Below are positions 1-64,000 of a DNA stretch of 64,000 nt, piece after piece. The stretch's first letter is position 1. The number at the start of each line of letters is the position of its first letter. The position numbers and the translations under genes are program-made. The notes under the pieces were generated by a model that saw only the letters and a program-made list of their open reading frames with translations, was not told the DNA's origin and ran no database searches. Source of the DNA: Planctomycetota bacterium (GTDB taxonomy: Bacteria > Planctomycetota > Phycisphaerae > Sedimentisphaerales > Anaerobacaceae); contig CP070728.1 in the NCBI GenBank assembly GCA_020351025.1, positions 1,412,530 to 1,476,529 on the forward strand, read 5' to 3'.

Positions 1-503
1 TTTAAAATCATCTGGATTTTGCCGGTGTCCCTGAGGAAATTGGCGAGCCATTTGATATTCCAGATATCTGCGCAAATGGTTAAAGCAACATTGGTTGCGC
101 CAATTTTAATTATGACAGGTTCGGTACCGGGGGTGAAATATCTTCGCTCATCGAAGACGGCGGTATTAGACAGACGACCTTTGCGATAAATTTTGCTTAA
201 GCGGCCTGATTGCAATACGGCGGCGGAGTTGTAACAGGCACCTTCATAACTTTCGGGGAGGCCGACAATTATGGTTTTTTCCGGGCAGTCAGCAGCGAGT
301 TTCTCGACTGTTTGATGACAATCGTATAAGAAATGCTTCTTTAGCAACAGGTCTTCGGGTGGATAGCCGGAAACAGCGAGTTCCGGAAAAGTTAGTAAAT
401 CCACATTTGAGTTAAGTGCGTGGCTGTAAATGTTTTGCATTTTTTGGGCGTTGCCGGTTAAGTCACCGACGACAGGGTTGAATTGTCCCAGGGCCACACG
501 CAT
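1..503 (-). CDS. nadE: Glutamine-dependent NAD(+) synthetase, N-terminal amidase part (cut by window edge)
   Basis: The start codon is at 503 and the reading frame stays open to the window edge, giving the first 167 residues. They form a nitrilase-superfamily glutaminase domain: MRVALGQFNPVVGD at the start, the catalytic Glu in FPELAVSGYPPEDLL, the Lys region in KIYRKGRLSN...FDERRYF, and the nucleophile Cys in ICADIW. This is the glutaminase half of the fused NAD synthetase, which feeds ammonia to the C-terminal NadE domain to amidate deamido-NAD; that domain lies outside the window. The usual ICEDIW is ICADIW here. Upstream is a long spacer, so the gene probably has its own promoter. A free carbon-nitrogen hydrolase is the alternative, because the synthetase half cannot be seen. 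Confidence 0.85.
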   Translation of the reverse strand, partial: MRVALGQFNPVVGDLTGNAQKMQNIYSHALNSNVDLLTFPELAVSGYPPEDLLLKKHFLYDCHQTVEKLAADCPEKTIIVGLPESYEGACYNSAAVLQSGRLSKIYRKGRLSNTAVFDERRYFTPGTEPVIIKIGATNVALTICADIWNIKWLANFLRDTGKIQMIL

Positions 504-770
504 TGGCTGTAAACCTTTATAAATAGGTTACTTATGGAGGCTTTATTAAACAAATCGAAGACGATAAAATCCAAGCCGGGCACTTTTGTTGCATTCTATG
601 AGTGAAAGATTAAAACACAAGCCTTTTTTGTGCAATTAATTACGAGCTACGATTAGACAAGAGCTGCTTACGATTTCACGATACGTGCAGAGAGTATGTT
701 AAGAATAAATCAGGTAAGTTTGGTAAGGTGGGACATGTGAAAAACGCAAGTTTTTACATACTTTTGTGTG

Positions 771-876
771 AAAAGTAGCCAAACGTAGCCAAACGTAGCC
801 AAACGTTGCAAAACTTCGCCAAAATAGCGCAAAAGTTTCGCAAAACGGTGCCAAACTATGTCAAAAAAGTGCAAAA
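771..876. repeat. Phased A-tract array (predicted bent DNA)
   Basis: Runs of three to six A begin at 771, 781, 791, 801, 810, 821, 831, 842, 853, 863 and 873: eleven tracts at a mean spacing of 10.2 bases. The first copies are near-exact repeats of gtagccaaac and later ones drift (ttcgccaaaa, tagcgcaaaa, ggtgccaaac). In-phase A-tracts at helical pitch are the classic cause of intrinsic DNA curvature. The array sits about 270 bases upstream of the nadE start and 130 bases beyond the cold-shock gene terminator. The rest of the 504-1002 spacer shows no gene. Confidence 0.8.
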
Positions 877-972
877 TTTTGCAGGTATGTCTGCTATTAA
901 TCGCGGATTACACGGAGGATTAAAATTGGCTACAAAAAGGCACAAAAGACACGAAAAGATTAACCACGGATT

Positions 973-1001
973 ACACTGATTAAGCCAGATTTATTTGGCC
1001 A
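973..1001. repeat. 29-base dispersed repeat, copy 1
   Basis: Identical over 29 bases to 3250-3278 (starts acactgattaagcc, ends ttatttggcca), with weaker similarity on both flanks (cacgga before, A-rich after). Both copies lie in spacers beyond the 3' end of a gene. Phrases of the type cacggattacactgatt also occur near 900, so this belongs to a degenerate intergenic repeat family. Confidence 0.7.
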
Positions 1002-1002
1002 T

Positions 1003-1030
1003 AAAAAAGGCCCTACCATTTGGCAGAGCC
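1003..1030 (-). terminator. Rho-independent terminator of the cold-shock gene
   Basis: On the minus strand GGCTCTGCC pairs with GGTAGGGCC (two G-T wobbles) around loop AAAT and is followed by six T residues. It begins 28 bases after the cold-shock stop codon. Confidence 0.75.
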
Positions 1031-1057
1031 CATTCGGTTTTCAAGCTGCGTCCCTGG

Positions 1058-1261
1058 TTAGGAAGGGATCACATTCGTCGCACATGGACCTTTTTTGCCT
1101 TGTCCGACTTCAAACTCAACCTTTTGGCCTTCATCAAGCGATGCATAACCACTCATTTTAATCTCCGAGTGGTGGACAAAAAGCTCCTGACTGTCATCAT
1201 CCGGGACAATAAAACCAAATCCCTTACTTGAATTGAACCATTTTACTTTACCTTTACTCAC
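1058..1261 (-). CDS. csp: Cold-shock domain protein (CspA family)
   Basis: A 67-residue single-domain cold-shock protein, the normal family length. RNP1 is visible as KGFGFI and RNP2 as LFVHHS, the nucleic-acid binding faces of the five-stranded OB fold; [13 protein letters not shown] is the family signature. It binds single-stranded RNA or DNA as a chaperone in the cytoplasm. The start is GTG at 1261, chosen because AAGGAG lies 8 bases upstream and the next in-frame ATG would destroy the fold. The leader carries two stem-loops, one touching the Shine-Dalgarno sequence, and a strong terminator follows, so it is a single-gene unit. Whether it is actually cold-induced cannot be told. Confidence 0.95.
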
Positions 1262-1269
1262 TTGTACTT

Positions 1270-1343
1270 CTCCTTGGCCTGTTTATAGGCCACCTAAAAA
1301 ATATCTCTCATTTCTAATTTATTAGGGGATACTCCTGAGAGAT
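1270..1343 (-). promoter_or_regulatory. Structured 5' leader of the cold-shock gene
   Basis: Two inverted repeats lie just upstream of the GTG start. TGGCCT/AGGCCA (1275-1292, 6-base loop) abuts the AAGGAG ribosome site (1270-1275), sharing one base. ATCTCTCA/TGAGAGAT (1303-1310 and 1336-1343) encloses a further 25 bases. Cold-shock mRNAs of other bacteria use leader folding to control translation; a thermosensor role here is inference. Confidence 0.45.
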
Positions 1344-1370
1344 GGAAGAATAATCACCGCTAAAAAAATC

Positions 1371-1399
1371 AGCATAAGATAATAACCGATGTGACGCAA
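1371..1399 (-). promoter_or_regulatory. Candidate promoter of the cold-shock gene
   Basis: Minus strand TTGCGT (1394-1399), a 17-base spacer, then TATGCT (1371-1376). The match to the sigma-70 consensus is only moderate, but spacing is ideal and it would give a leader of about 100 bases, in keeping with the leader stem-loops. Confidence 0.3.
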
Positions 1400-1801
1400 G
1401 AAATAAATTAAAAAAATTCATTCTTTTCAAACAAGAAGCTATTGATGCCGACTGCATCCCAAAAACCCTCAAAATTCCATCTACAACACCACTTCCACTA
1501 CTTTTGTTCCCCATAAACTCAATCCAAAGGGCTTTGTGGGGGTGTGATGTATGAGTGCAAAAGAGTTAGAATAATTAGTTGTACTACTGAACCAGGATTT
1601 GTATATTAACTGAAATGTGACTTAGCGGTGTAGCTGGGCTGGTATAAGTTGGAAGTCCCAGAATAATATATACAGGAAGGTAAAACAGAGACTTTTCACG
1701 ATGGGAAAAGGTGTACCAGTCAAAGCATTAGAAACTATTCTGATCCCTAGTAAATCACACATTGTTATTCCCGGTCCAAGCAGTACAGGTGAGACACTAT
1801 C
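1400..1801. other. Spacer without a convincing gene
   Basis: No recognisable protein. A 46-codon open frame from ATG 1701 to the TGA at 1839-1841 overlaps the next gene's start in another frame; it has no recognisable motif and is at most a candidate leader peptide. The stretch presumably holds the radical SAM gene's promoter, which I could not assign. Confidence 0.4.
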
Positions 1802-3193
1802 ATGCGACTATATCTCATCAATCCGTCAAATCCGCTTGTGAGCATCGTCAAAGTCAAGGAGAGCCGTTGGAATCGTTACCGTGTATGGAAACCACTCAGT
1901 CTTATGGTTCTGGCGGGCCTGACACCACCGTCGTGGGAAATCACGATCGTAGACGAGAATCTCGGCTTGCCGGACTATCCGGCCATGCCTCGGCCGGACC
2001 TGGTGGGCATTACCGCTTTCACCTCGCAGGCGAACCGCGCCTATAAAGTGGCCGCTCACTTCCGCAATATAGGTGTACCCGTGGTCATGGGCGGTATTCA
2101 TGCAACCATGTGCCTGGATGAGGTCATGGAGCGTGTGGACTCCGTCGTCACGGGTGAAGCCGAGGTCATCTGGCAACAGGTTTTGGACGATGCCCTGCAT
2201 GGCAACCTGAAGCGTCGTTACGAGGGAGGGCTTGCCGATATAAACTATGTCCCGTTAACCCGTCATGATTTGCTAGCTTCGTGGTATACCTTCGGAGCCA
2301 TTCAGACCACACGCGGCTGTCCTTTGAACTGCAGCTTTTGCAGCGTGACGGCGTTTAACGGAGCCCGCTACCGGCAACGCCCAATTCCGGATGTCGTGCG
2401 AGAGTTCCAGTCGATTCGTGAAAAACGTGTTCTGGTGGTGGACGACAACCTTATCGGCACGCGCCCAGAACACATCGCCCGTGCCAAGGATATGTTCCTC
2501 GCTATGGCACAAGCGAACCTGCGAAAGGAATGGATTGCCCAGGCCACCATTAACTTCGCCGATGACGAAGAACTTCTAACGTTGGCCTCAAAGGCCGGCT
2601 GTAGAGGCATCTTCATCGGCTTTGAGTCCCTCTCGCCGGAAGGGCTTCAGGAGCTCGGCAAGAAATTCAATCTTCTCAAAGGCCGGGATTTCCGCGCCTC
2701 AGTACGGCGCATACAAAAGCACAACATTCTGGTAGTAGGTTCGTTTATCATTGGTTTGGATATAGACGAAGCTGGCATCGGTAAACGTATCGCCGAGGCA
2801 GCCCGCCGGTACGGCGTGGACAATCTCAACGTGCTGTTTTTAACTCCCCTGCCCGGCACACGCCTGTGGGACCAGCTGAAATCGGAGGACCGCATCGCCC
2901 TCAGCACGTTCCCCGAAGACTGGAAATACTACACACTAACCTTCCCGACAGCTCGGTATAAGCATTTGTCTCTGGATAGCATCATCGAAGAAATGCTTGG
3001 GTGCGAGCGGGACTTCTATTCCATACCGCACATTCTGCGCAGGGCCTTAGGCAACTTATGGCATCGCCGCCAGCCGCTGATCAGCCTGGTGAGCAATCTC
3101 TCTTACAGGAGCAATCTCAGACTAAACAGTAAGGCATACGCGGACTTCAAGGGTTACTGGGGCAATAGGCACAATTGTTTGAAGCAGACCTGA
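1802..3193 (+). CDS. B12-binding domain radical SAM protein
   Basis: A 463-residue protein with two domains. Residues 1-150 resemble a cobalamin-binding Rossmann fold (MRLYLINPSNPL, then DLVGITAFTSQANRAYKVAAHFR and a GGIHATM segment). Residues 165-380 form a radical SAM barrel whose 4Fe-4S cysteines are C173, C177 and C180 in GCPLNCSFC; later barrel motifs include GCRGIFIGFES and LPGTRLW. This architecture is found in cobalamin-dependent methylases and cyclases acting on lipids, antibiotics or peptides; the substrate cannot be read from sequence. A weak ribosome site (AGGTGAG) precedes the ATG. It stands alone, with repeat-filled spacers either side, so no pathway partner is visible. Confidence 0.85.
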   Translation: MRLYLINPSNPLVSIVKVKESRWNRYRVWKPLSLMVLAGLTPPSWEITIVDENLGLPDYPAMPRPDLVGITAFTSQANRAYKVAAHFRNIGVPVVMGGIHATMCLDEVMERVDSVVTGEAEVIWQQVLDDALHGNLKRRYEGGLADINYVPLTRHDLLASWYTFGAIQTTRGCPLNCSFCSVTAFNGARYRQRPIPDVVREFQSIREKRVLVVDDNLIGTRPEHIARAKDMFLAMAQANLRKEWIAQATINFADDEELLTLASKAGCRGIFIGFESLSPEGLQELGKKFNLLKGRDFRASVRRIQKHNILVVGSFIIGLDIDEAGIGKRIAEAARRYGVDNLNVLFLTPLPGTRLWDQLKSEDRIALSTFPEDWKYYTLTFPTARYKHLSLDSIIEEMLGCERDFYSIPHILRRALGNLWHRRQPLISLVSNLSYRSNLRLNSKAYADFKGYWGNRHNCLKQT

Positions 3194-3249
3194 AGAACCG
3201 AAGCCGAGGGATCTTCCGAAGGTTTTTGAGAAAAAACGGACACGGACTG

Positions 3250-3278
3250 ACACTGATTAAGCCAGATTTATTTGGCCA
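3250..3278. repeat. 29-base dispersed repeat, copy 2
   Basis: Exact match to 973-1001; lies 57 bases beyond the radical SAM stop codon. Confidence 0.7.
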
Positions 3279-3522
3279 AAAAAAATAAGTACAGATTAAC
3301 ACAAATGAACACGAAATGATTTACCGCGGAGAAAAAAGTCAGGCACTAAGACGCAAGGCAGAGGATTAGAGTTTGGTTAAGTGTTGAGGGTTTGGAAAGG
3401 GGAAATAGCGTAGAGCGGGTAGCGTAGAGCGGAGGACAAAAATAGCGTGGAGCGTATTGCGTATAGCGTGTAGAAACTGGATTCCTGCTCCCTTTGGGAC
3501 AGGTTTCGCAGGAATAACAAAA

Positions 3523-3561
3523 GAGATTGCCGCGCATCGCTTCGCGCTGCTCGCAATGACG
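3523..3561. repeat. Palindromic gagattgc...gcaatgacg intergenic element
   Basis: On the minus strand this reads CGTCATTGCGAG, a GC-rich palindromic core (GCGCGAAGCGATGCGC region), then GCAATCTC. Elements of this form are well-known dispersed intergenic repeats in many unrelated bacteria. A shorter relative with the same ends lies at 3659-3686. Confidence 0.65.
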
Positions 3562-3827
3562 AGGGGGGCCTGGTCGCAGGGTAGTCGATGCGGGAATACG
3601 GGGAAGCGTTAATGCGTAGATGCGTAGATGTGTGGAGGCGTTGGTGGTAAGAAGTGTAGAGATTGCCTTGCTTGGCCGGCAATGACAGGAGAAAGAACAT
3701 CGAATATTGAACAAGGAATATCGCAATACGCAGCGAGACTCCCTTGCCGGCAGCATTGCTGGCTCCTCGCAATGCCGTTGAACGTTAAAGGCAGCGCCGG
3801 ACAGGGCTGGTGTTTAAATATACACCG

Positions 3828-4742
3828 TTATTGTTTTGTTTCGAGTGGTTTTTCGGCCTCGTCGAAAAACCGGTTCTGCAGGTTTTGAACCTTTTCGTCC
3901 TTCTTGACGGTCCGAATCATCTTTGTCAGCTGGTCAACCTTGCCATTAATGTACAGCTCGCCAAGCTCAGGTGTGGCAAGACTCCCATCGCCTGCGTAGT
4001 GATTCGGAAAGCTTGCATACCACCAAATACCGACATAGGTGTCATTTAGCTCGTTTAGTCGCTTCTGGTCTTCTCCGCTTTGTTGTTCGGCCTTTTCAAG
4101 ATGAACGAGTTCGGGGCGATGAGCCATCAAAACAGAGGTTTCGAGCTCGCATGCGTGGCCGCTGGTGTCGGTCTTTCTTAGCTTTTTGATTTTGTCTTGG
4201 AGTTCGGGGTCATCTTTCGGTGCGAAGAGGTAGACGGCATAATTAGTGCGTTTTTCCAGCTGGGCTTGACAGAAGAATCTGAGGAAGTGATTATTTCCGC
4301 CGTGACCGTTTACAATGATGATTTTCCTGATGCCGTTGCGTGCGAGCTCATCGCAGGTTTCCTGAAGCAGGTCCCAGATGAGTTTGTGGTTGTACGCGAT
4401 GGTGCCCGGCTGATGCTTTCCTTCAGCTATCTGGCCGAAATAATATTGTGGAAAGACAAGCGTATATTCGGCCTTTGCGGCCCTTAATGCGATTTCTCTG
4501 ACATCGAGCAAATCGGTACCGAGGGGAAGGTGTGGCCCGTGTTTTTCGAGGACTCCGAATGGAATGATGCAGGTGCCGGCCGATTTTCGCACGGCAGATA
4601 TAAATTGTAGTGCGGTGAGCTGCTCGTATTTGACGGGCAAGTTTTGAACCGAAGGGTCGGCCTCGGGTGCGGCGAACAGGGCTGCAGAGAGGACGCTCAG
4701 TAGGGCTGACAGTAGTAGTAAAGAGGCAATTAGCTTTTTCAT
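3828..4742 (-). CDS. Secreted creatininase-family amidohydrolase
   Basis: A 304-residue protein with an N-terminal signal peptide (about residues 1-25, Lys-Lys then a Leu/Ala-rich core ending ALFAA). The mature part has the creatininase-family metal ligands: E66, H68 and D77 region in EKHGPHLPLGTD, NGHGGNNH at 145-152, and a later GHACELETS. The family hydrolyses creatinine or related cyclic/formyl amides and includes MftE-type peptidases; being exported is unusual, so the substrate is open. AGGAG lies just upstream of the ATG. It sits downstream of, and in the same direction as, the type II secretion operon, separated by about 290 bases that show no gene and no clear terminator. Confidence 0.8.
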   Translation of the reverse strand: MKKLIASLLLLSALLSVLSAALFAAPEADPSVQNLPVKYEQLTALQFISAVRKSAGTCIIPFGVLEKHGPHLPLGTDLLDVREIALRAAKAEYTLVFPQYYFGQIAEGKHQPGTIAYNHKLIWDLLQETCDELARNGIRKIIIVNGHGGNNHFLRFFCQAQLEKRTNYAVYLFAPKDDPELQDKIKKLRKTDTSGHACELETSVLMAHRPELVHLEKAEQQSGEDQKRLNELNDTYVGIWWYASFPNHYAGDGSLATPELGELYINGKVDQLTKMIRTVKKDEKVQNLQNRFFDEAEKPLETKQ

Positions 4743-5028
4743 TTTTGAGTTCTCCTAAAAATATATGTTTACACGAAACACAACTGCCAGGCTTTAGTTT
4801 AGCAGAAATCATGACCGTCAGACAGGTATTTTTGAGGTGGGCAATTCTATGACTCGTGGCATGTCGGTCTTTGCATGGGTTTTGTCTCTCGTCAAAGGTA
4901 TGTCGAGGAAGTAAACATTCAAAAGTTAAAGGTCAAAAGGGCAAAGATAAGATTTTTGTTCGCAGGTGAGATGCCCGCACGCGTTGGGTAAACTTGGGGT
5001 ATTGTTGGTATGACAAGTTAGTGGAGTT

Positions 5029-5553
5029 TCAGTCTTTGAGAAGTTTGATGTTTCGGATTTCAATAGTCGAATTGAGGAGGTCTTCGTTCTCGAGGCTTTT
5101 TTTAATGTAGAGGGTTTTGACGCTGGCCAGGACGTTTGAAGACTGGACATTACGGAGGAGAGCAATCAGCTCTTTAAGGGTTACATTTTGCAGGTTTAGC
5201 TCGACAATCGTTTCAGAATAGCCGGATTCCGGCTGGATAAGGTTCTGCTTCATTGATGCGACTTTATTTTCAAGGTTAGAGCTGCGAATTTGGGATTCCA
5301 AGAATGGGAGCAATTCAACACCTTCCTGCGAAGCCATTTTTGCGCGCAGGCTGTTTAGCCTGTCGCGTATAGCGATAAAACGGGCACTTTTTGAGCGAAG
5401 CTGGCGGAGCTCATCCTGCTTTTGCGGTATGACCCTACTTAGGGTTTCTGCGCGAGCAAGCGAAGGGGAAATGAAAAAAGCATAGAGAAGCCAAGCAATT
5501 AAAAAGAGAACTAAACAAACAGCAAGCAACTTTTCTCTATTTGTCAGGCGCAT
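5029..5553 (-). CDS. gspM: Type II secretion protein GspM-like
   Basis: A 174-residue bitopic protein: short cytoplasmic N-terminus, one membrane segment at about residues 10-30 (LLAVCLVLFLIAWLLYAFF), a coiled-coil-prone stretch, then a small periplasmic ferredoxin-like domain. This matches GspM/PilO-type subunits of the inner-membrane platform that partner GspL. Sequence similarity in this family is always weak, so the call rests on architecture and position: last gene of the gsp operon, its ATG overlapping the gspL stop by one base (TAATG). Confidence 0.75.
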   Translation of the reverse strand: MRLTNREKLLAVCLVLFLIAWLLYAFFISPSLARAETLSRVIPQKQDELRQLRSKSARFIAIRDRLNSLRAKMASQEGVELLPFLESQIRSSNLENKVASMKQNLIQPESGYSETIVELNLQNVTLKELIALLRNVQSSNVLASVKTLYIKKSLENEDLLNSTIEIRNIKLLKD

Positions 5554-7031
5554 TATATTTTCTCCGAAAAGCCAGGATTTATGAGGATGGTAAATCGTAT
5601 GCTGCCTGATTGGGACAGCTTTTGGACATCCTGGACGTCGACAAGTTTAAATTGGGGGATTTTCTGCAATAGGCTTTGCCAGTGGTAGACAGTTTCAAAA
5701 GAATCGCAGGTTCCATTCAAGCGGATGGAATCGTCAGTTATCAACAGGTCGTCAATCCTGATAGCGGTCTTTGAAGGGATGCTTTTGGTTATTGAGTGAA
5801 GGGCTTCGAGCGGGTCAAGGTGAGCCGGGTCTAAGGGAGCGAAGAGGCGGTAATCTTTGTGCAAAGATTGGAGCTTTTGCTCTAACTGGGCAAGGGGACT
5901 TACAATATTTTTTTCCTGTGGCAAAGTACTCTGAAAGAGCTCTTTAATTTCATTTTTGACGTTTGAATACTCGTCTTCGAGGCGTGACAATCTCAAGAGC
6001 AGGCCAAGGAAAGAGACAGCAGCAATAGCAGCGAGAAGTATTGCACAGATGGTGAATTCCTTTTTTAGATTCAAGGGGTGCTTTGCCTTTGCGGTATCAG
6101 CTTTTAAGAAGTTAGTAGCTTCGGCCTGCTCCGAAACCAGAGCGCTTAAAGCCAGGCCTTGAGCGAGAGATATATCAGCAGTGCCATTGGAGTCGGGCAG
6201 GCGTGTAACCTTTGCATAAGGATTAACAACGGTTATTTGACAATTCAGATTTTCCTTAAGGATTGCCAAGAGGTTCTTAGGGAGATTGTGGCCAGCGGCC
6301 AAATAAATACAAGTGCTTTGGTCAAGGGGTGCTTGAAATACTTTTTGCCAGGTAATTTCTACCTCGCTTGAAAGGAGCTGGGCGATTTGTTCAGTAAGAG
6401 CGTAAATATCACCATCTGAGCGTGAAAAGTTTGGGATGTTTCTAACGAGCAGAACATTGCTATCCTCGATAACGGCCAAAGTAATGTACGAGAGGTCAAT
6501 ATAAACAATAAGAGCTTTGCCGGTCATAGCTTGCGGATGATTAACGGCAACGGTCAAACGAACTGCGAAGATGGGAGCTTCGACGAGGTTCGGCTTAAGG
6601 TTTGCCTCAGAGAGTGTGTTTAGTCTTTCCTGCAGCGATTCTTTTTTTGTCGCTGCTACGAGGACAGAACACTTTTGGTCAGGCATCTGACGGTATGAAC
6701 ATACGTGGGCGACACTTTCAATCGGTTGTATTGGAAAATGATGCTCTAATGCGGCTGAACCAGAGGAGGAGAATTGTTTTATGGAGTCAACATCAGTGAC
6801 TAAACTCCGATAGAAAACGGAATTGTGCGGCATAGAAATCGCAACATCGGCACGACGGTCAAACCCACGTCGGGTGGTGAGGGATTTGAGTATATCCGCC
6901 GGTGAGTCAGTACTTCGTCGAGTTTGTGTGGTAAAGACTTTTTCGACGTTGAACCTTCCATTGGTGCGTGAGAGCTGCACCGCACGCAGGTAGGAAGAAC
7001 CAATATCTATGCCGATACATCGCTTAGGCAT
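5553..7031 (-). CDS. gspL: Type II secretion protein GspL-like (actin-fold, PilM/PilN-like)
   Basis: 492 residues. The N-terminal part is an actin-like domain of the PilM/GspL type (CIGIDIGSSYLRAVQLSR at the start, later LIVYIDLSYITLAVIED). A membrane segment lies at about residues 330-350, followed by a coiled coil and a periplasmic ferredoxin-like domain with PilN character. In other systems this subunit clamps the GspE ATPase to the membrane platform and pairs with GspM. It follows gspK by 46 bases and is coupled to gspM. A fused PilM-PilN reading is equivalent; the pseudopilin genes upstream favour the T2SS assignment. Confidence 0.85.
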   Translation of the reverse strand: MPKRCIGIDIGSSYLRAVQLSRTNGRFNVEKVFTTQTRRSTDSPADILKSLTTRRGFDRRADVAISMPHNSVFYRSLVTDVDSIKQFSSSGSAALEHHFPIQPIESVAHVCSYRQMPDQKCSVLVAATKKESLQERLNTLSEANLKPNLVEAPIFAVRLTVAVNHPQAMTGKALIVYIDLSYITLAVIEDSNVLLVRNIPNFSRSDGDIYALTEQIAQLLSSEVEITWQKVFQAPLDQSTCIYLAAGHNLPKNLLAILKENLNCQITVVNPYAKVTRLPDSNGTADISLAQGLALSALVSEQAEATNFLKADTAKAKHPLNLKKEFTICAILLAAIAAVSFLGLLLRLSRLEDEYSNVKNEIKELFQSTLPQEKNIVSPLAQLEQKLQSLHKDYRLFAPLDPAHLDPLEALHSITKSIPSKTAIRIDDLLITDDSIRLNGTCDSFETVYHWQSLLQKIPQFKLVDVQDVQKLSQSGSIRFTILINPGFSEKI

Positions 7032-7077
7032 TTTCCTTTTTCGGTCGTTTTAACATAAACACTTTATTCAGATACAC

Positions 7078-8067
7078 TTAGAGCTCTTTATAAAAGAGCA
7101 CTTCAATATTTTTGGTATTGGTATTTTTTCTAAGAACTGCAAGTATGGTACGGCTCATATGGTTGACAGTTCCTTTCGAAGTTACGTGATAATATCCATC
7201 CGAAGGGCTTACAGTAACTTTCTCTTTAATCGCGGAATAGATAGCATCGGTCATGCCGGGGACATTCTGCACTTCTGCTACACTATTGAAGGGTTTGATT
7301 TTTCGCTGGTCGATAATTATTTTTGCCAAGGCAGGGTCCATTTTTTGCGAGAGAGACTCAATGACTAACTTCGAGGCAGAGTTAATATTAATTTTTCCAT
7401 CGCCGTAAACGGTTACATAATCATAAATCCGCTGAAAAACATCCGGTGTCAGGCCTTTGATGAGGAGTAGCTCTTCGGTCGTCTTAAAAGAGGCATTGCT
7501 ACAGTTGTAAGGTTCAGATAACTTTTGGTAATAAGCCGATTCAGCCCCCAAGTTTTTGTCTTTTATATAGTGCAGGTGAGCAACCTGGTCGTCGGCGTCA
7601 GTCCAATCAATAATGGCGGGGACTATGCCATAACCGATATGAGGGTGCTCAATTTGTTTTTGATTGAGCAGGTCGATAAGCCGAAGCAACTGCTCTATTG
7701 CCGTTCGGTCCGGTTTATCATTTTTGTCTGTGAGGAGATTGACATTTAATTTGCTGTTTTCCTGGTTGATTGTGACCGAGCATACTGCTTCAGCAATATC
7801 AAAAGTGTGTTCCGGTGAAAAAAGAGATTGTAAGGTTTTATTTGTAAAGATATCGTCATTAGTTCCGATAGCAGCAATTGCAATATTCAGTCCTGCTCTT
7901 GCAGAATTAAGAGCGAGCTTTGATTTTTTGAAGTGGTCTGCAGCTTGGAGGCATAATCGAGATTTATAGTTGAAGCCGAGGAGCAAAACGGTCAGCATCA
8001 TCAGGATAGCTAAAACGACAACAACTACAAATCCTTTTCTCTTTGTTTTTGTTCGTTTTCGTTTCAT
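7078..8067 (-). CDS. gspK: Type II secretion minor pseudopilin GspK
   Basis: About 329 residues from the chosen start. The leader is short and very basic (MKRKRTKTKRKG) and is followed by a hydrophobic helix FVVVVVLAILMMLTVLLLGF; like other GspK proteins it lacks the Glu at position +5. The rest has the large helical insert typical of GspK, including two helix-hairpin-helix-like INSAS/VQNVPGM segments. It should cap the tip of the pseudopilus with GspI and GspJ. An upstream in-frame ATG at 8118 would overlap gspJ by 35 bases and add an unlikely extension, so 8067 is preferred. Confidence 0.85.
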   Translation of the reverse strand: MKRKRTKTKRKGFVVVVVLAILMMLTVLLLGFNYKSRLCLQAADHFKKSKLALNSARAGLNIAIAAIGTNDDIFTNKTLQSLFSPEHTFDIAEAVCSVTINQENSKLNVNLLTDKNDKPDRTAIEQLLRLIDLLNQKQIEHPHIGYGIVPAIIDWTDADDQVAHLHYIKDKNLGAESAYYQKLSEPYNCSNASFKTTEELLLIKGLTPDVFQRIYDYVTVYGDGKININSASKLVIESLSQKMDPALAKIIIDQRKIKPFNSVAEVQNVPGMTDAIYSAIKEKVTVSPSDGYYHVTSKGTVNHMSRTILAVLRKNTNTKNIEVLFYKEL

Positions 8068-8083
8068 TGTTTTTTGACTAACA

Positions 8084-8785
8084 CTAATGGACGGAATCTG
8101 ATTTTGTACTTTTAGCATTGTTGCAACTTATATATGCAGTGGTGGTGTAGCTGCATTTTTGATAATTTTTGTCGACACAACTGATTTGAATTTTTGCAGC
8201 GTAGGGCAGGATTTCACTATCTTCGAGGTCCCATTTTTGGAGCCACTTTTGACCATCAAAAAATTCCAATTCGACACTTTCAACGTTTTTTAAGAGCGGC
8301 TGCCAATATCTACTTCTGTTGAGGCTTTCAGTTGTGCCGATGAACTTTTCCTGGTTTAATAAAAGGACGTTTTTGGTTTTGTCAAATTTGTAAGTGACTA
8401 CAAATAAGCCATCGGCGGTCTGCTGTTCTGTAAAAATTCCCCGGGTAGTTACGAAACGTAAAATTTCTCCGTCGGGGTTCAGCGGGCTGCTCTTAAAATA
8501 ATCGATTGCACTTTCAGATACGTCCTTTCCCTGCTGGGAAGCGGTGGTTTGTGAATTTGAACTGTCGCTGATTCGGCTGACATATGCGCAACGTATTTGC
8601 CGTGCCATCTGGTCCAGGGCGCTACGCCCATCTTGTAGGAGAGATAGTTTAGCTTTGTATGTATGAGTTGAGCGTGACGTTGCGAAATAGCTGCCATATA
8701 CCATAGAGATAACAGTAAGGATTATCGCCATAGCGACGAGAATCTCAACAAGTGTAAAAGCCTTTTTGTCAGAGGTAGTGTTCAT
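8084..8785 (-). CDS. gspJ: Type II secretion minor pseudopilin GspJ
   Basis: 233 residues starting with an eight-residue basic leader and the prepilin motif KKAFTLVEILVAM with Glu at +5. The residue before the cleavage site is Ala, not the usual Gly. The C-terminal domain has the GspJ pattern (SALDQMARQIRCAY, then a beta-rich region with VELEFFDGQKW). It builds the pseudopilus tip. It overlaps gspI by four bases (ATGA), so the two are translationally coupled. PulG-family proteins of other machines are the alternative, but gene order settles it. Confidence 0.85.
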   Translation of the reverse strand: MNTTSDKKAFTLVEILVAMAIILTVISMVYGSYFATSRSTHTYKAKLSLLQDGRSALDQMARQIRCAYVSRISDSSNSQTTASQQGKDVSESAIDYFKSSPLNPDGEILRFVTTRGIFTEQQTADGLFVVTYKFDKTKNVLLLNQEKFIGTTESLNRSRYWQPLLKNVESVELEFFDGQKWLQKWDLEDSEILPYAAKIQISCVDKNYQKCSYTTTAYISCNNAKSTKSDSVH

Positions 8786-9222
8786 GGCAATTTTTTATCA
8801 GCAATATACGTTGACATTTGCAGGTGTTTGCGGCCAAGAGCCTGCAAGGTGACATCCACAGATACTTTTCTCAAACGATTAACATCCGCATCATGCAATT
8901 CCGGCACAGTCAAGTCTGTAACTTCGGTCTGCCATTTCAGCGTCAAACCGTTGTTTTCCACGGAGCCGGCGTTTGTCCCCACTTCTGGGTAGTCGAGGGC
9001 CAGTGTTTCAGCAATTTTCTGTTCTGCCAACAAAACAGCTTGAGTATTCATCTCTGCCGAGTCGGCCATAGCGATGCTACCAATATGGAGCCTAAGCAAG
9101 GCCAAGACAGAGATTGAGGCAATGGCGAGAGCTATAATAACCTCAATAAAAGTGAAGGCATTCGGGAGTATTGTGTGCCCTGCTGAACGCTTTTTGTCGT
9201 TGTTGATATTATTCGTGCTCAT
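8782..9222 (-). CDS. gspI: Type II secretion minor pseudopilin GspI
   Basis: About 146 residues from ATG 9222. A 22-residue polar leader ends LPNA, then FTFIEVIIALAIASISVLALLRL, a prepilin helix with Glu at +5. As in the neighbouring GspJ the residue before the cleavage point is Ala. The remainder (AEQKIAETLALDYPEV and a short beta domain) fits GspI, the nucleator of the tip complex. The chosen start overlaps gspG by 14 bases; the frame stays open upstream to 9285 but that would lie wholly inside gspG. Confidence 0.85.
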   Translation of the reverse strand: MSTNNINNDKKRSAGHTILPNAFTFIEVIIALAIASISVLALLRLHIGSIAMADSAEMNTQAVLLAEQKIAETLALDYPEVGTNAGSVENNGLTLKWQTEVTDLTVPELHDADVNRLRKVSVDVTLQALGRKHLQMSTYIADKKLP

Positions 9223-9676
9223 CGAGATTCCAACTTTCAATATCAGCATTATCTTCGTCGCCACCATCCTCCCCATCTTTGCCATAAGATTCGAGGTCGT
9301 AGTCTTTATTATTGGCTCCCGGGGAGATATAGATGTATTTGTTTCCCCAAGAGTCTACAGGAACGTTATCAAGATAAGCGTCAGAGTTATAGCCTTTTAC
9401 GCCTGGGTTCGAAACGAGAGCCTGAAGGCCTTCGGAAGTAGTCGGGAAGCGCCCTGTGTCTGTTTTGAATAATGCCAAGGCAGACTCGATATTTCGTATA
9501 TCAACTTTCGCTTTTATTCTTCGTGCCTGCTCCGGCCTGCTTAATATCCTGGGCATAATCACAGTAGCCAAAAGCCCGAGAATAACGACCACAATCATAA
9601 GCTCAATCAAAGTAAATCCCTTAGATATCGGATAGCGTATAGGGCAGAGCGTATAGTTTGTTTTGTTTTGTGACAT
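9209..9676 (-). CDS. gspG: Type II secretion major pseudopilin GspG
   Basis: 155 residues. The prepilin motif is ISKG/FTLIELMIVVVILGLLATVIMPRIL, and the body has the GspG hallmarks RIKAKVDIRNIESALALFKTDTGRFPTT, the DSWGN calcium-loop region and an acidic C-terminus. It polymerises into the pseudopilus that pushes substrates through the secretin. ATG 9676 has GGAG nine bases upstream; the ATG at 9691 overlaps the gspF stop (TAATG) and is an alternative. The leader is long at 20 residues, and the DNA coding it (plus strand 9627-9655) resembles the agcgtatagcgt repeats of the 3.4 kb spacer. Confidence 0.92.
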   Translation of the reverse strand: MSQNKTNYTLCPIRYPISKGFTLIELMIVVVILGLLATVIMPRILSRPEQARRIKAKVDIRNIESALALFKTDTGRFPTTSEGLQALVSNPGVKGYNSDAYLDNVPVDSWGNKYIYISPGANNKDYDLESYGKDGEDGGDEDNADIESWNLDEHE

Positions 9677-9690
9677 TTTACAGAGCTCCA

Positions 9691-10839
9691 TTAAAGGACG
9701 TTATTTATTTCAAAAATAGGCAGTAAAATCGCCAATACTATAAATCCGACCACAACGCCCATAACAAGGATTATCGCAGGCTCAAGGATTGAAGTGAGGG
9801 TTTTTGCAGCGGTCTCAACCTCGCCGTCATACATATCAGCAATACTAATTAGGCCATCTTCCAAGGTGCCGGAGGCTTGGCCTGTAGCGATGATGTGAAG
9901 GACAATAGGCGGAAACAGACGGGTTTTTCTAATTGCGCCGGCAATATTATCTCCTTTGCTAATTAAGTTCTTTACATAATCTATGGCGTTGGCGATAAAG
10001 CTGTTTTGAACAACGCCTCTGGCAGTTTCCAAAGCACTAAGAATTGGTAACCCACTAATAAGAAGAATCCCAAGCGTCCTTGCCAGACGCGCTATTTCGA
10101 GCTTTAGAAACAGTTTACCAAAGAGCGGCAGTTTCAATTTAGAGCGGTCCAAAATTACTCTTGCCTCTGTTGTTCTGTAGGCGGCTGCAATTGCACAGAA
10201 AAGGGCGCAAATCAAAATTACAATCAGCAAGAAATAAGTTTTTAGAAAAGCACTTGCTGAGATAAGAAATCTTGTTGGCCAAGGAAGTGAGCGATTCATC
10301 TCAAGAAAAATCTGCGTTATACTCGGCACGACATAAGAGAGAAGAAATATTACGACTGCGGTGGCCACAGCAAGCATCATTAGCGGATAAGCAAGAGCGA
10401 CCTTAACCTTGCCGGCAAGAAGCAGGCGCTTTTCGAGGATTTCGGCCAATCGTAAGAGAACTTCTTCCAAGGTTCCAGTCGCCTGCCCGGCAGCTACCAT
10501 ATTTACAAAGAGAGGCGAAAAGATATCCGGATGTTCTTTAAGTGCATCAGCCAATGAAGTACCCTGGTTAACGGCGTCAGCAACGTGCTCTAAAACGCCA
10601 GCAAGAGGCTCATTTCTCAGCTGCTCAACTAATGCTGAGAGAGCAGGAACAAGCGGCATACCAGCGTGCAAGAGGGTAGCCAACTGACGTGCGAGTCTGC
10701 AGAGGTTTTTTGTGCTGATTCTTCGAAAGACGTCCGGTTGATATATTTTTGTCACAGTAACAGCACAATTATTGTTTTCGGCTGCTTTATGCACCGAAGG
10801 TTGTTTTTGACCTAACAAACTGGATTCAAGCACCGACAC
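9691..10839 (-). CDS. gspF: Type II secretion inner-membrane platform protein GspF
   Basis: 382 residues with the duplicated GspF/PilC domain (LARQLATLLHAGMPLVPALSAL in the first copy, IARLARTLGILLISGLPILSAL in the second), each followed by membrane segments; the last helix is near the C-terminus. It is the multi-pass platform protein on which GspE is thought to turn to add pseudopilins. The start overlaps the gspE end by 14 bases and the stop overlaps the ATG at 9691. Length and motif spacing are normal for the family. Confidence 0.95.
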   Translation of the reverse strand: MSVLESSLLGQKQPSVHKAAENNNCAVTVTKIYQPDVFRRISTKNLCRLARQLATLLHAGMPLVPALSALVEQLRNEPLAGVLEHVADAVNQGTSLADALKEHPDIFSPLFVNMVAAGQATGTLEEVLLRLAEILEKRLLLAGKVKVALAYPLMMLAVATAVVIFLLSYVVPSITQIFLEMNRSLPWPTRFLISASAFLKTYFLLIVILICALFCAIAAAYRTTEARVILDRSKLKLPLFGKLFLKLEIARLARTLGILLISGLPILSALETARGVVQNSFIANAIDYVKNLISKGDNIAGAIRKTRLFPPIVLHIIATGQASGTLEDGLISIADMYDGEVETAAKTLTSILEPAIILVMGVVVGFIVLAILLPIFEINNVL

Positions 10840-12478
10840 TTTCAGTTACTCCAATATTTGTCTGGATACTGTCCTGGGTGACCCTGTAAACTTCTTCAAG
10901 AGTTGTTTGAGAAGCGAGGGCTTTAGTTATCCCGTCCTGTCTCAAAGTGTTCATACCTTTTTCGACGGCCACATCTTTTATGACGTTCGAACAGCACCTT
11001 TGATTCATTAGTTTTCTGATATCATCATCAATAACCAACATTTCAAAGATACCGGTTCTGCCTCGGTAACCGGTTTTGATGCAATTTTCGCAGCCAATTC
11101 CCTCATACAATTGGTTATCCGAAGCTGCTATTGTGTCACCGAATAGAGAGATAATTTGCTCTTTTGGCTTGTAGGGCCTTTTGCAGGATGTACAGATGAG
11201 TCTGAGGAGCCGCTGGGCCATTACCGCAACAACGGATGAGGAAATCAAGTAAGGCTCAATACCCATATCAATCAGCCGAGTTACAGCAGATGCCGCATCA
11301 TTCGTGTGTAGCGTACTTAAAACAAGATGGCCTGTGAGGGATGCCTGAATTGCGATTTCAGCAGTTTCAATGTCTCGGATTTCTCCTATCATAATTACAT
11401 CAGGGTCGTGCCTCAGAATGTGACGGAGACAATTAGCAAAAGTAAGTTTTATCTTTGGTTTTACCTGCATCTGCCCAATGCCTGGCAGCTGGTACTCAAT
11501 GGGGTCTTCGACGGTGAGGATGTTTCTCTCCTGGTAGTTAAGCTCGTTCAGAGCGGCGTAGAGGGTGGTTGTTTTTCCACTTCCTGTAGGGCCTGTAAGT
11601 AAAATTATACCATGCGTTAATCCAATCAAGTTCCTGAATCGGTCAAGTACATCGGTAGCGAGCCCAATTTCATTTAACGTTAGCTTTCCGCTGCCCTTGT
11701 CGAGTAGTCTCAAGACGACGCGTTCGCCCCCTAAGGTTGGGATGACGGAGACACGGATATCCACCAAGTTTCGGCCTATTTTAATTCGGCTTTGACCATC
11801 CTGTGGCAACCTGCGCTCTGCGATGTTTAGATTTGCCATAATCTTCAATCGCGAGAGAAGAGCCGGGATATACTGCTTTTGTAAAGTAAATACGTCGTGC
11901 AAGACGCCATCAATTCGAAAGCGTATTCGGAGGTGATTTTCGTAAGGTTCAATGTGGATATCGCTGGCCCGGCTATGAACGGCGTGGAAAAAGACCTTAT
12001 TGACTAACTTTATGACCGGAGCTTTATTGGCGATGTTTAAGAGGTCCTCTGCGTAGGTTTGAATGGAAGTATTATCAAGACAGGCATCATCATTTGGAAA
12101 TTCATTTTCATCGGAGCCGTCGCTCATAGCGGTATTTTGATAGTAACAGCGACTGATAGCGTGTTCTATTTCCGATTCAGGACAAATCACGCGAGTGCAC
12201 AGTCTTTCCAAGACAGTAGAAATTGCGTCATAGGCTTCTACATTGAGTGGGTCTGCCAAGGCAATTGCAACCTGGCCATTTTCCAAAAGAAGAGGAATAG
12301 CACACTGTGCCTTAAGAAACTCAAGTGGTAGTTTCCTTACGAGCTCGGGCTTTAATTGCTCGGGCGCTATAGTGTTCAAAGAATAATTTTCAGGGCTCAT
12401 TTTGGAAGACGCCGCAAAATGGGACTTTTTTATTATTTGTCCGTTCAATTCCGTACCCACAAGTTTCTCTTTCCACAA
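10826..12478 (-). CDS. gspE: Type II secretion ATPase GspE
   Basis: 550 residues. An N-terminal GspE/PilB N1-type domain (residues about 35-115) precedes the hexameric ATPase core. Walker A is GPTGSGKT at 296-303, the Asp box and Walker B are DPDVIMIGEIRD, the His box is LSTLHTND, and a tetracysteine zinc motif is present (CTSC...CENC). It powers pseudopilus assembly from the cytoplasmic face, docked by GspL. It starts 24 bases after gspD. PilB of a type IV pilus is the alternative family, excluded by the surrounding pseudopilin and GspC/D genes. Confidence 0.95.
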   Translation of the reverse strand: MWKEKLVGTELNGQIIKKSHFAASSKMSPENYSLNTIAPEQLKPELVRKLPLEFLKAQCAIPLLLENGQVAIALADPLNVEAYDAISTVLERLCTRVICPESEIEHAISRCYYQNTAMSDGSDENEFPNDDACLDNTSIQTYAEDLLNIANKAPVIKLVNKVFFHAVHSRASDIHIEPYENHLRIRFRIDGVLHDVFTLQKQYIPALLSRLKIMANLNIAERRLPQDGQSRIKIGRNLVDIRVSVIPTLGGERVVLRLLDKGSGKLTLNEIGLATDVLDRFRNLIGLTHGIILLTGPTGSGKTTTLYAALNELNYQERNILTVEDPIEYQLPGIGQMQVKPKIKLTFANCLRHILRHDPDVIMIGEIRDIETAEIAIQASLTGHLVLSTLHTNDAASAVTRLIDMGIEPYLISSSVVAVMAQRLLRLICTSCKRPYKPKEQIISLFGDTIAASDNQLYEGIGCENCIKTGYRGRTGIFEMLVIDDDIRKLMNQRCCSNVIKDVAVEKGMNTLRQDGITKALASQTTLEEVYRVTQDSIQTNIGVTESVGA

Positions 12479-12501
12479 TCAGTACAAAGGTCATTTAATT
12501 T

Positions 12502-14466
12502 TTAATTGTCGCTGATTTTATTCTCAAGTTTCTCGATTTCTGAATCCATTTCCTGTCTCTTTTTATCAGTTATTCGGTCCAAGTCCTGCTGACTACCAAG
12601 AACATAGGGTGTTATAAATATAATTAGATTTGTTTTCTGCAATTCGTCTTTTTGAAGTCTAAACAAATCCCCAATGAGTGGGATATCAGCAACGATGGGG
12701 ACTTTTTTCTCGATAGTTACTTTGTCATCTCGAATGAGGCCTCCGATTACAACAGTGGAGCCACTATTCATAGAAACGACAGTCTGAGCCTGACGTTTAG
12801 CTGTTGTAGGCGTATCCTCGGAGAGTGTAGTGACGGTCTCAACAAGTTTGGTAAACTCACTTTCAATTTCAAGTCTGACCAATCCACCCTGGCTAATATG
12901 CGGAGTTATCTCAAGTGTGATACCGACATCTTTGTATTCAAATGTTTTTATGACAGTCGGCGTAAGAGGGTCAGATTCGGTAATTCTTGACTGGGTAACA
13001 AATGGCCGATTTTCCCCTACTATTATCCGCGCCTTGTTATGGTTTGAGGTCATAATATGCGGCGTTGAAAGAATATTGACGCCGGAAATTTTTTCCAAAG
13101 CGTGTATAATTGGCCCGATAGTGAGATCGGAGCCACTTCTTTTCCAAGCACCGACGCTGAGTCCCTCGAGGTCGCCGGCGGCAAAATCGACACGCGGGCC
13201 GAAATTAGTTGCACCAAAAAAGCGGACACTTCCTGTGACAGCCTGATCAAGTGTAGCCCAGTCGATACCTATTTCCTTTAAGCTGTCTTCACTAACCTCG
13301 ACGATGAGCATTTCAACTAAAACCTGCTCCCGCACGATATCGAGCTTTTCTATAATCTCTGAGATGACGTCAAAATCCTGCGCCGAGGCGGTAATTATCA
13401 AAGCATTTGTACCTTCATCAGCAGTAACCTGTATGCGCTGGGCGTCATCAATTGCACCGGCAATTCTTAAGTCAGTAAGTGCTTGGGTAAGAGATTTGGC
13501 GGTTTCGTTTGCAGGTGCGTTTTTAAGGTAGACCACGTGAACAGTATTTGTCCCGCGAGGCCTTTGAATATCCAGGTTTTCAGTCAATTTTTTGATTGCC
13601 TCGGTATCCTGAGGATTAGCGACAACAATAAGCGAGTTAGTTCTTACATCGGGGAGGATTTTGATATCGGTCAGGCTCTGTGGCGTCTGCCGGCTATAAG
13701 CAGCATTTGAGGAAGCGGCTTTTGTTTTTTCCATAATGCGAGCAATCTGGTCACTGAGCACCTGGGCAGAAGCGAATTTTAATTCAATGACGGTTACGTG
13801 CTCTTTCGAACCAGTTACGTCAAGCTTTTGAATAATCTTTGCAAAATGATGGATGTTTGACGATGTGTCTGTAATGAGAATGGAGTTAGTCGTTGGGTAA
13901 GTGGCCATATGTGAACCTGCAACCAGGAGAGGCTTAATAATGAGACTTACCTTTTCAGCATCGGCATATTTTAAGGGAATAATCTGCGTAACAATAGAAT
14001 CGTCTTCTGGTATTTCTGAAGGGTTACTACCAATTCGAACCTGTAAGTTTCTTTTTACGGCTTCTGTTCTTGGTACTATTTTTACGAGGTTTCCAGCAGG
14101 TACAGCGGCATACCCTTTGACTTCGAGAATTGATTCTAAAACCTTGTAAATTTCGCCAAGACGTATCTTTGTTGGTGAGATGACAGTAACGGTGCCTCGG
14201 ACACTATCGTCGATAACAAAATTAACTCCGGTGATATCACCGACGGTTTTAAGCATGACCCTAATATCAACCTGGTCGAAGTTCAGAGATACAAGCTCAT
14301 CAGCGATACCTGGTTTGGTAAGTTTAGGCAAGTTTACGGTTGTCTCTGAAGGCAACGGCTCTTCAGCTGTGGCAGTTATACATAACGCGCAGATAAGCAT
14401 CAAAAGGCATCTTAGTAGCATTTGCTTTTTCTGTGCACCAATTATGTTAAGACTTATTAGTGACAT
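12502..14466 (-). CDS. gspD: Type II secretion outer-membrane secretin GspD
   Basis: 654 residues with signal peptide (about residues 12-34), an N0 domain (LVSLNFDQVDIRVMLKTVGDITG), N1-N3 ring domains and the secretin C-domain, ending with the membrane-inserting segment near VVIGGLIRDDKVTIEKKVPIVADIP and IGDLF. It forms the outer-membrane gate. The gene starts 10 bases after the gspC stop. A short Glu/Lys-rich tail follows, possibly for a pilotin or GspC contact. Family length is typical. Confidence 0.95.
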   Translation of the reverse strand: MSLISLNIIGAQKKQMLLRCLLMLICALCITATAEEPLPSETTVNLPKLTKPGIADELVSLNFDQVDIRVMLKTVGDITGVNFVIDDSVRGTVTVISPTKIRLGEIYKVLESILEVKGYAAVPAGNLVKIVPRTEAVKRNLQVRIGSNPSEIPEDDSIVTQIIPLKYADAEKVSLIIKPLLVAGSHMATYPTTNSILITDTSSNIHHFAKIIQKLDVTGSKEHVTVIELKFASAQVLSDQIARIMEKTKAASSNAAYSRQTPQSLTDIKILPDVRTNSLIVVANPQDTEAIKKLTENLDIQRPRGTNTVHVVYLKNAPANETAKSLTQALTDLRIAGAIDDAQRIQVTADEGTNALIITASAQDFDVISEIIEKLDIVREQVLVEMLIVEVSEDSLKEIGIDWATLDQAVTGSVRFFGATNFGPRVDFAAGDLEGLSVGAWKRSGSDLTIGPIIHALEKISGVNILSTPHIMTSNHNKARIIVGENRPFVTQSRITESDPLTPTVIKTFEYKDVGITLEITPHISQGGLVRLEIESEFTKLVETVTTLSEDTPTTAKRQAQTVVSMNSGSTVVIGGLIRDDKVTIEKKVPIVADIPLIGDLFRLQKDELQKTNLIIFITPYVLGSQQDLDRITDKKRQEMDSEIEKLENKISDN

Positions 14467-14475
14467 CTGTATAAC

Positions 14476-15393
14476 TTACCGCAAAGAGAATGAAAGAGTT
14501 TCAATTTCGCCATTTCGTATTAACTCTAAACGGACAGAGGGTTCGGACTTTGCCTTTTTAAAGACCTGGTAAGCCTTCTTTCTGCTTGTTAAGCGGTGCC
14601 CATTGACGGTGTGAATAACATCACCGTTCTTTAAGCCGAGGTCTTTTGCCGCTTTTATATTTTCTATACCCGTTATTTTAAGTCCCTCTGTTTGGCTATC
14701 AACGACATAAGGCTCAATCATCGCTTCATCTAAAATTGTCTCCATATATCTTTTCTTAGTTTGAACTCCGAGGAGAGTCTCCTCGTCCGGCAAATTAGTT
14801 TTGACAGCTTTGCTTACATCACGAGCGGTCTGCGAAGAAAGTGGCTTAACACCGTTGTCGCTGTTTCCGGCAGAACGTAGTATATCGAGCTTCAGCACTT
14901 TTCTTTGTCCATTATGAAGCAAAATTACGGTATCAGACTCTATACTTTCGATGCGAGCCTCTTCAACGGTCTGGCCTACTCTGTAGAGGTCAAGCCCACC
15001 AGTTTTAAGAGTCTTTATAATAGCCCTTGCAACGACGGGGTTGCCTGATATAGTGCCAATCAAAGCCAAGCCTAATTGCTCGGATAGATAGTCATCGGCG
15101 CTCAACGAATTTGTCATTGATGTCTGTTGGTTTTTACGCATTTGCTTTTCAGATAAACGAAACGGATTTCTTTCAACGATTTCAGCGTAGTCGTCAAGGA
15201 GCAAAACCGGGGCGTCAGTTGCTTCAGTGGCAGGTACTTTTTCCCGGGCAAGAGCCGAGAGCGGCGACAAAGTGACTTGCATATGCGCAGGGAGCATTAC
15301 CAACTTGACGGCCATAAACAAGAGCACGGAGGTAAGTGCTAACTTACCTACAAACAATGCCTTACAAATGTACAATTTACCACCTTTCTTCAT
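14476..15393 (-). CDS. gspC: Type II secretion protein GspC (PDZ type)
   Basis: 305 residues: N-terminal membrane anchor (about 10-34), an HR domain (IGTISGNPVVARAIIKTL..., YRVGQTVEEARI) and a C-terminal PDZ domain (GLKITGIENIKAAKDLGLKNGDVIHTVNGHRLTS split over about residues 225-300). GspC links the inner-membrane platform to the secretin and takes part in substrate choice. As the first gene of the operon it follows a 181-base spacer from the CPBP protease gene. The start codon has only a distant GGTGG upstream. Confidence 0.88.
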   Translation of the reverse strand: MKKGGKLYICKALFVGKLALTSVLLFMAVKLVMLPAHMQVTLSPLSALAREKVPATEATDAPVLLLDDYAEIVERNPFRLSEKQMRKNQQTSMTNSLSADDYLSEQLGLALIGTISGNPVVARAIIKTLKTGGLDLYRVGQTVEEARIESIESDTVILLHNGQRKVLKLDILRSAGNSDNGVKPLSSQTARDVSKAVKTNLPDEETLLGVQTKKRYMETILDEAMIEPYVVDSQTEGLKITGIENIKAAKDLGLKNGDVIHTVNGHRLTSRKKAYQVFKKAKSEPSVRLELIRNGEIETLSFSLR

Positions 15394-15509
15394 CCGAACA
15401 CACTGTCACCACCTGAAAATTTATCGTCTTGATACCCCCTTCACTTAAGCGTGAGCGTCGCATTTTGGAGGTGCACAGCTACTTAAATGTGTAAGGTTTT
15501 AAGGCAATT

Positions 15510-15515
15510 ATTATA
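15510..15515 (-). promoter_or_regulatory. Candidate -10 box for the gsp operon
   Basis: A perfect minus-strand TATAAT lies in the spacer between the CPBP protease stop and gspC. No good -35 box is found 17 bases upstream, so this is only a candidate; no clear terminator separates it from the protease gene, and read-through is possible. Confidence 0.25.
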
Positions 15516-15574
15516 GGGCTATGTGTGCAGTTTAGATGACCTTGTACGGGTCTAAAATCGGTCTTATTGGGGCC

Positions 15575-16324
15575 TTAAGCAAGGACTGCTGCGATTACAC
15601 AATAGCAGGTATTAGCGAGGCCATGGAACAAAATAGGCGCAATTAATACCCTTGTTTTGACAAACAGCCAGCCACAAATTAGAGCGGGCAGAAAGGTTAA
15701 GGCCGATGTTATCTGACCTTGTACAATTATATGAGCAGCGGCAAAACATCCGGCCGATATGCTAATACTCAACCACTGTTGGAGGCTGGGTCGCAGCCAT
15801 GTGGCTGCGTTTGTCAACCGCTGAATATTACGCTGCACATAAGCCCTGAAAAATACTTCTTCAGCAACGGCAATGTACATAAACTGATAAAATAGCCAGC
15901 AGAACCAATCCTGATTTTTTGGAGGCACGGGCCTCAAAGGCATCTCTAATCCATACGAGCCCAAAACCCACAACCCAAAGAACATTGCAGGAAAGAGCAC
16001 AACGGAAATCGCACAAACCAACAAGAGAGCCTGTTTGAGTTTTTTAATGGTTAAGCCAATCGCGGCCAATTTTCTGCCTTTAATCGCTGTCGGAATAATC
16101 GCAGCAGAGACCCAGATAGCTGGGACAGCAAACCAAGCAGCTGGGGTGATGGAGGCTTGATAAATAAGCTTAATCACCAAGATTGACGCAATTGTCACTA
16201 AAGCGGTCTCTGTGAGCAACGACATATCGAGCTGCTTTAATCTATCTTTAAAAAAAGGAGCTAAGATAGCGTTCGGCAATGAATGAGCAACACTTAACTT
16301 ACTGGATAAAGAGTCTGCTTTCAT
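15575..16324 (-). CDS. CPBP-family glutamic-type intramembrane protease
   Basis: 249 residues and about seven membrane segments. The CPBP/Abi motifs are present: EEVFFR at 155-160 (catalytic Glu pair and Arg), His198 in FAAAH, and His234/Asn238 in LFHGLAN. Its ATG overlaps the TGA of the upstream gene by four bases (16321-16324), so it is translationally coupled to a large protein with a Gly-rich/Cys/TM/basic C-terminal tail. Families of this protease (MrtJ, MrtX, MrtS and relatives) serve as dedicated sorting enzymes for such tails, so a sorting role for its neighbour is the best inference. A stress or bacteriocin-immunity CPBP protein is the less likely alternative. Confidence 0.85.
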   Translation of the reverse strand: MKADSLSSKLSVAHSLPNAILAPFFKDRLKQLDMSLLTETALVTIASILVIKLIYQASITPAAWFAVPAIWVSAAIIPTAIKGRKLAAIGLTIKKLKQALLLVCAISVVLFPAMFFGLWVLGSYGLEMPLRPVPPKNQDWFCWLFYQFMYIAVAEEVFFRAYVQRNIQRLTNAATWLRPSLQQWLSISISAGCFAAAHIIVQGQITSALTFLPALICGWLFVKTRVLIAPILFHGLANTCYCVIAAVLA

Positions 16325-19300
16325 TCGTTTTTTTGAATATTGGAAGCTATGGTATTGGTTCTGCGTTTATCTTTTATTTTTATTATTATCATGACGACAG
16401 CCAGTACTAAATACGGCAGGAGGAAGTCACCAAAAGTAGCTTTCCCAGGTTCGGAGAAGGAACATCCGCCACCACCGCCCCCTCCGCCAGCGGCGGCGGC
16501 AGCACCTCCAAGTAAGAGGTAAAATTGCGTAAAGTGCGTAGTTTTAAAACTCAGTGCATTCAAGTTCGAAGATATAAGGATATTCTGAACATCGGTTATT
16601 CCCTGTTGACTAAGCGCACCGGTCAGGGAATTATACCAATAGGGCAACGCGGAACCACTGTCGGTTGAAGCTGCATAAGGTATTGTTACAGTGACCGGCT
16701 GGGTGAATTGTATACCACTTGGTCCGAAATCAAAACTGCTCAAGGATTGCATAGCAAAAGCCTGTGGATTTTCAACTTTAGAGATTGTAATTGTTGTATC
16801 ACACAGGCATGCGGCTGGGGGCACTATAACGGAGACATTGTTTAGATTATTGATAGCTACGGGGTCAGTACCCACTGTAGCTCCGACGGAAGCGGAGACA
16901 TTTTCTGAGACCAGGGCAGTAGGGTTCATAAAAGTACTTGCGGCATAGTAGATATTGTTGATTAAATTTCTGTCGTCAACCCACACGAGATAAGGATGGC
17001 CGTGTCCATCTATACTGATTGCCGGCTCTATTTGACTTGCATTTGTGCTATCATCACCTACAAAGATATTTGTTCCGGCAGATAAATTGATTTCAGTAAA
17101 ATATATATCGGTATCCCTATTATCGCTATCAAGATTCCTCTCATCCTGCCAGCATGCAAAAACCCTTAAGGTATTACCCGTGGTACCAGAGACAGCAATG
17201 GCCGGTTCCAACTGGTCGGCACCGGTGGTGTCATCAACAATGCTACTTCCAGTCAAAGGAGAGCTTGGCAGGCCGCCCGTGGTTTTGGCATAGAAAATTT
17301 CATCATCTCCTGTCGTATCGTCAATCCAAATGAGATGCAGGATAGAGCCGGTAGCTTCAGCAGCAACAGCAGGACTTTTTTGCTTATCATCTTTGCTTAC
17401 CACCGCCACATTGGTCCAAGGGCCGTTATTTGAGGCTGCACCATAAATATCAAGCGAACGATTTCTGGCATCTGTCCATACTACGTAAACGGTGTTGCCA
17501 GAATCCACGGCAATGGCTGGTTCGGTTTGATCTGAACTATCAGAGGTTATTTGCGAGAGTACTTTTGTCTCAAAATCGGTGCTTGACGAAGCAATATAGA
17601 TATCCTGATTACCCCCGCGGTCATCCTGCCAAACGATATATGCATTAGCCGGTAAGGAGCCGTTAACAGCTATTTCGGGATTGGTCTGATTATCGTTCGA
17701 ATCAGTGACAAGTCTTTCAGTCGAGAAGTTTATCCCGTCAGATGAGGTTGATATGTAGATATCCCAATCACCGTTTCTATTATCCTGCCAAGCGACGTAT
17801 AGCTTACTATCGGCATCTATAGCAATAGCAGCATTAAACTTGTCACCAAAGCCGTTTGTTAGCTGAATGCTACTATCGAAATTGTCCGCTGAGGCATTTA
17901 GTTTTCCAAGATAAATATCCCTGCTGCCGATAGGTCCTGCGTGCCATGCCACCCAAATATTGCCACTACCGTCCCTTAGTGTTGCAGGCCTGCCTTCAGT
18001 GATGTTGTCCGAGACGGAACTGACTTTCTTATTTTTAGCGAAGGAGCGCATTTCGGTATGGAAGGAATAGCTTAGCTCTGCCATTGCGTTATCCGCAAGG
18101 TCCGTGGCATTTACTGTAACGGAAACACTTTGGTCGAAATCAAACAATTCGCTGGCCTGGTAGATAAATGTATAATCAGCTTTTGTGCCAATCCTGTAGC
18201 AATGACCTGATGTGCTATTATAATCAGCTGTATTACCTGTGTATACAACGTCGCTATTGACTTTAATGTTCACTGAATTTGCATCAACACCTTTGCCCGA
18301 ATCGACAATATGTAAAGTTATCAGATTATTCAAAGGCACCTGAATCACACCATCGGATGGTGAAGTACTGGAAACAGTTGGTGCTAAATCATCAAGATTA
18401 ACAAGTATTGCAATCGTTTCAGAATCCTGAGCCTGGCCATCACTTACAATAAAAATCACCTCGTGACTACCTGACTGGCTGTCGGCTGGTGTCCAGCTAA
18501 AGGTTTGATTAGTCAATGTGGCGCCGCTGGGCAAGCCCTGCGCCGAATATTGTAATGTATCACCATCAAGGTCAGTCGCATCGACAGTAAAGGTTAATGT
18601 CTCATCTGCATAAACGGACTTATTACCGATAGGACTGAGAACGGGTGCTCTGTTAACATTGTTAACCGTTATCGTTATCGTCTCAGAATCCTGGTCCTGT
18701 TCATCGCTTGCAATAAAAGTAACTTGATGAGTTCCAGCCTGGGTATAAGCCGGTGTCCAAGTGAATGTCTGGGTGGTAAATGCAGCTCCAGATGGCAGGT
18801 TTTGTACCGAATATGCAATTGCATCAGTATCAGCGTCCGTGGCAGTGACTGAGAAACTCAAGAGACTATTTTCATTGACGGACTTATCGCCAATTTCAGC
18901 AAGTACCGGCGGACGGTTGGTGTTACTTACAGTTATTGTTATGATTTCGGAATCTTGGGCTATGCCGTCGCTTGCAATAAATGTAACTTGATATGAGCCG
19001 GACTGAGTATAACTCGGTGTCCAGTTGAAGTCTTGCCCTAACAAAGTTGCCCCTGTTGGCAGGTTTTGAGATGAATAGGCAATAGTATCTCCATCAGCAT
19101 CAGTAGCATTTACAGTAAAACTCAGAAGGGCGTTTTCATTTACAGTTTTGTTGCCGATTGAGTCTAAAACAGGAGTCGAATTATTAGGGTCCGATTCAAC
19201 ATATTCGTAGCAACCTGCATCTGGTAAGCCTACGCGCGTGTTTCCAAGGATATCTGTGGCTGGAGCATGGTCAGAATCACCGAAGTTGATGGCTACGGAA

Positions 19301-20691
19301 CCCGCTGCGAGGGTGAAATCATCGTTGTCGTAATCAGTAAAAAGACTCTCAAATAACTCGTTATTATTTAACTCAACGGTGTTTGTGCCTTGCTCGTACT
19401 CTGGTGGCACATGTATCCACCATCTGTTGATAATGTTATAATCTTCACCTTCAGCACTCGCCCCTTCAAGGTCGACCTTGTAAAATATATTATTACACAT
19501 TTTCGTAATTTCTATGCCGACTCTAAACCAAATTCCAGTAGGGCCTGTATTATTTACAAACTGTAGATTATTAACTTTATATGCCATAAGACCCCAAGCC
19601 CCTGTGCCTGCCAAGTCAGGTGCGTACATTAAATTATTTTCAAAAATAATGTTTTCCGCATGGCCATCTCCTATGAAATTTATCATCACAATTTGAACGC
19701 TGCTGTGATGCATTTTATTTCTTCTTATTGTAAGGCCCGTTGGAATAACGCTCTCGTAGGGCGTGCTAATTTGCAAGCAATCGTTATGGGGACCGCTGCC
19801 ATCGGGTCTTATGGTATGATGGAGATGATTATCTTCGATAATGCTGTTCGACAAACCATTTAACCAAAGAAGGTCAGCAAGACAGTCGTGCATATTGCAA
19901 TCCCAAACATGCCAATTATCACCCATATAAGCCTCGACCGCCGTGCCGCAATCTTTTATTTCACAATTATAGATATTTACATCGGTACACTCCCGTATAT
20001 ACATACCGAAGTCAAAACCGGGGCCATATGCCTTCTCAGTTACTTCACTGTAATGTGGAGCGTCTCCGGTGCCAAATATTGTGCAGCCTGATATGTGTAT
20101 ATTACTGGATAACTGGGCATATATACCGCTTGCCGGATAGCTTAGTGGCGCTTTTTTATTCTCGAATCCAACGCCCTCCATAGTGCAATCTATAAATCTA
20201 TAATAATGAGAATTATATAACTTAATTGCCGATTGGTTTGGTTCATTGACTTCTATAGTGAGGCCCTCGAAGTGAAAGTATTTATCGAATGAGCCGGGAG
20301 TTTTCCCCATTTTCATAGCACAACCAAGACCTGAATCATAAGAAATCACCGGTGAATGTCCAGTATCAGCCTTGTATGTAATCCAATCTGTGTAGGTATC
20401 TTCATTGTACGCATCAAAAGCACCGTAATCACCATCTCTGAGGTAAACGGTGTCTCCTGAAACTACCGTTGATATAGCCTTATCCAAAGTCTTCCATGGT
20501 GCATCGCTGGTGCCGAGGTCGGTATCATCACCGTTAATGGCATCAAGATAGTAGGTTGCTGCAGTTGCTGTACCCGTAGTCAAGGAAAGGCATGTCACGT
20601 TTACCACAATCAAATAAAACAGGTAAGAGACACATGAATGCAGAGCGTGTTTCTTACATCCTGGGCGAAATATACCCACTACATCTGCCAT
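16321..20691 (-). CDS. Giant surface protein: beta-helix, Ig-like repeats, propeller, Cys-containing C-terminal sorting signal
   Basis: About 1,456 residues from ATG 20691, chosen because a signal peptide follows directly (basic start, core SYLFYLIVVNV, cleavage near TATAA) and AGGAG lies 13 bases upstream; the frame stays open to 20775. Order: a right-handed parallel beta-helix (YYLDAINGDD onward, about 450 residues), three tandem Ig-like repeats of about 95 residues (each with GNKTVNE/GDKSVNE-type starts and FTWTP motifs), a further Ig-like domain, then seven repeats of the form VWxDxRxxxxDIYxA, which suggest a seven-blade propeller, and a ZU5-like segment. The end is GGAAAAAGGGGGGGGC, 13 residues, a hydrophobic helix (FLLPYLVLAVVMIII) and KIKDKRR. 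Glycan binding or lyase activity is possible but unproven. Confidence 0.85.
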   Translation of the reverse strand: MADVVGIFRPGCKKHALHSCVSYLFYLIVVNVTCLSLTTGTATAATYYLDAINGDDTDLGTSDAPWKTLDKAISTVVSGDTVYLRDGDYGAFDAYNEDTYTDWITYKADTGHSPVISYDSGLGCAMKMGKTPGSFDKYFHFEGLTIEVNEPNQSAIKLYNSHYYRFIDCTMEGVGFENKKAPLSYPASGIYAQLSSNIHISGCTIFGTGDAPHYSEVTEKAYGPGFDFGMYIRECTDVNIYNCEIKDCGTAVEAYMGDNWHVWDCNMHDCLADLLWLNGLSNSIIEDNHLHHTIRPDGSGPHNDCLQISTPYESVIPTGLTIRRNKMHHSSVQIVMINFIGDGHAENIIFENNLMYAPDLAGTGAWGLMAYKVNNLQFVNNTGPTGIWFRVGIEITKMCNNIFYKVDLEGASAEGEDYNIINRWWIHVPPEYEQGTNTVELNNNELFESLFTDYDNDDFTLAAGSVAINFGDSDHAPATDILGNTRVGLPDAGCYEYVESDPNNSTPVLDSIGNKTVNENALLSFTVNATDADGDTIAYSSQNLPTGATLLGQDFNWTPSYTQSGSYQVTFIASDGIAQDSEIITITVSNTNRPPVLAEIGDKSVNENSLLSFSVTATDADTDAIAYSVQNLPSGAAFTTQTFTWTPAYTQAGTHQVTFIASDEQDQDSETITITVNNVNRAPVLSPIGNKSVYADETLTFTVDATDLDGDTLQYSAQGLPSGATLTNQTFSWTPADSQSGSHEVIFIVSDGQAQDSETIAILVNLDDLAPTVSSTSPSDGVIQVPLNNLITLHIVDSGKGVDANSVNIKVNSDVVYTGNTADYNSTSGHCYRIGTKADYTFIYQASELFDFDQSVSVTVNATDLADNAMAELSYSFHTEMRSFAKNKKVSSVSDNITEGRPATLRDGSGNIWVAWHAGPIGSRDIYLGKLNASADNFDSSIQLTNGFGDKFNAAIAIDADSKLYVAWQDNRNGDWDIYISTSSDGINFSTERLVTDSNDNQTNPEIAVNGSLPANAYIVWQDDRGGNQDIYIASSSTDFETKVLSQITSDSSDQTEPAIAVDSGNTVYVVWTDARNRSLDIYGAASNNGPWTNVAVVSKDDKQKSPAVAAEATGSILHLIWIDDTTGDDEIFYAKTTGGLPSSPLTGSSIVDDTTGADQLEPAIAVSGTTGNTLRVFACWQDERNLDSDNRDTDIYFTEINLSAGTNIFVGDDSTNASQIEPAISIDGHGHPYLVWVDDRNLINNIYYAASTFMNPTALVSENVSASVGATVGTDPVAINNLNNVSVIVPPAACLCDTTITISKVENPQAFAMQSLSSFDFGPSGIQFTQPVTVTIPYAASTDSGSALPYWYNSLTGALSQQGITDVQNILISSNLNALSFKTTHFTQFYLLLGGAAAAAGGGGGGGGCSFSEPGKATFGDFLLPYLVLAVVMIIIKIKDKRRTNTIASNIQKNE

Positions 20692-21375
20692 ATAGATGTT
20701 CCAACTCCTAAATAAGAATATTCTGCCGTATGTTTTTCTATTATAAATTGTAAAAATAAATTTGGACATAAGCAAACATGATATTGGCGGCTATGTATCT
20801 ATTAAATTTACAGATATAGCAGCTTGAACGTTCGTCCGATAAAAGGTTTATAAAAAAAGCAAAGCGGGATTTTCATGTATAGTACCGATTAACCGGAGAA
20901 AGATATTTTAACAATATAACGAAAGATACGGCTTTTTTAGGAAATAGCTGCCGTGCTATACGGTCATGAAGGCCTTTGTCAGTCTGATTTTCAAGCCATT
21001 ATTGGGGATTATTAAGATTTTTTTTGATTTCGGCTACTTTGTGAAAGAAAAGACTTGACATAAATCGGCTGGCTGATAGAATTTCTTTATCTTTCTTTTA
21101 CGTATGTTTTGGCATACCTCACATGGACGGAGAGGCCATGTCTAAATTAATCTCAAAGGATTGTTTTAGATAGTGGTACAAAAGCAGCACCTTTGCTTAG
21201 AGTAAGTCTGCAGTTGGCAGACCAAGCATTGTGGGAAAAGACATCAATGTTGTAAAGGAAGATATTTTTTTTGACCATATGAGTACTACTAATGGGCTAT
21301 ACACTTTGAGTTATTTAATAAGATTTCTTTTTACAGGACTGCATAAGAAATAATCTACAGTAGGAATTTCCGGCA
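20692..21375. other. Divergent intergenic region between the sorting pair and the exopolysaccharide locus
   Basis: No gene seen. It must hold promoters for both directions; I could not assign boxes with confidence. Two short inverted repeats lie next to each other at 21102-21117 (GTATG/CATAC) and 21121-21141 (ACATGG/CCATGT), a plausible operator or leader structure about 235 bases before the EpsI-like gene. Confidence 0.4.
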
Positions 21376-22113
21376 TTGGATTTAGCGAAAGTTTCAAGGT
21401 TGGGGAGAATTTCAACACCATTTGTATGGGTTCTGGCAGTCATCCTGCTAATACTGTCGGGAGTAGGATATCGTATTCTCGCATCTCGATTAAAACTTGT
21501 TGTTGAAATCCCTATCAAATTGTCAATTCCATTAAGTGCCTTTCCCACAAAAGTTGGCGATTGGACCGGCAAAGATGTCCCAATTCCTCAAAATATTCAG
21601 CGTGTTGCAGGCAATGATGATTTTCTCAATCGCTTATATATCAACAAAACGAACACAGGATGGGCTAATGTTTATATTGCTTATACTGCACGGCCGAGAA
21701 CTATGTTAGGTCATCGGCCCGAGGTGTGTTACATTGGCGGCGGTTGGGTACAAGATAGCGCGAAACGCACGGAATTCATATCCTCTTTCGGCAGGCAGAT
21801 ACCATGCAAGATATTCCGCTTCCACACACCAGGCTTAGAGCACGAAGAAAGAGTGGTTCTGAATTACTACATAGTTAATGGTCAACTTACCTCTGATGAG
21901 AGTGTTTTTTCCGGCGTAGGCTGGCGCACTCCAAACATCGCAGGCGACCCAGCCCGCTATGTCGCCCAGGTTCAGATAAGCTCAGTATTAGAGAATTCCG
22001 TTCGAACGGCAGCTACAGATATGACAGATTTAATACTCGATTATTTCCCCAACCAATCAGGCAAAGTAAAAGCAGCGGAATTCCATGATGCAGAATCCAC
22101 TGTTTTGAAGTAA
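21376..22113 (+). CDS. epsI: EpsI-family exosortase-associated protein
   Basis: 245 residues. One N-terminal membrane segment (about 15-35) is followed by a periplasmic EpsI domain: IPLSAFPTKVGDWTGKDV, then VYIAYTARPRTMLGHRPEVCYIGGGW, whose conserved HxPExCY motif is the family hallmark. EpsI proteins are found fused to, or encoded beside, exosortases; their exact task is unknown. Here it opens the plus-strand locus, 15 kb away from the exosortase. The start is TTG at 21376, forced by an in-frame stop just upstream (21361) and supported by AGGAA nine bases before it. Confidence 0.85.
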   Translation: MDLAKVSRLGRISTPFVWVLAVILLILSGVGYRILASRLKLVVEIPIKLSIPLSAFPTKVGDWTGKDVPIPQNIQRVAGNDDFLNRLYINKTNTGWANVYIAYTARPRTMLGHRPEVCYIGGGWVQDSAKRTEFISSFGRQIPCKIFRFHTPGLEHEERVVLNYYIVNGQLTSDESVFSGVGWRTPNIAGDPARYVAQVQISSVLENSVRTAATDMTDLILDYFPNQSGKVKAAEFHDAESTVLK

Positions 22114-22189
22114 GCCGGAACCGAACCGGCAAGTAAGCATAAAAGCGACATAATTGACGCTTTTGAAAGAAGTTACATTGATTTTTCCA

Positions 22190-23647
22190 ATGCAACCGAG
22201 GGGGACGGAGTGCAACTGGAATCAAAGCAAATTGACCTTATATAGCGCGATAACCAAAGCAATTCCTAATAATAAGATCATTGCACTTCGCGGCGATAAT
22301 CTTAAGGCACGGTGTGCGCGCAGCAGCATTGTGTTGGGAGTAGGGGCGATAATCGCGAAGGGATCGGGTTTTGCCAGCAAGGTTATTCTAACCCGGTTGT
22401 TGGTGCCGGAGGTAATGGGGCTGATGGTGCTGATTCTGAGCATAACAGCTTTGCTTACGGTTCTCACGGAAATAGGAATAAAGCAGTCAGTGATCCAAAA
22501 TAAAAACGGTGCTCGGTTGGAGTTTCTTAATATGGCCTGGTGCTTCCAAAGTCTGCGGGGAATAGGTCTGTATGCGATCGGTTTCTTTGTTGCCCCACTG
22601 CTGTGTCGTTTCTATTTTGCCGACAAGCCCGAAATTGTAACTCTTTACAGCATGCCCGAATTAGTGGCATTGGTTCGGACGGCATTTCTTGTGTTTTTGT
22701 TTGGGGGTATAGTTAGCCCACAGGTTCACGTGCTGGAAAAGCAATTTCGGTTTGGTAAGGCAGTGTTTTTGAATCAGGGCAGCACCGTTTTGGGAAGCGT
22801 CGTCACTATTGTCTTAGCCTTTGCTATGCGAAACATCTGGGCTGTAATAATCGGCTTTATTAGTATGAGTGTGCTGCGAAGCCTGTTCTCTTATATTCTC
22901 TGCCCATTTCGGCCAAGGCTAAGTTTTGATAGGCCCAGCTTTAAAGAAATTTCAAAGTTTGCTCGAGGCATGCTCGGCCTGCCGTTTTTGACGTACATCG
23001 CTTTTAATATCGATATACTGGTTGCCGGTAAGATGGTTTCGGCGGATTTAGTCGGTATGTATGGAATGGCTTTGGTTTTGGCCCTGGCACCGCAAGATTT
23101 GTTTAATCGTATAATTCGACCTGTCCTGTTACCGGCATTTGCCGAAAAGCAGGACCACAGAGAAGCTCTTTGCATAGCGATTGTGAAGCTCACCAAATTT
23201 ACAGCATTATTCGGCCTTCCGCTGGTAGCGCTGGCAATAGTATGCAGCAAAACGATATTGTCCCTCGTTTTTGGCGAGCAGTATTCAGCAGTTGCGGTTC
23301 CGTTTAGTCTATTATGTATTTATGCACTGCTCCTTATTATAGGAACAATACTGGGAAATGTGCTTTTTAGTATCGGACAGCCAGCAAAACACCGTCTCTT
23401 TGTTGGGCTTCGTGCCTTGATTCTGATTGTATTTATATATCCGGCTGTAAGATTATTTGGGCTTACGGGTGCGGCTGCGATTGTATTGCTGGCAAGTTTT
23501 ATTGCCATGTGTGCGCAGGTCGTAGTTATGCATAAGACAATTCAATTGAAGATTTTCGACTATGTCATTTCCTGGATTCCCGGCTTGGCCCTTGCCTTGC
23601 CGGTCTTGGTAATTATCTGGCTTTTGCAATATTTCAGCCCTGGTTGA
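22190..23647 (+). CDS. Wzx-like oligosaccharide flippase
   Basis: About 485 residues with 12-14 predicted membrane helices; the first helical part reads IVLGVGAIIAKGSGFASKVILTRLLVPEVMGLM, typical of the MOP-superfamily polysaccharide flippases. It should flip undecaprenyl-linked repeat units made by the downstream transferases to the periplasmic side. The start is uncertain: ATG 22190 is given, the frame is open from TTG 22154, and no clear ribosome site is seen at either. It follows epsI after a short gap and precedes the phosphodiesterase gene by 36 bases. Confidence 0.9.
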   Translation: MQPRGTECNWNQSKLTLYSAITKAIPNNKIIALRGDNLKARCARSSIVLGVGAIIAKGSGFASKVILTRLLVPEVMGLMVLILSITALLTVLTEIGIKQSVIQNKNGARLEFLNMAWCFQSLRGIGLYAIGFFVAPLLCRFYFADKPEIVTLYSMPELVALVRTAFLVFLFGGIVSPQVHVLEKQFRFGKAVFLNQGSTVLGSVVTIVLAFAMRNIWAVIIGFISMSVLRSLFSYILCPFRPRLSFDRPSFKEISKFARGMLGLPFLTYIAFNIDILVAGKMVSADLVGMYGMALVLALAPQDLFNRIIRPVLLPAFAEKQDHREALCIAIVKLTKFTALFGLPLVALAIVCSKTILSLVFGEQYSAVAVPFSLLCIYALLLIIGTILGNVLFSIGQPAKHRLFVGLRALILIVFIYPAVRLFGLTGAAAIVLLASFIAMCAQVVVMHKTIQLKIFDYVISWIPGLALALPVLVIIWLLQYFSPG

Positions 23648-23683
23648 GGAGCTTGATTTGCTAATAACAAACGAGCGTGATTC

Positions 23684-25327
23684 ATGACTAGAAAGGTTCT
23701 GATAATTGGCCTCGATGGGGCGACATTTGATGTAATCAAACCTCTAATGGAAGAAGGTTGGATGCCTAACCTGGCGAAACTCGTTGAAAGAAGTGTTTCC
23801 GGACCTATGCGCAGCACGAGCCCCCCCCTAAGCGGCCCCGCCTGGTTGTCATTAGCTACAGGCATGAAACCAGAAAAAACGTCAGTCTATGATTTCTGCA
23901 ATAGAAAAGACAATAGTTACCGACTTCAAGGCATCACTTCCGCTGATTGTACAGGGCGGGCAATTTGGGATTATCTAAGCAAAGCTGAGAAGCGAGTAGG
24001 AATACTCAACTACCCTATATGCATACCTCCTTATGCGGTTAATGGCTTTATGACTGCAGGATTTCTTGCTTCGCCCAATAGTGAGTTTACCTTCCCAGTG
24101 GACTTAAAGCAGGAATTAAGCAAGGTAGTGGGTGGAGCATATGAGTTGAGTGTCCCTTATTATGATGCGCGGTACGATGATACGGACCTATTCCTCAATG
24201 ATATTCACAGGGTATTAGATAAAAAGCTTCGGGCTACCGCCTATTTGCTCAGGAAGAAACAGTGGGATTTGTTCCTGGTGGTCATCTCGGAAACGGATTG
24301 GCTCCAACATATTATGTGGCGCCATCTCGATAAGAATCATCCACTCCATGAAGGAAAGAGGAGTGTGAGATTCCACCAGAGATTCAAAGAATTCTGGCGT
24401 CGGATCGATGATGCCATCGGTGGATTCAACAACGTTGTTGGGAAACAAACCAATATAGTGATACTTTCTGATCATGGCTTTGGCCCGAATGATGAAGTTT
24501 TTAAACTCAATGTCTGGTTGGAACGGGAGGGATATTTAGTATGGCGGGAAAGGCAAAACAAGGCATTGAGTCGAGCGAAAAAGCTGGTCTGCATATTTGG
24601 GAAAGCAACAGCCAAAGATATCAAGTTACATAGACTAGCTCCCAAGCTCTACAAGTGGGGTCGTGCCGCAAGGGTTAAGCTAACCGAGAAGATAGTAGAC
24701 CAGATTGACTTAGAAAGAAGTATAGCATTCGACCCTGGACATACTATACCTTTTGGGGGGATTTATATAAACGACAGACTTGTAGATGTATTCCAAAGGA
24801 AGCAACTGATTAAGGAGATTGCCGAGAAGCTCCGCAGTTGGGGAAAGAGCAATAATGTGAACGTGACAATATGGCAGAGCGAAAATTCAGTTGGTGAAGC
24901 AGTAAACACTGCCCCGGACCTGATGGTGGGAATTGATGACTGGCGGTGTGTAATGCCAAAAGGTCGGTCAGACGGGGAAATATTTGAGCGAAGACCTTAT
25001 TCTTCGAGACACACAGGTTCCCACCGGATGAACGGAATATTTATCGCTTCCGGTCCAGATATTCAAAAAGGAGTAGTAGATAATGTTCACATCTGTGACA
25101 TCGCGCCCACCTTGCTTTATTTATTCGACCAGCCTGTTCCTTCTGATATAGATGGGCAAGTCATGAAGGGTATTTTTACTGCCGAATATTTGGCCAACCA
25201 TCCTGTCAAACTCCAGACTAATCCGCAAGACTACAAATGCCCGGACACAACTAATGCTTCCAAGACGCTTACAGCCGAAGAGGAAGACAGCATCCACCAA
25301 CAACTAAAGGATTTGGGGTATATGTAA
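23684..25327 (+). CDS. Type I phosphodiesterase / nucleotide pyrophosphatase-family protein
   Basis: 547 residues of the alkaline phosphatase superfamily. VLIIGLDGATFDVIKPL supplies the first metal Asp, SPPLSGPAWLSLATG the nucleophile region, ILSDHGFGP the second metal site, and SRHTGSHRMNGIFIASGPDI plus DIAPTLLYLFD the C-terminal signature. The family cleaves phosphodiester or pyrophosphate bonds or transfers phospho-groups to lipids and glycans. No signal peptide is evident, so it may act in the cytoplasm, or on lipid-linked intermediates at the membrane. Such genes are recurrent in planctomycete exopolysaccharide loci; the role here is not known. Confidence 0.85.
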   Translation: MTRKVLIIGLDGATFDVIKPLMEEGWMPNLAKLVERSVSGPMRSTSPPLSGPAWLSLATGMKPEKTSVYDFCNRKDNSYRLQGITSADCTGRAIWDYLSKAEKRVGILNYPICIPPYAVNGFMTAGFLASPNSEFTFPVDLKQELSKVVGGAYELSVPYYDARYDDTDLFLNDIHRVLDKKLRATAYLLRKKQWDLFLVVISETDWLQHIMWRHLDKNHPLHEGKRSVRFHQRFKEFWRRIDDAIGGFNNVVGKQTNIVILSDHGFGPNDEVFKLNVWLEREGYLVWRERQNKALSRAKKLVCIFGKATAKDIKLHRLAPKLYKWGRAARVKLTEKIVDQIDLERSIAFDPGHTIPFGGIYINDRLVDVFQRKQLIKEIAEKLRSWGKSNNVNVTIWQSENSVGEAVNTAPDLMVGIDDWRCVMPKGRSDGEIFERRPYSSRHTGSHRMNGIFIASGPDIQKGVVDNVHICDIAPTLLYLFDQPVPSDIDGQVMKGIFTAEYLANHPVKLQTNPQDYKCPDTTNASKTLTAEEEDSIHQQLKDLGYM

Positions 25328-25391
25328 GGTAGTAAAGGATGAAACAAGAAGGGAATAAGACGATAAAGTTCAGTAGATCATAGTGAAAGGG

Positions 25392-25460
25392 ACTATTGTT
25401 TTTTCAGTTGGCAGGATTGTTATTATAGCTTTATTTGCAAGGATTTTTTAATACCGATAT
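25392..25460 (+). pseudogene. Fragment of the O-antigen polymerase/ligase gene (interior 5' part)
   Basis: Reads GTIVFSVGRIVIIALFARIF then a stop, matching GTVDFSVGRIVIIALFVKIF of the intact gene at 27246-27302. At DNA level 25401-25456 aligns to 27255-27313 with a few mismatches and small deletions in the T-run that close the frame. It lies just upstream of the next gene. Confidence 0.85.
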
Positions 25461-25497
25461 TGAACATGCTAAATATTTGCTTGCGGATAGTATTTGT

Positions 25498-27012
25498 ATG
25501 GAAGTAGTAAGGCATTTAGAGCCCAATAACAAACGCTATATTATCATATTCGCATGTATAGCGCTGTTAATCACAATATACTTTTATTGGGGAAGTTTTA
25601 ATGTAGGCCTTTTTTGTGATGATTTAGGTATGCAAAGTTTTGCAATGGAGAAAGTTGAGACTGGATCGTTATATGCTTGGGAAGGGAGAAGTTTCAAATT
25701 TAGGCCTGTTCGGGATACTATCTTTGTTTGGAACGCTGCTTTATTCGGATATGATACCTGGCTGCTACGGGCACTTTCATTCATAAGTCATTTTTCAGTT
25801 GTAATCTTGACAGCTTTGCTGGCATATCGTTTAACAGCGAATAAATCAATTTCATATACCGCAGGATTTATCTTCCTGTTCATGCCAGCCAATGCTGCAG
25901 CTATGTACGGGAATGACTGCTTCCAAGATCCCCTTTATATGGCGTTGGGTTTTATCTTGTTACTTTTCATATTACCTAAATATAAAGTTCGTTTAAATAG
26001 AGCAAACAAATATGCAATGCTGCTGAAATTGCTATTTGTATTTTTACTAGCCTTTTTTATGCTTCTTGTAAAGGAAACATCTATAAGTTTTATTCCTCTT
26101 TCCGTTCTCATAGTTTGTCTCACAAAAAATTATTTTGAAAATCGTAGGTCAAAAATCTATGCGTTTAGTCTTATTTTACTGTTGTCGCTGGCAGTATGCC
26201 TTTATTTTTACCTTAGAAGCCAAACTTCCGCCAATATGGGCGAGCCTTATTCTCGCTACAGTCTTTCAATAGGGAAAAATGTTGTTGTAAATTACTTCAA
26301 GATATTTTTTGCCGTTTGTATTCCAACCGCATCACCTCATGTTTTTGCGGCCTTGAAAAATCTTAACTTTAGCAATCTTATATTCCTATCCTTTACAGGT
26401 ATATGTGCAGTCCTAGTAGCCATTACAGCTTTGATGGGTGCGGTTTCGCTTTGGAGGAGAGGTGTCAAAAAAAATGTTGTTTTCTTAGTTGTGGGCATGT
26501 TTCTTTTAGTAGGGCCCGTTACACTATTGCAAAAGGTTTCGGATTTATACCCTTATTGTATCACTCCTCTTTTTGCCATACTACTAGGAGCTGGTCTGTA
26601 TGTACTATTTGAAAAAACCAAAGACAAAGGCTTACAATTATTATTAGTTGCTGGTTGTGGAATAGTTTTGGTCACTTCAATCCATGCAATGAATATAAAG
26701 AAACAATACCATATTCGAAATGGAAACATTGTCAGGTCAATTGACGAAGCAGTCAAAACGGTTGTTATGAAGTATGGTAGAGATAAGAAAATCGCAGTCG
26801 GGATGACAACACCGGACCCCGTGTTTTATTCAACTTATTTATTCAAAGAGCTTTACGGCATGTACCGTACAACACTTACTGTTTCCCGTTTCGGCTTAGA
26901 AAGCGATAACCTAAAATTGATTTCAAACGATGGATTCGATCCAGACATTACATTATTATGGGATAATGGTAAAGTTAAGACTATCTTCAATGATAATAAC
27001 AATGCCAGGTAG
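25498..27012 (+). CDS. Multi-pass membrane protein, GT-C / GT39-like
   Basis: About 504 residues from ATG 25498 (the frame is open from 25435, but those first codons come from the decayed polymerase fragment). Around eleven membrane helices. A first loop carries the acidic pair in FCDDLGMQSFA, as in GT-C glycosyltransferases of the ArnT/PMT/GT39 type that use polyprenyl-phosphate sugars; a long helix-rich middle and a small soluble C-terminal domain follow. Transfer of a sugar to the exported glycan or a protein is the likely job. Codon use looks more A/T-rich than the gsp genes, consistent with acquisition. Function is by architecture only. Confidence 0.65.
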   Translation: MEVVRHLEPNNKRYIIIFACIALLITIYFYWGSFNVGLFCDDLGMQSFAMEKVETGSLYAWEGRSFKFRPVRDTIFVWNAALFGYDTWLLRALSFISHFSVVILTALLAYRLTANKSISYTAGFIFLFMPANAAAMYGNDCFQDPLYMALGFILLLFILPKYKVRLNRANKYAMLLKLLFVFLLAFFMLLVKETSISFIPLSVLIVCLTKNYFENRRSKIYAFSLILLLSLAVCLYFYLRSQTSANMGEPYSRYSLSIGKNVVVNYFKIFFAVCIPTASPHVFAALKNLNFSNLIFLSFTGICAVLVAITALMGAVSLWRRGVKKNVVFLVVGMFLLVGPVTLLQKVSDLYPYCITPLFAILLGAGLYVLFEKTKDKGLQLLLVAGCGIVLVTSIHAMNIKKQYHIRNGNIVRSIDEAVKTVVMKYGRDKKIAVGMTTPDPVFYSTYLFKELYGMYRTTLTVSRFGLESDNLKLISNDGFDPDITLLWDNGKVKTIFNDNNNAR

Positions 27013-27110
27013 TCCTTGTCTAACCTGAATGGAGTTTTATATTTGTTACCTCAATACCTTGTTCAGAGAAAGACCCGCAATAAAAGGTAATAGTACAATA
27101 TGGTGATACA

Positions 27111-28373
27111 GTGGAAGGCGTAACTTTATTTCTTGCAGCAGCAGGCTGCCTGCTGGTTCTTTTCCTGCGACCGGTTCTTGGGCTGGCCGTATATGTAGTT
27201 TTATCGATGTGGTATCCTTACTGCGTTGGGACGGTTAGTATAGGAACCGTAGATTTTTCGGTTGGCAGAATTGTTATTATAGCTTTATTTGTAAAGATTT
27301 TTCTAAATACAGATCTCGCAAGCAAATTCAAAGTTGTATGGCTCGACAGGCTCGTAGTTATTCTATTTGTAGCAGAAGTAGTGGCTGGCCTTGTGACAGT
27401 AGAATCGATGAAGCTTCTTGAATATCGCTCTGGTGATTTTTTTGATATGGCACTGCCTTATTTTGCCGTGCGGTTGATTATAACAAACAGAGGCCGGTAT
27501 ATTACATTATTGAAAGCCATTTGTTGGTCTGTTGCCCTTTTAGCTGTTTTTGGCTTTTATGAATCACTAACTGGCCACAATTTAGTCAGGTTTGGGCGGT
27601 ACTTAAATGCACCCGAAATAAGGTTAAACTATTTCTACAGAGCACAATCGACATTTCGCCGTTCAATATATTTTGGAGTTTTTTTAGCAATGGCAGGAGC
27701 CCTCTGTATGGGTCTTGTCAAAATCAAAGGCAATCCATTTGTATATAAAATATTAGCAGCTTTGGCGTTTCTGGGAGCATTTTCATCAATGTCCAGCGGA
27801 GGACTACTCGCTATGGTTGGAGCAATCGGGTTCATTGCCTTTTACCGATACAGACGTTGCTGGAAACAGGGCATTGTCGGGTTAATACTAATGTGCGGGC
27901 TGGTAGAAATAATAAGCAATCGCCATTTCTACCATGTTGTTGACCGATTTACCTTTAATAGCGCCACCGCTTGGTATCGCACCCGGCTGTTTGAAGTTGC
28001 ATTCTTCGAAGGGGGGATGAGCGATCACTGGATTACAGGGTATGGATTTGAGGACCCGATGTGGAGCGAAAAGATTGATATGAGAGACCATACCGATATG
28101 GTCAACCATTATTTGATGAAGCTATGCCGTTATGGACTGGTTGGTTTTATCCCGTTCTGTGCGGTAATTATTACAGCGATAAAAAAGCTATTTGAAGGTT
28201 TTTGGCTGGTGAAAAATGATGAGGATACTTGGCTTATATGGTGCGTAGCCGCCGGCTTGGCCGGTGTGCTTTTGGCCTTTAATTCTGTATCCCTGTTTGG
28301 CCCACCGATGACAATGCTCTTTATGATGTTTGGATTTTGTTCAAATATGGGTGCGATTACTGTTAAGGTGTAG
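27111..28373 (+). CDS. O-antigen ligase/polymerase-family (Wzy/RfaL-like) membrane protein
   Basis: 420 residues with 10-12 membrane helices. The Wzy_C-type region follows MSSGGLLAMVGAIGFIAFYRYRR; a large periplasmic loop contains SATAWYRTRLFEVAFFEGGMSDHWITGYGFED, with the Arg residues typical of this family. It should polymerise or ligate the lipid-linked repeat units after flipping. Start is GTG 27111 (ATG 27100 is out of frame). Decayed pieces of this same gene are found at 25392-25460, 29442-29524 and probably 30612-30640, so it once existed in extra copies. Confidence 0.85.
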   Translation: MEGVTLFLAAAGCLLVLFLRPVLGLAVYVVLSMWYPYCVGTVSIGTVDFSVGRIVIIALFVKIFLNTDLASKFKVVWLDRLVVILFVAEVVAGLVTVESMKLLEYRSGDFFDMALPYFAVRLIITNRGRYITLLKAICWSVALLAVFGFYESLTGHNLVRFGRYLNAPEIRLNYFYRAQSTFRRSIYFGVFLAMAGALCMGLVKIKGNPFVYKILAALAFLGAFSSMSSGGLLAMVGAIGFIAFYRYRRCWKQGIVGLILMCGLVEIISNRHFYHVVDRFTFNSATAWYRTRLFEVAFFEGGMSDHWITGYGFEDPMWSEKIDMRDHTDMVNHYLMKLCRYGLVGFIPFCAVIITAIKKLFEGFWLVKNDEDTWLIWCVAAGLAGVLLAFNSVSLFGPPMTMLFMMFGFCSNMGAITVKV

Positions 28374-28520
28374 CCCTCCGCTTGGAAAATAGTCATTATC
28401 AAAATGAATTGCAAGCTTGAATGTGTTATAAAGTTAATCGAAATTTAATAGGGGGTATTTGATATTTAGTGTGTTGCCCGAGACTATAATATTACTCGTG
28501 AACAGTTTCGAGAATTGTAT

Positions 28521-29426
28521 ATGATGCAGAATTTTCTTATTAATTTGATCAGGCTCTTATGTCGTTCATATCCATTCGTGAGTGGACAACATCGCGTATC
28601 CAATGGTTGGCTCGTCAAAAAAATTTGTAGCGGTAAAGGTATCAAGCGGTGCAAGCTGCCTTGTGGTTCCGTGATTTACATAGATTTAGATGACGCTGAG
28701 GGACGTCCGGTTTTCTTCATGGGTTGTAACGATGCCAAGGTTCAGTGGATAATTAATCAAATCCTCAGGAAGGGCGATACGGTTATTGACATTGGGGCAA
28801 ATCATGGTGAACATAGTATAACTAGCTGCCAATTAGTTGGGCCTACAGGATTTGTTCATACCTTTGAGCCTAATCCAAAATTAGCCGAAATGATTCGCAA
28901 GTCCTTTAAAGCTAACAATATCATGAATGCTAAAATCCACGAGCTTGCTTTATCCGATATGGATGGGAAATTGTTTCTTTATGTGGATCCGCTGTGTTCT
29001 GGAGCAGGGTCTTTAGAGATTGATAACTCTTCGAGCACAGAGGGAGTCGTTGTGGAAGCTCGTAAGGGAGATTCCCTTTTTGCAGAACTTGGCCTTGAGA
29101 AAGTCCGTTTAATGATAGTAGATGTTGAAGACCATGAGAAAACACTTTTTTCTGGCGCTAGAAAGTTTCTTCGGAATGTCCAGCCTGAGGTAATATTGTT
29201 TGAGTCTAGGGAATATAATGTGCCCTTCTTGAAACGCGCAGCAGTAAAAGCTATTGAGTCATGTGGAGAGTACGTTTTCTACGGGATTCCCAAAACATTT
29301 ATACGAGTGAGGGTGAAGCCTATCAGTCTCGGGAAACCTGATACAGGCTGTCACGACTTTTTAGCTATTCACAAAAATTGTCGCCATGAATTAGAAGCAC
29401 TTCTACCAATAACAGAGAACTATTAA
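28521..29426 (+). CDS. FkbM-family SAM methyltransferase
   Basis: About 301 residues. The SAM-binding motif I is GDTVIDIGANHGEHS, followed by HTFEPNPKLAEMI (acidic ribose ligand) and the family-specific ALSDMDGKLFLYVD and IVDVEDHEKTLFSGA segments. FkbM-family enzymes O-methylate sugars or polyketides, so it probably methylates a residue of the exopolysaccharide. ATG 28521 or 28524 are both possible; no strong ribosome site is seen. It is followed at once by a fragment of the polymerase gene's 3' end. Confidence 0.85.
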   Translation: MMQNFLINLIRLLCRSYPFVSGQHRVSNGWLVKKICSGKGIKRCKLPCGSVIYIDLDDAEGRPVFFMGCNDAKVQWIINQILRKGDTVIDIGANHGEHSITSCQLVGPTGFVHTFEPNPKLAEMIRKSFKANNIMNAKIHELALSDMDGKLFLYVDPLCSGAGSLEIDNSSSTEGVVVEARKGDSLFAELGLEKVRLMIVDVEDHEKTLFSGARKFLRNVQPEVILFESREYNVPFLKRAAVKAIESCGEYVFYGIPKTFIRVRVKPISLGKPDTGCHDFLAIHKNCRHELEALLPITENY

Positions 29427-29441
29427 ATTACCTATTCATCC

Positions 29442-29524
29442 TTGGTCAACCTATGACAATGCTTTTTATGATGCTTGGCTTTTGTTTGAATATGGGTGTG
29501 ATTACTGTTAAGAGGTTTGGGTAA
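29442..29524 (+). pseudogene. Fragment of the O-antigen polymerase/ligase gene (3' end)
   Basis: Reads GQPMTMLFMMLGFCLNMGVITV to a TAA at 29522-29524; the intact gene ends GPPMTMLFMMFGFCSNMGAITV and stops at 28373. DNA 29442-29521 aligns with 28294-28373 with about a dozen mismatches. It directly follows the FkbM gene. Confidence 0.88.
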
Positions 29525-29563
29525 AGACTCAAAATGTGTTCTCCAAACTGACAGGAGTCCTTT

Positions 29564-30607
29564 ATGGGCAGAGTTCTCTTCTTTAGCAATTTTGTAAGTT
29601 CTTCGAAGAAAAGGCCAATAATGATACCGTGTCAGCATACAAAGCATGTGTATGACATTATTGGGCCGGGGCGATGGAGAATTGATCCGTCTTCAACGTA
29701 TTCAAAGAAGAAACGCCTCGGTATCAAAGAGATTCTGCTTCTTCTAATTGCATGTGGTAAGGTTTGGATACGGTCGATTAGCCGCTATGACGTATTGATA
29801 ACGAGCGGTTGTTGGACGGTTTTGCTGCTGGGCGGATACAGCTATGTAATGAAAGGTAAACGAAAGCTGGTAGCTGCCAGTTTTAATGTTCCCAAGCGGA
29901 GGCACCGGCTATGGCGGGTCCTCACTCGTCTCCTGATTAGAAAAATAGACATAATCTACGTCCACAGCAAATATGACATAGGTCTCATAAATAGTCTCTA
30001 TGGTTTTCCGCAGTCTAAAATACGATTCTACCCACTCGTGAGGCCAAAGCCCCAACAGGGCAAATCCCTTGATGAGTACAGGTTTTCGGATTCCCGAGAG
30101 TATATTATCAGTTTTGGAGGAAGTGGAAGAGATTACAAGACGTTTTTTGAAGCAATATCGGGAACCGATTTGTCCGCGCTGGTTGTAGCTAGTAAGCGGA
30201 ATCTAAAGGGGCTTGCCATTCCGGACAATGTGAAGGTGCTTTATAACATACCATTGGAAGAGTGTGACAAGCTGGTTGACGAATGTAAATTTGCAGTATT
30301 TGCTCTTGACGGTTCAGAGCCTTCGTGTGGCCAGACTTGCATAGTAACCTCTTTGATGTTGGGTAAACCTGTAATTTGTACGGATTGGGTCGGCACCAGA
30401 GATTATATAACCGAGGGCAAGAACGGATTATTGGTTCAAATTCGTAACCCAGTGGAACTGAAAGAAAAAATGCTGAAGTTGGCCAATGATTCGGACTTGT
30501 ATAAAACACTCTCCACCGGAGCCATTCAGTGGGCAACTGAATATACAGATCCGTTCAAGGTACAATCGCATATCGATATGACTGTAACGCAAGTGTTGAA
30601 TGAATGA
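29564..30607 (+). CDS. Glycosyltransferase, GT4/GT1 type
   Basis: 347 residues with a GT-B fold. The C-terminal half shows a donor-site pattern: IISFGGSGRDYKTFFEAI, then DECKFAVFALDGSEPSCGQTC and MLGKPVICTDWVGTRDYI, equivalent to the E-x7-E region of GT4 enzymes. A hydrophobic stretch (IKEILLLLIACGKVWI) may bring it to the membrane. It should add one sugar of the repeat unit. It is bracketed by two fragments of the polymerase gene. Confidence 0.8.
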   Translation: MGRVLFFSNFVSSSKKRPIMIPCQHTKHVYDIIGPGRWRIDPSSTYSKKKRLGIKEILLLLIACGKVWIRSISRYDVLITSGCWTVLLLGGYSYVMKGKRKLVAASFNVPKRRHRLWRVLTRLLIRKIDIIYVHSKYDIGLINSLYGFPQSKIRFYPLVRPKPQQGKSLDEYRFSDSREYIISFGGSGRDYKTFFEAISGTDLSALVVASKRNLKGLAIPDNVKVLYNIPLEECDKLVDECKFAVFALDGSEPSCGQTCIVTSLMLGKPVICTDWVGTRDYITEGKNGLLVQIRNPVELKEKMLKLANDSDLYKTLSTGAIQWATEYTDPFKVQSHIDMTVTQVLNE

Positions 30608-30611
30608 GTAA

Positions 30612-30640
30612 GTATTTTTATGATGTTTGGGTTTTGCGTA
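30612..30640 (+). pseudogene. Probable third fragment of the polymerase/ligase gene 3' end
   Basis: The core tttatgatgtttgg-n-ttttg matches 28320-28339 of the intact gene at 20 of 21 positions; beyond that similarity is lost. Short, but it sits immediately after a transferase gene exactly as the longer fragment at 29442 does. Confidence 0.5.
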
Positions 30641-30759
30641 GCAGTGCCGGTGGTAGAGAGCTTTGTTATAATAATCAAAAAAAGACAATATACAAATGTA
30701 AAATAATGTGATGTTGACACACTTCAAGAAACATTACATTGTAAAATAGGGTCAATAAA

Positions 30760-31803
30760 ATGGAATACGACGTTGTCATAGCTACGCGGAATCGTCCAGA
30801 GGCGTTAAAATTGTCAATTCCATTAATTTTGACTCAAGAACGTTCTCCTAAAAAACTAATCATTGTCGATGCGAGCGATGACCATCAATTGATTTGTAAA
30901 ACTGTTAAGGAAGCAGTTGGTACCTGTCCGGTCGAATTAGTAATTTTGAATTCCCAGCCAAACTCAGCCGGTCAACGTAATATTGGTCTCAAATACGTTG
31001 AGTCACCAATTGTAAAGTTCCCCGATGATGATTCGCTCTGGTTTCCCGGCCACGCGGAGGCCATAATGCGAGTTTACGAAAGGGATACAGAAAAACACAT
31101 CGGTGGAGTGTGTGCTGCCGACGCGAAACAACCGCCTCCAGAAATTGGCTTGGTAGGGTGTAATACATATAAGATGAGAATATCACATCTTCTTGACGCA
31201 CAAATCATGCGCACTAGAGCAAAACTTCGTGAGGCTCGTTTCCGGCCCAATCCCTTCCAAATACACGGACGGTCAAGGTGGAATGTCCGTCCTGTACCCA
31301 AATGGTTGCCTCATGAGAACTGTGTTCTTGTTGAGTATATGGGTGGTTATAAAATGACGTTCCGGACTGAGGCTATTCGGAAGGTAGGTTTTGACGAAGA
31401 CCTTGGAGTCTATGTACCCTGGGCAGCGAATGAAGATATTGATGCTTGTTTTGGTGTTATGCAGCATCGTTTACTTGTTGGGACACGCAACGCAAAAGTA
31501 TACCATTACAAATTTCCCAGTCGTCGGATAACAAAATTTGAATCCACATTCATAGTTCAGTTTAATGCAACTTATACTTTGTGCAAATATTGCACCGAAG
31601 GTTACAAGGCACGTCTTGTTTTCAAAAAAAGAAGTATTGGCAAGGTGCTAAAGTATATACCAAGGTGCTGTATTGCATCAGGGCGCGAGCAATTGAGAGG
31701 TCATTTGTTGGCGGTCAAATTCATGAAAGAATTATGTAACACTCCTCCAGATTGTTTGCGTCAGCGCTACCTTGAACTATGCCAAACAGCATTTTGCAGC
31801 TAA
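30760..31803 (+). CDS. Family 2 glycosyltransferase (first of a tandem pair)
   Basis: 347 residues with a GT-A fold: MEYDVVIATRNRPEAL at the start, IIVDASDD, NSAGQRNIGLKYV and the DxD metal site in VKFPDDDSLW, then a GGYKMTFRTEAI acceptor-site segment and DEDLG. It is homologous end to end with the next gene (shared SIPLILTQE/SIPLILRQE, PDDDSLW, IHGxSRW, KxxLVGxxxAxVYHYK). A cytoplasmic or peripheral sugar transferase; donor and acceptor unknown. Confidence 0.88.
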   Translation: MEYDVVIATRNRPEALKLSIPLILTQERSPKKLIIVDASDDHQLICKTVKEAVGTCPVELVILNSQPNSAGQRNIGLKYVESPIVKFPDDDSLWFPGHAEAIMRVYERDTEKHIGGVCAADAKQPPPEIGLVGCNTYKMRISHLLDAQIMRTRAKLREARFRPNPFQIHGRSRWNVRPVPKWLPHENCVLVEYMGGYKMTFRTEAIRKVGFDEDLGVYVPWAANEDIDACFGVMQHRLLVGTRNAKVYHYKFPSRRITKFESTFIVQFNATYTLCKYCTEGYKARLVFKKRSIGKVLKYIPRCCIASGREQLRGHLLAVKFMKELCNTPPDCLRQRYLELCQTAFCS

Positions 31804-31864
31804 TGTGCCATACAAAGCTTGCGCTTTACAAGATGAAGATTGTCTCTGGAATATGATATAGAAA

Positions 31865-32932
31865 ATGGATTATGATGTAGTTATAGTTACGCTGAATCGG
31901 CCTAAGATACTTAGTGTATCGATCCCGCTGATTTTGCGCCAGGAACCTCCACCACACAGTCTGATCGTCGTGGACGCAAGCAACTCTGATGTTCATGAGC
32001 AGGTGCAGCATTCTGTTAATCAGGCCGTGGGAGATTCTGGAGTGTATTTCGAGATTTTGCGTTCGAAGCCTAATACAGCTCATCAACGCAATGTTGGCAT
32101 GGAGCGTGTTCGGTCACCAATAGTGATGTTTCCTGATGATGATTCGTTGTGGTGGCCAAGTGTCGCGGAGGCAATCATGCGAATTTACGAGCAGGACACA
32201 AACGATGATATTGGAGGTGTCTGCGGAAGAGAAACCGCCGAGCCGCCTCCCGGAACCGATATCGCAGCAAGGGCTGGCTACGAAATGAATAAATCAGACC
32301 ATATCCGACAGAAGCTCCAATCCATACGACACAAGTTCGACTACAAATTCTGCCCCGATCCCCTCTGGATACACGGCCAGTCGCGATGGAAGGTTCGGCC
32401 CTTTCCGCAATTCCTGCGGAATATAGACTCCGCACTGGTGGAGTTTATGGGCGGATTTCGAATGTCTTTCAGGACTGAGTTAATTCGCAAATATGGCTTC
32501 GACGAAGAATTAGGTAAATACGCTGGATACGCTGCATATGAAGATGCTGATGCCTCCTTCAAGATTCTTCAGGAAAAATTGCTTGTCGGTGCCCATGATG
32601 CGCATGTTTATCATTATAAAGCACCCAACAAACGAGCCAACGGATTTGAGCTTGGATTTATACTCCTATTCAATCGTGCTTACATAATATGTCGCTATTC
32701 ACCTCCGGGATCAAGAGCACGACGTTCGCTCAAAGGGTTTGGTAAGTATAAATTAATGCAGTATCTGTTAGGTATGACATCGCGATATGGGCGTGAGCGA
32801 GTTCGCGGTACATTAGCGGCACTTAAATCAATGGATGAGTTATTGAATTGTCCTGCTGACCGCTTGCGAGAAAAATATCTGGGAATATGTGACAGAGAAA
32901 TTAATCGAAATTCTCCCGACAACAATGAATGA
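31865..32932 (+). CDS. Family 2 glycosyltransferase (second of a tandem pair)
   Basis: 355 residues, paralogue of the preceding gene with the same order of motifs: MDYDVVIVTLNRPKIL, VVDASNSD, NTAHQRNVGMERV, VMFPDDDSLWW, MGGFRMSFRTELI and EELGKYAGYAAYEDADASF. The divergence between the pair is substantial, so the duplication is old or the copies were acquired separately. The end overlaps the next gene's chosen start by eight bases. Confidence 0.88.
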   Translation: MDYDVVIVTLNRPKILSVSIPLILRQEPPPHSLIVVDASNSDVHEQVQHSVNQAVGDSGVYFEILRSKPNTAHQRNVGMERVRSPIVMFPDDDSLWWPSVAEAIMRIYEQDTNDDIGGVCGRETAEPPPGTDIAARAGYEMNKSDHIRQKLQSIRHKFDYKFCPDPLWIHGQSRWKVRPFPQFLRNIDSALVEFMGGFRMSFRTELIRKYGFDEELGKYAGYAAYEDADASFKILQEKLLVGAHDAHVYHYKAPNKRANGFELGFILLFNRAYIICRYSPPGSRARRSLKGFGKYKLMQYLLGMTSRYGRERVRGTLAALKSMDELLNCPADRLREKYLGICDREINRNSPDNNE

Positions 32933-33914
32933 TAATAAACCTCAAAACCAGAAGTATCTGGTTGTCAAAGCAAAAGGTGGTATGGGTAACCGCATGTTGT
33001 GTGCCGCTACAGGTATTATATATGGAAAGGTCACAGATAGAAAAACTATTGTAGATTGGCGGGATGCATCCTATTCCACTGACGGTTCTAATACGTTTTC
33101 GAGGTTTTTCGAATGTCCGAGCGTTTATCCTGAGACGATTTTGCCGAAAGATGTAACAATCCGTCCGAGAGTATGGGAAGGAACGTTGCACAAATCGATG
33201 GGTCAAATGTTGCATAAATATGACCCGGACAAGCACAGCAGTATAAGGATTCATCGCAAATATTCGATTGATGTTCGCAGGGTGGATTATGATGAGGATA
33301 TTATTGTGTTCTGGCATTATACTGGTCGGATAAGAAATCTCAAGCCACATTTGCGTAATGGATTAGATGGTTACGGGGGACTGGAGGTCAACGGAATAAT
33401 CCGCAAGGTGCTTAGCGAGAAGATGGTGTTACAGCCAGATATTCGTCAGCGAATCGATGACTTTAAGGCTAAATACTGGTCTGAGAAAGTTATTGGTGTG
33501 CATATCCGCCATACGGACAGAAAGATAAATCTCGCCAAATACGAAAGGCATTTGCGGCGATTTTTGAAACGATTTCCGGACGCTCACATATTCCTGGCAA
33601 CCGACAACCAGCAGGTAAACCAGGACTACCGTGAGCGTTTCAAAAGAGTTTTCTCGACACCGAAGTGGTATCCAGAGGGTATAGCATCCATGCACCAAAA
33701 TGTCAATTGTCCGGATAAGGTTGCTAACGGGATTGAGGCCCTGGTAGATATGTACCTTCTGGCAGAGTGTGACTGTCTTATCTATTCGGGCTATTCGACT
33801 TTTTCGCTTATCTCTCGAATCCTTTCAGATGCGCAACCGGAAAACATCGCTGATATAGACCTCTTCAATCCTATCGTACGGCTGAAGCGATTGATACGAG
33901 AGTTAGTGGCGTGA
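32925..33914 (+). CDS. NodZ/O-FucT-like fucosyltransferase-family protein
   Basis: About 329 residues. The N-terminal KGGMGNRMLCAATGIIYGK segment and the catalytic-type VIGVHIRHTDRK motif, followed by FLATDNQQVNQDY and YSGYSTFSLISRIL, match the GT23/NodZ and related fucosyltransferase superfamily, in which the Arg of HIRRTD binds GDP-fucose. Here the motif is HIRHTD. Start ATG 32925 is preferred to GTG 32889, which would overlap the previous gene by 44 bases. It probably adds a deoxy-sugar to the repeat unit. Confidence 0.75.
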   Translation: MNDNKPQNQKYLVVKAKGGMGNRMLCAATGIIYGKVTDRKTIVDWRDASYSTDGSNTFSRFFECPSVYPETILPKDVTIRPRVWEGTLHKSMGQMLHKYDPDKHSSIRIHRKYSIDVRRVDYDEDIIVFWHYTGRIRNLKPHLRNGLDGYGGLEVNGIIRKVLSEKMVLQPDIRQRIDDFKAKYWSEKVIGVHIRHTDRKINLAKYERHLRRFLKRFPDAHIFLATDNQQVNQDYRERFKRVFSTPKWYPEGIASMHQNVNCPDKVANGIEALVDMYLLAECDCLIYSGYSTFSLISRILSDAQPENIADIDLFNPIVRLKRLIRELVA

Positions 33915-33930
33915 TCATCGGGTTCTTGTA

Positions 33931-34890
33931 ATGGATGTTTCCATAGTTATAGTTAGCTGGAATACTTGTGACATTCTTAGAGATTGTCTTGAGTCAGTGT
34001 ATTTGGAAACTAAGGGAGTGCAGTCTGAAGTTATTGTTATTGACAATGGTTCAAGCGATGGCTCTGCAGAAATGATTAAGAAAGAGTTTTCTGCGGTTAA
34101 TCTAATAGTAAATGAAGAAAACAGGGGTTTTGCTGCTGCGAACAATCAGGGTATGGCAATAGCCCAGGGACGATATGTGTTATTACTCAACAGTGATACG
34201 ATAGTTCTTAATAATGTTATTAGTAAGACAATTTCTTTTGCCGACAATCACCCTGAAGCGGCCGTTGTAGGCTGCAGGGTTATGAATCCGGATAAGAGCT
34301 TGCAGCCCACCTGCTTTATGTTTCCATCAATTCTAAATATGCTGTTGTCAGCAAGTTATTTATATAAACTTTTCCCGAAGAGCAAATTCTTTGGACGTGA
34401 ACAAATGACTTGGTGGGACAGAAGTGACATCAGAGAGGTCGACGTTGTTACCGGTTGTTTTATGCTGGTCCGACAGGAAGCTATCAAACAAGTCGGCACG
34501 ATGGACGAACAGTTTTTTATGTATGCTGATGAAACCGATTGGTGTTATCGGTTCAGGCAAGCAGGATGGAAGGTGCTGTTTACACCTGATGCTGAGATTA
34601 TCCATCTGGGTGGAGCAAGCAGTAAAAGCTTAAGAGCTGAGATGATATTACAAACACGGGCCAGCATTCTACTGTTCTTTCAAAAACACAGAAGCACTTT
34701 TTCTTACCGCTTGGCTTGCTTAGCTTTCTCAATGCATGCTTTGATCAGGATTCCATACTGGTTATTGCGAGCAATTTTTGAGGTTAAAAATCGGGAGTCG
34801 CACTGGATTAGAGTCAAAACGTACACCTCGGGAATACTTAAACCTTTGGGCGGTTGGAGAAAACTTTGTCATCCTTCGAGGCAATTATGA
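33931..34890 (+). CDS. Family 2 glycosyltransferase, rhamnosyltransferase (WbbL)-like
   Basis: 319 residues: MDVSIVIVSWNTCDILRDCL, VIDNGSSDGSAEMI, NRGFAAANNQGMAIA and LLLNSDTIV form the WbbL-type GT-A core; VVTGCFMLVRQEAI and FMYADETDWCYRFRQAGW supply the acceptor-site ED/ET region. A C-terminal amphipathic segment may touch the membrane. The stop overlaps the next start (ATGA), so the two transferases are co-translated. Confidence 0.88.
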   Translation: MDVSIVIVSWNTCDILRDCLESVYLETKGVQSEVIVIDNGSSDGSAEMIKKEFSAVNLIVNEENRGFAAANNQGMAIAQGRYVLLLNSDTIVLNNVISKTISFADNHPEAAVVGCRVMNPDKSLQPTCFMFPSILNMLLSASYLYKLFPKSKFFGREQMTWWDRSDIREVDVVTGCFMLVRQEAIKQVGTMDEQFFMYADETDWCYRFRQAGWKVLFTPDAEIIHLGGASSKSLRAEMILQTRASILLFFQKHRSTFSYRLACLAFSMHALIRIPYWLLRAIFEVKNRESHWIRVKTYTSGILKPLGGWRKLCHPSRQL

Positions 34891-36080
34891 GAAGTATCGA
34901 TGTTATATGCTTTGGTGGAGAGGATTGGTGGTACCATAATCGTGGGCACATTGATATGCAATTGATGCGCCGTTTTGCACGAATGGGCACGGCACTTTAC
35001 GTTAATTCAATTGTTATGCAAAAGCCTAATCTGCGAAAAGGCACCAGCGAGGGAACAAGTTTCACCAAGAAACTCATTCGCAAGAGCAAGAGTATTTTCC
35101 GCGGATTGTGGAAAACCGATGCTGGTTTCTGGGTTTATAGTCCGCTTTCGCTGCCGGTACATCATATTGGCTGGTTAAGGAAGCTCAATGAGATCATCTT
35201 GCGATTACAACTGCGTTTTGTAATGCAACAACTAGAGATCCACAACCCGATAGTGTGGGTTGCTTGCCCGGCGGCCTGTGATGTGGCGGTGGGGATGAAA
35301 AAGAATAAGTTGGTTTATCAGCGAACGGATAGGTTTGAAGAGTACCCCAATGTGGATGCAGAGATAATCAGTCAATATGACTGGAAGTTAAAGGCCCAAG
35401 CCGACCTGGTGGTATATGTCAACCGCACTTTATATGAGCAAGAGATGGGCCAATCGCAAAAGGCCATTTACCTTGACCACGGGGTCGATTATGATTTGTT
35501 TTCGTCAGCCCATAAAGACGCAAAAAAGCCAGAGGACATTGCTTTGATACCAAGGCCAATAGCAGGTTACTTTGGCGCTGTGGAAGAACTGAAACTCGAC
35601 ACAGATTTTCTCAGAGACATAGTCAATTTGCTTCCGGATATTTCCTTCGTTTTCGTAGGCAAGGCAACAGCCGCCTTCTCATCACTTGGTGCCCATAAAA
35701 ATGTGTGGCTTCTGGGCCAAAAACCCTACGAGCAGATACCACATTATGGGAAATGCTTTGATGTAGCAATCATACCTTGGCGAAATAGCCGATGGACAGA
35801 GGCAGCCAATCCAATAAAATTGAAGGAATACTTAGCCCTTGGAAAGCAAGTGGTAAGTACTCCTGCATTTACTGAATTGAAAGAGTACCCGGATGTAGTC
35901 TACCAAGCTGAAACCACTGAAGAGTTTGCGGACTGTATAAAAAAGGCTTTGGTAGAAAACAATCCTGAGCGAGTTGCTGAACGAAGAAAAAAAGTTCAGA
36001 CATCCACGTGGGACAGCAAGGCAGAACTATTACTGGAGGAACTTTTTGGAAGAAACAACTACTTTCCGGTATCAGACTGA
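34887..36080 (+). CDS. Glycosyltransferase family 1/4-like
   Basis: 397 residues from ATG 34887, which overlaps the upstream TGA. GT-B fold: N-terminal SIDVICFGGEDWWYHNRGHIDM, middle KLVYQRTDRFEEYPN, C-terminal donor domain with IAGYFGAVEELKLD, FVGKATA and the IIPWRNSRWTEAANPIKLKEYLALGKQVVST signature. Related proteins are common in exosortase-linked exopolysaccharide loci. It overlaps the next gene by one base (TGATG). Confidence 0.82.
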   Translation: MRSIDVICFGGEDWWYHNRGHIDMQLMRRFARMGTALYVNSIVMQKPNLRKGTSEGTSFTKKLIRKSKSIFRGLWKTDAGFWVYSPLSLPVHHIGWLRKLNEIILRLQLRFVMQQLEIHNPIVWVACPAACDVAVGMKKNKLVYQRTDRFEEYPNVDAEIISQYDWKLKAQADLVVYVNRTLYEQEMGQSQKAIYLDHGVDYDLFSSAHKDAKKPEDIALIPRPIAGYFGAVEELKLDTDFLRDIVNLLPDISFVFVGKATAAFSSLGAHKNVWLLGQKPYEQIPHYGKCFDVAIIPWRNSRWTEAANPIKLKEYLALGKQVVSTPAFTELKEYPDVVYQAETTEEFADCIKKALVENNPERVAERRKKVQTSTWDSKAELLLEELFGRNNYFPVSD

Positions 36081-36550
36081 TGACTAAAGGCAAAGAATAC
36101 TTGCAAATTTGCTTAGCTGCATCAGCAGGAGGGCATATTTCTCAATTGCTCAAAATAGTAGATAACTGGAACGGATATAGCACTTTTTACATAACAACAA
36201 CAGAGGTCATGCGAAATAAGCTTAGAGAATGCAGCAAGGTTTATGTTGTTGGAGAGTGCAATCAGCAGTATCCGATACGAGTGATCAAGGTTTTGGTGCG
36301 ATGCATTAAGGTAGTGCTCAGAGAGAGACCTGATGTGGTAATTAGTACGGGCGCAGCGGCGGGCTGCATCGTATGTTTTCTTGGGAAGTTGTTGAGCGCA
36401 AAAATAGTCTGGGTCGATAGCATTACCAATGTGGAGCGGATATCGTTGTCAGGGAGAATGGTCAGGTACATTGCGGATCTTTTCCTGGTCCAGTGGCCTG
36501 AACTTGCCCAAAGGTACAGTAATGTTGAGTATGTGGGTTCGGTGATATGA
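36080..36550 (+). CDS. Alg14/PssD-like membrane subunit of a two-part glycosyltransferase
   Basis: 157 residues: CLAASAGGHISQLLKI is the Alg14 N-terminal signature, followed by DVVISTGAAAGCIVCFLGKLL and IVWVDSITNVERISLSG. In Alg13/Alg14 and PssE/PssD systems this half anchors the enzyme and binds acceptor. It starts at 36080 in a TGATG overlap and ends in an ATGA overlap with the Alg13-like gene, so the two halves are made together. Confidence 0.88.
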   Translation: MTKGKEYLQICLAASAGGHISQLLKIVDNWNGYSTFYITTTEVMRNKLRECSKVYVVGECNQQYPIRVIKVLVRCIKVVLRERPDVVISTGAAAGCIVCFLGKLLSAKIVWVDSITNVERISLSGRMVRYIADLFLVQWPELAQRYSNVEYVGSVI

Positions 36551-37032
36551 TTTTTCTGGCAGTGGGTACACAGTTTCCATTTGACCGTTTAGTAAAGTCC
36601 GTTGATATAGCACTCGGTTATGATGGTAGTGAGAAAGTAGTTGCTCAGATAGGCAATAGTTTATATCAACCAAGAAGTTTTAAAGCAGTTCCGTTTTTGG
36701 AAAAGCATCTCTTTGACAAGTGTGTACATGAAGCGTCCTGTATAATCAGTCATGCTGGTATGGGTATAATAACTATGGCTTTAGATAATAATAAACCGTT
36801 GCTTGTAATGCCTCGGCTGAAAAGGTATGGCGAGGTCGTTAATGATCACCAAATAGCAATTGCAAGAAAGTTTGAAGGGCTTGGTCATATATTAGTGGCA
36901 TACAGCGTGGAAAATTTACCTGAAAAACTCAGACAGCTTAAAACTTTCGTCCCAAAACCCAGACAAAGTCAAGCAAAAGCAGTAGCCGAGAGAATAGGGC
37001 AATTCCTTAGCCAAATCGGTGCTGAAAAGTAA
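36547..37032 (+). CDS. Alg13/PssE-like catalytic subunit of a two-part glycosyltransferase
   Basis: 161 residues: MIFLAVGTQFPFDRLVKSVD and ISHAGMGIITMALDNNKPLLVMPRL with NDHQ are the donor-binding features of the GT28 C-terminal half. With the preceding subunit it should form one UDP-sugar transferase adding an early residue of the lipid-linked unit. The 122-base gap after it is the first real break in the transferase series. Confidence 0.88.
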   Translation: MIFLAVGTQFPFDRLVKSVDIALGYDGSEKVVAQIGNSLYQPRSFKAVPFLEKHLFDKCVHEASCIISHAGMGIITMALDNNKPLLVMPRLKRYGEVVNDHQIAIARKFEGLGHILVAYSVENLPEKLRQLKTFVPKPRQSQAKAVAERIGQFLSQIGAEK

Positions 37033-37154
37033 GTTAGATGAAAAACAACTTTCATATGCTCATTCATCAAATAAGCTACTAAAGCTCTTACCTCCTATAT
37101 AAGATTTATTCTTTTCCTTGGGCTTGTCATTTTTAAAGTTTAATCATATACAGA

Positions 37155-39146
37155 ATGTCGGATACAAAAGCTGTAAATAATCAAAAGATAAAAGTTGTTA
37201 TTCTAGCGGGTGGCCGTGACTTTGGTCGCTGCCCGTTGGCGTCTCAGCTACCTACAGCTTTGTGGCCGGTATTAGGCAAACCAGCAGTCAATCACTTGTT
37301 GGAACAAATCCGGCATCAAGGAATAAAGAAGGCAATAATCTGTTCCAACGGAGATGGTTCACTGCTTCAACAATCGATTAATGCTTGTGGTGACATCGAG
37401 CTGGAATTTTTAGACGAACAATTGCCCGTAGGCACAGCAGGAGCTATTCGTAATGCCGTTGCCAGTGAAGCAAAGGCATTACTATTGGTACTGCCAGCAA
37501 GTATAATATGCCCCCCGCAAATCGATATGCTGGTAAAGGCTCACCATGACGGCAAGTCGGATATGACGGTGATGTTGAATCCCAGCGACACGAATGGTGG
37601 AATGTTGGAGCAGGCATCAGGCATCTATGTCTGTAGTCCAGACGTTTTAGAGCATATCCCAGAAGCAGGCTATTTTGATATCAAGGAAGGTTTAATTCCA
37701 GAAATGCTACGTGCTGGAAAGACTATTCATACGGCGACATTGCCCAATCACGCTGGGAACTTTCGAGACAGGCAGGGATATCTCGAAGCTATTACCAATT
37801 ACCTCGAAAGTACGGCGAAACTAAACACGGGTTTTAAGCTCTGGAAGCAAACTGACAGACAAACTATATGGAAGGCAGCCAATTCCAGAATTGAACCGGG
37901 GGTTCGGATTTACGGGCAGGTTGTCATTATGGAAGACGCTATAATTTCGGAGGATACAGTTATTTTCGGTCCAACGGTGATTGGTCGTAATGCACGAATT
38001 GGCAGAGGTAGTCTGATAGTCAATAGCGTACTGTGGGATGGCGCACAAGTGGGCCCAAATTGTAAAATTCAAAGGTGCATAGTTGACTACGGAGCAGTCG
38101 TGCCAGCCAACACAGTTGAGGAGGAAAAACCCATACTATTGAAACCAAAAGGTCTCCTGGAAAGTTCGGTAAACAGTGCATTAAAAATTGTGAAAAATAA
38201 CACGAGCAGATTACAGCATGCATTGCAACAGGATGTGGGTACAGTCAACAAAAAGTTGCCAAACTGGATACAGATTGACACAACAAAGATAGCTCTATGG
38301 ATAGCGGCTTGTCTTGTTCTAATCGCTTTTCTCTGGTCCTATTGGCCCGGCTTGGTCGGCCTTTGGAGGCTCTGGCAGCGAAGCGACGAATATTCCTCTG
38401 GTCTTTTAGTTCCTTTTCTGGCCATCTATATCCTGTGGTCGAGACGCCATAATATTAGTCAGTGTGAAATAAGACCTTCTGTGTGGGGGCTATTAGCGTT
38501 TATAGCAGCACAAAGTGTCAGGTTATTCGGGCTGTTCTTTATGTATGGGTCAGCGGAAAGATTGTCTATTGCTCTAAGTATAGCTGCACTGGTATTATTT
38601 TTGTTTGGCTGGCAGCTTTTCCGAAAGGTATCTACGGTGTTGCTGTTTCTGTGTCTGATGCTTCCCTGGCCCAATCGGGTGCAGGCGGCTGTGGCGTTGC
38701 CACTTCAACGATGGGCCACTTCGTCAGCGGTGTTTTGCCTGGAGATGATGGGCTATGAAGTATTTCAGGAAGGCAACATTATCCACATCGGCCAGGCCTC
38801 CGTAGCAGTGGCCGAAGCCTGCAACGGCTTGAGAATGGTCATGGCCTTTTTCGTGATCACTGGTCTGGTTGTTCTGCTGGCAAGGAGAGCATGGTGGGAA
38901 AAACTAATAATCCTTGCTTCAAGCCTGCCAATTGCCCTGCTTTGTAACACAATCCGACTGGCGATAACAGCGGTTGCTTTTACAATAGTCCGTGGGGAAC
39001 ACTGGGAAAGAATATTTCACGATTTTGGCGGGTACGCCATGATGCCAGTAGCCCTTGCGTTGGTAGTGGCTGAACTCTGGCTTTTAATGAGACTTACGAC
39101 AGTTTCTACAAAAGAGGAAGCAATAATAATTACACGGCAAAAGTAG
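37155..39146 (+). CDS. Degenerate nucleotidyltransferase/left-handed beta-helix module fused to an exosortase
   Basis: 663 residues. Residues 12-220 align with sugar-phosphate nucleotidyltransferases (VVILAGG at 14-20, GTAGAIR at 93-99), but LAGGxGTRLxPLT is LAGGRDFGRCPLA, PKPL is PTAL and the metal-binding NGD is PAS (114-116), so catalysis looks lost. Residues 250-320 are hexapeptide repeats of a left-handed beta-helix. From about 378 on is an eight-helix exosortase with the full triad: C556 in AEACNGLR, R601 in NTIR, H622 in FHDFGG. It should cleave and transfer the PEP-CTERM proteins encoded 10 kb downstream. No ribosome site is obvious. Confidence 0.9.
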   Translation: MSDTKAVNNQKIKVVILAGGRDFGRCPLASQLPTALWPVLGKPAVNHLLEQIRHQGIKKAIICSNGDGSLLQQSINACGDIELEFLDEQLPVGTAGAIRNAVASEAKALLLVLPASIICPPQIDMLVKAHHDGKSDMTVMLNPSDTNGGMLEQASGIYVCSPDVLEHIPEAGYFDIKEGLIPEMLRAGKTIHTATLPNHAGNFRDRQGYLEAITNYLESTAKLNTGFKLWKQTDRQTIWKAANSRIEPGVRIYGQVVIMEDAIISEDTVIFGPTVIGRNARIGRGSLIVNSVLWDGAQVGPNCKIQRCIVDYGAVVPANTVEEEKPILLKPKGLLESSVNSALKIVKNNTSRLQHALQQDVGTVNKKLPNWIQIDTTKIALWIAACLVLIAFLWSYWPGLVGLWRLWQRSDEYSSGLLVPFLAIYILWSRRHNISQCEIRPSVWGLLAFIAAQSVRLFGLFFMYGSAERLSIALSIAALVLFLFGWQLFRKVSTVLLFLCLMLPWPNRVQAAVALPLQRWATSSAVFCLEMMGYEVFQEGNIIHIGQASVAVAEACNGLRMVMAFFVITGLVVLLARRAWWEKLIILASSLPIALLCNTIRLAITAVAFTIVRGEHWERIFHDFGGYAMMPVALALVVAELWLLMRLTTVSTKEEAIIITRQK

Positions 39147-39191
39147 TCAAAATAATCAGTATTACAAACCTTAAGTTAGGGAAAATCAAAA

Positions 39192-41498
39192 ATGAATGAA
39201 TTAGAAAAATATCATGAACAGGTACTCGAACAAAGGTATCCTATTTTCGAGACGGAAGCTGCAGCGAGTGGAGAGACCACAGCCAATTTAGCTGCTTCGA
39301 TACTTCGCCGCTGGTACATCATGCTACTGATATTTCTTGTAACGTGCGCGATAGGGATTCCCGCAATATGGTTCTTAATCAAGCCTCTATATAGTGTAAC
39401 CGGAGCAATAAGGGTTGCTCCCATTTTACCAAACATTCTGACGGGCGAGGCGGACAAAGGAGAAATATCAAATTACCAAAACTTTATGAATACACAGGCA
39501 GAGATGATTACCAGCACCCAAGTGGTACAAAGAGCAGCAGACAATTTGGCAGACAAGAACTTATCTTTTTTTGAAGACGAAGGCGCTGACCATTTCACAA
39601 AACTTAAACAGGCACTAAATAACACCAAACCAAAGCCTGACGTAGCAAGTATATTGAAGCGGTCGATTTTCAAGGGTGTCATCACGTCTATTGCCGACCG
39701 CGGCACAGAGCTGATAAAAATTACTATGCAAAACACAAATCCGGAAGAGGCCAAACATGTAGTAAACAGCTTTATCCGTGCTTATATGGCCGTCGAGGTT
39801 TCTAGTTCCGCCCAAGGAGAGGACAGGAAACTAACCGTTCTGGAAGACGAGCGGAACGTGCTCGCTGAGAAGTTGCAAAGGCAACGCGAGGCAATCCACC
39901 AACTGGCTCAAGAATATGGAACAACAGCCTTGGCTGACCGTCAGGATATGATGCTGCAACGTGTGGCAAGTCTATTGGCTGAATTGACTAAAATAGAAGC
40001 ACGTAGAATTAACCTCGAAGCTCAGTTGCAGTTACTTGAGCAAACGAAAGAACAGGCTATTGCGACGGAGGAATTGCTGAAAATGCGTCAGGATTATATA
40101 AATGGAGACCCAATGGTAAACGTGCTCACAGCAAATATTGCACAAATGGAGCAAGCTCTCATCGTCGCCAAGCAGACATTAGCTCCCACGAATCCGGAAC
40201 TCAATCGCAAATCTGAACTGTTAGAAGCGCTAAAAGCACATCTCGAGGAGCGTAAAGATGAGACAGGTAAAGCTTTCGATGATTTGATGTCCAAGGAAGT
40301 CGCCAGTGCCAACAAGAAAAACTTAGTTAATAGACGGACAGAACTGGAACAAACCAGAGCGTATGAAAACCGTCTTCGCGAGATATTATCGAAAGAAGAT
40401 GCTGAAACCATTGGGCTCGGCCGGAAGCAACTGACCATCTTAGATTTGCAAGATCAGTTGAACTTGACGAAAGAAATGTACGATACCGTTCGCCGGCGTA
40501 TACAAGAAATGGAAATGGAACGAAAGCAACCCGCAAGAATTTCGGTAGCCTACAATGCTGACATTTCTCACATTCGTGATAAGCGCATCCAATACACATT
40601 TGCCCTTATTTTCGGCGGGATAGCGTGTGGAATGTTATTAGCTTTCCTGCGAGACAAAGCGGACCTCAGCTTGCGTACCCCTGACGATGTGGTGAGGCGC
40701 ATCGGTATCCGAATAATCGGGACAACTACCAATCCTTATACAATCAAAAAAACACTTTTGCCAAAACAAGTGGCCGAAGACTATCAGACTATCCGAGCTA
40801 ACGTAGGTTTACTCGATGGTGGAGGAATGCCCAAGAAGGTGGCTGTTACAAGCCCGGGGATGCGAGACGGGAAAACTACTTTTGCCGTTAACCTGGCAAT
40901 CAGCATATCCAAGTCTGGAAAAAAGGTTTTGCTAATAGACGGTGACTTGAGAAAACCGGATATTGCCAATCTGTTAAATCTCCCAAAGAACTCAAGAGGT
41001 CTACAAGATGTGCTTCTCGGCAGGGAATTTGACGAATCCGTTTATTCTACACCTTCAACCGGGTTGGATGTATTGGCAGCAGATTCTCGGAATACGACGG
41101 ACGCCTACGAACTGTTAGCTTCAGCCCTTGTGGCTGAGCGCATTAATAGGATTAGCCAAAAATACGACCACTTAATTGTTGATACACCACCCATATTGGC
41201 GTTTCCAGATGCCTTACTTTGGGCCAAGATTTCAGATGCCGTCATATTGGCCAGCTTCGCCGGCCACACTACAGCACCAGACCTCAAAGAGGCAAAGGCA
41301 AAGCTCGCCGAGATAAACGTCAGAGTACTCGGAACCGTTCTAAGTAACGTACAGGTCAGTCACAGTTACTATCGATATGGTTACAATTATTATGCTCAAA
41401 AAGCCCAATCAAATAAAGATAGTAAGCGAACGAGGTCAAAGACCCTTCTGCTGCCGGTAAAAGAACTCGATAAAACTGCTGAAAATTCAAAGCCTTAA
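39192..41498 (+). CDS. Wzc-like polysaccharide co-polymerase with bacterial tyrosine kinase domain
   Basis: 768 residues: N-terminal Wzz domain with TM1 (about 42-62), long periplasmic coiled coils (residues 200-440), TM2 near 465, and a cytoplasmic BY-kinase: Walker A SPGMRDGKTT (about 553-562), Walker A' LLIDGDLRKPD, Walker B LIVDTPP, and a C-terminal Tyr cluster SYYRYGYNYY. It sets chain length and controls export through phosphorylation cycles. The P-loop is two residues longer than the usual PGEGKS/T form. Its outer-membrane partner, a Wza-like protein, is encoded apart at 55996-56730. Confidence 0.92.
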   Translation: MNELEKYHEQVLEQRYPIFETEAAASGETTANLAASILRRWYIMLLIFLVTCAIGIPAIWFLIKPLYSVTGAIRVAPILPNILTGEADKGEISNYQNFMNTQAEMITSTQVVQRAADNLADKNLSFFEDEGADHFTKLKQALNNTKPKPDVASILKRSIFKGVITSIADRGTELIKITMQNTNPEEAKHVVNSFIRAYMAVEVSSSAQGEDRKLTVLEDERNVLAEKLQRQREAIHQLAQEYGTTALADRQDMMLQRVASLLAELTKIEARRINLEAQLQLLEQTKEQAIATEELLKMRQDYINGDPMVNVLTANIAQMEQALIVAKQTLAPTNPELNRKSELLEALKAHLEERKDETGKAFDDLMSKEVASANKKNLVNRRTELEQTRAYENRLREILSKEDAETIGLGRKQLTILDLQDQLNLTKEMYDTVRRRIQEMEMERKQPARISVAYNADISHIRDKRIQYTFALIFGGIACGMLLAFLRDKADLSLRTPDDVVRRIGIRIIGTTTNPYTIKKTLLPKQVAEDYQTIRANVGLLDGGGMPKKVAVTSPGMRDGKTTFAVNLAISISKSGKKVLLIDGDLRKPDIANLLNLPKNSRGLQDVLLGREFDESVYSTPSTGLDVLAADSRNTTDAYELLASALVAERINRISQKYDHLIVDTPPILAFPDALLWAKISDAVILASFAGHTTAPDLKEAKAKLAEINVRVLGTVLSNVQVSHSYYRYGYNYYAQKAQSNKDSKRTRSKTLLLPVKELDKTAENSKP

Positions 41499-41532
41499 CA
41501 ACAAGCCCCGCCCAAAAGCCTTTTAGGAGAAA

Positions 41533-43275
41533 ATGTCAGCTTTTAACAAAACCATGAAGTTGAGCATTATATACAAGAGTAGAAAGTCCTCTTCTTGTAA
41601 CAGCAGCAATTTACTCCGAACAGCCATATGCAGTGAACCTTTGAGGAGAATCACGCTTAGCTACTTAGAAGGGAACATTAAATACAACAAGAGGAGTTTT
41701 GGAACGCGCTGCAAAATTAACCGTCGAGGTAATAATAATGTCATAGCAATCCCGCAAGATTGGGCTGTGGAAGCTACCAATGGTAAACGAGATATAATAT
41801 ATTACAATGAAAACTTACGTGTCCCCTCAGAACTCACCAACCAGGACAAAACAAATCCATGGTTCATTATCTCAAATGGAAGATATGCCACTGAAATAGA
41901 CTATAAACAGCTCTTTAAGAAGCTGGTCGAGTTTCAAGGTGATGTATTAACAGTCAACGTTGTTCCTCAGTTACAAGCAGCCTGTGAAAAGGTACTGATT
42001 AGCTCACAGAACAAACTTGTTGGATTTCGGCGGTTTTATAACGATTTAGCCTTACCAGCACCAATTCCCGATGACTGGCCCCATTACCTTTTCATTAAAA
42101 CCGCTATTTTCAAAAAACTGCTGGTTGACGGCGCTTTGCCACTGGTTTTTTCTGAGTTTGTTAATAGCTGTTTTTCAAACTCATTTACGGTACGCAGTAT
42201 AGATATCGGTGGTGCTGTGCTGGACTTAGAAACAGAGGCAGGTTTACTTGGCTTTGTTACAAGTAAACTCAACTCATCGAGGCAGAAACATCTTCGTATA
42301 AATAATAAACGTGGGAAGCTTGCAAGCAAAGGTAATATTACAATATCTGACAGTGCAAGATTATTTGGAAAAGTGTTGTTTGGTCAAAACGTTAGTATTG
42401 GTCAAGATGTAATTATAGTTGGACCAACAATAATCAGTGACAATGCTAAAATTGGGGAAGGGGCAGTTATCAAAGCATCAATTATTGGTCCTGATATTTC
42501 AGTGCCCAAGAATCATTTTATCCAGAACCGTGTTTTTACGGGTTCCCGGCACCATCAAAAACAAAGAAAGCAAAACAAAACAGATGGCATGACAGCAATC
42601 GCTAATGGCAGAGGTGTTCAGAAAGAGCCCAACTTAAGCAATTTCCGAATATGGCCGAGATTTTCCTATGCCAGATGCCTTAAGAGAATGGCTGATATTG
42701 TCGCAGCAATAACCGTGCTGATTCTCTTCGCACCTGTAATTCCCATAATAGTTTTGGTAATAAAACTCACTTCACCTGGCCCGGTGTTCTTTAAAGATAC
42801 GCGGCAAGGTCGACATAGCAGAATATTCAACTGCATTAAATTCAGAACGATGCTCATAGGTTCTGATAAGGTACAAGACAAACTAAGAGTTTTGAATCAG
42901 GCTGACGGTCCACAATTCAAGATGTCTAATGACCCAAGACTTAGCACTGTCGGTAGATTTCTGCGGGATACATATATCGACGAAATACCTCAATTCTTTA
43001 ATGTTCTGCTTGGCCAGATGAGCGTTGTAGGTCCAAGGCCATCCCCTGAACAGGAAAATACATTGTGTCCCTCCTGGCGAGACGCGCGATTGTCGGTCCG
43101 GCCTGGCATCACCGGACTTTGGCAGGTTTGTAGAACCCGCCAACGGATGAAAGATTTTCAGGAATGGATTTATTACGACATTAAATATGTTAGAGACCTG
43201 TCACCTAAGATAGATTTATGGATATGTTGGGAAACAGCCAAGAAAATGGTTAAAAATTTCATTCGCCAATTCTAA
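41533..43275 (+). CDS. Phosphoglycosyltransferase (WcaJ/PglC type) with degenerate nucleotidyltransferase half-domain and beta-helix
   Basis: 580 residues. From about 386 to the end is a Bac_transf domain: one membrane hairpin, KFRTM, and the catalytic Asp-Glu in TYIDEIPQFFNVLLGQMSVVGPRP; it starts repeat-unit assembly on undecaprenyl phosphate. N-terminal to it are hexapeptide repeats (about 270-335). Before those, residues 108-145 (WFIISNGRYATEIDYKQLF, then GDVLTVNV) look like the second half of a nucleotidyltransferase with the metal Asp of NGD changed to Arg (115-117); no nucleotide-binding LAGG half is present. The usual WcaJ N-terminal membrane domain is missing. Ribosome site AGGAG precedes the ATG. 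Confidence 0.85.
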   Translation: MSAFNKTMKLSIIYKSRKSSSCNSSNLLRTAICSEPLRRITLSYLEGNIKYNKRSFGTRCKINRRGNNNVIAIPQDWAVEATNGKRDIIYYNENLRVPSELTNQDKTNPWFIISNGRYATEIDYKQLFKKLVEFQGDVLTVNVVPQLQAACEKVLISSQNKLVGFRRFYNDLALPAPIPDDWPHYLFIKTAIFKKLLVDGALPLVFSEFVNSCFSNSFTVRSIDIGGAVLDLETEAGLLGFVTSKLNSSRQKHLRINNKRGKLASKGNITISDSARLFGKVLFGQNVSIGQDVIIVGPTIISDNAKIGEGAVIKASIIGPDISVPKNHFIQNRVFTGSRHHQKQRKQNKTDGMTAIANGRGVQKEPNLSNFRIWPRFSYARCLKRMADIVAAITVLILFAPVIPIIVLVIKLTSPGPVFFKDTRQGRHSRIFNCIKFRTMLIGSDKVQDKLRVLNQADGPQFKMSNDPRLSTVGRFLRDTYIDEIPQFFNVLLGQMSVVGPRPSPEQENTLCPSWRDARLSVRPGITGLWQVCRTRQRMKDFQEWIYYDIKYVRDLSPKIDLWICWETAKKMVKNFIRQF

Positions 43276-43305
43276 TGCAATGTGTGAATAGGAAAGGATA
43301 AGTAA

Positions 43306-46300
43306 ATGCCAAAAAGATACTTTAACTGGAAATTAGCAATTGTTCTGGTAATCGGCTTTGTTGTTTTAGGCGTAACAGCCTATGGTTTGCGTCAATGGCA
43401 GAGAAGCAGAAGAGCCGAACGCGGACTTGCCCTTGGCAATAAGGCATATGACGAGCAGAAGTGGGAAGAAGCAGTCGGAAATTTAGGTCGCTATCTTGCT
43501 GTGGTACAGGATGATGCGCCAACAATGCTTAAGTATGCTGATGCGCATCTTAACATCAGACCTCTCAAACGCAACAATGTTCAACAAGCCATAGCAGCGT
43601 ATAGAAGTATTTTGAGAGCAGACAAGGACAATTCTGAAGCCGCTAAGCAGCTTACAGGACTATACTTAGAGATGGGTATGCCGGGTGAGGCAGAGCTGAT
43701 TGCACGACGAGCACTTGAGACGAACGAATTGCCAGAACTTCAAAGAATGATTGCAATTGCTCTGGCCCAGCAACGTAAATTTAAAGAAGCAGGACAAGAA
43801 TTAGAAACCATCATTAAGAAACATCCGGAGCAAATATCAGCTTATGAGGTATTAGGCCAGCTTACTGAACGTCGTCCAGAAGAATTCTTACAAGATGCCC
43901 AGTTTTGGTTTGATGAAGCCATAAACAACAATCCATCCTCAGCAGAAGCTTCTATTATTCGTGGAGCTTACTATTTAAGGCACAATGAAGGAACCAAGGC
44001 CCTTTCGGATTTAAACCAAGCAGAACAAAAAGATTTATCAAATCCAGTCACAAGATTGCGACTCGCTGAGCAATTCATTAATGCAAATGCGTTGGACAAG
44101 GCACAAAAGCATCTTGAAGCCGTCCAAAGCTTAGAACCTTCTAACCTGCTCCTTTGGCAAATCTGGGGGCGGTTTGCACTAAGAACAAACTCAAAATCGA
44201 TAATGCTAAACGTTGCTGAAAGCGGATTGAAAGAACTCTCTGCTCAACCTTGGGACTTTATGCCGATGGCAGCAGAGTTCTTTGTACTATGCGGTGAACT
44301 TGACCGGGCTGATGAGTGCATTGCCAAACTACGTATAAAGGATATTGCCCCAGCCACCACCGCATTCTTAGAAGGTCTTTTAGCCGATAAAAGGGGACAG
44401 GGCTACGAAGCAGTTAAATGCTGGTATCGAGCAATACAACTGACAAGTGACCCTACGAGAATTCGCTTGGCATTAGCTGCTAATCTGTCACGGTTAGGCA
44501 ATAAACAATCAGCTATCCAGCAATTACGTACATTGATATCTGAGCAACCAAATTTCCCCATCGCACGCCTGAATCTTGCAAGATTGCTGAGCGAAGTTAG
44601 AAACTGGACTGAGGCGGCGGAGCAAGCCCGCATAGCCATGCAAATTTCTCCGGTCAGTCTCGACGCAGCACTACTGTATACTCAAGCCCGTATACAACTG
44701 CTTGCGGAAAGCCAAGGAGATGCAGATTTATTGACATACGAGGATATAGAAAACCTTTTGGCGAGATTGGAAGAAGCAACTGATGGTGCTCTTGAAGTCA
44801 AGCTTTTGCAGTTTCAGCTTGCCATACAACGGAGCAATTTTGCAGGCGCTGAGACATTGCTCAATGAATTAAAGAAAGCTCATCCTTCACAAATAAAAGT
44901 TTCGATGGCGGAAGTGGAGCTGCTTACTATCCAAGACAAGATAGAACAAGCAATGCTAATGTTAGAGAATATCATAAAGGAATTTCCTGAGGCTATTGAG
45001 CCTGCCCTACAGCTTGCGGTTCTGCTGGCCAACCAAGACAACTTCAAACAGTGCGAAGGTGTTATTAGAAACGCACTAGCGCGTATTGAAGAACCTATTG
45101 CTCAACGAAGCTTGTGCCTTCTCCAGGCTAATTTGTACCGACAGTGGGGTCAGGAAGAAAACGAGTATGAATTGCTTAACACATTCGCTCAGAAACTGCC
45201 GAATGACATTCCTATTAAACAACGACTTTTATCATGCGAACAGGTTACCAACAATCTCCCAAAAACGCAGCAACTCGTCAACGATATTAGATCTATAGAA
45301 GGAGATGAAGGTTGGCAATGGCGATATGCGCAGGCAAAAATTTGGTTTGCACAGGACAATTTCAAAGACCTGTATCCCCAAATTGTATCGTTTCTTAAAG
45401 AAAACCTTCTTTCCAATCCCGAAGACCAAGCGAGCCGCACGCTTCTTGCGTCAGCCTACGAACGAGCTGGAGAGCTACGTTTGGCGATTTCAACTTATGA
45501 TGAGGCTTTGAATCGTTCACCTCGGGATATTCACATAATCGTACCTACGGTTGCCGCTCTATACCGAGCAAACGAATATGACCGCGCAGAGGAAATTCTT
45601 AGCCGAGTAGCCAGGGAAAAGCTGTACCATCCTGAACTATCGAAATTAGAATTGCAAAGCCATCTTAGACGCGGCAAGCTGAGCTCCGCCAGCGATATTC
45701 TGGAGAATTTGTCGGCCAGGGACCCCAACAACCAGTCAATCTGCCTAGCTCTTTCGCTACTTAAGATTAGACAAAGGAAATTCGCTGAAGCAGATGAACT
45801 GTTGAGTAAATTGAAGGTTCAGGACCCAAACTCGCTGCCAATAGCAGCTGCGCAAATCGACTTAAACATCCAACAAGAAAAATCGGCCGATGCTCTAATA
45901 TTATGTGATGAAATAATAACCAAGCTTAATAACGCGTCAGCTTATATTCTTCGTGGCAGAACATATACCCTGCTTGGCCAGACTGAAAAGGCAGAAGAAG
46001 ATTTTGAACAGGCCGCTGCAATAGAGCCGGATAATGCGGCGTCGTGGATAGCCAAGAGCGACTTTTACGGTTCTATAGGCCGCTTCGATAAGGCTATCAA
46101 GAGCATTCAAAAAGCAATGGCTCTTGAACCGGATAACCTCAGGATTTGCAAACGTGCGATTCCACTTTTCTTTTCCTCGGCCAGCCATGACACAGTAAGC
46201 GAAGGCAAGAACATTCTTGATAAAGCGCTAACATTACATCCTGAGGATGTTGAACTTCGAGTTTTCCGAGCGCGTTATCTACTTACGAAGGGAACAGGTC

Positions 46301-47478
46301 CCGGTATTGAAGAGGCAACAAAGATTCTCCAAAAGGTAACGGAAGACCAGCCGATGTACAGCGATGCCTGGAGACTTTTGGCTGAAATCGCTCTTATGCA
46401 AGGGCAGACACTGAAAGCTATAGACACTACACTACAAGGGCTTGTCCGTCGGCCTAATGATAAATCGCTACTACTGTTAAAAGCGCGTGCCGAGGCAGCC
46501 CGGTCACCGGCCCTTGCAATTCCAACTTTGAAGGCCCTTTGCGAACTGGACCCGAACGATGTTGACAGCACCGTGCTTTTAGCCAACACATACATTAGCG
46601 GGGGCGAAGCCGAAAAAGCTGTAAATATTCTCGAGAAACAATTAGTCTCTTGCAGGAACACGCCTGAAGAGCAGACAATAAAGATTGCCCTTGCTACAGC
46701 ATTATACAACAATGGCAAGAAATCGAACTCACAAGAGATTTTTGACTCACTATACGATTCTTCTCCGGATGACCCAAGACCATTACTGGCTCAGTCACAA
46801 CTTCTCAAAAAAGACCAACTCTGGGAAGAGTTGAGCCAGATGGTCCTACATTGGTATCAACAACACCCAGAAGACACTTATACAGCCTTCGCTATTGCCA
46901 ATGATTTGGCATCTAATGAAAGCAGCCAAGCCAAAAAAACCGGCGAGGAAATACTTCGGGCATTACTGGAAAATGCTCCTGATAATACGGAAGTTATGAC
47001 TGCGCTGGCTATGCTCTTATACAATACAGGCCGTACAGCAGAATCAGCCCAACTTTATCAAGGCGTTCTTGAGCTTGACCCTGACAACCTACTTGCTATC
47101 AACAATCTGGCCTGGATACTCTGCGAAGAGAAAGGTTACCACCAACAAGCCCTGGAACTTGCCCAAAGAGGCCTGGAGGAAGCTCCGGAATACATCGACC
47201 TCATCGACACTCGTGGAGTTGTATACTACCGGCTTGGTGAATTTGACAAAGCAGTTCAAGATTTCAAGCGATGTGTGAGTTTATATCCCCCACTAACGCC
47301 AGCGGCAACAGCTTCGTATTTTCATTTAGGAAGAGCCTTAGCGAAACTTGGACAAAAGAGCGAGTCTATTGAAAACTTAAACAAAACACTTGAATTAAAC
47401 GATAAAATCGGCGGTTTATCTGCTACAGAGATTGCAGAAACAAAGCGTCTGCTTGAAGAACTATCACAAGGAGGCTAA
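43306..47478 (+). CDS. Large TPR-repeat protein of the exosortase/PEP-CTERM locus (PrsT-like)
   Basis: 1,390 residues. An N-terminal membrane anchor (about residues 9-27) is followed by TPR repeats almost to the C-terminus; clear units include EAAKQLTGLYLEMGMPGEAELI, GRTYTLLGQTEKAEEDFEQA and NNLAWILCEEKGYHQQALELA. Giant TPR proteins are typical companions of PEP-CTERM/exosortase loci (PrsT) and may scaffold glycan export in the periplasm; direct similarity to PrsT was judged by context and architecture. AAGGA precedes the ATG. It ends two bases before the regulator gene and carries that gene's ribosome site in its last codons. Confidence 0.85.
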   Translation: MPKRYFNWKLAIVLVIGFVVLGVTAYGLRQWQRSRRAERGLALGNKAYDEQKWEEAVGNLGRYLAVVQDDAPTMLKYADAHLNIRPLKRNNVQQAIAAYRSILRADKDNSEAAKQLTGLYLEMGMPGEAELIARRALETNELPELQRMIAIALAQQRKFKEAGQELETIIKKHPEQISAYEVLGQLTERRPEEFLQDAQFWFDEAINNNPSSAEASIIRGAYYLRHNEGTKALSDLNQAEQKDLSNPVTRLRLAEQFINANALDKAQKHLEAVQSLEPSNLLLWQIWGRFALRTNSKSIMLNVAESGLKELSAQPWDFMPMAAEFFVLCGELDRADECIAKLRIKDIAPATTAFLEGLLADKRGQGYEAVKCWYRAIQLTSDPTRIRLALAANLSRLGNKQSAIQQLRTLISEQPNFPIARLNLARLLSEVRNWTEAAEQARIAMQISPVSLDAALLYTQARIQLLAESQGDADLLTYEDIENLLARLEEATDGALEVKLLQFQLAIQRSNFAGAETLLNELKKAHPSQIKVSMAEVELLTIQDKIEQAMLMLENIIKEFPEAIEPALQLAVLLANQDNFKQCEGVIRNALARIEEPIAQRSLCLLQANLYRQWGQEENEYELLNTFAQKLPNDIPIKQRLLSCEQVTNNLPKTQQLVNDIRSIEGDEGWQWRYAQAKIWFAQDNFKDLYPQIVSFLKENLLSNPEDQASRTLLASAYERAGELRLAISTYDEALNRSPRDIHIIVPTVAALYRANEYDRAEEILSRVAREKLYHPELSKLELQSHLRRGKLSSASDILENLSARDPNNQSICLALSLLKIRQRKFAEADELLSKLKVQDPNSLPIAAAQIDLNIQQEKSADALILCDEIITKLNNASAYILRGRTYTLLGQTEKAEEDFEQAAAIEPDNAASWIAKSDFYGSIGRFDKAIKSIQKAMALEPDNLRICKRAIPLFFSSASHDTVSEGKNILDKALTLHPEDVELRVFRARYLLTKGTGPGIEEATKILQKVTEDQPMYSDAWRLLAEIALMQGQTLKAIDTTLQGLVRRPNDKSLLLLKARAEAARSPALAIPTLKALCELDPNDVDSTVLLANTYISGGEAEKAVNILEKQLVSCRNTPEEQTIKIALATALYNNGKKSNSQEIFDSLYDSSPDDPRPLLAQSQLLKKDQLWEELSQMVLHWYQQHPEDTYTAFAIANDLASNESSQAKKTGEEILRALLENAPDNTEVMTALAMLLYNTGRTAESAQLYQGVLELDPDNLLAINNLAWILCEEKGYHQQALELAQRGLEEAPEYIDLIDTRGVVYYRLGEFDKAVQDFKRCVSLYPPLTPAATASYFHLGRALAKLGQKSESIENLNKTLELNDKIGGLSATEIAETKRLLEELSQGG

Positions 47479-47479
47479 T

Positions 47480-47881
47480 ATGTATCAACCATCACAGCCG
47501 GAGAATAAAGATAAAACAAGAGGTCTTAGCCTAAGGGATTCCTTTTATACACAACCCCATGTTATACTACTGACTGAGCAGCATTGGGCCTACATCCAAA
47601 GTCTCTACCACATGAGTCCCCGAGAGGTTCAAGTAGCTCAACTTGTTTGCCAAGGGCTTAACAATGAGGATATCGCGAGGGATCTAAGAATAAAGCGTGG
47701 CACTGTAAAAACTCACCTGCGAAATATCTACCGGAGAGTCCATGTCCAAAATAAAATTACAATGCTGCTCAGACTTTTGGACCAAGCAGCTAAGCTTTCT
47801 GCCAAATCAGCTTCAGTTCCTCCCCTTTCTATTGTCGACATTCACGCCCAAAAACCACCTTACTACAATTCAAACCCATAA
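47480..47881 (+). CDS. Stand-alone LuxR/GerE-type HTH regulator
   Basis: 133 residues. The central MSPREVQVAQLVCQGLNNEDIARDL and IKRGTVKTHLRNIYRRVHVQNKITML form a complete LuxR-type helix-turn-helix, with recognition helix TVKTHLRNIYRR. There is no receiver or ligand-binding domain; the 45-residue N-terminus and Pro-rich tail match nothing I recognise. AAGGAGG six bases before ATG 47480 fixes the start (the frame is open from 47432). Lying between the biosynthesis genes and the PEP-CTERM cargo, it is the natural candidate regulator of the locus. Confidence 0.88.
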   Translation: MYQPSQPENKDKTRGLSLRDSFYTQPHVILLTEQHWAYIQSLYHMSPREVQVAQLVCQGLNNEDIARDLRIKRGTVKTHLRNIYRRVHVQNKITMLLRLLDQAAKLSAKSASVPPLSIVDIHAQKPPYYNSNP

Positions 47882-48274
47882 CATAGAAACAAACAAGATA
47901 GCATCCGATTACCTATGTAATCGAAGCTTCATTTCCTTCTCGTGATAACTTCCTGGTTAGCGCTAATGAGAGCACTGCTGAATTGCTGTTTCTACCCCAT
48001 TTGGTATATACCCAAAGTAGGAGATATAGCAAACTCGGGCTAAAGAAATGCACAAAATTTATACTCTTCTGAGAATTTTTATTTTTTGGGGAACTTTTTC
48101 ATTGACCATAAACTCAATTTTTTATATCATTATTAACTAAGTAGGTGGGGAAGGAACCCTCCTTAAAGCAATTCCGCTGAAAGTGCTTCGGCACGGAATA
48201 TTTATGTTAAGGACAACACAGGTATCAATGTGTGCACTCTGTGCGCATTACTTGCAACGAGGAGCTAAAGAGCA
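47882..48274. other. Spacer with a UUCG-capped stem-loop, no gene
   Basis: No supported gene. At 48171-48199 ATTCC...GTGC-TTCG-GCAC-GGAAT can fold into a UUCG-capped hairpin with a seven-base bulge on one side. AAGGA...TCCTT (48151-48164) is another short palindrome. Either could be the leader of the next gene or a weak terminator; no U-run follows. Confidence 0.35.
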
Positions 48275-49108
48275 GTGGTTTGGAGTGGAGAAACAATACG
48301 GCATAGAATTAACAATGCGCTGTGCACAATATCCCTGCTGCTTATTGTGTCGCCAGCAAGCGCTTCGCCGACAATAAGATGTCGTGACATCATTTTGTCT
48401 CCAGAGCCCCACTCTGTGGATACATCAATAGCAATTTCGTGCTGTGTTGAGGGTGTTTCCGGTTCCATTAACTCTTCGCTGTCCGACCTTGGCAAAGAAT
48501 TTCTACAACCCCCCTCAAGCCTTGCAGGTTTCAACAATACTCAGGCCGGTGTGAAGCCGTTACCTGCCGTGCCCGCAGCTGTTTTTATGGTTTTATCAGG
48601 GTTTGTTTGTATTTCACTGGTGAAGGACCGCAGAGCCTGGCTTGCAGCCCTGGCCGGTTTACTATGGGCAGGTCAGTTGGGCATTGAAGCTGTTCCTCAA
48701 TTAGCTCTTCGTATTGGTTGTCGTATTCATAGAAAGCAACAACTTAAGACAGAATTTACGCATCGATATTACCTTGACAACTCCTCTCGGCTGCGCAGTG
48801 ATATCGAAGGCACAGAATACATAGGCCTACTTCACCATTTAGCTGGAATACCCGATTTCGGCAGCGTTTTTGTAAATACACAACCCGCCGGAATAATTAC
48901 ATTCAGCAGGCACCTTTCCAGGGTGCTTGTTAAAGCACATAGCTATTTCAACAAAAACACATTCCCGTCCTCATTTGCAAACATATCAGAACAATATAGC
49001 TCAGGTTTGCTATTTGCGTGCTTGGCTTCAAAGGTCGAGCAATTTATCAGCTTTTCACCGGCATTTATTTTCGAAAGGATGCCTCGCGGCCCGCCTCTGT
49101 CGGCCTGA
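48275..49108 (+). CDS. Unknown exported protein with an internal CTERM-like segment
   Basis: 277 residues, not recognised. A good signal peptide (core ALCTISLLLIVSPASAS, cleavage near residue 32) supports the GTG start at 48275, with GGAG 11 bases upstream. Mid-protein is PLPAVPAAVFMVLSGFVCIS followed by LVKDRRAWLAALAGLLW: a Pro-rich motif, a hydrophobic helix and a basic cluster, the order seen in exosortase signals, but internal and with a second hydrophobic stretch behind. The C-terminal 150 residues are soluble-looking and Phe/Ser-rich. It precedes the six PEP-CTERM genes and follows the regulator. It may be a membrane component of the system or a cargo with unusual topology. Confidence 0.6.
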   Translation: MVWSGETIRHRINNALCTISLLLIVSPASASPTIRCRDIILSPEPHSVDTSIAISCCVEGVSGSINSSLSDLGKEFLQPPSSLAGFNNTQAGVKPLPAVPAAVFMVLSGFVCISLVKDRRAWLAALAGLLWAGQLGIEAVPQLALRIGCRIHRKQQLKTEFTHRYYLDNSSRLRSDIEGTEYIGLLHHLAGIPDFGSVFVNTQPAGIITFSRHLSRVLVKAHSYFNKNTFPSSFANISEQYSSGLLFACLASKVEQFISFSPAFIFERMPRGPPLSA

Positions 49109-49123
49109 GAGCCTGAACATCTG

Positions 49124-49148
49124 TAGAGTGTATTCGCGAAACACTCTA
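49124..49148. repeat. Perfect inverted repeat after the unknown gene
   Basis: TAGAGTGT and ACACTCTA flank ATTCGCGAA. No T-run follows, so an operator or leader hairpin is as likely as a terminator. A second hairpin, TTTCCTG/CGGGAAA, lies at 49178-49197, just before the ribosome site of the first PEP-CTERM gene. Confidence 0.5.
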
Positions 49149-49205
49149 ACAAGGTTTGAGTTTCTTATGTGAGTAAATTTCCTGTTTTTACGGGAAAAAC
49201 ACTAA

Positions 49206-49919
<714 letters not shown>

Positions 49920-50020
49920 AAGTGCAATTAAGAGCCGGGACGAGCTATTCGTGCTGTCTCGGTGTCAATGGACAATGGGCGTAAAAACCCATTTTACAAG
50001 GAAATGTAGAAAGGATTTAA

Positions 50021-50677
<657 letters not shown>

Positions 50678-50717
50678 GAACTAAAGCTTTTTTGAAAGAC
50701 AAGGAGTATAGACAACA

Positions 50718-51260
50718 ATGACAAAGTTAATGACAATTTGTGCAGTACTAGGAATGGTTCTGGCTATCAGCGGCACGGAACAGGCAGCTGCTTCCGTTAC
50801 CATCGACCCGGATTCAGGCTGGAGCGGGTACTTCTGGTGGTGGGACGGCCTGGGTCAGATTGATGACATCGGCACCTCCTCCTCCGGTGAGACCAAATGG
50901 TCGATTACGCTGCCGATAGCTGGCTGGATGACGTTGGCGACGGCCTACGACCTCGCGATACCCGGTGACGAGTTTGCCCTCTATGTGGATGGCGGACTTA
51001 TACCCTGGACCACCGAATACAACGATGGCAGTGGGTTCTATCACGGCGAGTACGATGACCTGTTTCTCTCGGCAGGAACACACTCCATCACGTTGTACAC
51101 CACTGAATTAGCGCTGCAATCGACTGGTGAGCCATACATGCAGGGTGGAGCTCGCGCTGAGTTCTCTTCCGTGCAGCCTATTCCCGCTCCGGGCGCGATT
51201 TTATTAGGCGGCATTGGTGTAGGGCTTGTCGGCTGGCTGCGAAGACGAAGAACACTGTAG
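50718..51260 (+). CDS. PEP-CTERM protein 3
   Basis: 180 residues: signal peptide ending near EQAAA, a compact beta-sandwich-like body (WSGYFWWWDGLGQID, GDEFALYVDGG, LSAGTHSITLYT) and the PAPGA...RRRRTL tail. The body is not related to proteins 1 and 2. ACAAGGAG precedes the ATG. A strong stem-loop follows the stop codon. Confidence 0.88.
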   Translation: MTKLMTICAVLGMVLAISGTEQAAASVTIDPDSGWSGYFWWWDGLGQIDDIGTSSSGETKWSITLPIAGWMTLATAYDLAIPGDEFALYVDGGLIPWTTEYNDGSGFYHGEYDDLFLSAGTHSITLYTTELALQSTGEPYMQGGARAEFSSVQPIPAPGAILLGGIGVGLVGWLRRRRTL

Positions 51261-51277
51261 GAACACATAAAGACCAA

Positions 51278-51309
51278 CCAAGGTCAGGGCAAAGATGCCC
51301 TGCCCTTGG
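51278..51309 (+). promoter_or_regulatory. Strong stem-loop between PEP-CTERM genes 3 and 4
   Basis: CCAAGG-T-CAGGGC, loop AAAGAT, GCCCTG-C-CCTTGG: twelve pairs with one mismatch. The following bases are AAGATTTTATAAAGGAG, so a terminator without a full T-run, an mRNA-stabilising 3' end for gene 3, or a leader element of gene 4 are all possible. Confidence 0.55.
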
Positions 51310-51331
51310 AAGATTTTATAAAGGAGCACAT

Positions 51332-51970
51332 ATGAATAAATTAATGACAACTTGCGTGGCAATAGCTGTAGTATTCACGGTGAATAGTGGCGCATTTGCT
51401 GTTTGGACAGAAATCGGTGATGCCGGCGACCTTCCGGGTACAGCTCAGGTGCCTGTGGGCAGCGGACCGCTGACTGCTATATCTGGTACATTATCTTCTG
51501 ACGCTGATATGTATCAGATATATATCTCAGACCCGATTGCTTTTTCGGCATATGCTTCGGGTTTGAGCCTCGTCGACCCTTTCGACCCTCAACTATTCCT
51601 GTTTGACCTGTCTGGTATGGGTGTTTATGCTGACGATGATAGTGGTGCCATCCTTGACGCATGGCTGCTGCCCGGCATCGCATACAGTCCGACAACTTCA
51701 GGGATATACTACCTGGCCATCTCAACGTACAATCTTGACCCCTTCAGTGCAGGCGGGGCAATTTTCTCCGGGTACCCAGCCATGACGCCGACTGGTCCGG
51801 GGAGCGGCAGTCCGGTCAGTTATTGGTCTGGTACAACTTACACCAGTGGTGACTACCTTATCGAATTGACCGGTGCGAACTATAACTATATTCCCGCTCC
51901 GGGTGCGATTGTGCTTGGAAGTATTGGCGTAGGGCTTGTCGGCTGGCTGCGAAGACGAAGAACACTGTAG
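51332..51970 (+). CDS. PEP-CTERM protein 4, PPC-like body
   Basis: 212 residues: signal peptide (to about NSGAFA), then a body resembling bacterial pre-peptidase C-terminal (PPC) domains (DADMYQIYISDPIAFSAYAS, FDPQLFLFDLSGMGVYADDD, SGIYYLAISTY, SGDYLIELTG). Such domains fold as calcium-binding beta-sandwiches. The tail is [19 protein letters not shown] then RRRRTL. AAAGGAG precedes the ATG. Confidence 0.88.
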   Translation: MNKLMTTCVAIAVVFTVNSGAFAVWTEIGDAGDLPGTAQVPVGSGPLTAISGTLSSDADMYQIYISDPIAFSAYASGLSLVDPFDPQLFLFDLSGMGVYADDDSGAILDAWLLPGIAYSPTTSGIYYLAISTYNLDPFSAGGAIFSGYPAMTPTGPGSGSPVSYWSGTTYTSGDYLIELTGANYNYIPAPGAIVLGSIGVGLVGWLRRRRTL

Positions 51971-52088
51971 AATAAAAAAAAGTTAAAACGATTTGGAGTT
52001 ATGCTTGACGGGATATGTGGGAAGGACGTTACAGAAAGATGACGCATTACTTCGTAGCCTCGATAGCATTGGGAGGTAAAGATGTAGT

Positions 52089-52730
52089 ATGAAAGTTTTT
52101 AAAATACCAATGTGTCTAGTTGCTGTCCTATGCTCGCTGTCTATGCCTGCTGCGGCAAACGTTACAACCGGGTCATGGTTTATGGACCAGTCAAACGAGT
52201 TCTCCGACGGAATCAACTACGGCCGGGTTGACATAACAGCTAATGATATATCGGGGACTGTTGCTTTCACGGTTGACGCATTTGCTTTGGGAATCTATGG
52301 AACGTTAGATAACTTCGGAATTCAGGCATTTGGGTTCAATTACGACAATGTTACTTCTGGCCCCGCTGCGTGGACATTTGGTGGTCTAAACCCAGCCTGG
52401 TCGGTCGACACAGACGGTGGTGTTCTAGATGGCTTTGGTGTTTTCTTGGTGACGACTGATGGTACGGGCGGTAGCAGACAAGACCCTTTGACTTTCGTTA
52501 TAACGCTGCCAACAGCGAGCGAAGCTATCGCAAGTAACTTTGCAGTGTTGTCTACAGGAACAGCAGGAGAAGGAAATGTTTTCTTCTCCGCCCATGTCGC
52601 CGGTTTCGAGCTTGACCCTGGTAGCCACTTTATCGGCGGCAGCACTGCTATTCCCGCTCCGGGCGCGATTTTACTGGGCGGAATTGGCGTATGCCTTGTA
52701 GGCTGGCTGCGAAGACGAAGAACACTGTAA
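52089..52730 (+). CDS. PEP-CTERM protein 5
   Basis: 213 residues: signal peptide (VAVLCSLSMPAAA), an Asp/Gly/Phe-rich beta body of the kind common in PEP-CTERM cargo (FGIQAFGFNYDNVTSG, DGFGVFLVTTDGTGG, FSAHVAGFELD), and the PAPGA...RRRRTL tail with one change (GVCLVGWL). A GGAGG element lies 13-17 bases before the ATG. Function unknown. Confidence 0.88.
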   Translation: MKVFKIPMCLVAVLCSLSMPAAANVTTGSWFMDQSNEFSDGINYGRVDITANDISGTVAFTVDAFALGIYGTLDNFGIQAFGFNYDNVTSGPAAWTFGGLNPAWSVDTDGGVLDGFGVFLVTTDGTGGSRQDPLTFVITLPTASEAIASNFAVLSTGTAGEGNVFFSAHVAGFELDPGSHFIGGSTAIPAPGAILLGGIGVCLVGWLRRRRTL

Positions 52731-52888
52731 ATTACAATGTTGAAAACGCTTATTATGTTTAAAAACTTTAGGGAAGACAGAAAGGGTGGTCGGCTTTAGA
52801 GAGAAATCCTTCCTGCTCCTGAAGTTGAGAGGAGAAAGAGGTTAGTGGTGTGTTGAAAAAACCGGTGCTTCTATGTTAGGAGGGTAGG

Positions 52889-52905
52889 ATAGCGCACTGC
52901 GCTAT
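52889..52905. repeat. Short perfect palindrome upstream of PEP-CTERM gene 6
   Basis: ATAGCGC-ACT-GCGCTAT, seven-base arms, about 47 bases before the ATG at 52952. Possible operator or leader hairpin; no function can be assigned. The rest of the 52731-52951 spacer shows no gene. Confidence 0.45.
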
Positions 52906-52951
52906 AGTTGTAGGTATTTTTTTGGGAAAGCTTTTTTAAGGAGTTTTTTTT

Positions 52952-53515
52952 ATGAAAAGGTTATTTACAGTATTATTGTTGATGTTGTTGATGGTTTCGG
53001 CGGCCAGCGGTTACGTGCGTACGGATTATACGTGGCTGACATTCGGCGGCCATTGGTATGCACCTACGTTTATACAAGGTACGTGGGAAGATGCGCTGGC
53101 AGAGGCTCTTGCAATTGGCGCTCATCTTGTCACAATTAACAGTGCCGATGAAAATGCGTGGCTTACAACGAACTTCGACGGCCTTGAGGCAGAAGGAGCG
53201 GCAAGTTTAGGTGGGTGGATTGGCTATTACGAGGTACCGGCAAGCTGGGCATGGGAAAGCGGACAACCGGTTACCTATACTAATGAAGCGTCTTTCTGGG
53301 GAGATCCTGTGCCGGGAATCCACGCGTATCTTCACACGGCGAGTCATTTTCCTGAGCCGGGGACATGGAACATGAATCTCCAGCATGACCAAGATCCCAG
53401 CCTGTACCTGCATGGTATTATTGAGATGCCGGTAATCCCGGCACCGAGTGCTATTGTTCTCGGCGGTATCGGCGCAGGTCTTGTCGGCTGGCTGCGCAGG
53501 AGAAGAGCACTGTAA
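52952..53515 (+). CDS. PEP-CTERM protein 6, C-type-lectin-like body
   Basis: 187 residues: signal peptide (to about SAASG), then a C-type lectin-like domain (TWEDALAEALAIGAHLVTIN, SADENAWLTTNF, GGWIGYYE, WAWESGQPVTYTN, FWGDP); the canonical calcium/sugar motif (EPN or QPD plus WND) is not seen, so sugar binding is uncertain. The tail is PAPSAIVLGGIGAGLVGWL + RRRRAL, more diverged than in the other five both in protein and DNA. TAAGGAG precedes the ATG by eight Ts. Confidence 0.9.
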   Translation: MKRLFTVLLLMLLMVSAASGYVRTDYTWLTFGGHWYAPTFIQGTWEDALAEALAIGAHLVTINSADENAWLTTNFDGLEAEGAASLGGWIGYYEVPASWAWESGQPVTYTNEASFWGDPVPGIHAYLHTASHFPEPGTWNMNLQHDQDPSLYLHGIIEMPVIPAPSAIVLGGIGAGLVGWLRRRRAL

Positions 53516-53649
53516 GGCGAGAAATGATTATAGTTTTAGCTTACAGCGCACTTGAAGCCCGATTATGTGGCAGGGCTATTATTGGCATACATTAGTGGCC
53601 AAGGCAGGGTGAACTGTTTCTTTTTATTCGCGCCGCGTGGTAGAGCCCG

Positions 53650-55068
53650 CTATTGTTCCTTCCAGAGCCAATTTTCCGCAAAAACACGAAGGTCAGCGAA
53701 TTCCACTACTCCATCTGCACTCAAATCCTGAATGCAAAATTCCTGTTCGAGCCATTTATTGGCAAATTCAGCAAAATCTATAAAATCAACTGACCCATCG
53801 ACATCAAAATCAGCTCTATTACCATTCATACTTGCCTGACTGGTTCCGCCATAAGCGCCCATATTAATCCGTTTGCCGTTAGGCCAGGGCTCGACAGCCC
53901 AATCTGAATTGGGGTCCCCCGCATCGATACACGGGCTTGTGCTCAAATCGGCGACCCAGCTTTGACTATTCCCGTCCCACCGCCCATACATACTTCGCAG
54001 GTGAAAGTCCCACATATTAGGGTCACCGTTAGGGTCAAATGTGGCAAAGCAGGGGTCGGCATCCATATTACCATTACGCCAATCTAAATTGTCACACGGG
54101 TCATAAACTTCCGCCCATTCGCCTTGCACATTGCAATAGCCGACAGAAGCACTACCTTCATACATCAAAGCCAGTTGTGTACCTTGATTTGCTTCGTTCG
54201 CCCAGAGAATACTATTGTCGATGGTTGCGCTACTCTCATACTGACAGCACAAAGCACCACCGGCATTGGTAGCGGAGTTTTTAGTCACGGTGCAATTAAT
54301 CAGGTTGGTTTCACCCCGATAGTAACAGCTTACGCCGCCACCAGAAGATGCTTTGTTATCGGTGACGACGCAATTAATGATGGTGGGATTACCCTGTGCA
54401 TTGTCAATACCACCACCTTCAACAGCGGCGTTACCAGCTATCATGCACCCCACAATCACAAGGTCAGAAAAAATGCAACTTATACCTCCACCGTAGTATT
54501 CTGCCGAGTTGCCTGTTATAGTACAATTAATAATGCTTGATTTACTGTAATCGCAAAAAAAACCGCCTCCGGAACCTCCAGCGCGCCCATTTTCTATGAT
54601 GCAATTGCGAATTGTCGGGTCACTGTAATAGCAGTAAACACTTCCACCATTGTAGCCGGGCACAGAGTTAGCATTTCTGATTGTAAGGCCTGCAACGATG
54701 CAGTTTGCATCTTCGCCGCTATGAAAATAGAAGCCCCGACCGGCCCCGTTCGGGTCGATGATTGTATTTGCAACAATATTGGGGTCGTTCGGTTCTATGC
54801 TGCGGATGATAATGGCTTTACCGTTGGGATCAAGATTATAGTTGTTTGGGTCTGCCGTGTAGATACCGGGTCGTATCTCAACAATATCACTGTCATTAGC
54901 ATCGTCAATCGCATATTGTATCTTACGAAAGGGGTCATTAAATGTCCCTGTGCCTGGGTCATTTGGCCCATTGACATCGACATATATAATATTTTCGGCG
55001 TTTGAAATCGAGACAGCAGATAAACAAACGAGAAGAATCACGAGTTTTTTTGATTTATACACCCTCAC
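53650..55068 (-). CDS. Secreted right-handed beta-helix protein with dockerin-type repeats
   Basis: 472 residues: signal peptide (about 1-24), a parallel beta-helix (IIYVDVNGPNDPGTGTFNDPF, then many NCxI/GGGI rungs such as TIINCVVTDNKASSGGGVSCYY), and a C-terminal pair of EF-hand-like dockerin I repeats (DFDVDGSVDFIDFAEFANKWL and DLSADGVVEFADLRVFAENWL). Helix proteins of this type act as polysaccharide lyases, epimerases or passive scaffolds; active-site residues cannot be assigned. Dockerins normally bind cohesins, none of which is seen here. It has no PEP-CTERM tail and converges on the PEP-CTERM array. Confidence 0.88.
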   Translation of the reverse strand: MRVYKSKKLVILLVCLSAVSISNAENIIYVDVNGPNDPGTGTFNDPFRKIQYAIDDANDSDIVEIRPGIYTADPNNYNLDPNGKAIIIRSIEPNDPNIVANTIIDPNGAGRGFYFHSGEDANCIVAGLTIRNANSVPGYNGGSVYCYYSDPTIRNCIIENGRAGGSGGGFFCDYSKSSIINCTITGNSAEYYGGGISCIFSDLVIVGCMIAGNAAVEGGGIDNAQGNPTIINCVVTDNKASSGGGVSCYYRGETNLINCTVTKNSATNAGGALCCQYESSATIDNSILWANEANQGTQLALMYEGSASVGYCNVQGEWAEVYDPCDNLDWRNGNMDADPCFATFDPNGDPNMWDFHLRSMYGRWDGNSQSWVADLSTSPCIDAGDPNSDWAVEPWPNGKRINMGAYGGTSQASMNGNRADFDVDGSVDFIDFAEFANKWLEQEFCIQDLSADGVVEFADLRVFAENWLWKEQ

Positions 55069-55118
55069 TCCATTCCGAAATTTAAGATGTTATCGCTTGG
55101 CGGACAAACATGGTCCAA

Positions 55119-55943
55119 CTAACCAAGCGAGGGATTTCGCCAAGTACCGATTCCGTCCCACCAACCTGAGATGTAATCAATAATCACTGAATGTCGATAC
55201 TGATTTTTAGATACACTGATTGCCATATCGCGAAGCTGCCTCATACAACTGAGGCCGCCAACCTGCCATGCCTTGAGGCCTATGTCAACAGCCTCACGTT
55301 CTGCCTGTTTAAAGTTAATTCTATCGACTGTTAAAAGGCCTGCCAGTTTTTCAGCCTGAGGCTTTAGCATTTCCTGCCAGTAAAGCCTATCCAATTCCTC
55401 CCTTGACAAGACCTCCGCCAATAAATGCTCACGGTCCATCTGTTGCTTTTTCCGCTGGGCTTTAGATTGAGCCAGCCTTTTAAGACGATGCCTCCGGCTT
55501 GCCGGCAATAACATCTCGACCAGCCCTGCTATCGGGTCAACAATCACCCAAACCAAGAAGGTTGTCCCTAAAGTTCCAAGTGCAATTCCCAACAGGAAGT
55601 GGCTAATTCTATACTCGCCCATCATTCCCAAGGTGCCAGCCAAGCCGCCCCAAAAAGGGGCAACGACGTAGAAGAACATGTAGCAATTGGTACTGGTTAA
55701 AGGATGTTCTACTTCTATCTTTTGGCTTCTGTTAACGCTCCTGAAAACCGCGAATAAATATAGACTAATCAGCAGGAAAATAAGCAACGCCGAATGCCCT
55801 GAGAGAGAAAATATAACCAACCAGCGAAAGCCAGCCTGCCGCAATGCTAAAACCAGAATACTGCCAACACATACCATAAACCAGACCGTGCCGGCAAAAT
55901 GAACTACTTTTAATGTTTTTCGCACACTCATAAGCGCTAACAT
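55119..55943 (-). CDS. Unknown membrane protein
   Basis: 274 residues, not recognised. Four hydrophobic helices occupy residues 15-145 (VVHFAGTVWFMVCVGSILVLAL, LIFLLISLYLFAVF, FFYVVAPFWGGLAG, FLLGIALGTLGTTFLVWVIV), and the C-terminal half is cytoplasmic-looking, basic and helical (RRHRLKRLAQSKAQRKKQQ). ATG 55943 or 55931 are both possible. It lies between the Wza-like gene and the dockerin gene on the same strand (52- and 50-base gaps), so co-transcription is likely. Confidence 0.6.
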   Translation of the reverse strand: MLALMSVRKTLKVVHFAGTVWFMVCVGSILVLALRQAGFRWLVIFSLSGHSALLIFLLISLYLFAVFRSVNRSQKIEVEHPLTSTNCYMFFYVVAPFWGGLAGTLGMMGEYRISHFLLGIALGTLGTTFLVWVIVDPIAGLVEMLLPASRRHRLKRLAQSKAQRKKQQMDREHLLAEVLSREELDRLYWQEMLKPQAEKLAGLLTVDRINFKQAEREAVDIGLKAWQVGGLSCMRQLRDMAISVSKNQYRHSVIIDYISGWWDGIGTWRNPSLG

Positions 55944-55995
55944 TTCACTTCTAATTTACCATAGTTGAGTTGAAGCAAAATCATTATGGAAAAGC

Positions 55996-56730
55996 CTATC
56001 TCGCAGTTGGCCGACCGGCTACAATATTAACAGTCGAGAAGGCTCGCGCAATCGGTCTTACGAATTCTTCAACCTTCATTGCTATAGCAGCCAGCACAGT
56101 AGGCGGAACAAAAACTATATCGCCTTCTTGCAGAAGAACATTTTGGCTGGTATCGCCATGCGCTATCATTTTTTCATAGTCCAGCTCGAATATCTTTGGG
56201 TCGACATTTTCATCCTCAGATGGCCTGATTACCTGGATGCGACTTATCCACCCTAAAACGCTTGGCCGAGCCTCCGACAACGCTGTGAGCACAGTATCGC
56301 GGCCGGTGGATTCCCTGGGTCCGGGAAAATGGACTTCACCAAGGACATAATACATCCTGCTTCTGTACACCACTACACGAACGTCAATGGGATGCTCGCC
56401 CGTCAACGCATACAACATAATAACCTTCTCACGCAAAAGCCCTGCTAACTCTCCCGGTGTTTTTCCTGCGGCTTGCATCTCGCCCAAGGCCTCAAAGCTT
56501 ACTTTTCCATCAGGGCGAATTTGCTGTCGCTCGAGATGGATTTCCGGCACTTTCGAGCAATGTATCTCAATCTCATCGGGGGGTTGTAAAACATAGCTTT
56601 CCGCAGTTACGCCAACCTGGGAGGGCATAAGAAACGCCTCTATGTCCTCCGGCCGAGACGAAAAGCAACCTGTCAAACTAATCGTAGTAAAAGACAAAAT
56701 CGCTACTATTATTGTTCGTGAGGATACCAT
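55996..56730 (-). CDS. Wza-like polysaccharide export lipoprotein
   Basis: 244 residues: lipoprotein signal (lipobox LTGC), a Poly_export domain (YVLQPPDEIEIHCSKVPE, IRPDGKVSFEALGEMQAAGKTPGELAGLL) and one SLBB-like domain (YYVLGEVHFPGPRE, VLLQEGDIVFVPP). It should form the outer-membrane or periplasm-spanning export channel for the glycan polymerised with the Wzc-like kinase, though it is encoded 14 kb away on the other strand. AAGGAG lies eight bases upstream. It is shorter than E. coli Wza and lacks a clear C-terminal amphipathic barrel helix. Confidence 0.88.
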   Translation of the reverse strand: MVSSRTIIVAILSFTTISLTGCFSSRPEDIEAFLMPSQVGVTAESYVLQPPDEIEIHCSKVPEIHLERQQIRPDGKVSFEALGEMQAAGKTPGELAGLLREKVIMLYALTGEHPIDVRVVVYRSRMYYVLGEVHFPGPRESTGRDTVLTALSEARPSVLGWISRIQVIRPSEDENVDPKIFELDYEKMIAHGDTSQNVLLQEGDIVFVPPTVLAAIAMKVEEFVRPIARAFSTVNIVAGRPTAR

Positions 56731-57117
<387 letters not shown>

Positions 57118-57371
57118 ACGTCCGATATAACCGCTAACAGTCTATTATTTTTAGCTATCTTTAGTTTCCTGAACTCAGGCACCGGGTGATTTACCATCAA
57201 TTTACTATCACAACATTGATTTTGCAAGAAGATTAAAGGCAAGCTGCAATGTCTGAATTCTACACCACTAACGTTGATAATAATATTGCTTGAAGCCTTG
57301 AATTTTGGCTGTTTTTTCCGCATAATGTAGCGATTTCACATTTTTGGCTCTCAATTAAAAGGATAGTCTAT

Positions 57372-58589
57372 ATGGAACGAATCGTTAGCTTGCTCGGGCT
57401 CTTGGTGATGATATTTTTAGCTTGGCTGTTGTCCGCCAACCGCAGGCGGATGAACATCCGCCTGATTCTCAGCGGAGTAGGCCTTCAGTTCGTATTGGCT
57501 GTTCTAATTCTGCGTACCTCTCCCGGCCAAAGGTTCTTTGATTTTGCCCGTGAACTCGTTACCAGACTACTTGAATTCTCAGCTAAAGGCGCCATATTCG
57601 TTTTTGGAGAGGAGTTAGTCATAGGCTCTGAGATGAAAGGTCCTGTCTTTGCCTTTTCGGTATTGCCGACGATAATTTTTGTCTCATCTTTAATGGCTGT
57701 GCTGTTTTACCTCGGTATATTACAGAAAGTCGTTGAGTTTATGGCGAAAGTGATGGTTTACGTCATGGATATATCAGGTTCTGAGTCACTTGCGACCGTG
57801 GCCAATGTCTTTTTAGGGATGGCAGAGGCACCTCTTGTAATTAAGCCGTATATCAAAACGATGACACGCTCTGAAATAATGGCGCTTATGACCGGCGGAA
57901 TGGCCACTATCTCAGGCGCACTTCTGGCAACTTATGCAAGCTTTGGAGCCGATGCAGGGCACCTGTTGACTGCTTCTATCATCTCAGCACCGGCTGCTCT
58001 GGTTATTGCCAAGATTATGTTCCCCGAAACCGAAGAATCCCTAACCAAAAGGGTTGTCAAGGTCCAAATTCCGAAAGAAGACGCCAATATCCTTGACGCT
58101 GCCTGCCGCGGTGCCTCAGAAGGAGCAAAGCTGGTAATCAACATCGCTGCTGTGCTTATCTGTTTCATTGCATTTGTGGCACTACTTAACTGGTTGTTAT
58201 CCCTGTTACCAAGTGTTGGGGGCACACCATTAACCCTCGAGCGTATATTAGGATGGTTATGTGCACCAATTGCGTGGATTATGGGTGTGCAGTGGAACGA
58301 TGCAGGCATTGTTGGTATGCTCCTAGGTAAAAAGACAGTCTTAAATGAGTTTATAGCCTATCTCGATTTAGTAAAATACAAGGAAGTGATTTCCCAAAGG
58401 TCTTTTACCATCGCGACATATGCATTATGTGGATTTGCAAATTTCGGCTCAATTGCCATCCAGATTGGCGGATACGGCACTCTTGTTCCTACACGAAGAA
58501 AGGATTTTGCGAAGATGGGATTGCGAGCAATGGTTGGAGGCTCCCTCGCAGCGTTTATGACGGCAACAATTGCTGGCATTCTCATTTAG
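57372..58589 (+). CDS. Concentrative nucleoside transporter (NupC/CNT family)
   Basis: 405 residues with about ten membrane segments. Family features: MNIRLILSGVGLQFVLAVLIL near the start, GAIFVFGEE, SVLPTIIFVSSLMAVLFYLGIL, SLATVANVFLGMAEAPLVIKPY (substrate loop with conserved E and N) and GFANFGSIAIQIGGYGTLVP. It imports nucleosides with sodium or protons. AAAGGA precedes the ATG. The next gene starts 38 bases downstream and may be co-transcribed, though with no obvious functional link. Confidence 0.93.
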   Translation: MERIVSLLGLLVMIFLAWLLSANRRRMNIRLILSGVGLQFVLAVLILRTSPGQRFFDFARELVTRLLEFSAKGAIFVFGEELVIGSEMKGPVFAFSVLPTIIFVSSLMAVLFYLGILQKVVEFMAKVMVYVMDISGSESLATVANVFLGMAEAPLVIKPYIKTMTRSEIMALMTGGMATISGALLATYASFGADAGHLLTASIISAPAALVIAKIMFPETEESLTKRVVKVQIPKEDANILDAACRGASEGAKLVINIAAVLICFIAFVALLNWLLSLLPSVGGTPLTLERILGWLCAPIAWIMGVQWNDAGIVGMLLGKKTVLNEFIAYLDLVKYKEVISQRSFTIATYALCGFANFGSIAIQIGGYGTLVPTRRKDFAKMGLRAMVGGSLAAFMTATIAGILI

Positions 58590-58626
58590 ACGAAGAAACA
58601 CATTTATAATCGAGAAACAAATCACG

Positions 58627-59349
58627 ATGGATTTATCTATTGTCATACCGGCATTTGAGGAAAGGAGCAAGATTAGTCGAGATATTGAAGCAGCTGCAGC
58701 ATTTCTACATAACAACCACCTGACCGGCGAGATTATCATCGTTGATGACGGCAGCAGCGATAACACCGCCGAAACCGCTGAGAACACCCAAATACCCACT
58801 GAAATATCACTAAAAGTTATCTATTCAGAACACCATCGAGGCAAAGGATACGCCGTTCGAACAGGTATAATGCAGACCGGCGGTGAATATGTGATGTTTG
58901 CTGACAGCGGGTGCTGCGTGCCATATGAAAATGTCCTGCGGGGACTGAAGTTATTAAAAAGCAGAGCGTGCGATATAGCACACGGTTCAAGAAAACTACT
59001 CGAAAGTCAGATTCAAAGGCCCCAGGGTTTGTACAGGCGAATTTGCTCAGGGATTTTCCATTCGTTTATGATTTACTGTATGAAAATTCCCTCTGAATTC
59101 ACCGATACGCAATGCGGATTTAAGATATACCGGGGTGATGTCGGACGAACGTTATACGGGCAGTGTATCGCCGATGGCTTTATGTTCGATGTAGAGGTCA
59201 TAATCCGAGCTCTAAAACAAAATTTAAGGATAAAAGAATTTCCAATCGAATGGACCTGCGACCATGACAGTCGGCTGACGCCAGCGAGAAGTCTGTGGCG
59301 TATTCTTTTGGAACTGCTAACTATTAAGCGGACACTGACAAAAAAATAA
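58627..59349 (+). CDS. Family 2 glycosyltransferase, dolichyl/polyprenyl-phosphate sugar synthase-like
   Basis: 240 residues: DLSIVIPAFEERSKI, IIVDDGSSDNTAE, HRGKGYAVRTGIMQ and FADSGCCVPY place it with DPM1/Alg5-type enzymes that make polyprenyl-phosphate-linked hexoses; DTQCGFKIYRGD and DGFMFDVEVI are the acceptor-site motifs. The first Asp-rich metal site reads ADSG instead of the usual DADG/DADL, a conservative shift. ATG 58627 is used; the longer frame from 58570 overlaps the transporter gene. Its product could supply the GT-C-type proteins of this window with lipid-linked sugar. Confidence 0.85.
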   Translation: MDLSIVIPAFEERSKISRDIEAAAAFLHNNHLTGEIIIVDDGSSDNTAETAENTQIPTEISLKVIYSEHHRGKGYAVRTGIMQTGGEYVMFADSGCCVPYENVLRGLKLLKSRACDIAHGSRKLLESQIQRPQGLYRRICSGIFHSFMIYCMKIPSEFTDTQCGFKIYRGDVGRTLYGQCIADGFMFDVEVIIRALKQNLRIKEFPIEWTCDHDSRLTPARSLWRILLELLTIKRTLTKK

Positions 59350-59387
59350 GAGTATTTCTAAGACAGTTACGAAGAGCATGCACACTG

Positions 59388-60374
59388 TTATCTCAATAGA
59401 CCACTTTCCTCCCAGAGGCCGAAACGCAGAACCTTATCTTCTATATCTTCACCACTTTGTTGTTCGACCAAAACCATAGCTAGCATGTCCGAATGCCGCA
59501 AGCAGTATTGCCTTATTTGGTCTGGTGACATCACCATAAAAGCGGTGGAAAGAGCATCAGCAGCCACCGCATCAGCAGCGCTGGCCCAAGCGGCGATTTT
59601 ACCTTCGACAGGCTTGCCCATATGTGGATCAATAATGTGCAAACCCTTCTGCAGGCCTGAGCCGCTTAAAGCACGGTCTTGTAAATAAATGTAAGCTAAA
59701 GTCTGATTTTGGTCGCTTGGATTGCTTAACGTTAGGGGCCAGCCTTTTGTGCCGGGCGGCGCACCAAGGGCCAAAACCGAACTGCAGCCTGAATGAAGCA
59801 AAGCAACGTCAATACTCCAGTCGCGCAGAAGCTTGGCCATCTGGTCTATCGCATAGCCCTTGCCAATACCACCGAGGTCAATCTGTACAGGGCCGGTTAG
59901 TAATGTCACCGTGTGCCGTGCTTCATCTAATTCTATAAGACGCAGGCCGGTGTGCCGGCGGGCAACATTCAACTTCTTCTTAGATGGTCTTTGTTCCGTC
60001 TTATCTTCACCAAGCCAACAGTCCATTAAAGACCCAATTGTAATATCAAAGGCTCCGTCCGTCTCATCATACATCCGGACGGAAACCTGCAAACACTCAA
60101 AGGCCGACAGGCCAATCTGTAAAGGTTGATTAGCTGCGAGATTATTGATTCGAGAGATGTCACTATTTTCGATGAACCGGCTAAGTTCGGTTTCAAGAAA
60201 GTCAAGCTCATCAAAAGCAGCATGAGCTGCTTGTGCAGCATATTGGCTATCAGAGTGAAAAATGAATATCTCAAAAATCGTTGCCATTGCCTTATGAGAA
60301 AAACGGTGGGTTTCGGGCATTGAACTCAAGTTAGTTTCAGCAATAGAAATATTAGGCTGCTGCTGAGCCATCAT
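59388..60374 (-). CDS. ApbE-like FAD:protein FMN transferase
   Basis: 328 residues: MATIFEIFIF (canonical MGT region), ELSRFIENSDISRIN, GAFDITIGSLMDCW, VQIDLGGIGKGYAID and HIIDPHMGKP followed by ADALSTAFMV, the metal and FAD binding set of ApbE. It attaches FMN to Thr/Ser of target flavoproteins. No clear signal peptide or lipobox is seen, whereas many ApbE proteins are lipoproteins. Its start overlaps the upstream Agl23-like gene by four bases; no flavinylation target is encoded nearby. Confidence 0.88.
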   Translation of the reverse strand: MMAQQQPNISIAETNLSSMPETHRFSHKAMATIFEIFIFHSDSQYAAQAAHAAFDELDFLETELSRFIENSDISRINNLAANQPLQIGLSAFECLQVSVRMYDETDGAFDITIGSLMDCWLGEDKTEQRPSKKKLNVARRHTGLRLIELDEARHTVTLLTGPVQIDLGGIGKGYAIDQMAKLLRDWSIDVALLHSGCSSVLALGAPPGTKGWPLTLSNPSDQNQTLAYIYLQDRALSGSGLQKGLHIIDPHMGKPVEGKIAAWASAADAVAADALSTAFMVMSPDQIRQYCLRHSDMLAMVLVEQQSGEDIEDKVLRFGLWEESGLLR

Positions 60375-61987
60375 TCACCTGTCATCTGCATCTGACCTGA
60401 CTGTACCTGGTATTGCTGGAAACGGTCCCAGAGGTCTTTTACCACATAGCCTCGCAATTCTACCTGAGGACGCAACTCTGTGTACGATTCAAAAAGGGGA
60501 ACATATAGGTTCTTCTCTCCTGGTGGCGGTAGTTCATATAATTTCCTCATAAGGGCCTGCTCCACCGTTGGTGAGGCGATAATAACAAATGCAGCCGGGG
60601 TACTTTCATCAACCTCACTCCACCAGCCAATATTGGAAAAGTGGCGCAAGTACCAGGGCAATGGCCAGTAATCGCCTTTGGGACAGATAACCTCAACATA
60701 CATCTTATATCCCTCTGGATGAATCCGAGCGATATCTTCCACTCGGCGGGTAATCCTAAAAACATCTCTGCTCGTATGGGCATAGACATAAGGATTATGA
60801 GTGTCGGAATAGAACTTATAGCTCGCTAAGTACCCCTGCCAGGCGAGATGACCACTACCCGCGACTAATACTAAACTGATAACAGTTCGCGATAAAACGT
60901 TTGGCACCAGCTTGACTATCGCAACCATCCCTACAGCAGCTAACAGAATCATACCATGCACAAATCCGAGCATACACCAGGGTGTCTTGTATGGTATTAT
61001 AGAATACAAAACGGTCATAATAGCTGTATAAAAGGCAACAAACCTGAGCAGACCAAAATCAACCGCAAGCAAAGGTTTTTTCAACATCGCAAATATAAAA
61101 CCAACAATGGCCAAGACGACAATAACGGCTTCGCTCCAAACAGGGCCTTCGGCTACCCTGAAATATAGGAGTGTCTTAAAATAATAATACCAGGGATGAA
61201 TATGTGACTGGTTTTGGCTGGCTCGACTTAAATAAGGAACAAAGGCACGTAAAGAATCCGGTATCCCACGAGGGTTTGTAAAGAACGACGAGTACAAAAG
61301 CACCGAAATTATTACAGCAGCTGATATAGCTACAATTATATGAATAGGCTTTACCTGCTTTATATAATTCCGAACACTCGCCACTGTTTTATGTTGCATA
61401 ATCAGTGTAAATAAAAGGGCCAATAACATAGAACCAAAAGCAATGATACAGGTTTCCTTGGTTGCGTGACATAGGCCGAGGAATACACCGGTCAACAATG
61501 CCCATAGTATTTTCTTACTCTTGGCATAGCGCCAGCCACAAGCTATTACCCCAAAGGCAAAAAACACCAAGAGTGTTTCGTGAATGTAGTAGCGACTGTA
61601 AAAAACAAAAGCTGGGGAAATAGCAGTCAGTCCGGCGGCTATAATCGTTGTCGACCGGCCCAGACCATCGATCAGCAGCAAGGTCATCAATATCAAAAGC
61701 AATCCAAAACACACAGGCACGATACGCAAGTTAAACTCGCTAAGGTCTTTGAATTCGCCGACGCCGCTGAGCCAAGCTGGGATTAAAGTGAAATAATATA
61801 GTGTGGGTCCGTGATACTCGTGAAAATCATATTGATAAACATCTTCCTTCAGCAATTGGCCAAACTTGACGGCGTGAACAGCTTCATCGGTGTGCATGGG
61901 TCGCTGCTTTAGCTGGGGCAGACGTAGTGCAATACCGGCAACTATAGCGACCCCAAAAAGGACGCAACATTTCTGAGGATATTTCAT
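60371..61987 (-). CDS. TIGR03663/Agl23-type membrane protein (GT39-like)
   Basis: 538 residues with about eleven membrane helices. The first periplasmic loop has the acidic pair in MHTDEAVHAVKFG and is followed by YDFHEYHGPTLYYFTL, the signature of TIGR03663 (flippase-activity-associated Agl23-like) proteins, relatives of GT-C glycosyltransferases. A soluble C-terminal domain of about 120 residues ends the protein. Probable role: glycan transfer from a lipid-phosphate donor at the outer face of the membrane. Coupled by ATGA overlaps to both neighbours. Confidence 0.85.
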   Translation of the reverse strand: MKYPQKCCVLFGVAIVAGIALRLPQLKQRPMHTDEAVHAVKFGQLLKEDVYQYDFHEYHGPTLYYFTLIPAWLSGVGEFKDLSEFNLRIVPVCFGLLLILMTLLLIDGLGRSTTIIAAGLTAISPAFVFYSRYYIHETLLVFFAFGVIACGWRYAKSKKILWALLTGVFLGLCHATKETCIIAFGSMLLALLFTLIMQHKTVASVRNYIKQVKPIHIIVAISAAVIISVLLYSSFFTNPRGIPDSLRAFVPYLSRASQNQSHIHPWYYYFKTLLYFRVAEGPVWSEAVIVVLAIVGFIFAMLKKPLLAVDFGLLRFVAFYTAIMTVLYSIIPYKTPWCMLGFVHGMILLAAVGMVAIVKLVPNVLSRTVISLVLVAGSGHLAWQGYLASYKFYSDTHNPYVYAHTSRDVFRITRRVEDIARIHPEGYKMYVEVICPKGDYWPLPWYLRHFSNIGWWSEVDESTPAAFVIIASPTVEQALMRKLYELPPPGEKNLYVPLFESYTELRPQVELRGYVVKDLWDRFQQYQVQSGQMQMTGE

Positions 61988-62760
61988 TTCGCGGGCTTGC
62001 CGAAAACTCCCACTTCTATATAGTGGTTCAAGTCATTGCTGCTATTGCCGTTGCTGCATAATCGGACATAGCGGGCTCGAACACCCTTGGCATCGATAAG
62101 TTTACCTTCGGCGGTTTCGACATAGTGCATATCGGAACCGATACCCAGGCCGGAAGAATTATCGTGGTCATTATTAAACAGGGTTCTGACGTTAGTAACA
62201 AAATCAGGGTCGTCCGCCACCTGTATTACCACATCAAAATAAACCCGGGCCTGCTTGTGGAAATGCCATAACACAATGGCGTATATGTCATATTTAGCCT
62301 CAAGGTCTATAGTGACGTGCTGCAGAAAAGGGCCTAATTCAACATAACTGCCATCAGCCCCCTCCTTGTCCCCATCGGTTATCATCTCTATCTCGCCAAT
62401 GATTGGTTCTTCATCACTGCCGGTAACCCGTTTTCCTAAGGCGACATTTTCTGTACCAACAGGTGCCAAAAACGGCGGACGAGGCCTGCCCAGCGGTTTT
62501 TCCAGGTTGGGCACCCGGATGTTCTGTGGCGTTCCTACAAACATCGGTTTAGGAAGCTTGATATCGAGCGGTATTAATTGTACAGAAGCCTCATTGGTTT
62601 GCTCAGCCTCTTTCCTGGTGTTATTTGAACTCTGCTGCTTTGTCTGCTCGGACGAACTTTCCCCTGTGGATTTTTTACAGGATGGAGTAAGTAACAACAC
62701 AAAAACCAACAAAACAAAAATACTTACATGAAACATTGACCTAAAAACATTCTTTAACAT
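61984..62760 (-). CDS. Lipoprotein with discoidin (F5/8 type C)-like domain
   Basis: 258 residues: lipobox LTPSC near residue 28, a low-complexity Ser/Gln/Lys linker, then a beta-sandwich with discoidin-like features (NVALGKRVTGSDE, ITDGDKEGADGSYVELGPFLQHVTIDLEAKYDIYAI split along 105-165, and ARYVRLCSNG near the end). Such domains bind carbohydrate or surfaces. First gene of a three-gene coupled operon with the Agl23-like and ApbE-like proteins. Confidence 0.8.
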   Translation of the reverse strand: MLKNVFRSMFHVSIFVLLVFVLLLTPSCKKSTGESSSEQTKQQSSNNTRKEAEQTNEASVQLIPLDIKLPKPMFVGTPQNIRVPNLEKPLGRPRPPFLAPVGTENVALGKRVTGSDEEPIIGEIEMITDGDKEGADGSYVELGPFLQHVTIDLEAKYDIYAIVLWHFHKQARVYFDVVIQVADDPDFVTNVRTLFNNDHDNSSGLGIGSDMHYVETAEGKLIDAKGVRARYVRLCSNGNSSNDLNHYIEVGVFGKPAK

Positions 62761-62889
62761 TTTCTTTTATCCTTAGAGGTCTAAAAATAAATGGCCTTTA
62801 TAAAATCGCAATTCTAATATATTTTCATTAAATTGTCAAACACCAATACTCAAAAGGCAACAACCAATTTTCTCTAACCAGCTTCATAT

Positions 62890-62923
62890 AAAAAGGGACA
62901 GGAACGGGTGAGTTCCTGCCCCT
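62890..62923 (-). terminator. Rho-independent terminator after the MFS gene
   Basis: Minus strand GGGGCAGGAAC, loop TCACCC, GTTCCTGTCCC, then five T residues. It starts 48 bases after the MFS stop codon. Confidence 0.8.
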
Positions 62924-62970
62924 GCGGATAATCTATCAAACCACGTTTTCGAATGCACTTTATGCTGATT

Positions 62971-64000
62971 TTACAGCCAGCCTAAAACAAGTGCTAAGAT
63001 TATCAGAGCAACGCAAGCAGGAAGCAGCAGTTTTAAGCTCTTCTGAACCGATGAACCTTTGGCCAAATTGCCAATCGCCTTGGGAACAATCACTGCACCA
63101 AGCAGCCCTATTGCAAAGATAATCCCAAAAACACTGCCGTAAATCTCAGGGCTAAACTTAGCGAATGTAACTCCCACGGTTGTCGGAAAGCAAGGTGCAA
63201 ATGCAAGACCTGCAAGAATAGCCAAAATCTTTGCCTGCTGAACGCTCTTGGTAACGGTCATGGTCAGGATAATTAGAGCAGAAATCAGTGCGGCCCCTGC
63301 AATAAAGAAGCTGCCGTATTCCGTTATTGCCGGTATTTGGCTTGCAATAAGCCGGCCAGCCATCATAGCAACAGCAAACAGCGATAGCAAACATTGCGCC
63401 GAAGCATCCACAACATCGGCATTGGCATCTGGGCTCGCTGCACTAATGACTTCCTTCCCAAATGACGGCAGCCAGTTACAAAACGACGACTCCAGGCTGA
63501 TGTAGCAGAATAGCACCAATGCAGCGACCAGAACAGCTGGTTTGGCAAGCAGGGCAAAAGCGTCGGAAATCACAAAACCAGCCTTGCTCTCGGGATAGGT
63601 CGCCAGAATAGCGAGAATCACAGGCGCCAGCATAATCAAAGCCAGCGTCGAAACTGCATTTTCATACGAAGTTTTTCTAAAAAGAAAACTCACAATCAAA
63701 GGTGTGAGAAAAAGACCCAGGCCGAAGAAGGTATTGCCTAAATTACTGGCTGCTGCCGGATTTGTACCACCGAATAGAACAACAGGGATGAGTGTGTTGC
63801 CGGCAGTATTCAGAGCCATCGCACCGAAGCCTAACAGCAGACACGGCACAATCGCCATTTCATAAGTTTGACCCCGGGCGAGTAAGAAAATGCATATCGC
63901 CGTAGCGGCAAATCCGAATATCGCAACGGGTTTATAGCCAATCTTATCAATGACCACGCCTACGATGAGCGATGCAATCAAGCATGTGAACATAAACGCT
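62971..64000 (-). CDS. MFS transporter (N-terminus cut by window edge)
   Basis: At least 340 residues are visible and the frame runs on past the window end, so the first helix or two are missing. About ten membrane helices, the loop 2-3 motif DKIGYKPV (family A-motif GxxxDRxGRR-like), and a long central loop of about 50 residues. Typical of sugar or metabolite permeases; substrate unknown. A strong terminator follows. Confidence 0.85.
   Translation of the reverse strand, partial: AFMFTCLIASLIVGVVIDKIGYKPVAIFGFAATAICIFLLARGQTYEMAIVPCLLLGFGAMALNTAGNTLIPVVLFGGTNPAAASNLGNTFFGLGLFLTPLIVSFLFRKTSYENAVSTLALIMLAPVILAILATYPESKAGFVISDAFALLAKPAVLVAALVLFCYISLESSFCNWLPSFGKEVISAASPDANADVVDASAQCLLSLFAVAMMAGRLIASQIPAITEYGSFFIAGAALISALIILTMTVTKSVQQAKILAILAGLAFAPCFPTTVGVTFAKFSPEIYGSVFGIIFAIGLLGAVIVPKAIGNLAKGSSVQKSLKLLLPACVALIILALVLGWL

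Follow-up and report, generated by a model that had tools for sequence, protein, structure and literature searches.

A probable type II secretion-linked C-terminal sorting system with a myxosortase-like protease in Phycisphaerae

According to the literature, the route in which a CPBP sorting protease is followed by surface display through the type II secretion system (T2SS) has apparently been worked out only in Myxococcota. In Myxococcus, both the cleavage of Cys tails by MrtX and the T2SS-dependent surface display have been established experimentally; cleavage requires the Cys, and the protein ends up anchored at the surface (PMC11980579). In Vibrio, rhomboid processing is an alternative whose product is released and inactive (as described in PMC11980579). 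For the rhombosortases, their authors reported in 2011 that no subclass of T2SS was marked by the enzyme (PMC3237569).

The locus described here lies in a window of 64,000 nucleotides (the whole stretch of DNA that was analysed) from the 2.27-Mb single-contig genome of a Phycisphaerae-type planctomycete MAG, whose close kin are Phycisphaerae, Sedimentisphaerales among them (Planctomycetota). A sequence-only reading of the window had placed a giant exported protein and a CPBP protease side by side, and translation gives both at exactly those positions (Table 1). It had also claimed that stop and start overlap by four bases, and on the coding strand, which reads AAACGAATGAAAGCA, the TGA stop of the substrate gene and the ATG start of the protease gene do have four bases in common (ATGA). 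The gsp genes, said to come next on the same strand from C to M, were found as C, D, E, F, G, I, J, K, L and M; no gspH was identified among the gsp genes of this operon. The best explanation of this arrangement, which we regard as probable, is that the T2SS operon incorporates a myxosortase-like system for C-terminal sorting. The window also contains a second surface-sorting system, comprising EpsI/DUF3485, a PrsT-like TPR protein and several ORFs with PEP-CTERM-like/exosortase-dependent features (21376-22113, 43306-47478 and 49218-52730), and unlinked copies of the substrate gene adjoin EpsI-like genes or lie close to them, as is also the case for the window copy (L203, L209 and L214; also L205 and L207).

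Table 1. Positions of the genes, domains and motifs in the window.
Feature	Position	Strand	Basis or remark
EpsI/DUF3485 gene	21376..22113	+	Divergent from substrate gene; neighbour kept in many relatives (association only)
Substrate gene, exported 1,456-aa protein P0002	16321..20691	-	Translation; domain profiles
ZU5-fold beta-sandwich directly before tail (aa about 1261-1394)	16510..16911	-	Pfam ZU5; ankyrin ZU5 profile; AF2 and Foldseek
His-Phe-Thr (aa 1386-1388), turn between last two ZU5 strands	16528..16536	-	H-[FYL]-[TS] in all tailed homologues read
C-terminal tripartite tail: Gly8 (aa 1402-1409), Cys1410 (codon 16462-16464), 13 residues, TM segment (aa 1424-1437), basic cluster KIKDKRR, 12-residue end	16324..16488	-	
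CPBP (Rce1-like) intramembrane protease gene, 249 aa, P0001, myxosortase-like clade	15575..16324	-	Translation; profiles; fold match
CPBP motif EExxxR (EEVFFR, aa 155-160)	15845..15862	-	
CPBP motif FxxxH (aa 194-198)	15731..15745	-	
CPBP motif HxxxN (aa 234-238)	15611..15625	-	
gspC (T2SSC + PDZ)	14476..15393	-	Starts 181 nt past protease gene; profile match
gspD secretin	12502..14466	-	Profile match
gspE	10826..12478	-	
gspF	9691..10839	-	
gspG	9209..9691	-	
gspI	8782..9285	-	
gspJ	8084..8785	-	
gspK	7078..8118	-	
gspL (PilM_2 / GspL_C)	5553..7031	-	
gspM	5029..5553	-	

The substrate begins with a signal-like segment, followed by a right-handed beta-helix, He_PIG/Ig repeats, propeller-like repeats, the ZU5 domain and the Cys tail. 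The tail reads GGGGGGGGC-SFSEPGKATFGDF-LLPYLVLAVVMIII-KIKDKRR-TNTIASNIQKNE; it had earlier been described correctly as far as Gly8, Cys, 13 residues, helix and KIKDKRR, but the protein runs on for 12 residues beyond that cluster. Alignment of 26 tails shows two invariant positions only, the Cys and the LLP[YF] Pro; the G-G-G preceding the Cys is nearly invariant, as is the Asp of the R/K-D-x-R that follows the helix, and every complete tail read at the loci of relatives carries the Cys. The Gly/Ser/Asp linker before the Cys varies among homologues in both length and composition. The features that mark a Cys-tail sorting system, an invariant Cys, then a TM helix and then a C-terminal basic cluster, are all there. 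Because the Cys and Pro are invariant, and because a search of the host genome with the tail model hit exactly one place (E 1.4e-22), the tail is not a chance feature. No second C-terminal tail of this kind was present among the 47 places in the host genome that match a Gly-Gly-Gly-Cys DNA pattern, the count of tails being based on the tail-profile search and targeted stretches. Larger relatives have two to three homologous tail proteins each, mostly with one clade protease; their extra substrates have the propeller-ZU5-tail part in common and differ in the front domains (LamG, fn3, Ig, InlB-type repeats or beta-helix). At one locus (L216:333-3440, G012:C548) the tail is internal to an open frame that continues in frame with about 740 residues of an RHS/YD-repeat protein, which is comparable with the internal MYXO-CTERM of MXAN_5598.

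The protease falls in the CPBP/Rce1-like family (PF02517; 58.3 bits against a cut-off of 22.4), with the motifs and the multi-helix membrane fold of that family. All of the catalytic motifs attributed to it earlier are present, and EExxxR, FxxxH and HxxxN are each invariant in 33 aligned homologues. The AF2 model (pLDDT 88) had MmRce1 (4cad) as its top fold match (E 0.008, probability 1.0), a resemblance found by fold comparison only, the sequence search against solved structures having given no match. The seven best NCBIfam models for the protein are all Mrt, and the ranking of sorting proteases includes MrtP, Mrt_core, MrtC, MrtS and MrtJ; the protease lies below every cut-off, with 73.7 bits for MrtP (cut-off 250), 71.9 for Mrt_core (NF040914, 100), 67.6 for MrtC (195), 47.2 for MrtJ (NF033192, 75) and 33.9 for MrtX (180). 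The sequence-only reading had held that placement of the CPBP in a non-sorting family would count against it; the best NCBIfam matches are instead all sorting proteases.

Mrt_core scores were two-humped in 60 relatives: intact members of the clade scored 74-96 bits (up to 95.8, none above the cut-off), and all other CPBPs 45 bits or less. The only copy near the lower group was one broken by insertion in G034 (46.8 and 41.4 bits), and the host genome's two other CPBPs gave 31.8 bits and nothing. By these measures the clade lies closer to the sorting CPBPs than to other CPBPs. A quick CPBP tree groups the Phycisphaerae proteases with modest support (85) and leaves the fragmentary L128 outside, which is not a strong argument. 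Judged by these profiles, the clade is sorting-like but without an NCBIfam name, because the Mrt_core scores are two-humped and the Mrt models are the best matches, yet below their cut-offs. At L074 and L126 (G034:C132) transposase-like insertions break the protease gene, and the gsp genes remain.

Scanning 84,980 species genomes with an alignment of the protease yielded 38 Phycisphaerae loci (L092-L129), at which neighbours were counted from tables. A Cys-tail protein lies directly upstream of the protease at 26 of the 38, its stop in most cases only a few bases from where the protease gene begins (the farthest stop is about 1.2 kb upstream, at L118), and gspC lies downstream at 31. The order substrate-CPBP-gspC-D-E... 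is kept in Phycisphaerae, with stop and start often 10 nt or less apart or overlapping. Over the approximately 35 readable loci, the protease is linked to gspC at 31 and to a tail protein at 26. The readable loci at which no tail protein adjoins the protease are L096, L102, L106, L111, L114, L122, L123 and L124; in addition, L095 has only 644 nt of upstream sequence and L126 is broken by insertion elements. Those without an adjacent T2SS are L108, L111, L124 and L128, and in all four genomes gspD orthologues occur elsewhere; in one of these (bin7, L108/L221) the T2SS and the substrate-protease pair are at different places. With 31 gspC against 26 tail neighbours, and gspD elsewhere in the exceptions, the protease is tied more tightly to the T2SS than to the substrate. 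Thus the earlier description of substrate and protease as a dedicated pair fits the host genome, with its one tail and one protease, but not the larger relatives, which have two or three tail proteins per protease, nor the several proteases that stand at gspC with no tail neighbour. At L106, L111, L122 and L123 a gene cluster with serine-protease-like (GDSGS-type) ends takes the place of the tail protein upstream of the protease.

The more frequent adjacency of gspC, together with several genomes that have protease and T2SS but no tail protein, could mean that the CPBP protease is a T2SS accessory, acting in assembly, quality control or Gsp processing, and that the tail protein is merely a frequent neighbour or a T2SS cargo. 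We consider this unlikely, as the T2SS operons of order-level relatives that are without the clade protease are also without tails where searched with the tail model, the nearest named relatives of the protease are all Cys-tail sorting proteases, and in one genome (G048, below) protease and tail have decayed while the T2SS stayed intact.

The distribution of the three components across genomes bears on the same question. Nearly all of these genomes are MAGs, many of them incomplete, so that absence of a gene from a single one is weak evidence. Taking a gspD or gspC orthologue as presence of a T2SS, protease and T2SS agreed in 35 of the 36 genomes of the family set, 17 having both and 18 neither; none had the protease only (Fisher p 4e-9, a value that ignores kinship and gene linkage). 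The one exception, G015, has a T2SS together with part of a tail; contig ends fall at the positions expected for the protease and the remainder of the tail. Apart from G015, the tail model found nothing at E 0.01 or better in family genomes without the protease. At the order level, T2SS genes without the clade protease occur in G039, G040, G043, G045, G047, G048, G055, G056 and G057, and no tail was found in those of them searched with the tail model. The tail protein was undetected in protease-bearing G007, G009, G023, G028, G034, G061, G062 and G065, which are mostly incomplete MAGs, the protease of G034 being broken. Both co-occurrence with and linkage to a T2SS, as expected of a T2SS substrate, were observed. 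The sequence-only reading had asked whether T2SS accompanies adjacent tail-protein and CPBP genes; gspC was downstream of the protease at 31 of the 38 loci, and 17 family genomes had both protease and T2SS.

A search that used the substrate's C-terminal 220 residues recovered homologues in genomes without the protease. G039 has gspC to gspM complete and a substrate homologue directly upstream of gspC; the protease is absent, and the homologue continues after its ZU5 domain into unrelated polar sequence and ends, with no tail. In G048 the homologue has a stop right after TTHF, the remnant of the tail has the Cys changed to Tyr and a further stop, and the remnant of the protease is truncated with FxxxH changed to WxxxQ (His to Gln), the T2SS genes beside it being intact (L243:11434-12350, G048:C250). 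G005 has neither T2SS nor protease; in its homologue, TTHFSQFIVGG is followed by a short polar stretch and then the end. As G039 and G048 come from a single family, the independent losses may number two rather than three. As a counter-example, G061 has protease and T2SS and a substrate homologue without the tail. Homologues lacking the Cys tail, or proteases lacking the neighbour, had been named beforehand as findings that would speak against the proposal. Some proteases do lack the neighbour; the tail-less homologues are found mainly in genomes without an intact protease, G061 excepted, and so strengthen the link.

A hydrophobic helix followed by basic residues is also what a normal membrane anchor looks like, and the tail might be a plain stop-transfer anchor of an inner-membrane protein, with the protease acting elsewhere. 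The invariance of the Cys, the common overlap of the substrate gene with the protease gene and the loss of the protease alongside the tail in three genomes make this highly improbable. In these sequence comparisons, tail and protease are kept or lost together, which suggests that the genes make up a compact route to surface display, akin to the myxosortase systems but separate from them. The earlier proposal that a sorting-type CPBP, a Cys-tail substrate and a T2SS belong together is borne out by the conserved synteny, the co-occurrence and the shared decay.

By analogy with MrtX and TraA, we infer cleavage, lipidation, T2SS transport and a surface location for the substrate. Sec would export the giant protein, and its C-terminal helix would hold it in the inner membrane with the Cys in the periplasm. 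The Cys would then be lipidated, perhaps by Lgt, a gene for which is present in the host genome. The adjacent intramembrane CPBP protease probably cuts the Cys tail; the cut would fall beside the Cys, probably after lipidation, and would remove the helix and the basic end. The co-encoded T2SS would finally move the folded, lipid-anchored protein to the cell surface. The literature searched contained no experiment on any member of the protease clade. No lipidating enzyme linked to the locus was found, and this absence of a linked acyltransferase, like the Vibrio precedent of a released product, is consistent with cleavage of the tail without lipid attachment, in which case the protein, once exported by the T2SS, would either be set free or be retained by a different partner. 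The invariant Cys beside a variable linker, however, argues for a modified residue, and in Myxococcus it is the Cys that cleavage needs and a surface-anchored protein that results (PMC11980579), so we rate processing without a lipid as improbable.

The ZU5 domain before the tail offers a further, more speculative, possibility. It exceeds the Pfam threshold (PF00791; 23.2 bits against 21), its AF2 pLDDT is above 90 over most of the domain, and Foldseek ranked ankyrin ZU5 at the top, followed by UNC5b and then the GAIN domains of BAI3, CELSR1, BAI2 and CD97. In PIDD, CARD8 and NLRP1 a self-cleavage site of the form HF/S or SF/S lies at such a place (PMC3210808) as the H-[FYL]-[TS] motif occupies here; the tail-less homologue of G061 has TRLG at that position. 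Self-cleavage of the domain at this motif, as in PIDD, NLRP1 and GAIN domains, seems doubtful to us, and the motif may be merely structural. If it did occur, the linked protease would generate a lipid-anchored stub, the T2SS would deliver it, and non-covalent contacts with this stub would keep the surface protein in place; bacteria would then have a counterpart to the GAIN arrangement of adhesion GPCRs.

Here a single operon outside Myxococcota combines the substrate, the protease and the secretion machine, and in one relative with an intact machine the tail and the protease have decayed together; the locus thus provides support, independent of the work in Myxococcus, for a functional coupling of Cys-tail processing and type II secretion. 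It adds a protease clade and a tail without NCBIfam names, is a compact set for transfer to a laboratory host, and is relevant to how giant proteins may be anchored at the surface of uncultured planctomycetes.

The earlier statement that the tail most resembles JDVT-CTERM does not hold as membership: JDVT-CTERM gave the best tail match, but a weak one (15.8-18.6 bits, varying with how much of the tail was submitted, against the NF033191 cut-off of 27), its model matches only 6 of 12 tails at all, and the protease likewise falls short of MrtJ. JDVT-CTERM/MrtJ, from beta- and gammaproteobacteria, is alike in its two neighbouring genes, for a single Cys-tail protein and a single CPBP protease; the planctomycete system differs in its linked T2SS and its phylum. 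MYXO-CTERM/MrtX membership was also rejected, as none of the 12 tails matched MYXO-CTERM at E up to 5 and the protease is far from the MrtX cut-off. Comparison with the NCBIfam CTERM and Mrt models, which had been suggested as a check, therefore placed the protease closest to the Mrt models, with tail and protease missing all cut-offs. The system would work in the manner of the myxosortase and JDVT systems, but by the cut-offs tested it is a nameless sister system, not JDVT, and no member of MYXO-CTERM or of a named Mrt equivalog. MrtP and MrtC, the top equivalog models for the protease though far below their cut-offs, match mainly the catalytic core. Probably another nameless pair is seen in a Nitrospirota MAG (L139:1443-3314 and 3500-4039), where a 623-aa protein ending GGGGGCSIGPRKNSRNAFGDAAVMLMPLVVVFVLRAVKRRKK adjoins a myxosortase-like CPBP. 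A contig labelled uncultured planctomycete (L168:9722-10501 and 2-1951) encodes a CPBP that the tree places with Myxococcota, as well as a protein whose end is MYXO-CTERM-like; the cause is either horizontal transfer or mis-binning.

PEP-CTERM/exosortase is likewise a system of sorting tails, and the window has an EpsI gene and PEP-CTERM-like proteins of its own, but motif and enzyme are different and there is no CPBP-T2SS linkage. We know of no invariant Cys in the GlyGly-CTERM motif. GlyGly-CTERM/rhombosortase resembles the planctomycete system in its glycine-rich tripartite tail, general co-occurrence with T2SS and adjacency of target and protease where there is a single target (PMC3237569); rhombosortase is, however, a rhomboid serine protease and not a CPBP. 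MYXO-CTERM/MrtX of Myxococcus xanthus is alike in its CPBP protease, invariant-Cys tail, TM helix, basic end and T2SS-dependent surface display (PMC11980579), but serves dozens of unrelated proteins, whereas the planctomycete system serves one to three homologous ones. No T2SS genes were found near 42 distant myxosortase-like loci of other phyla, save for a GspE-like fragment at the margin of a single locus; what distinguishes the planctomycete protease from these is that it heads a T2SS operon.
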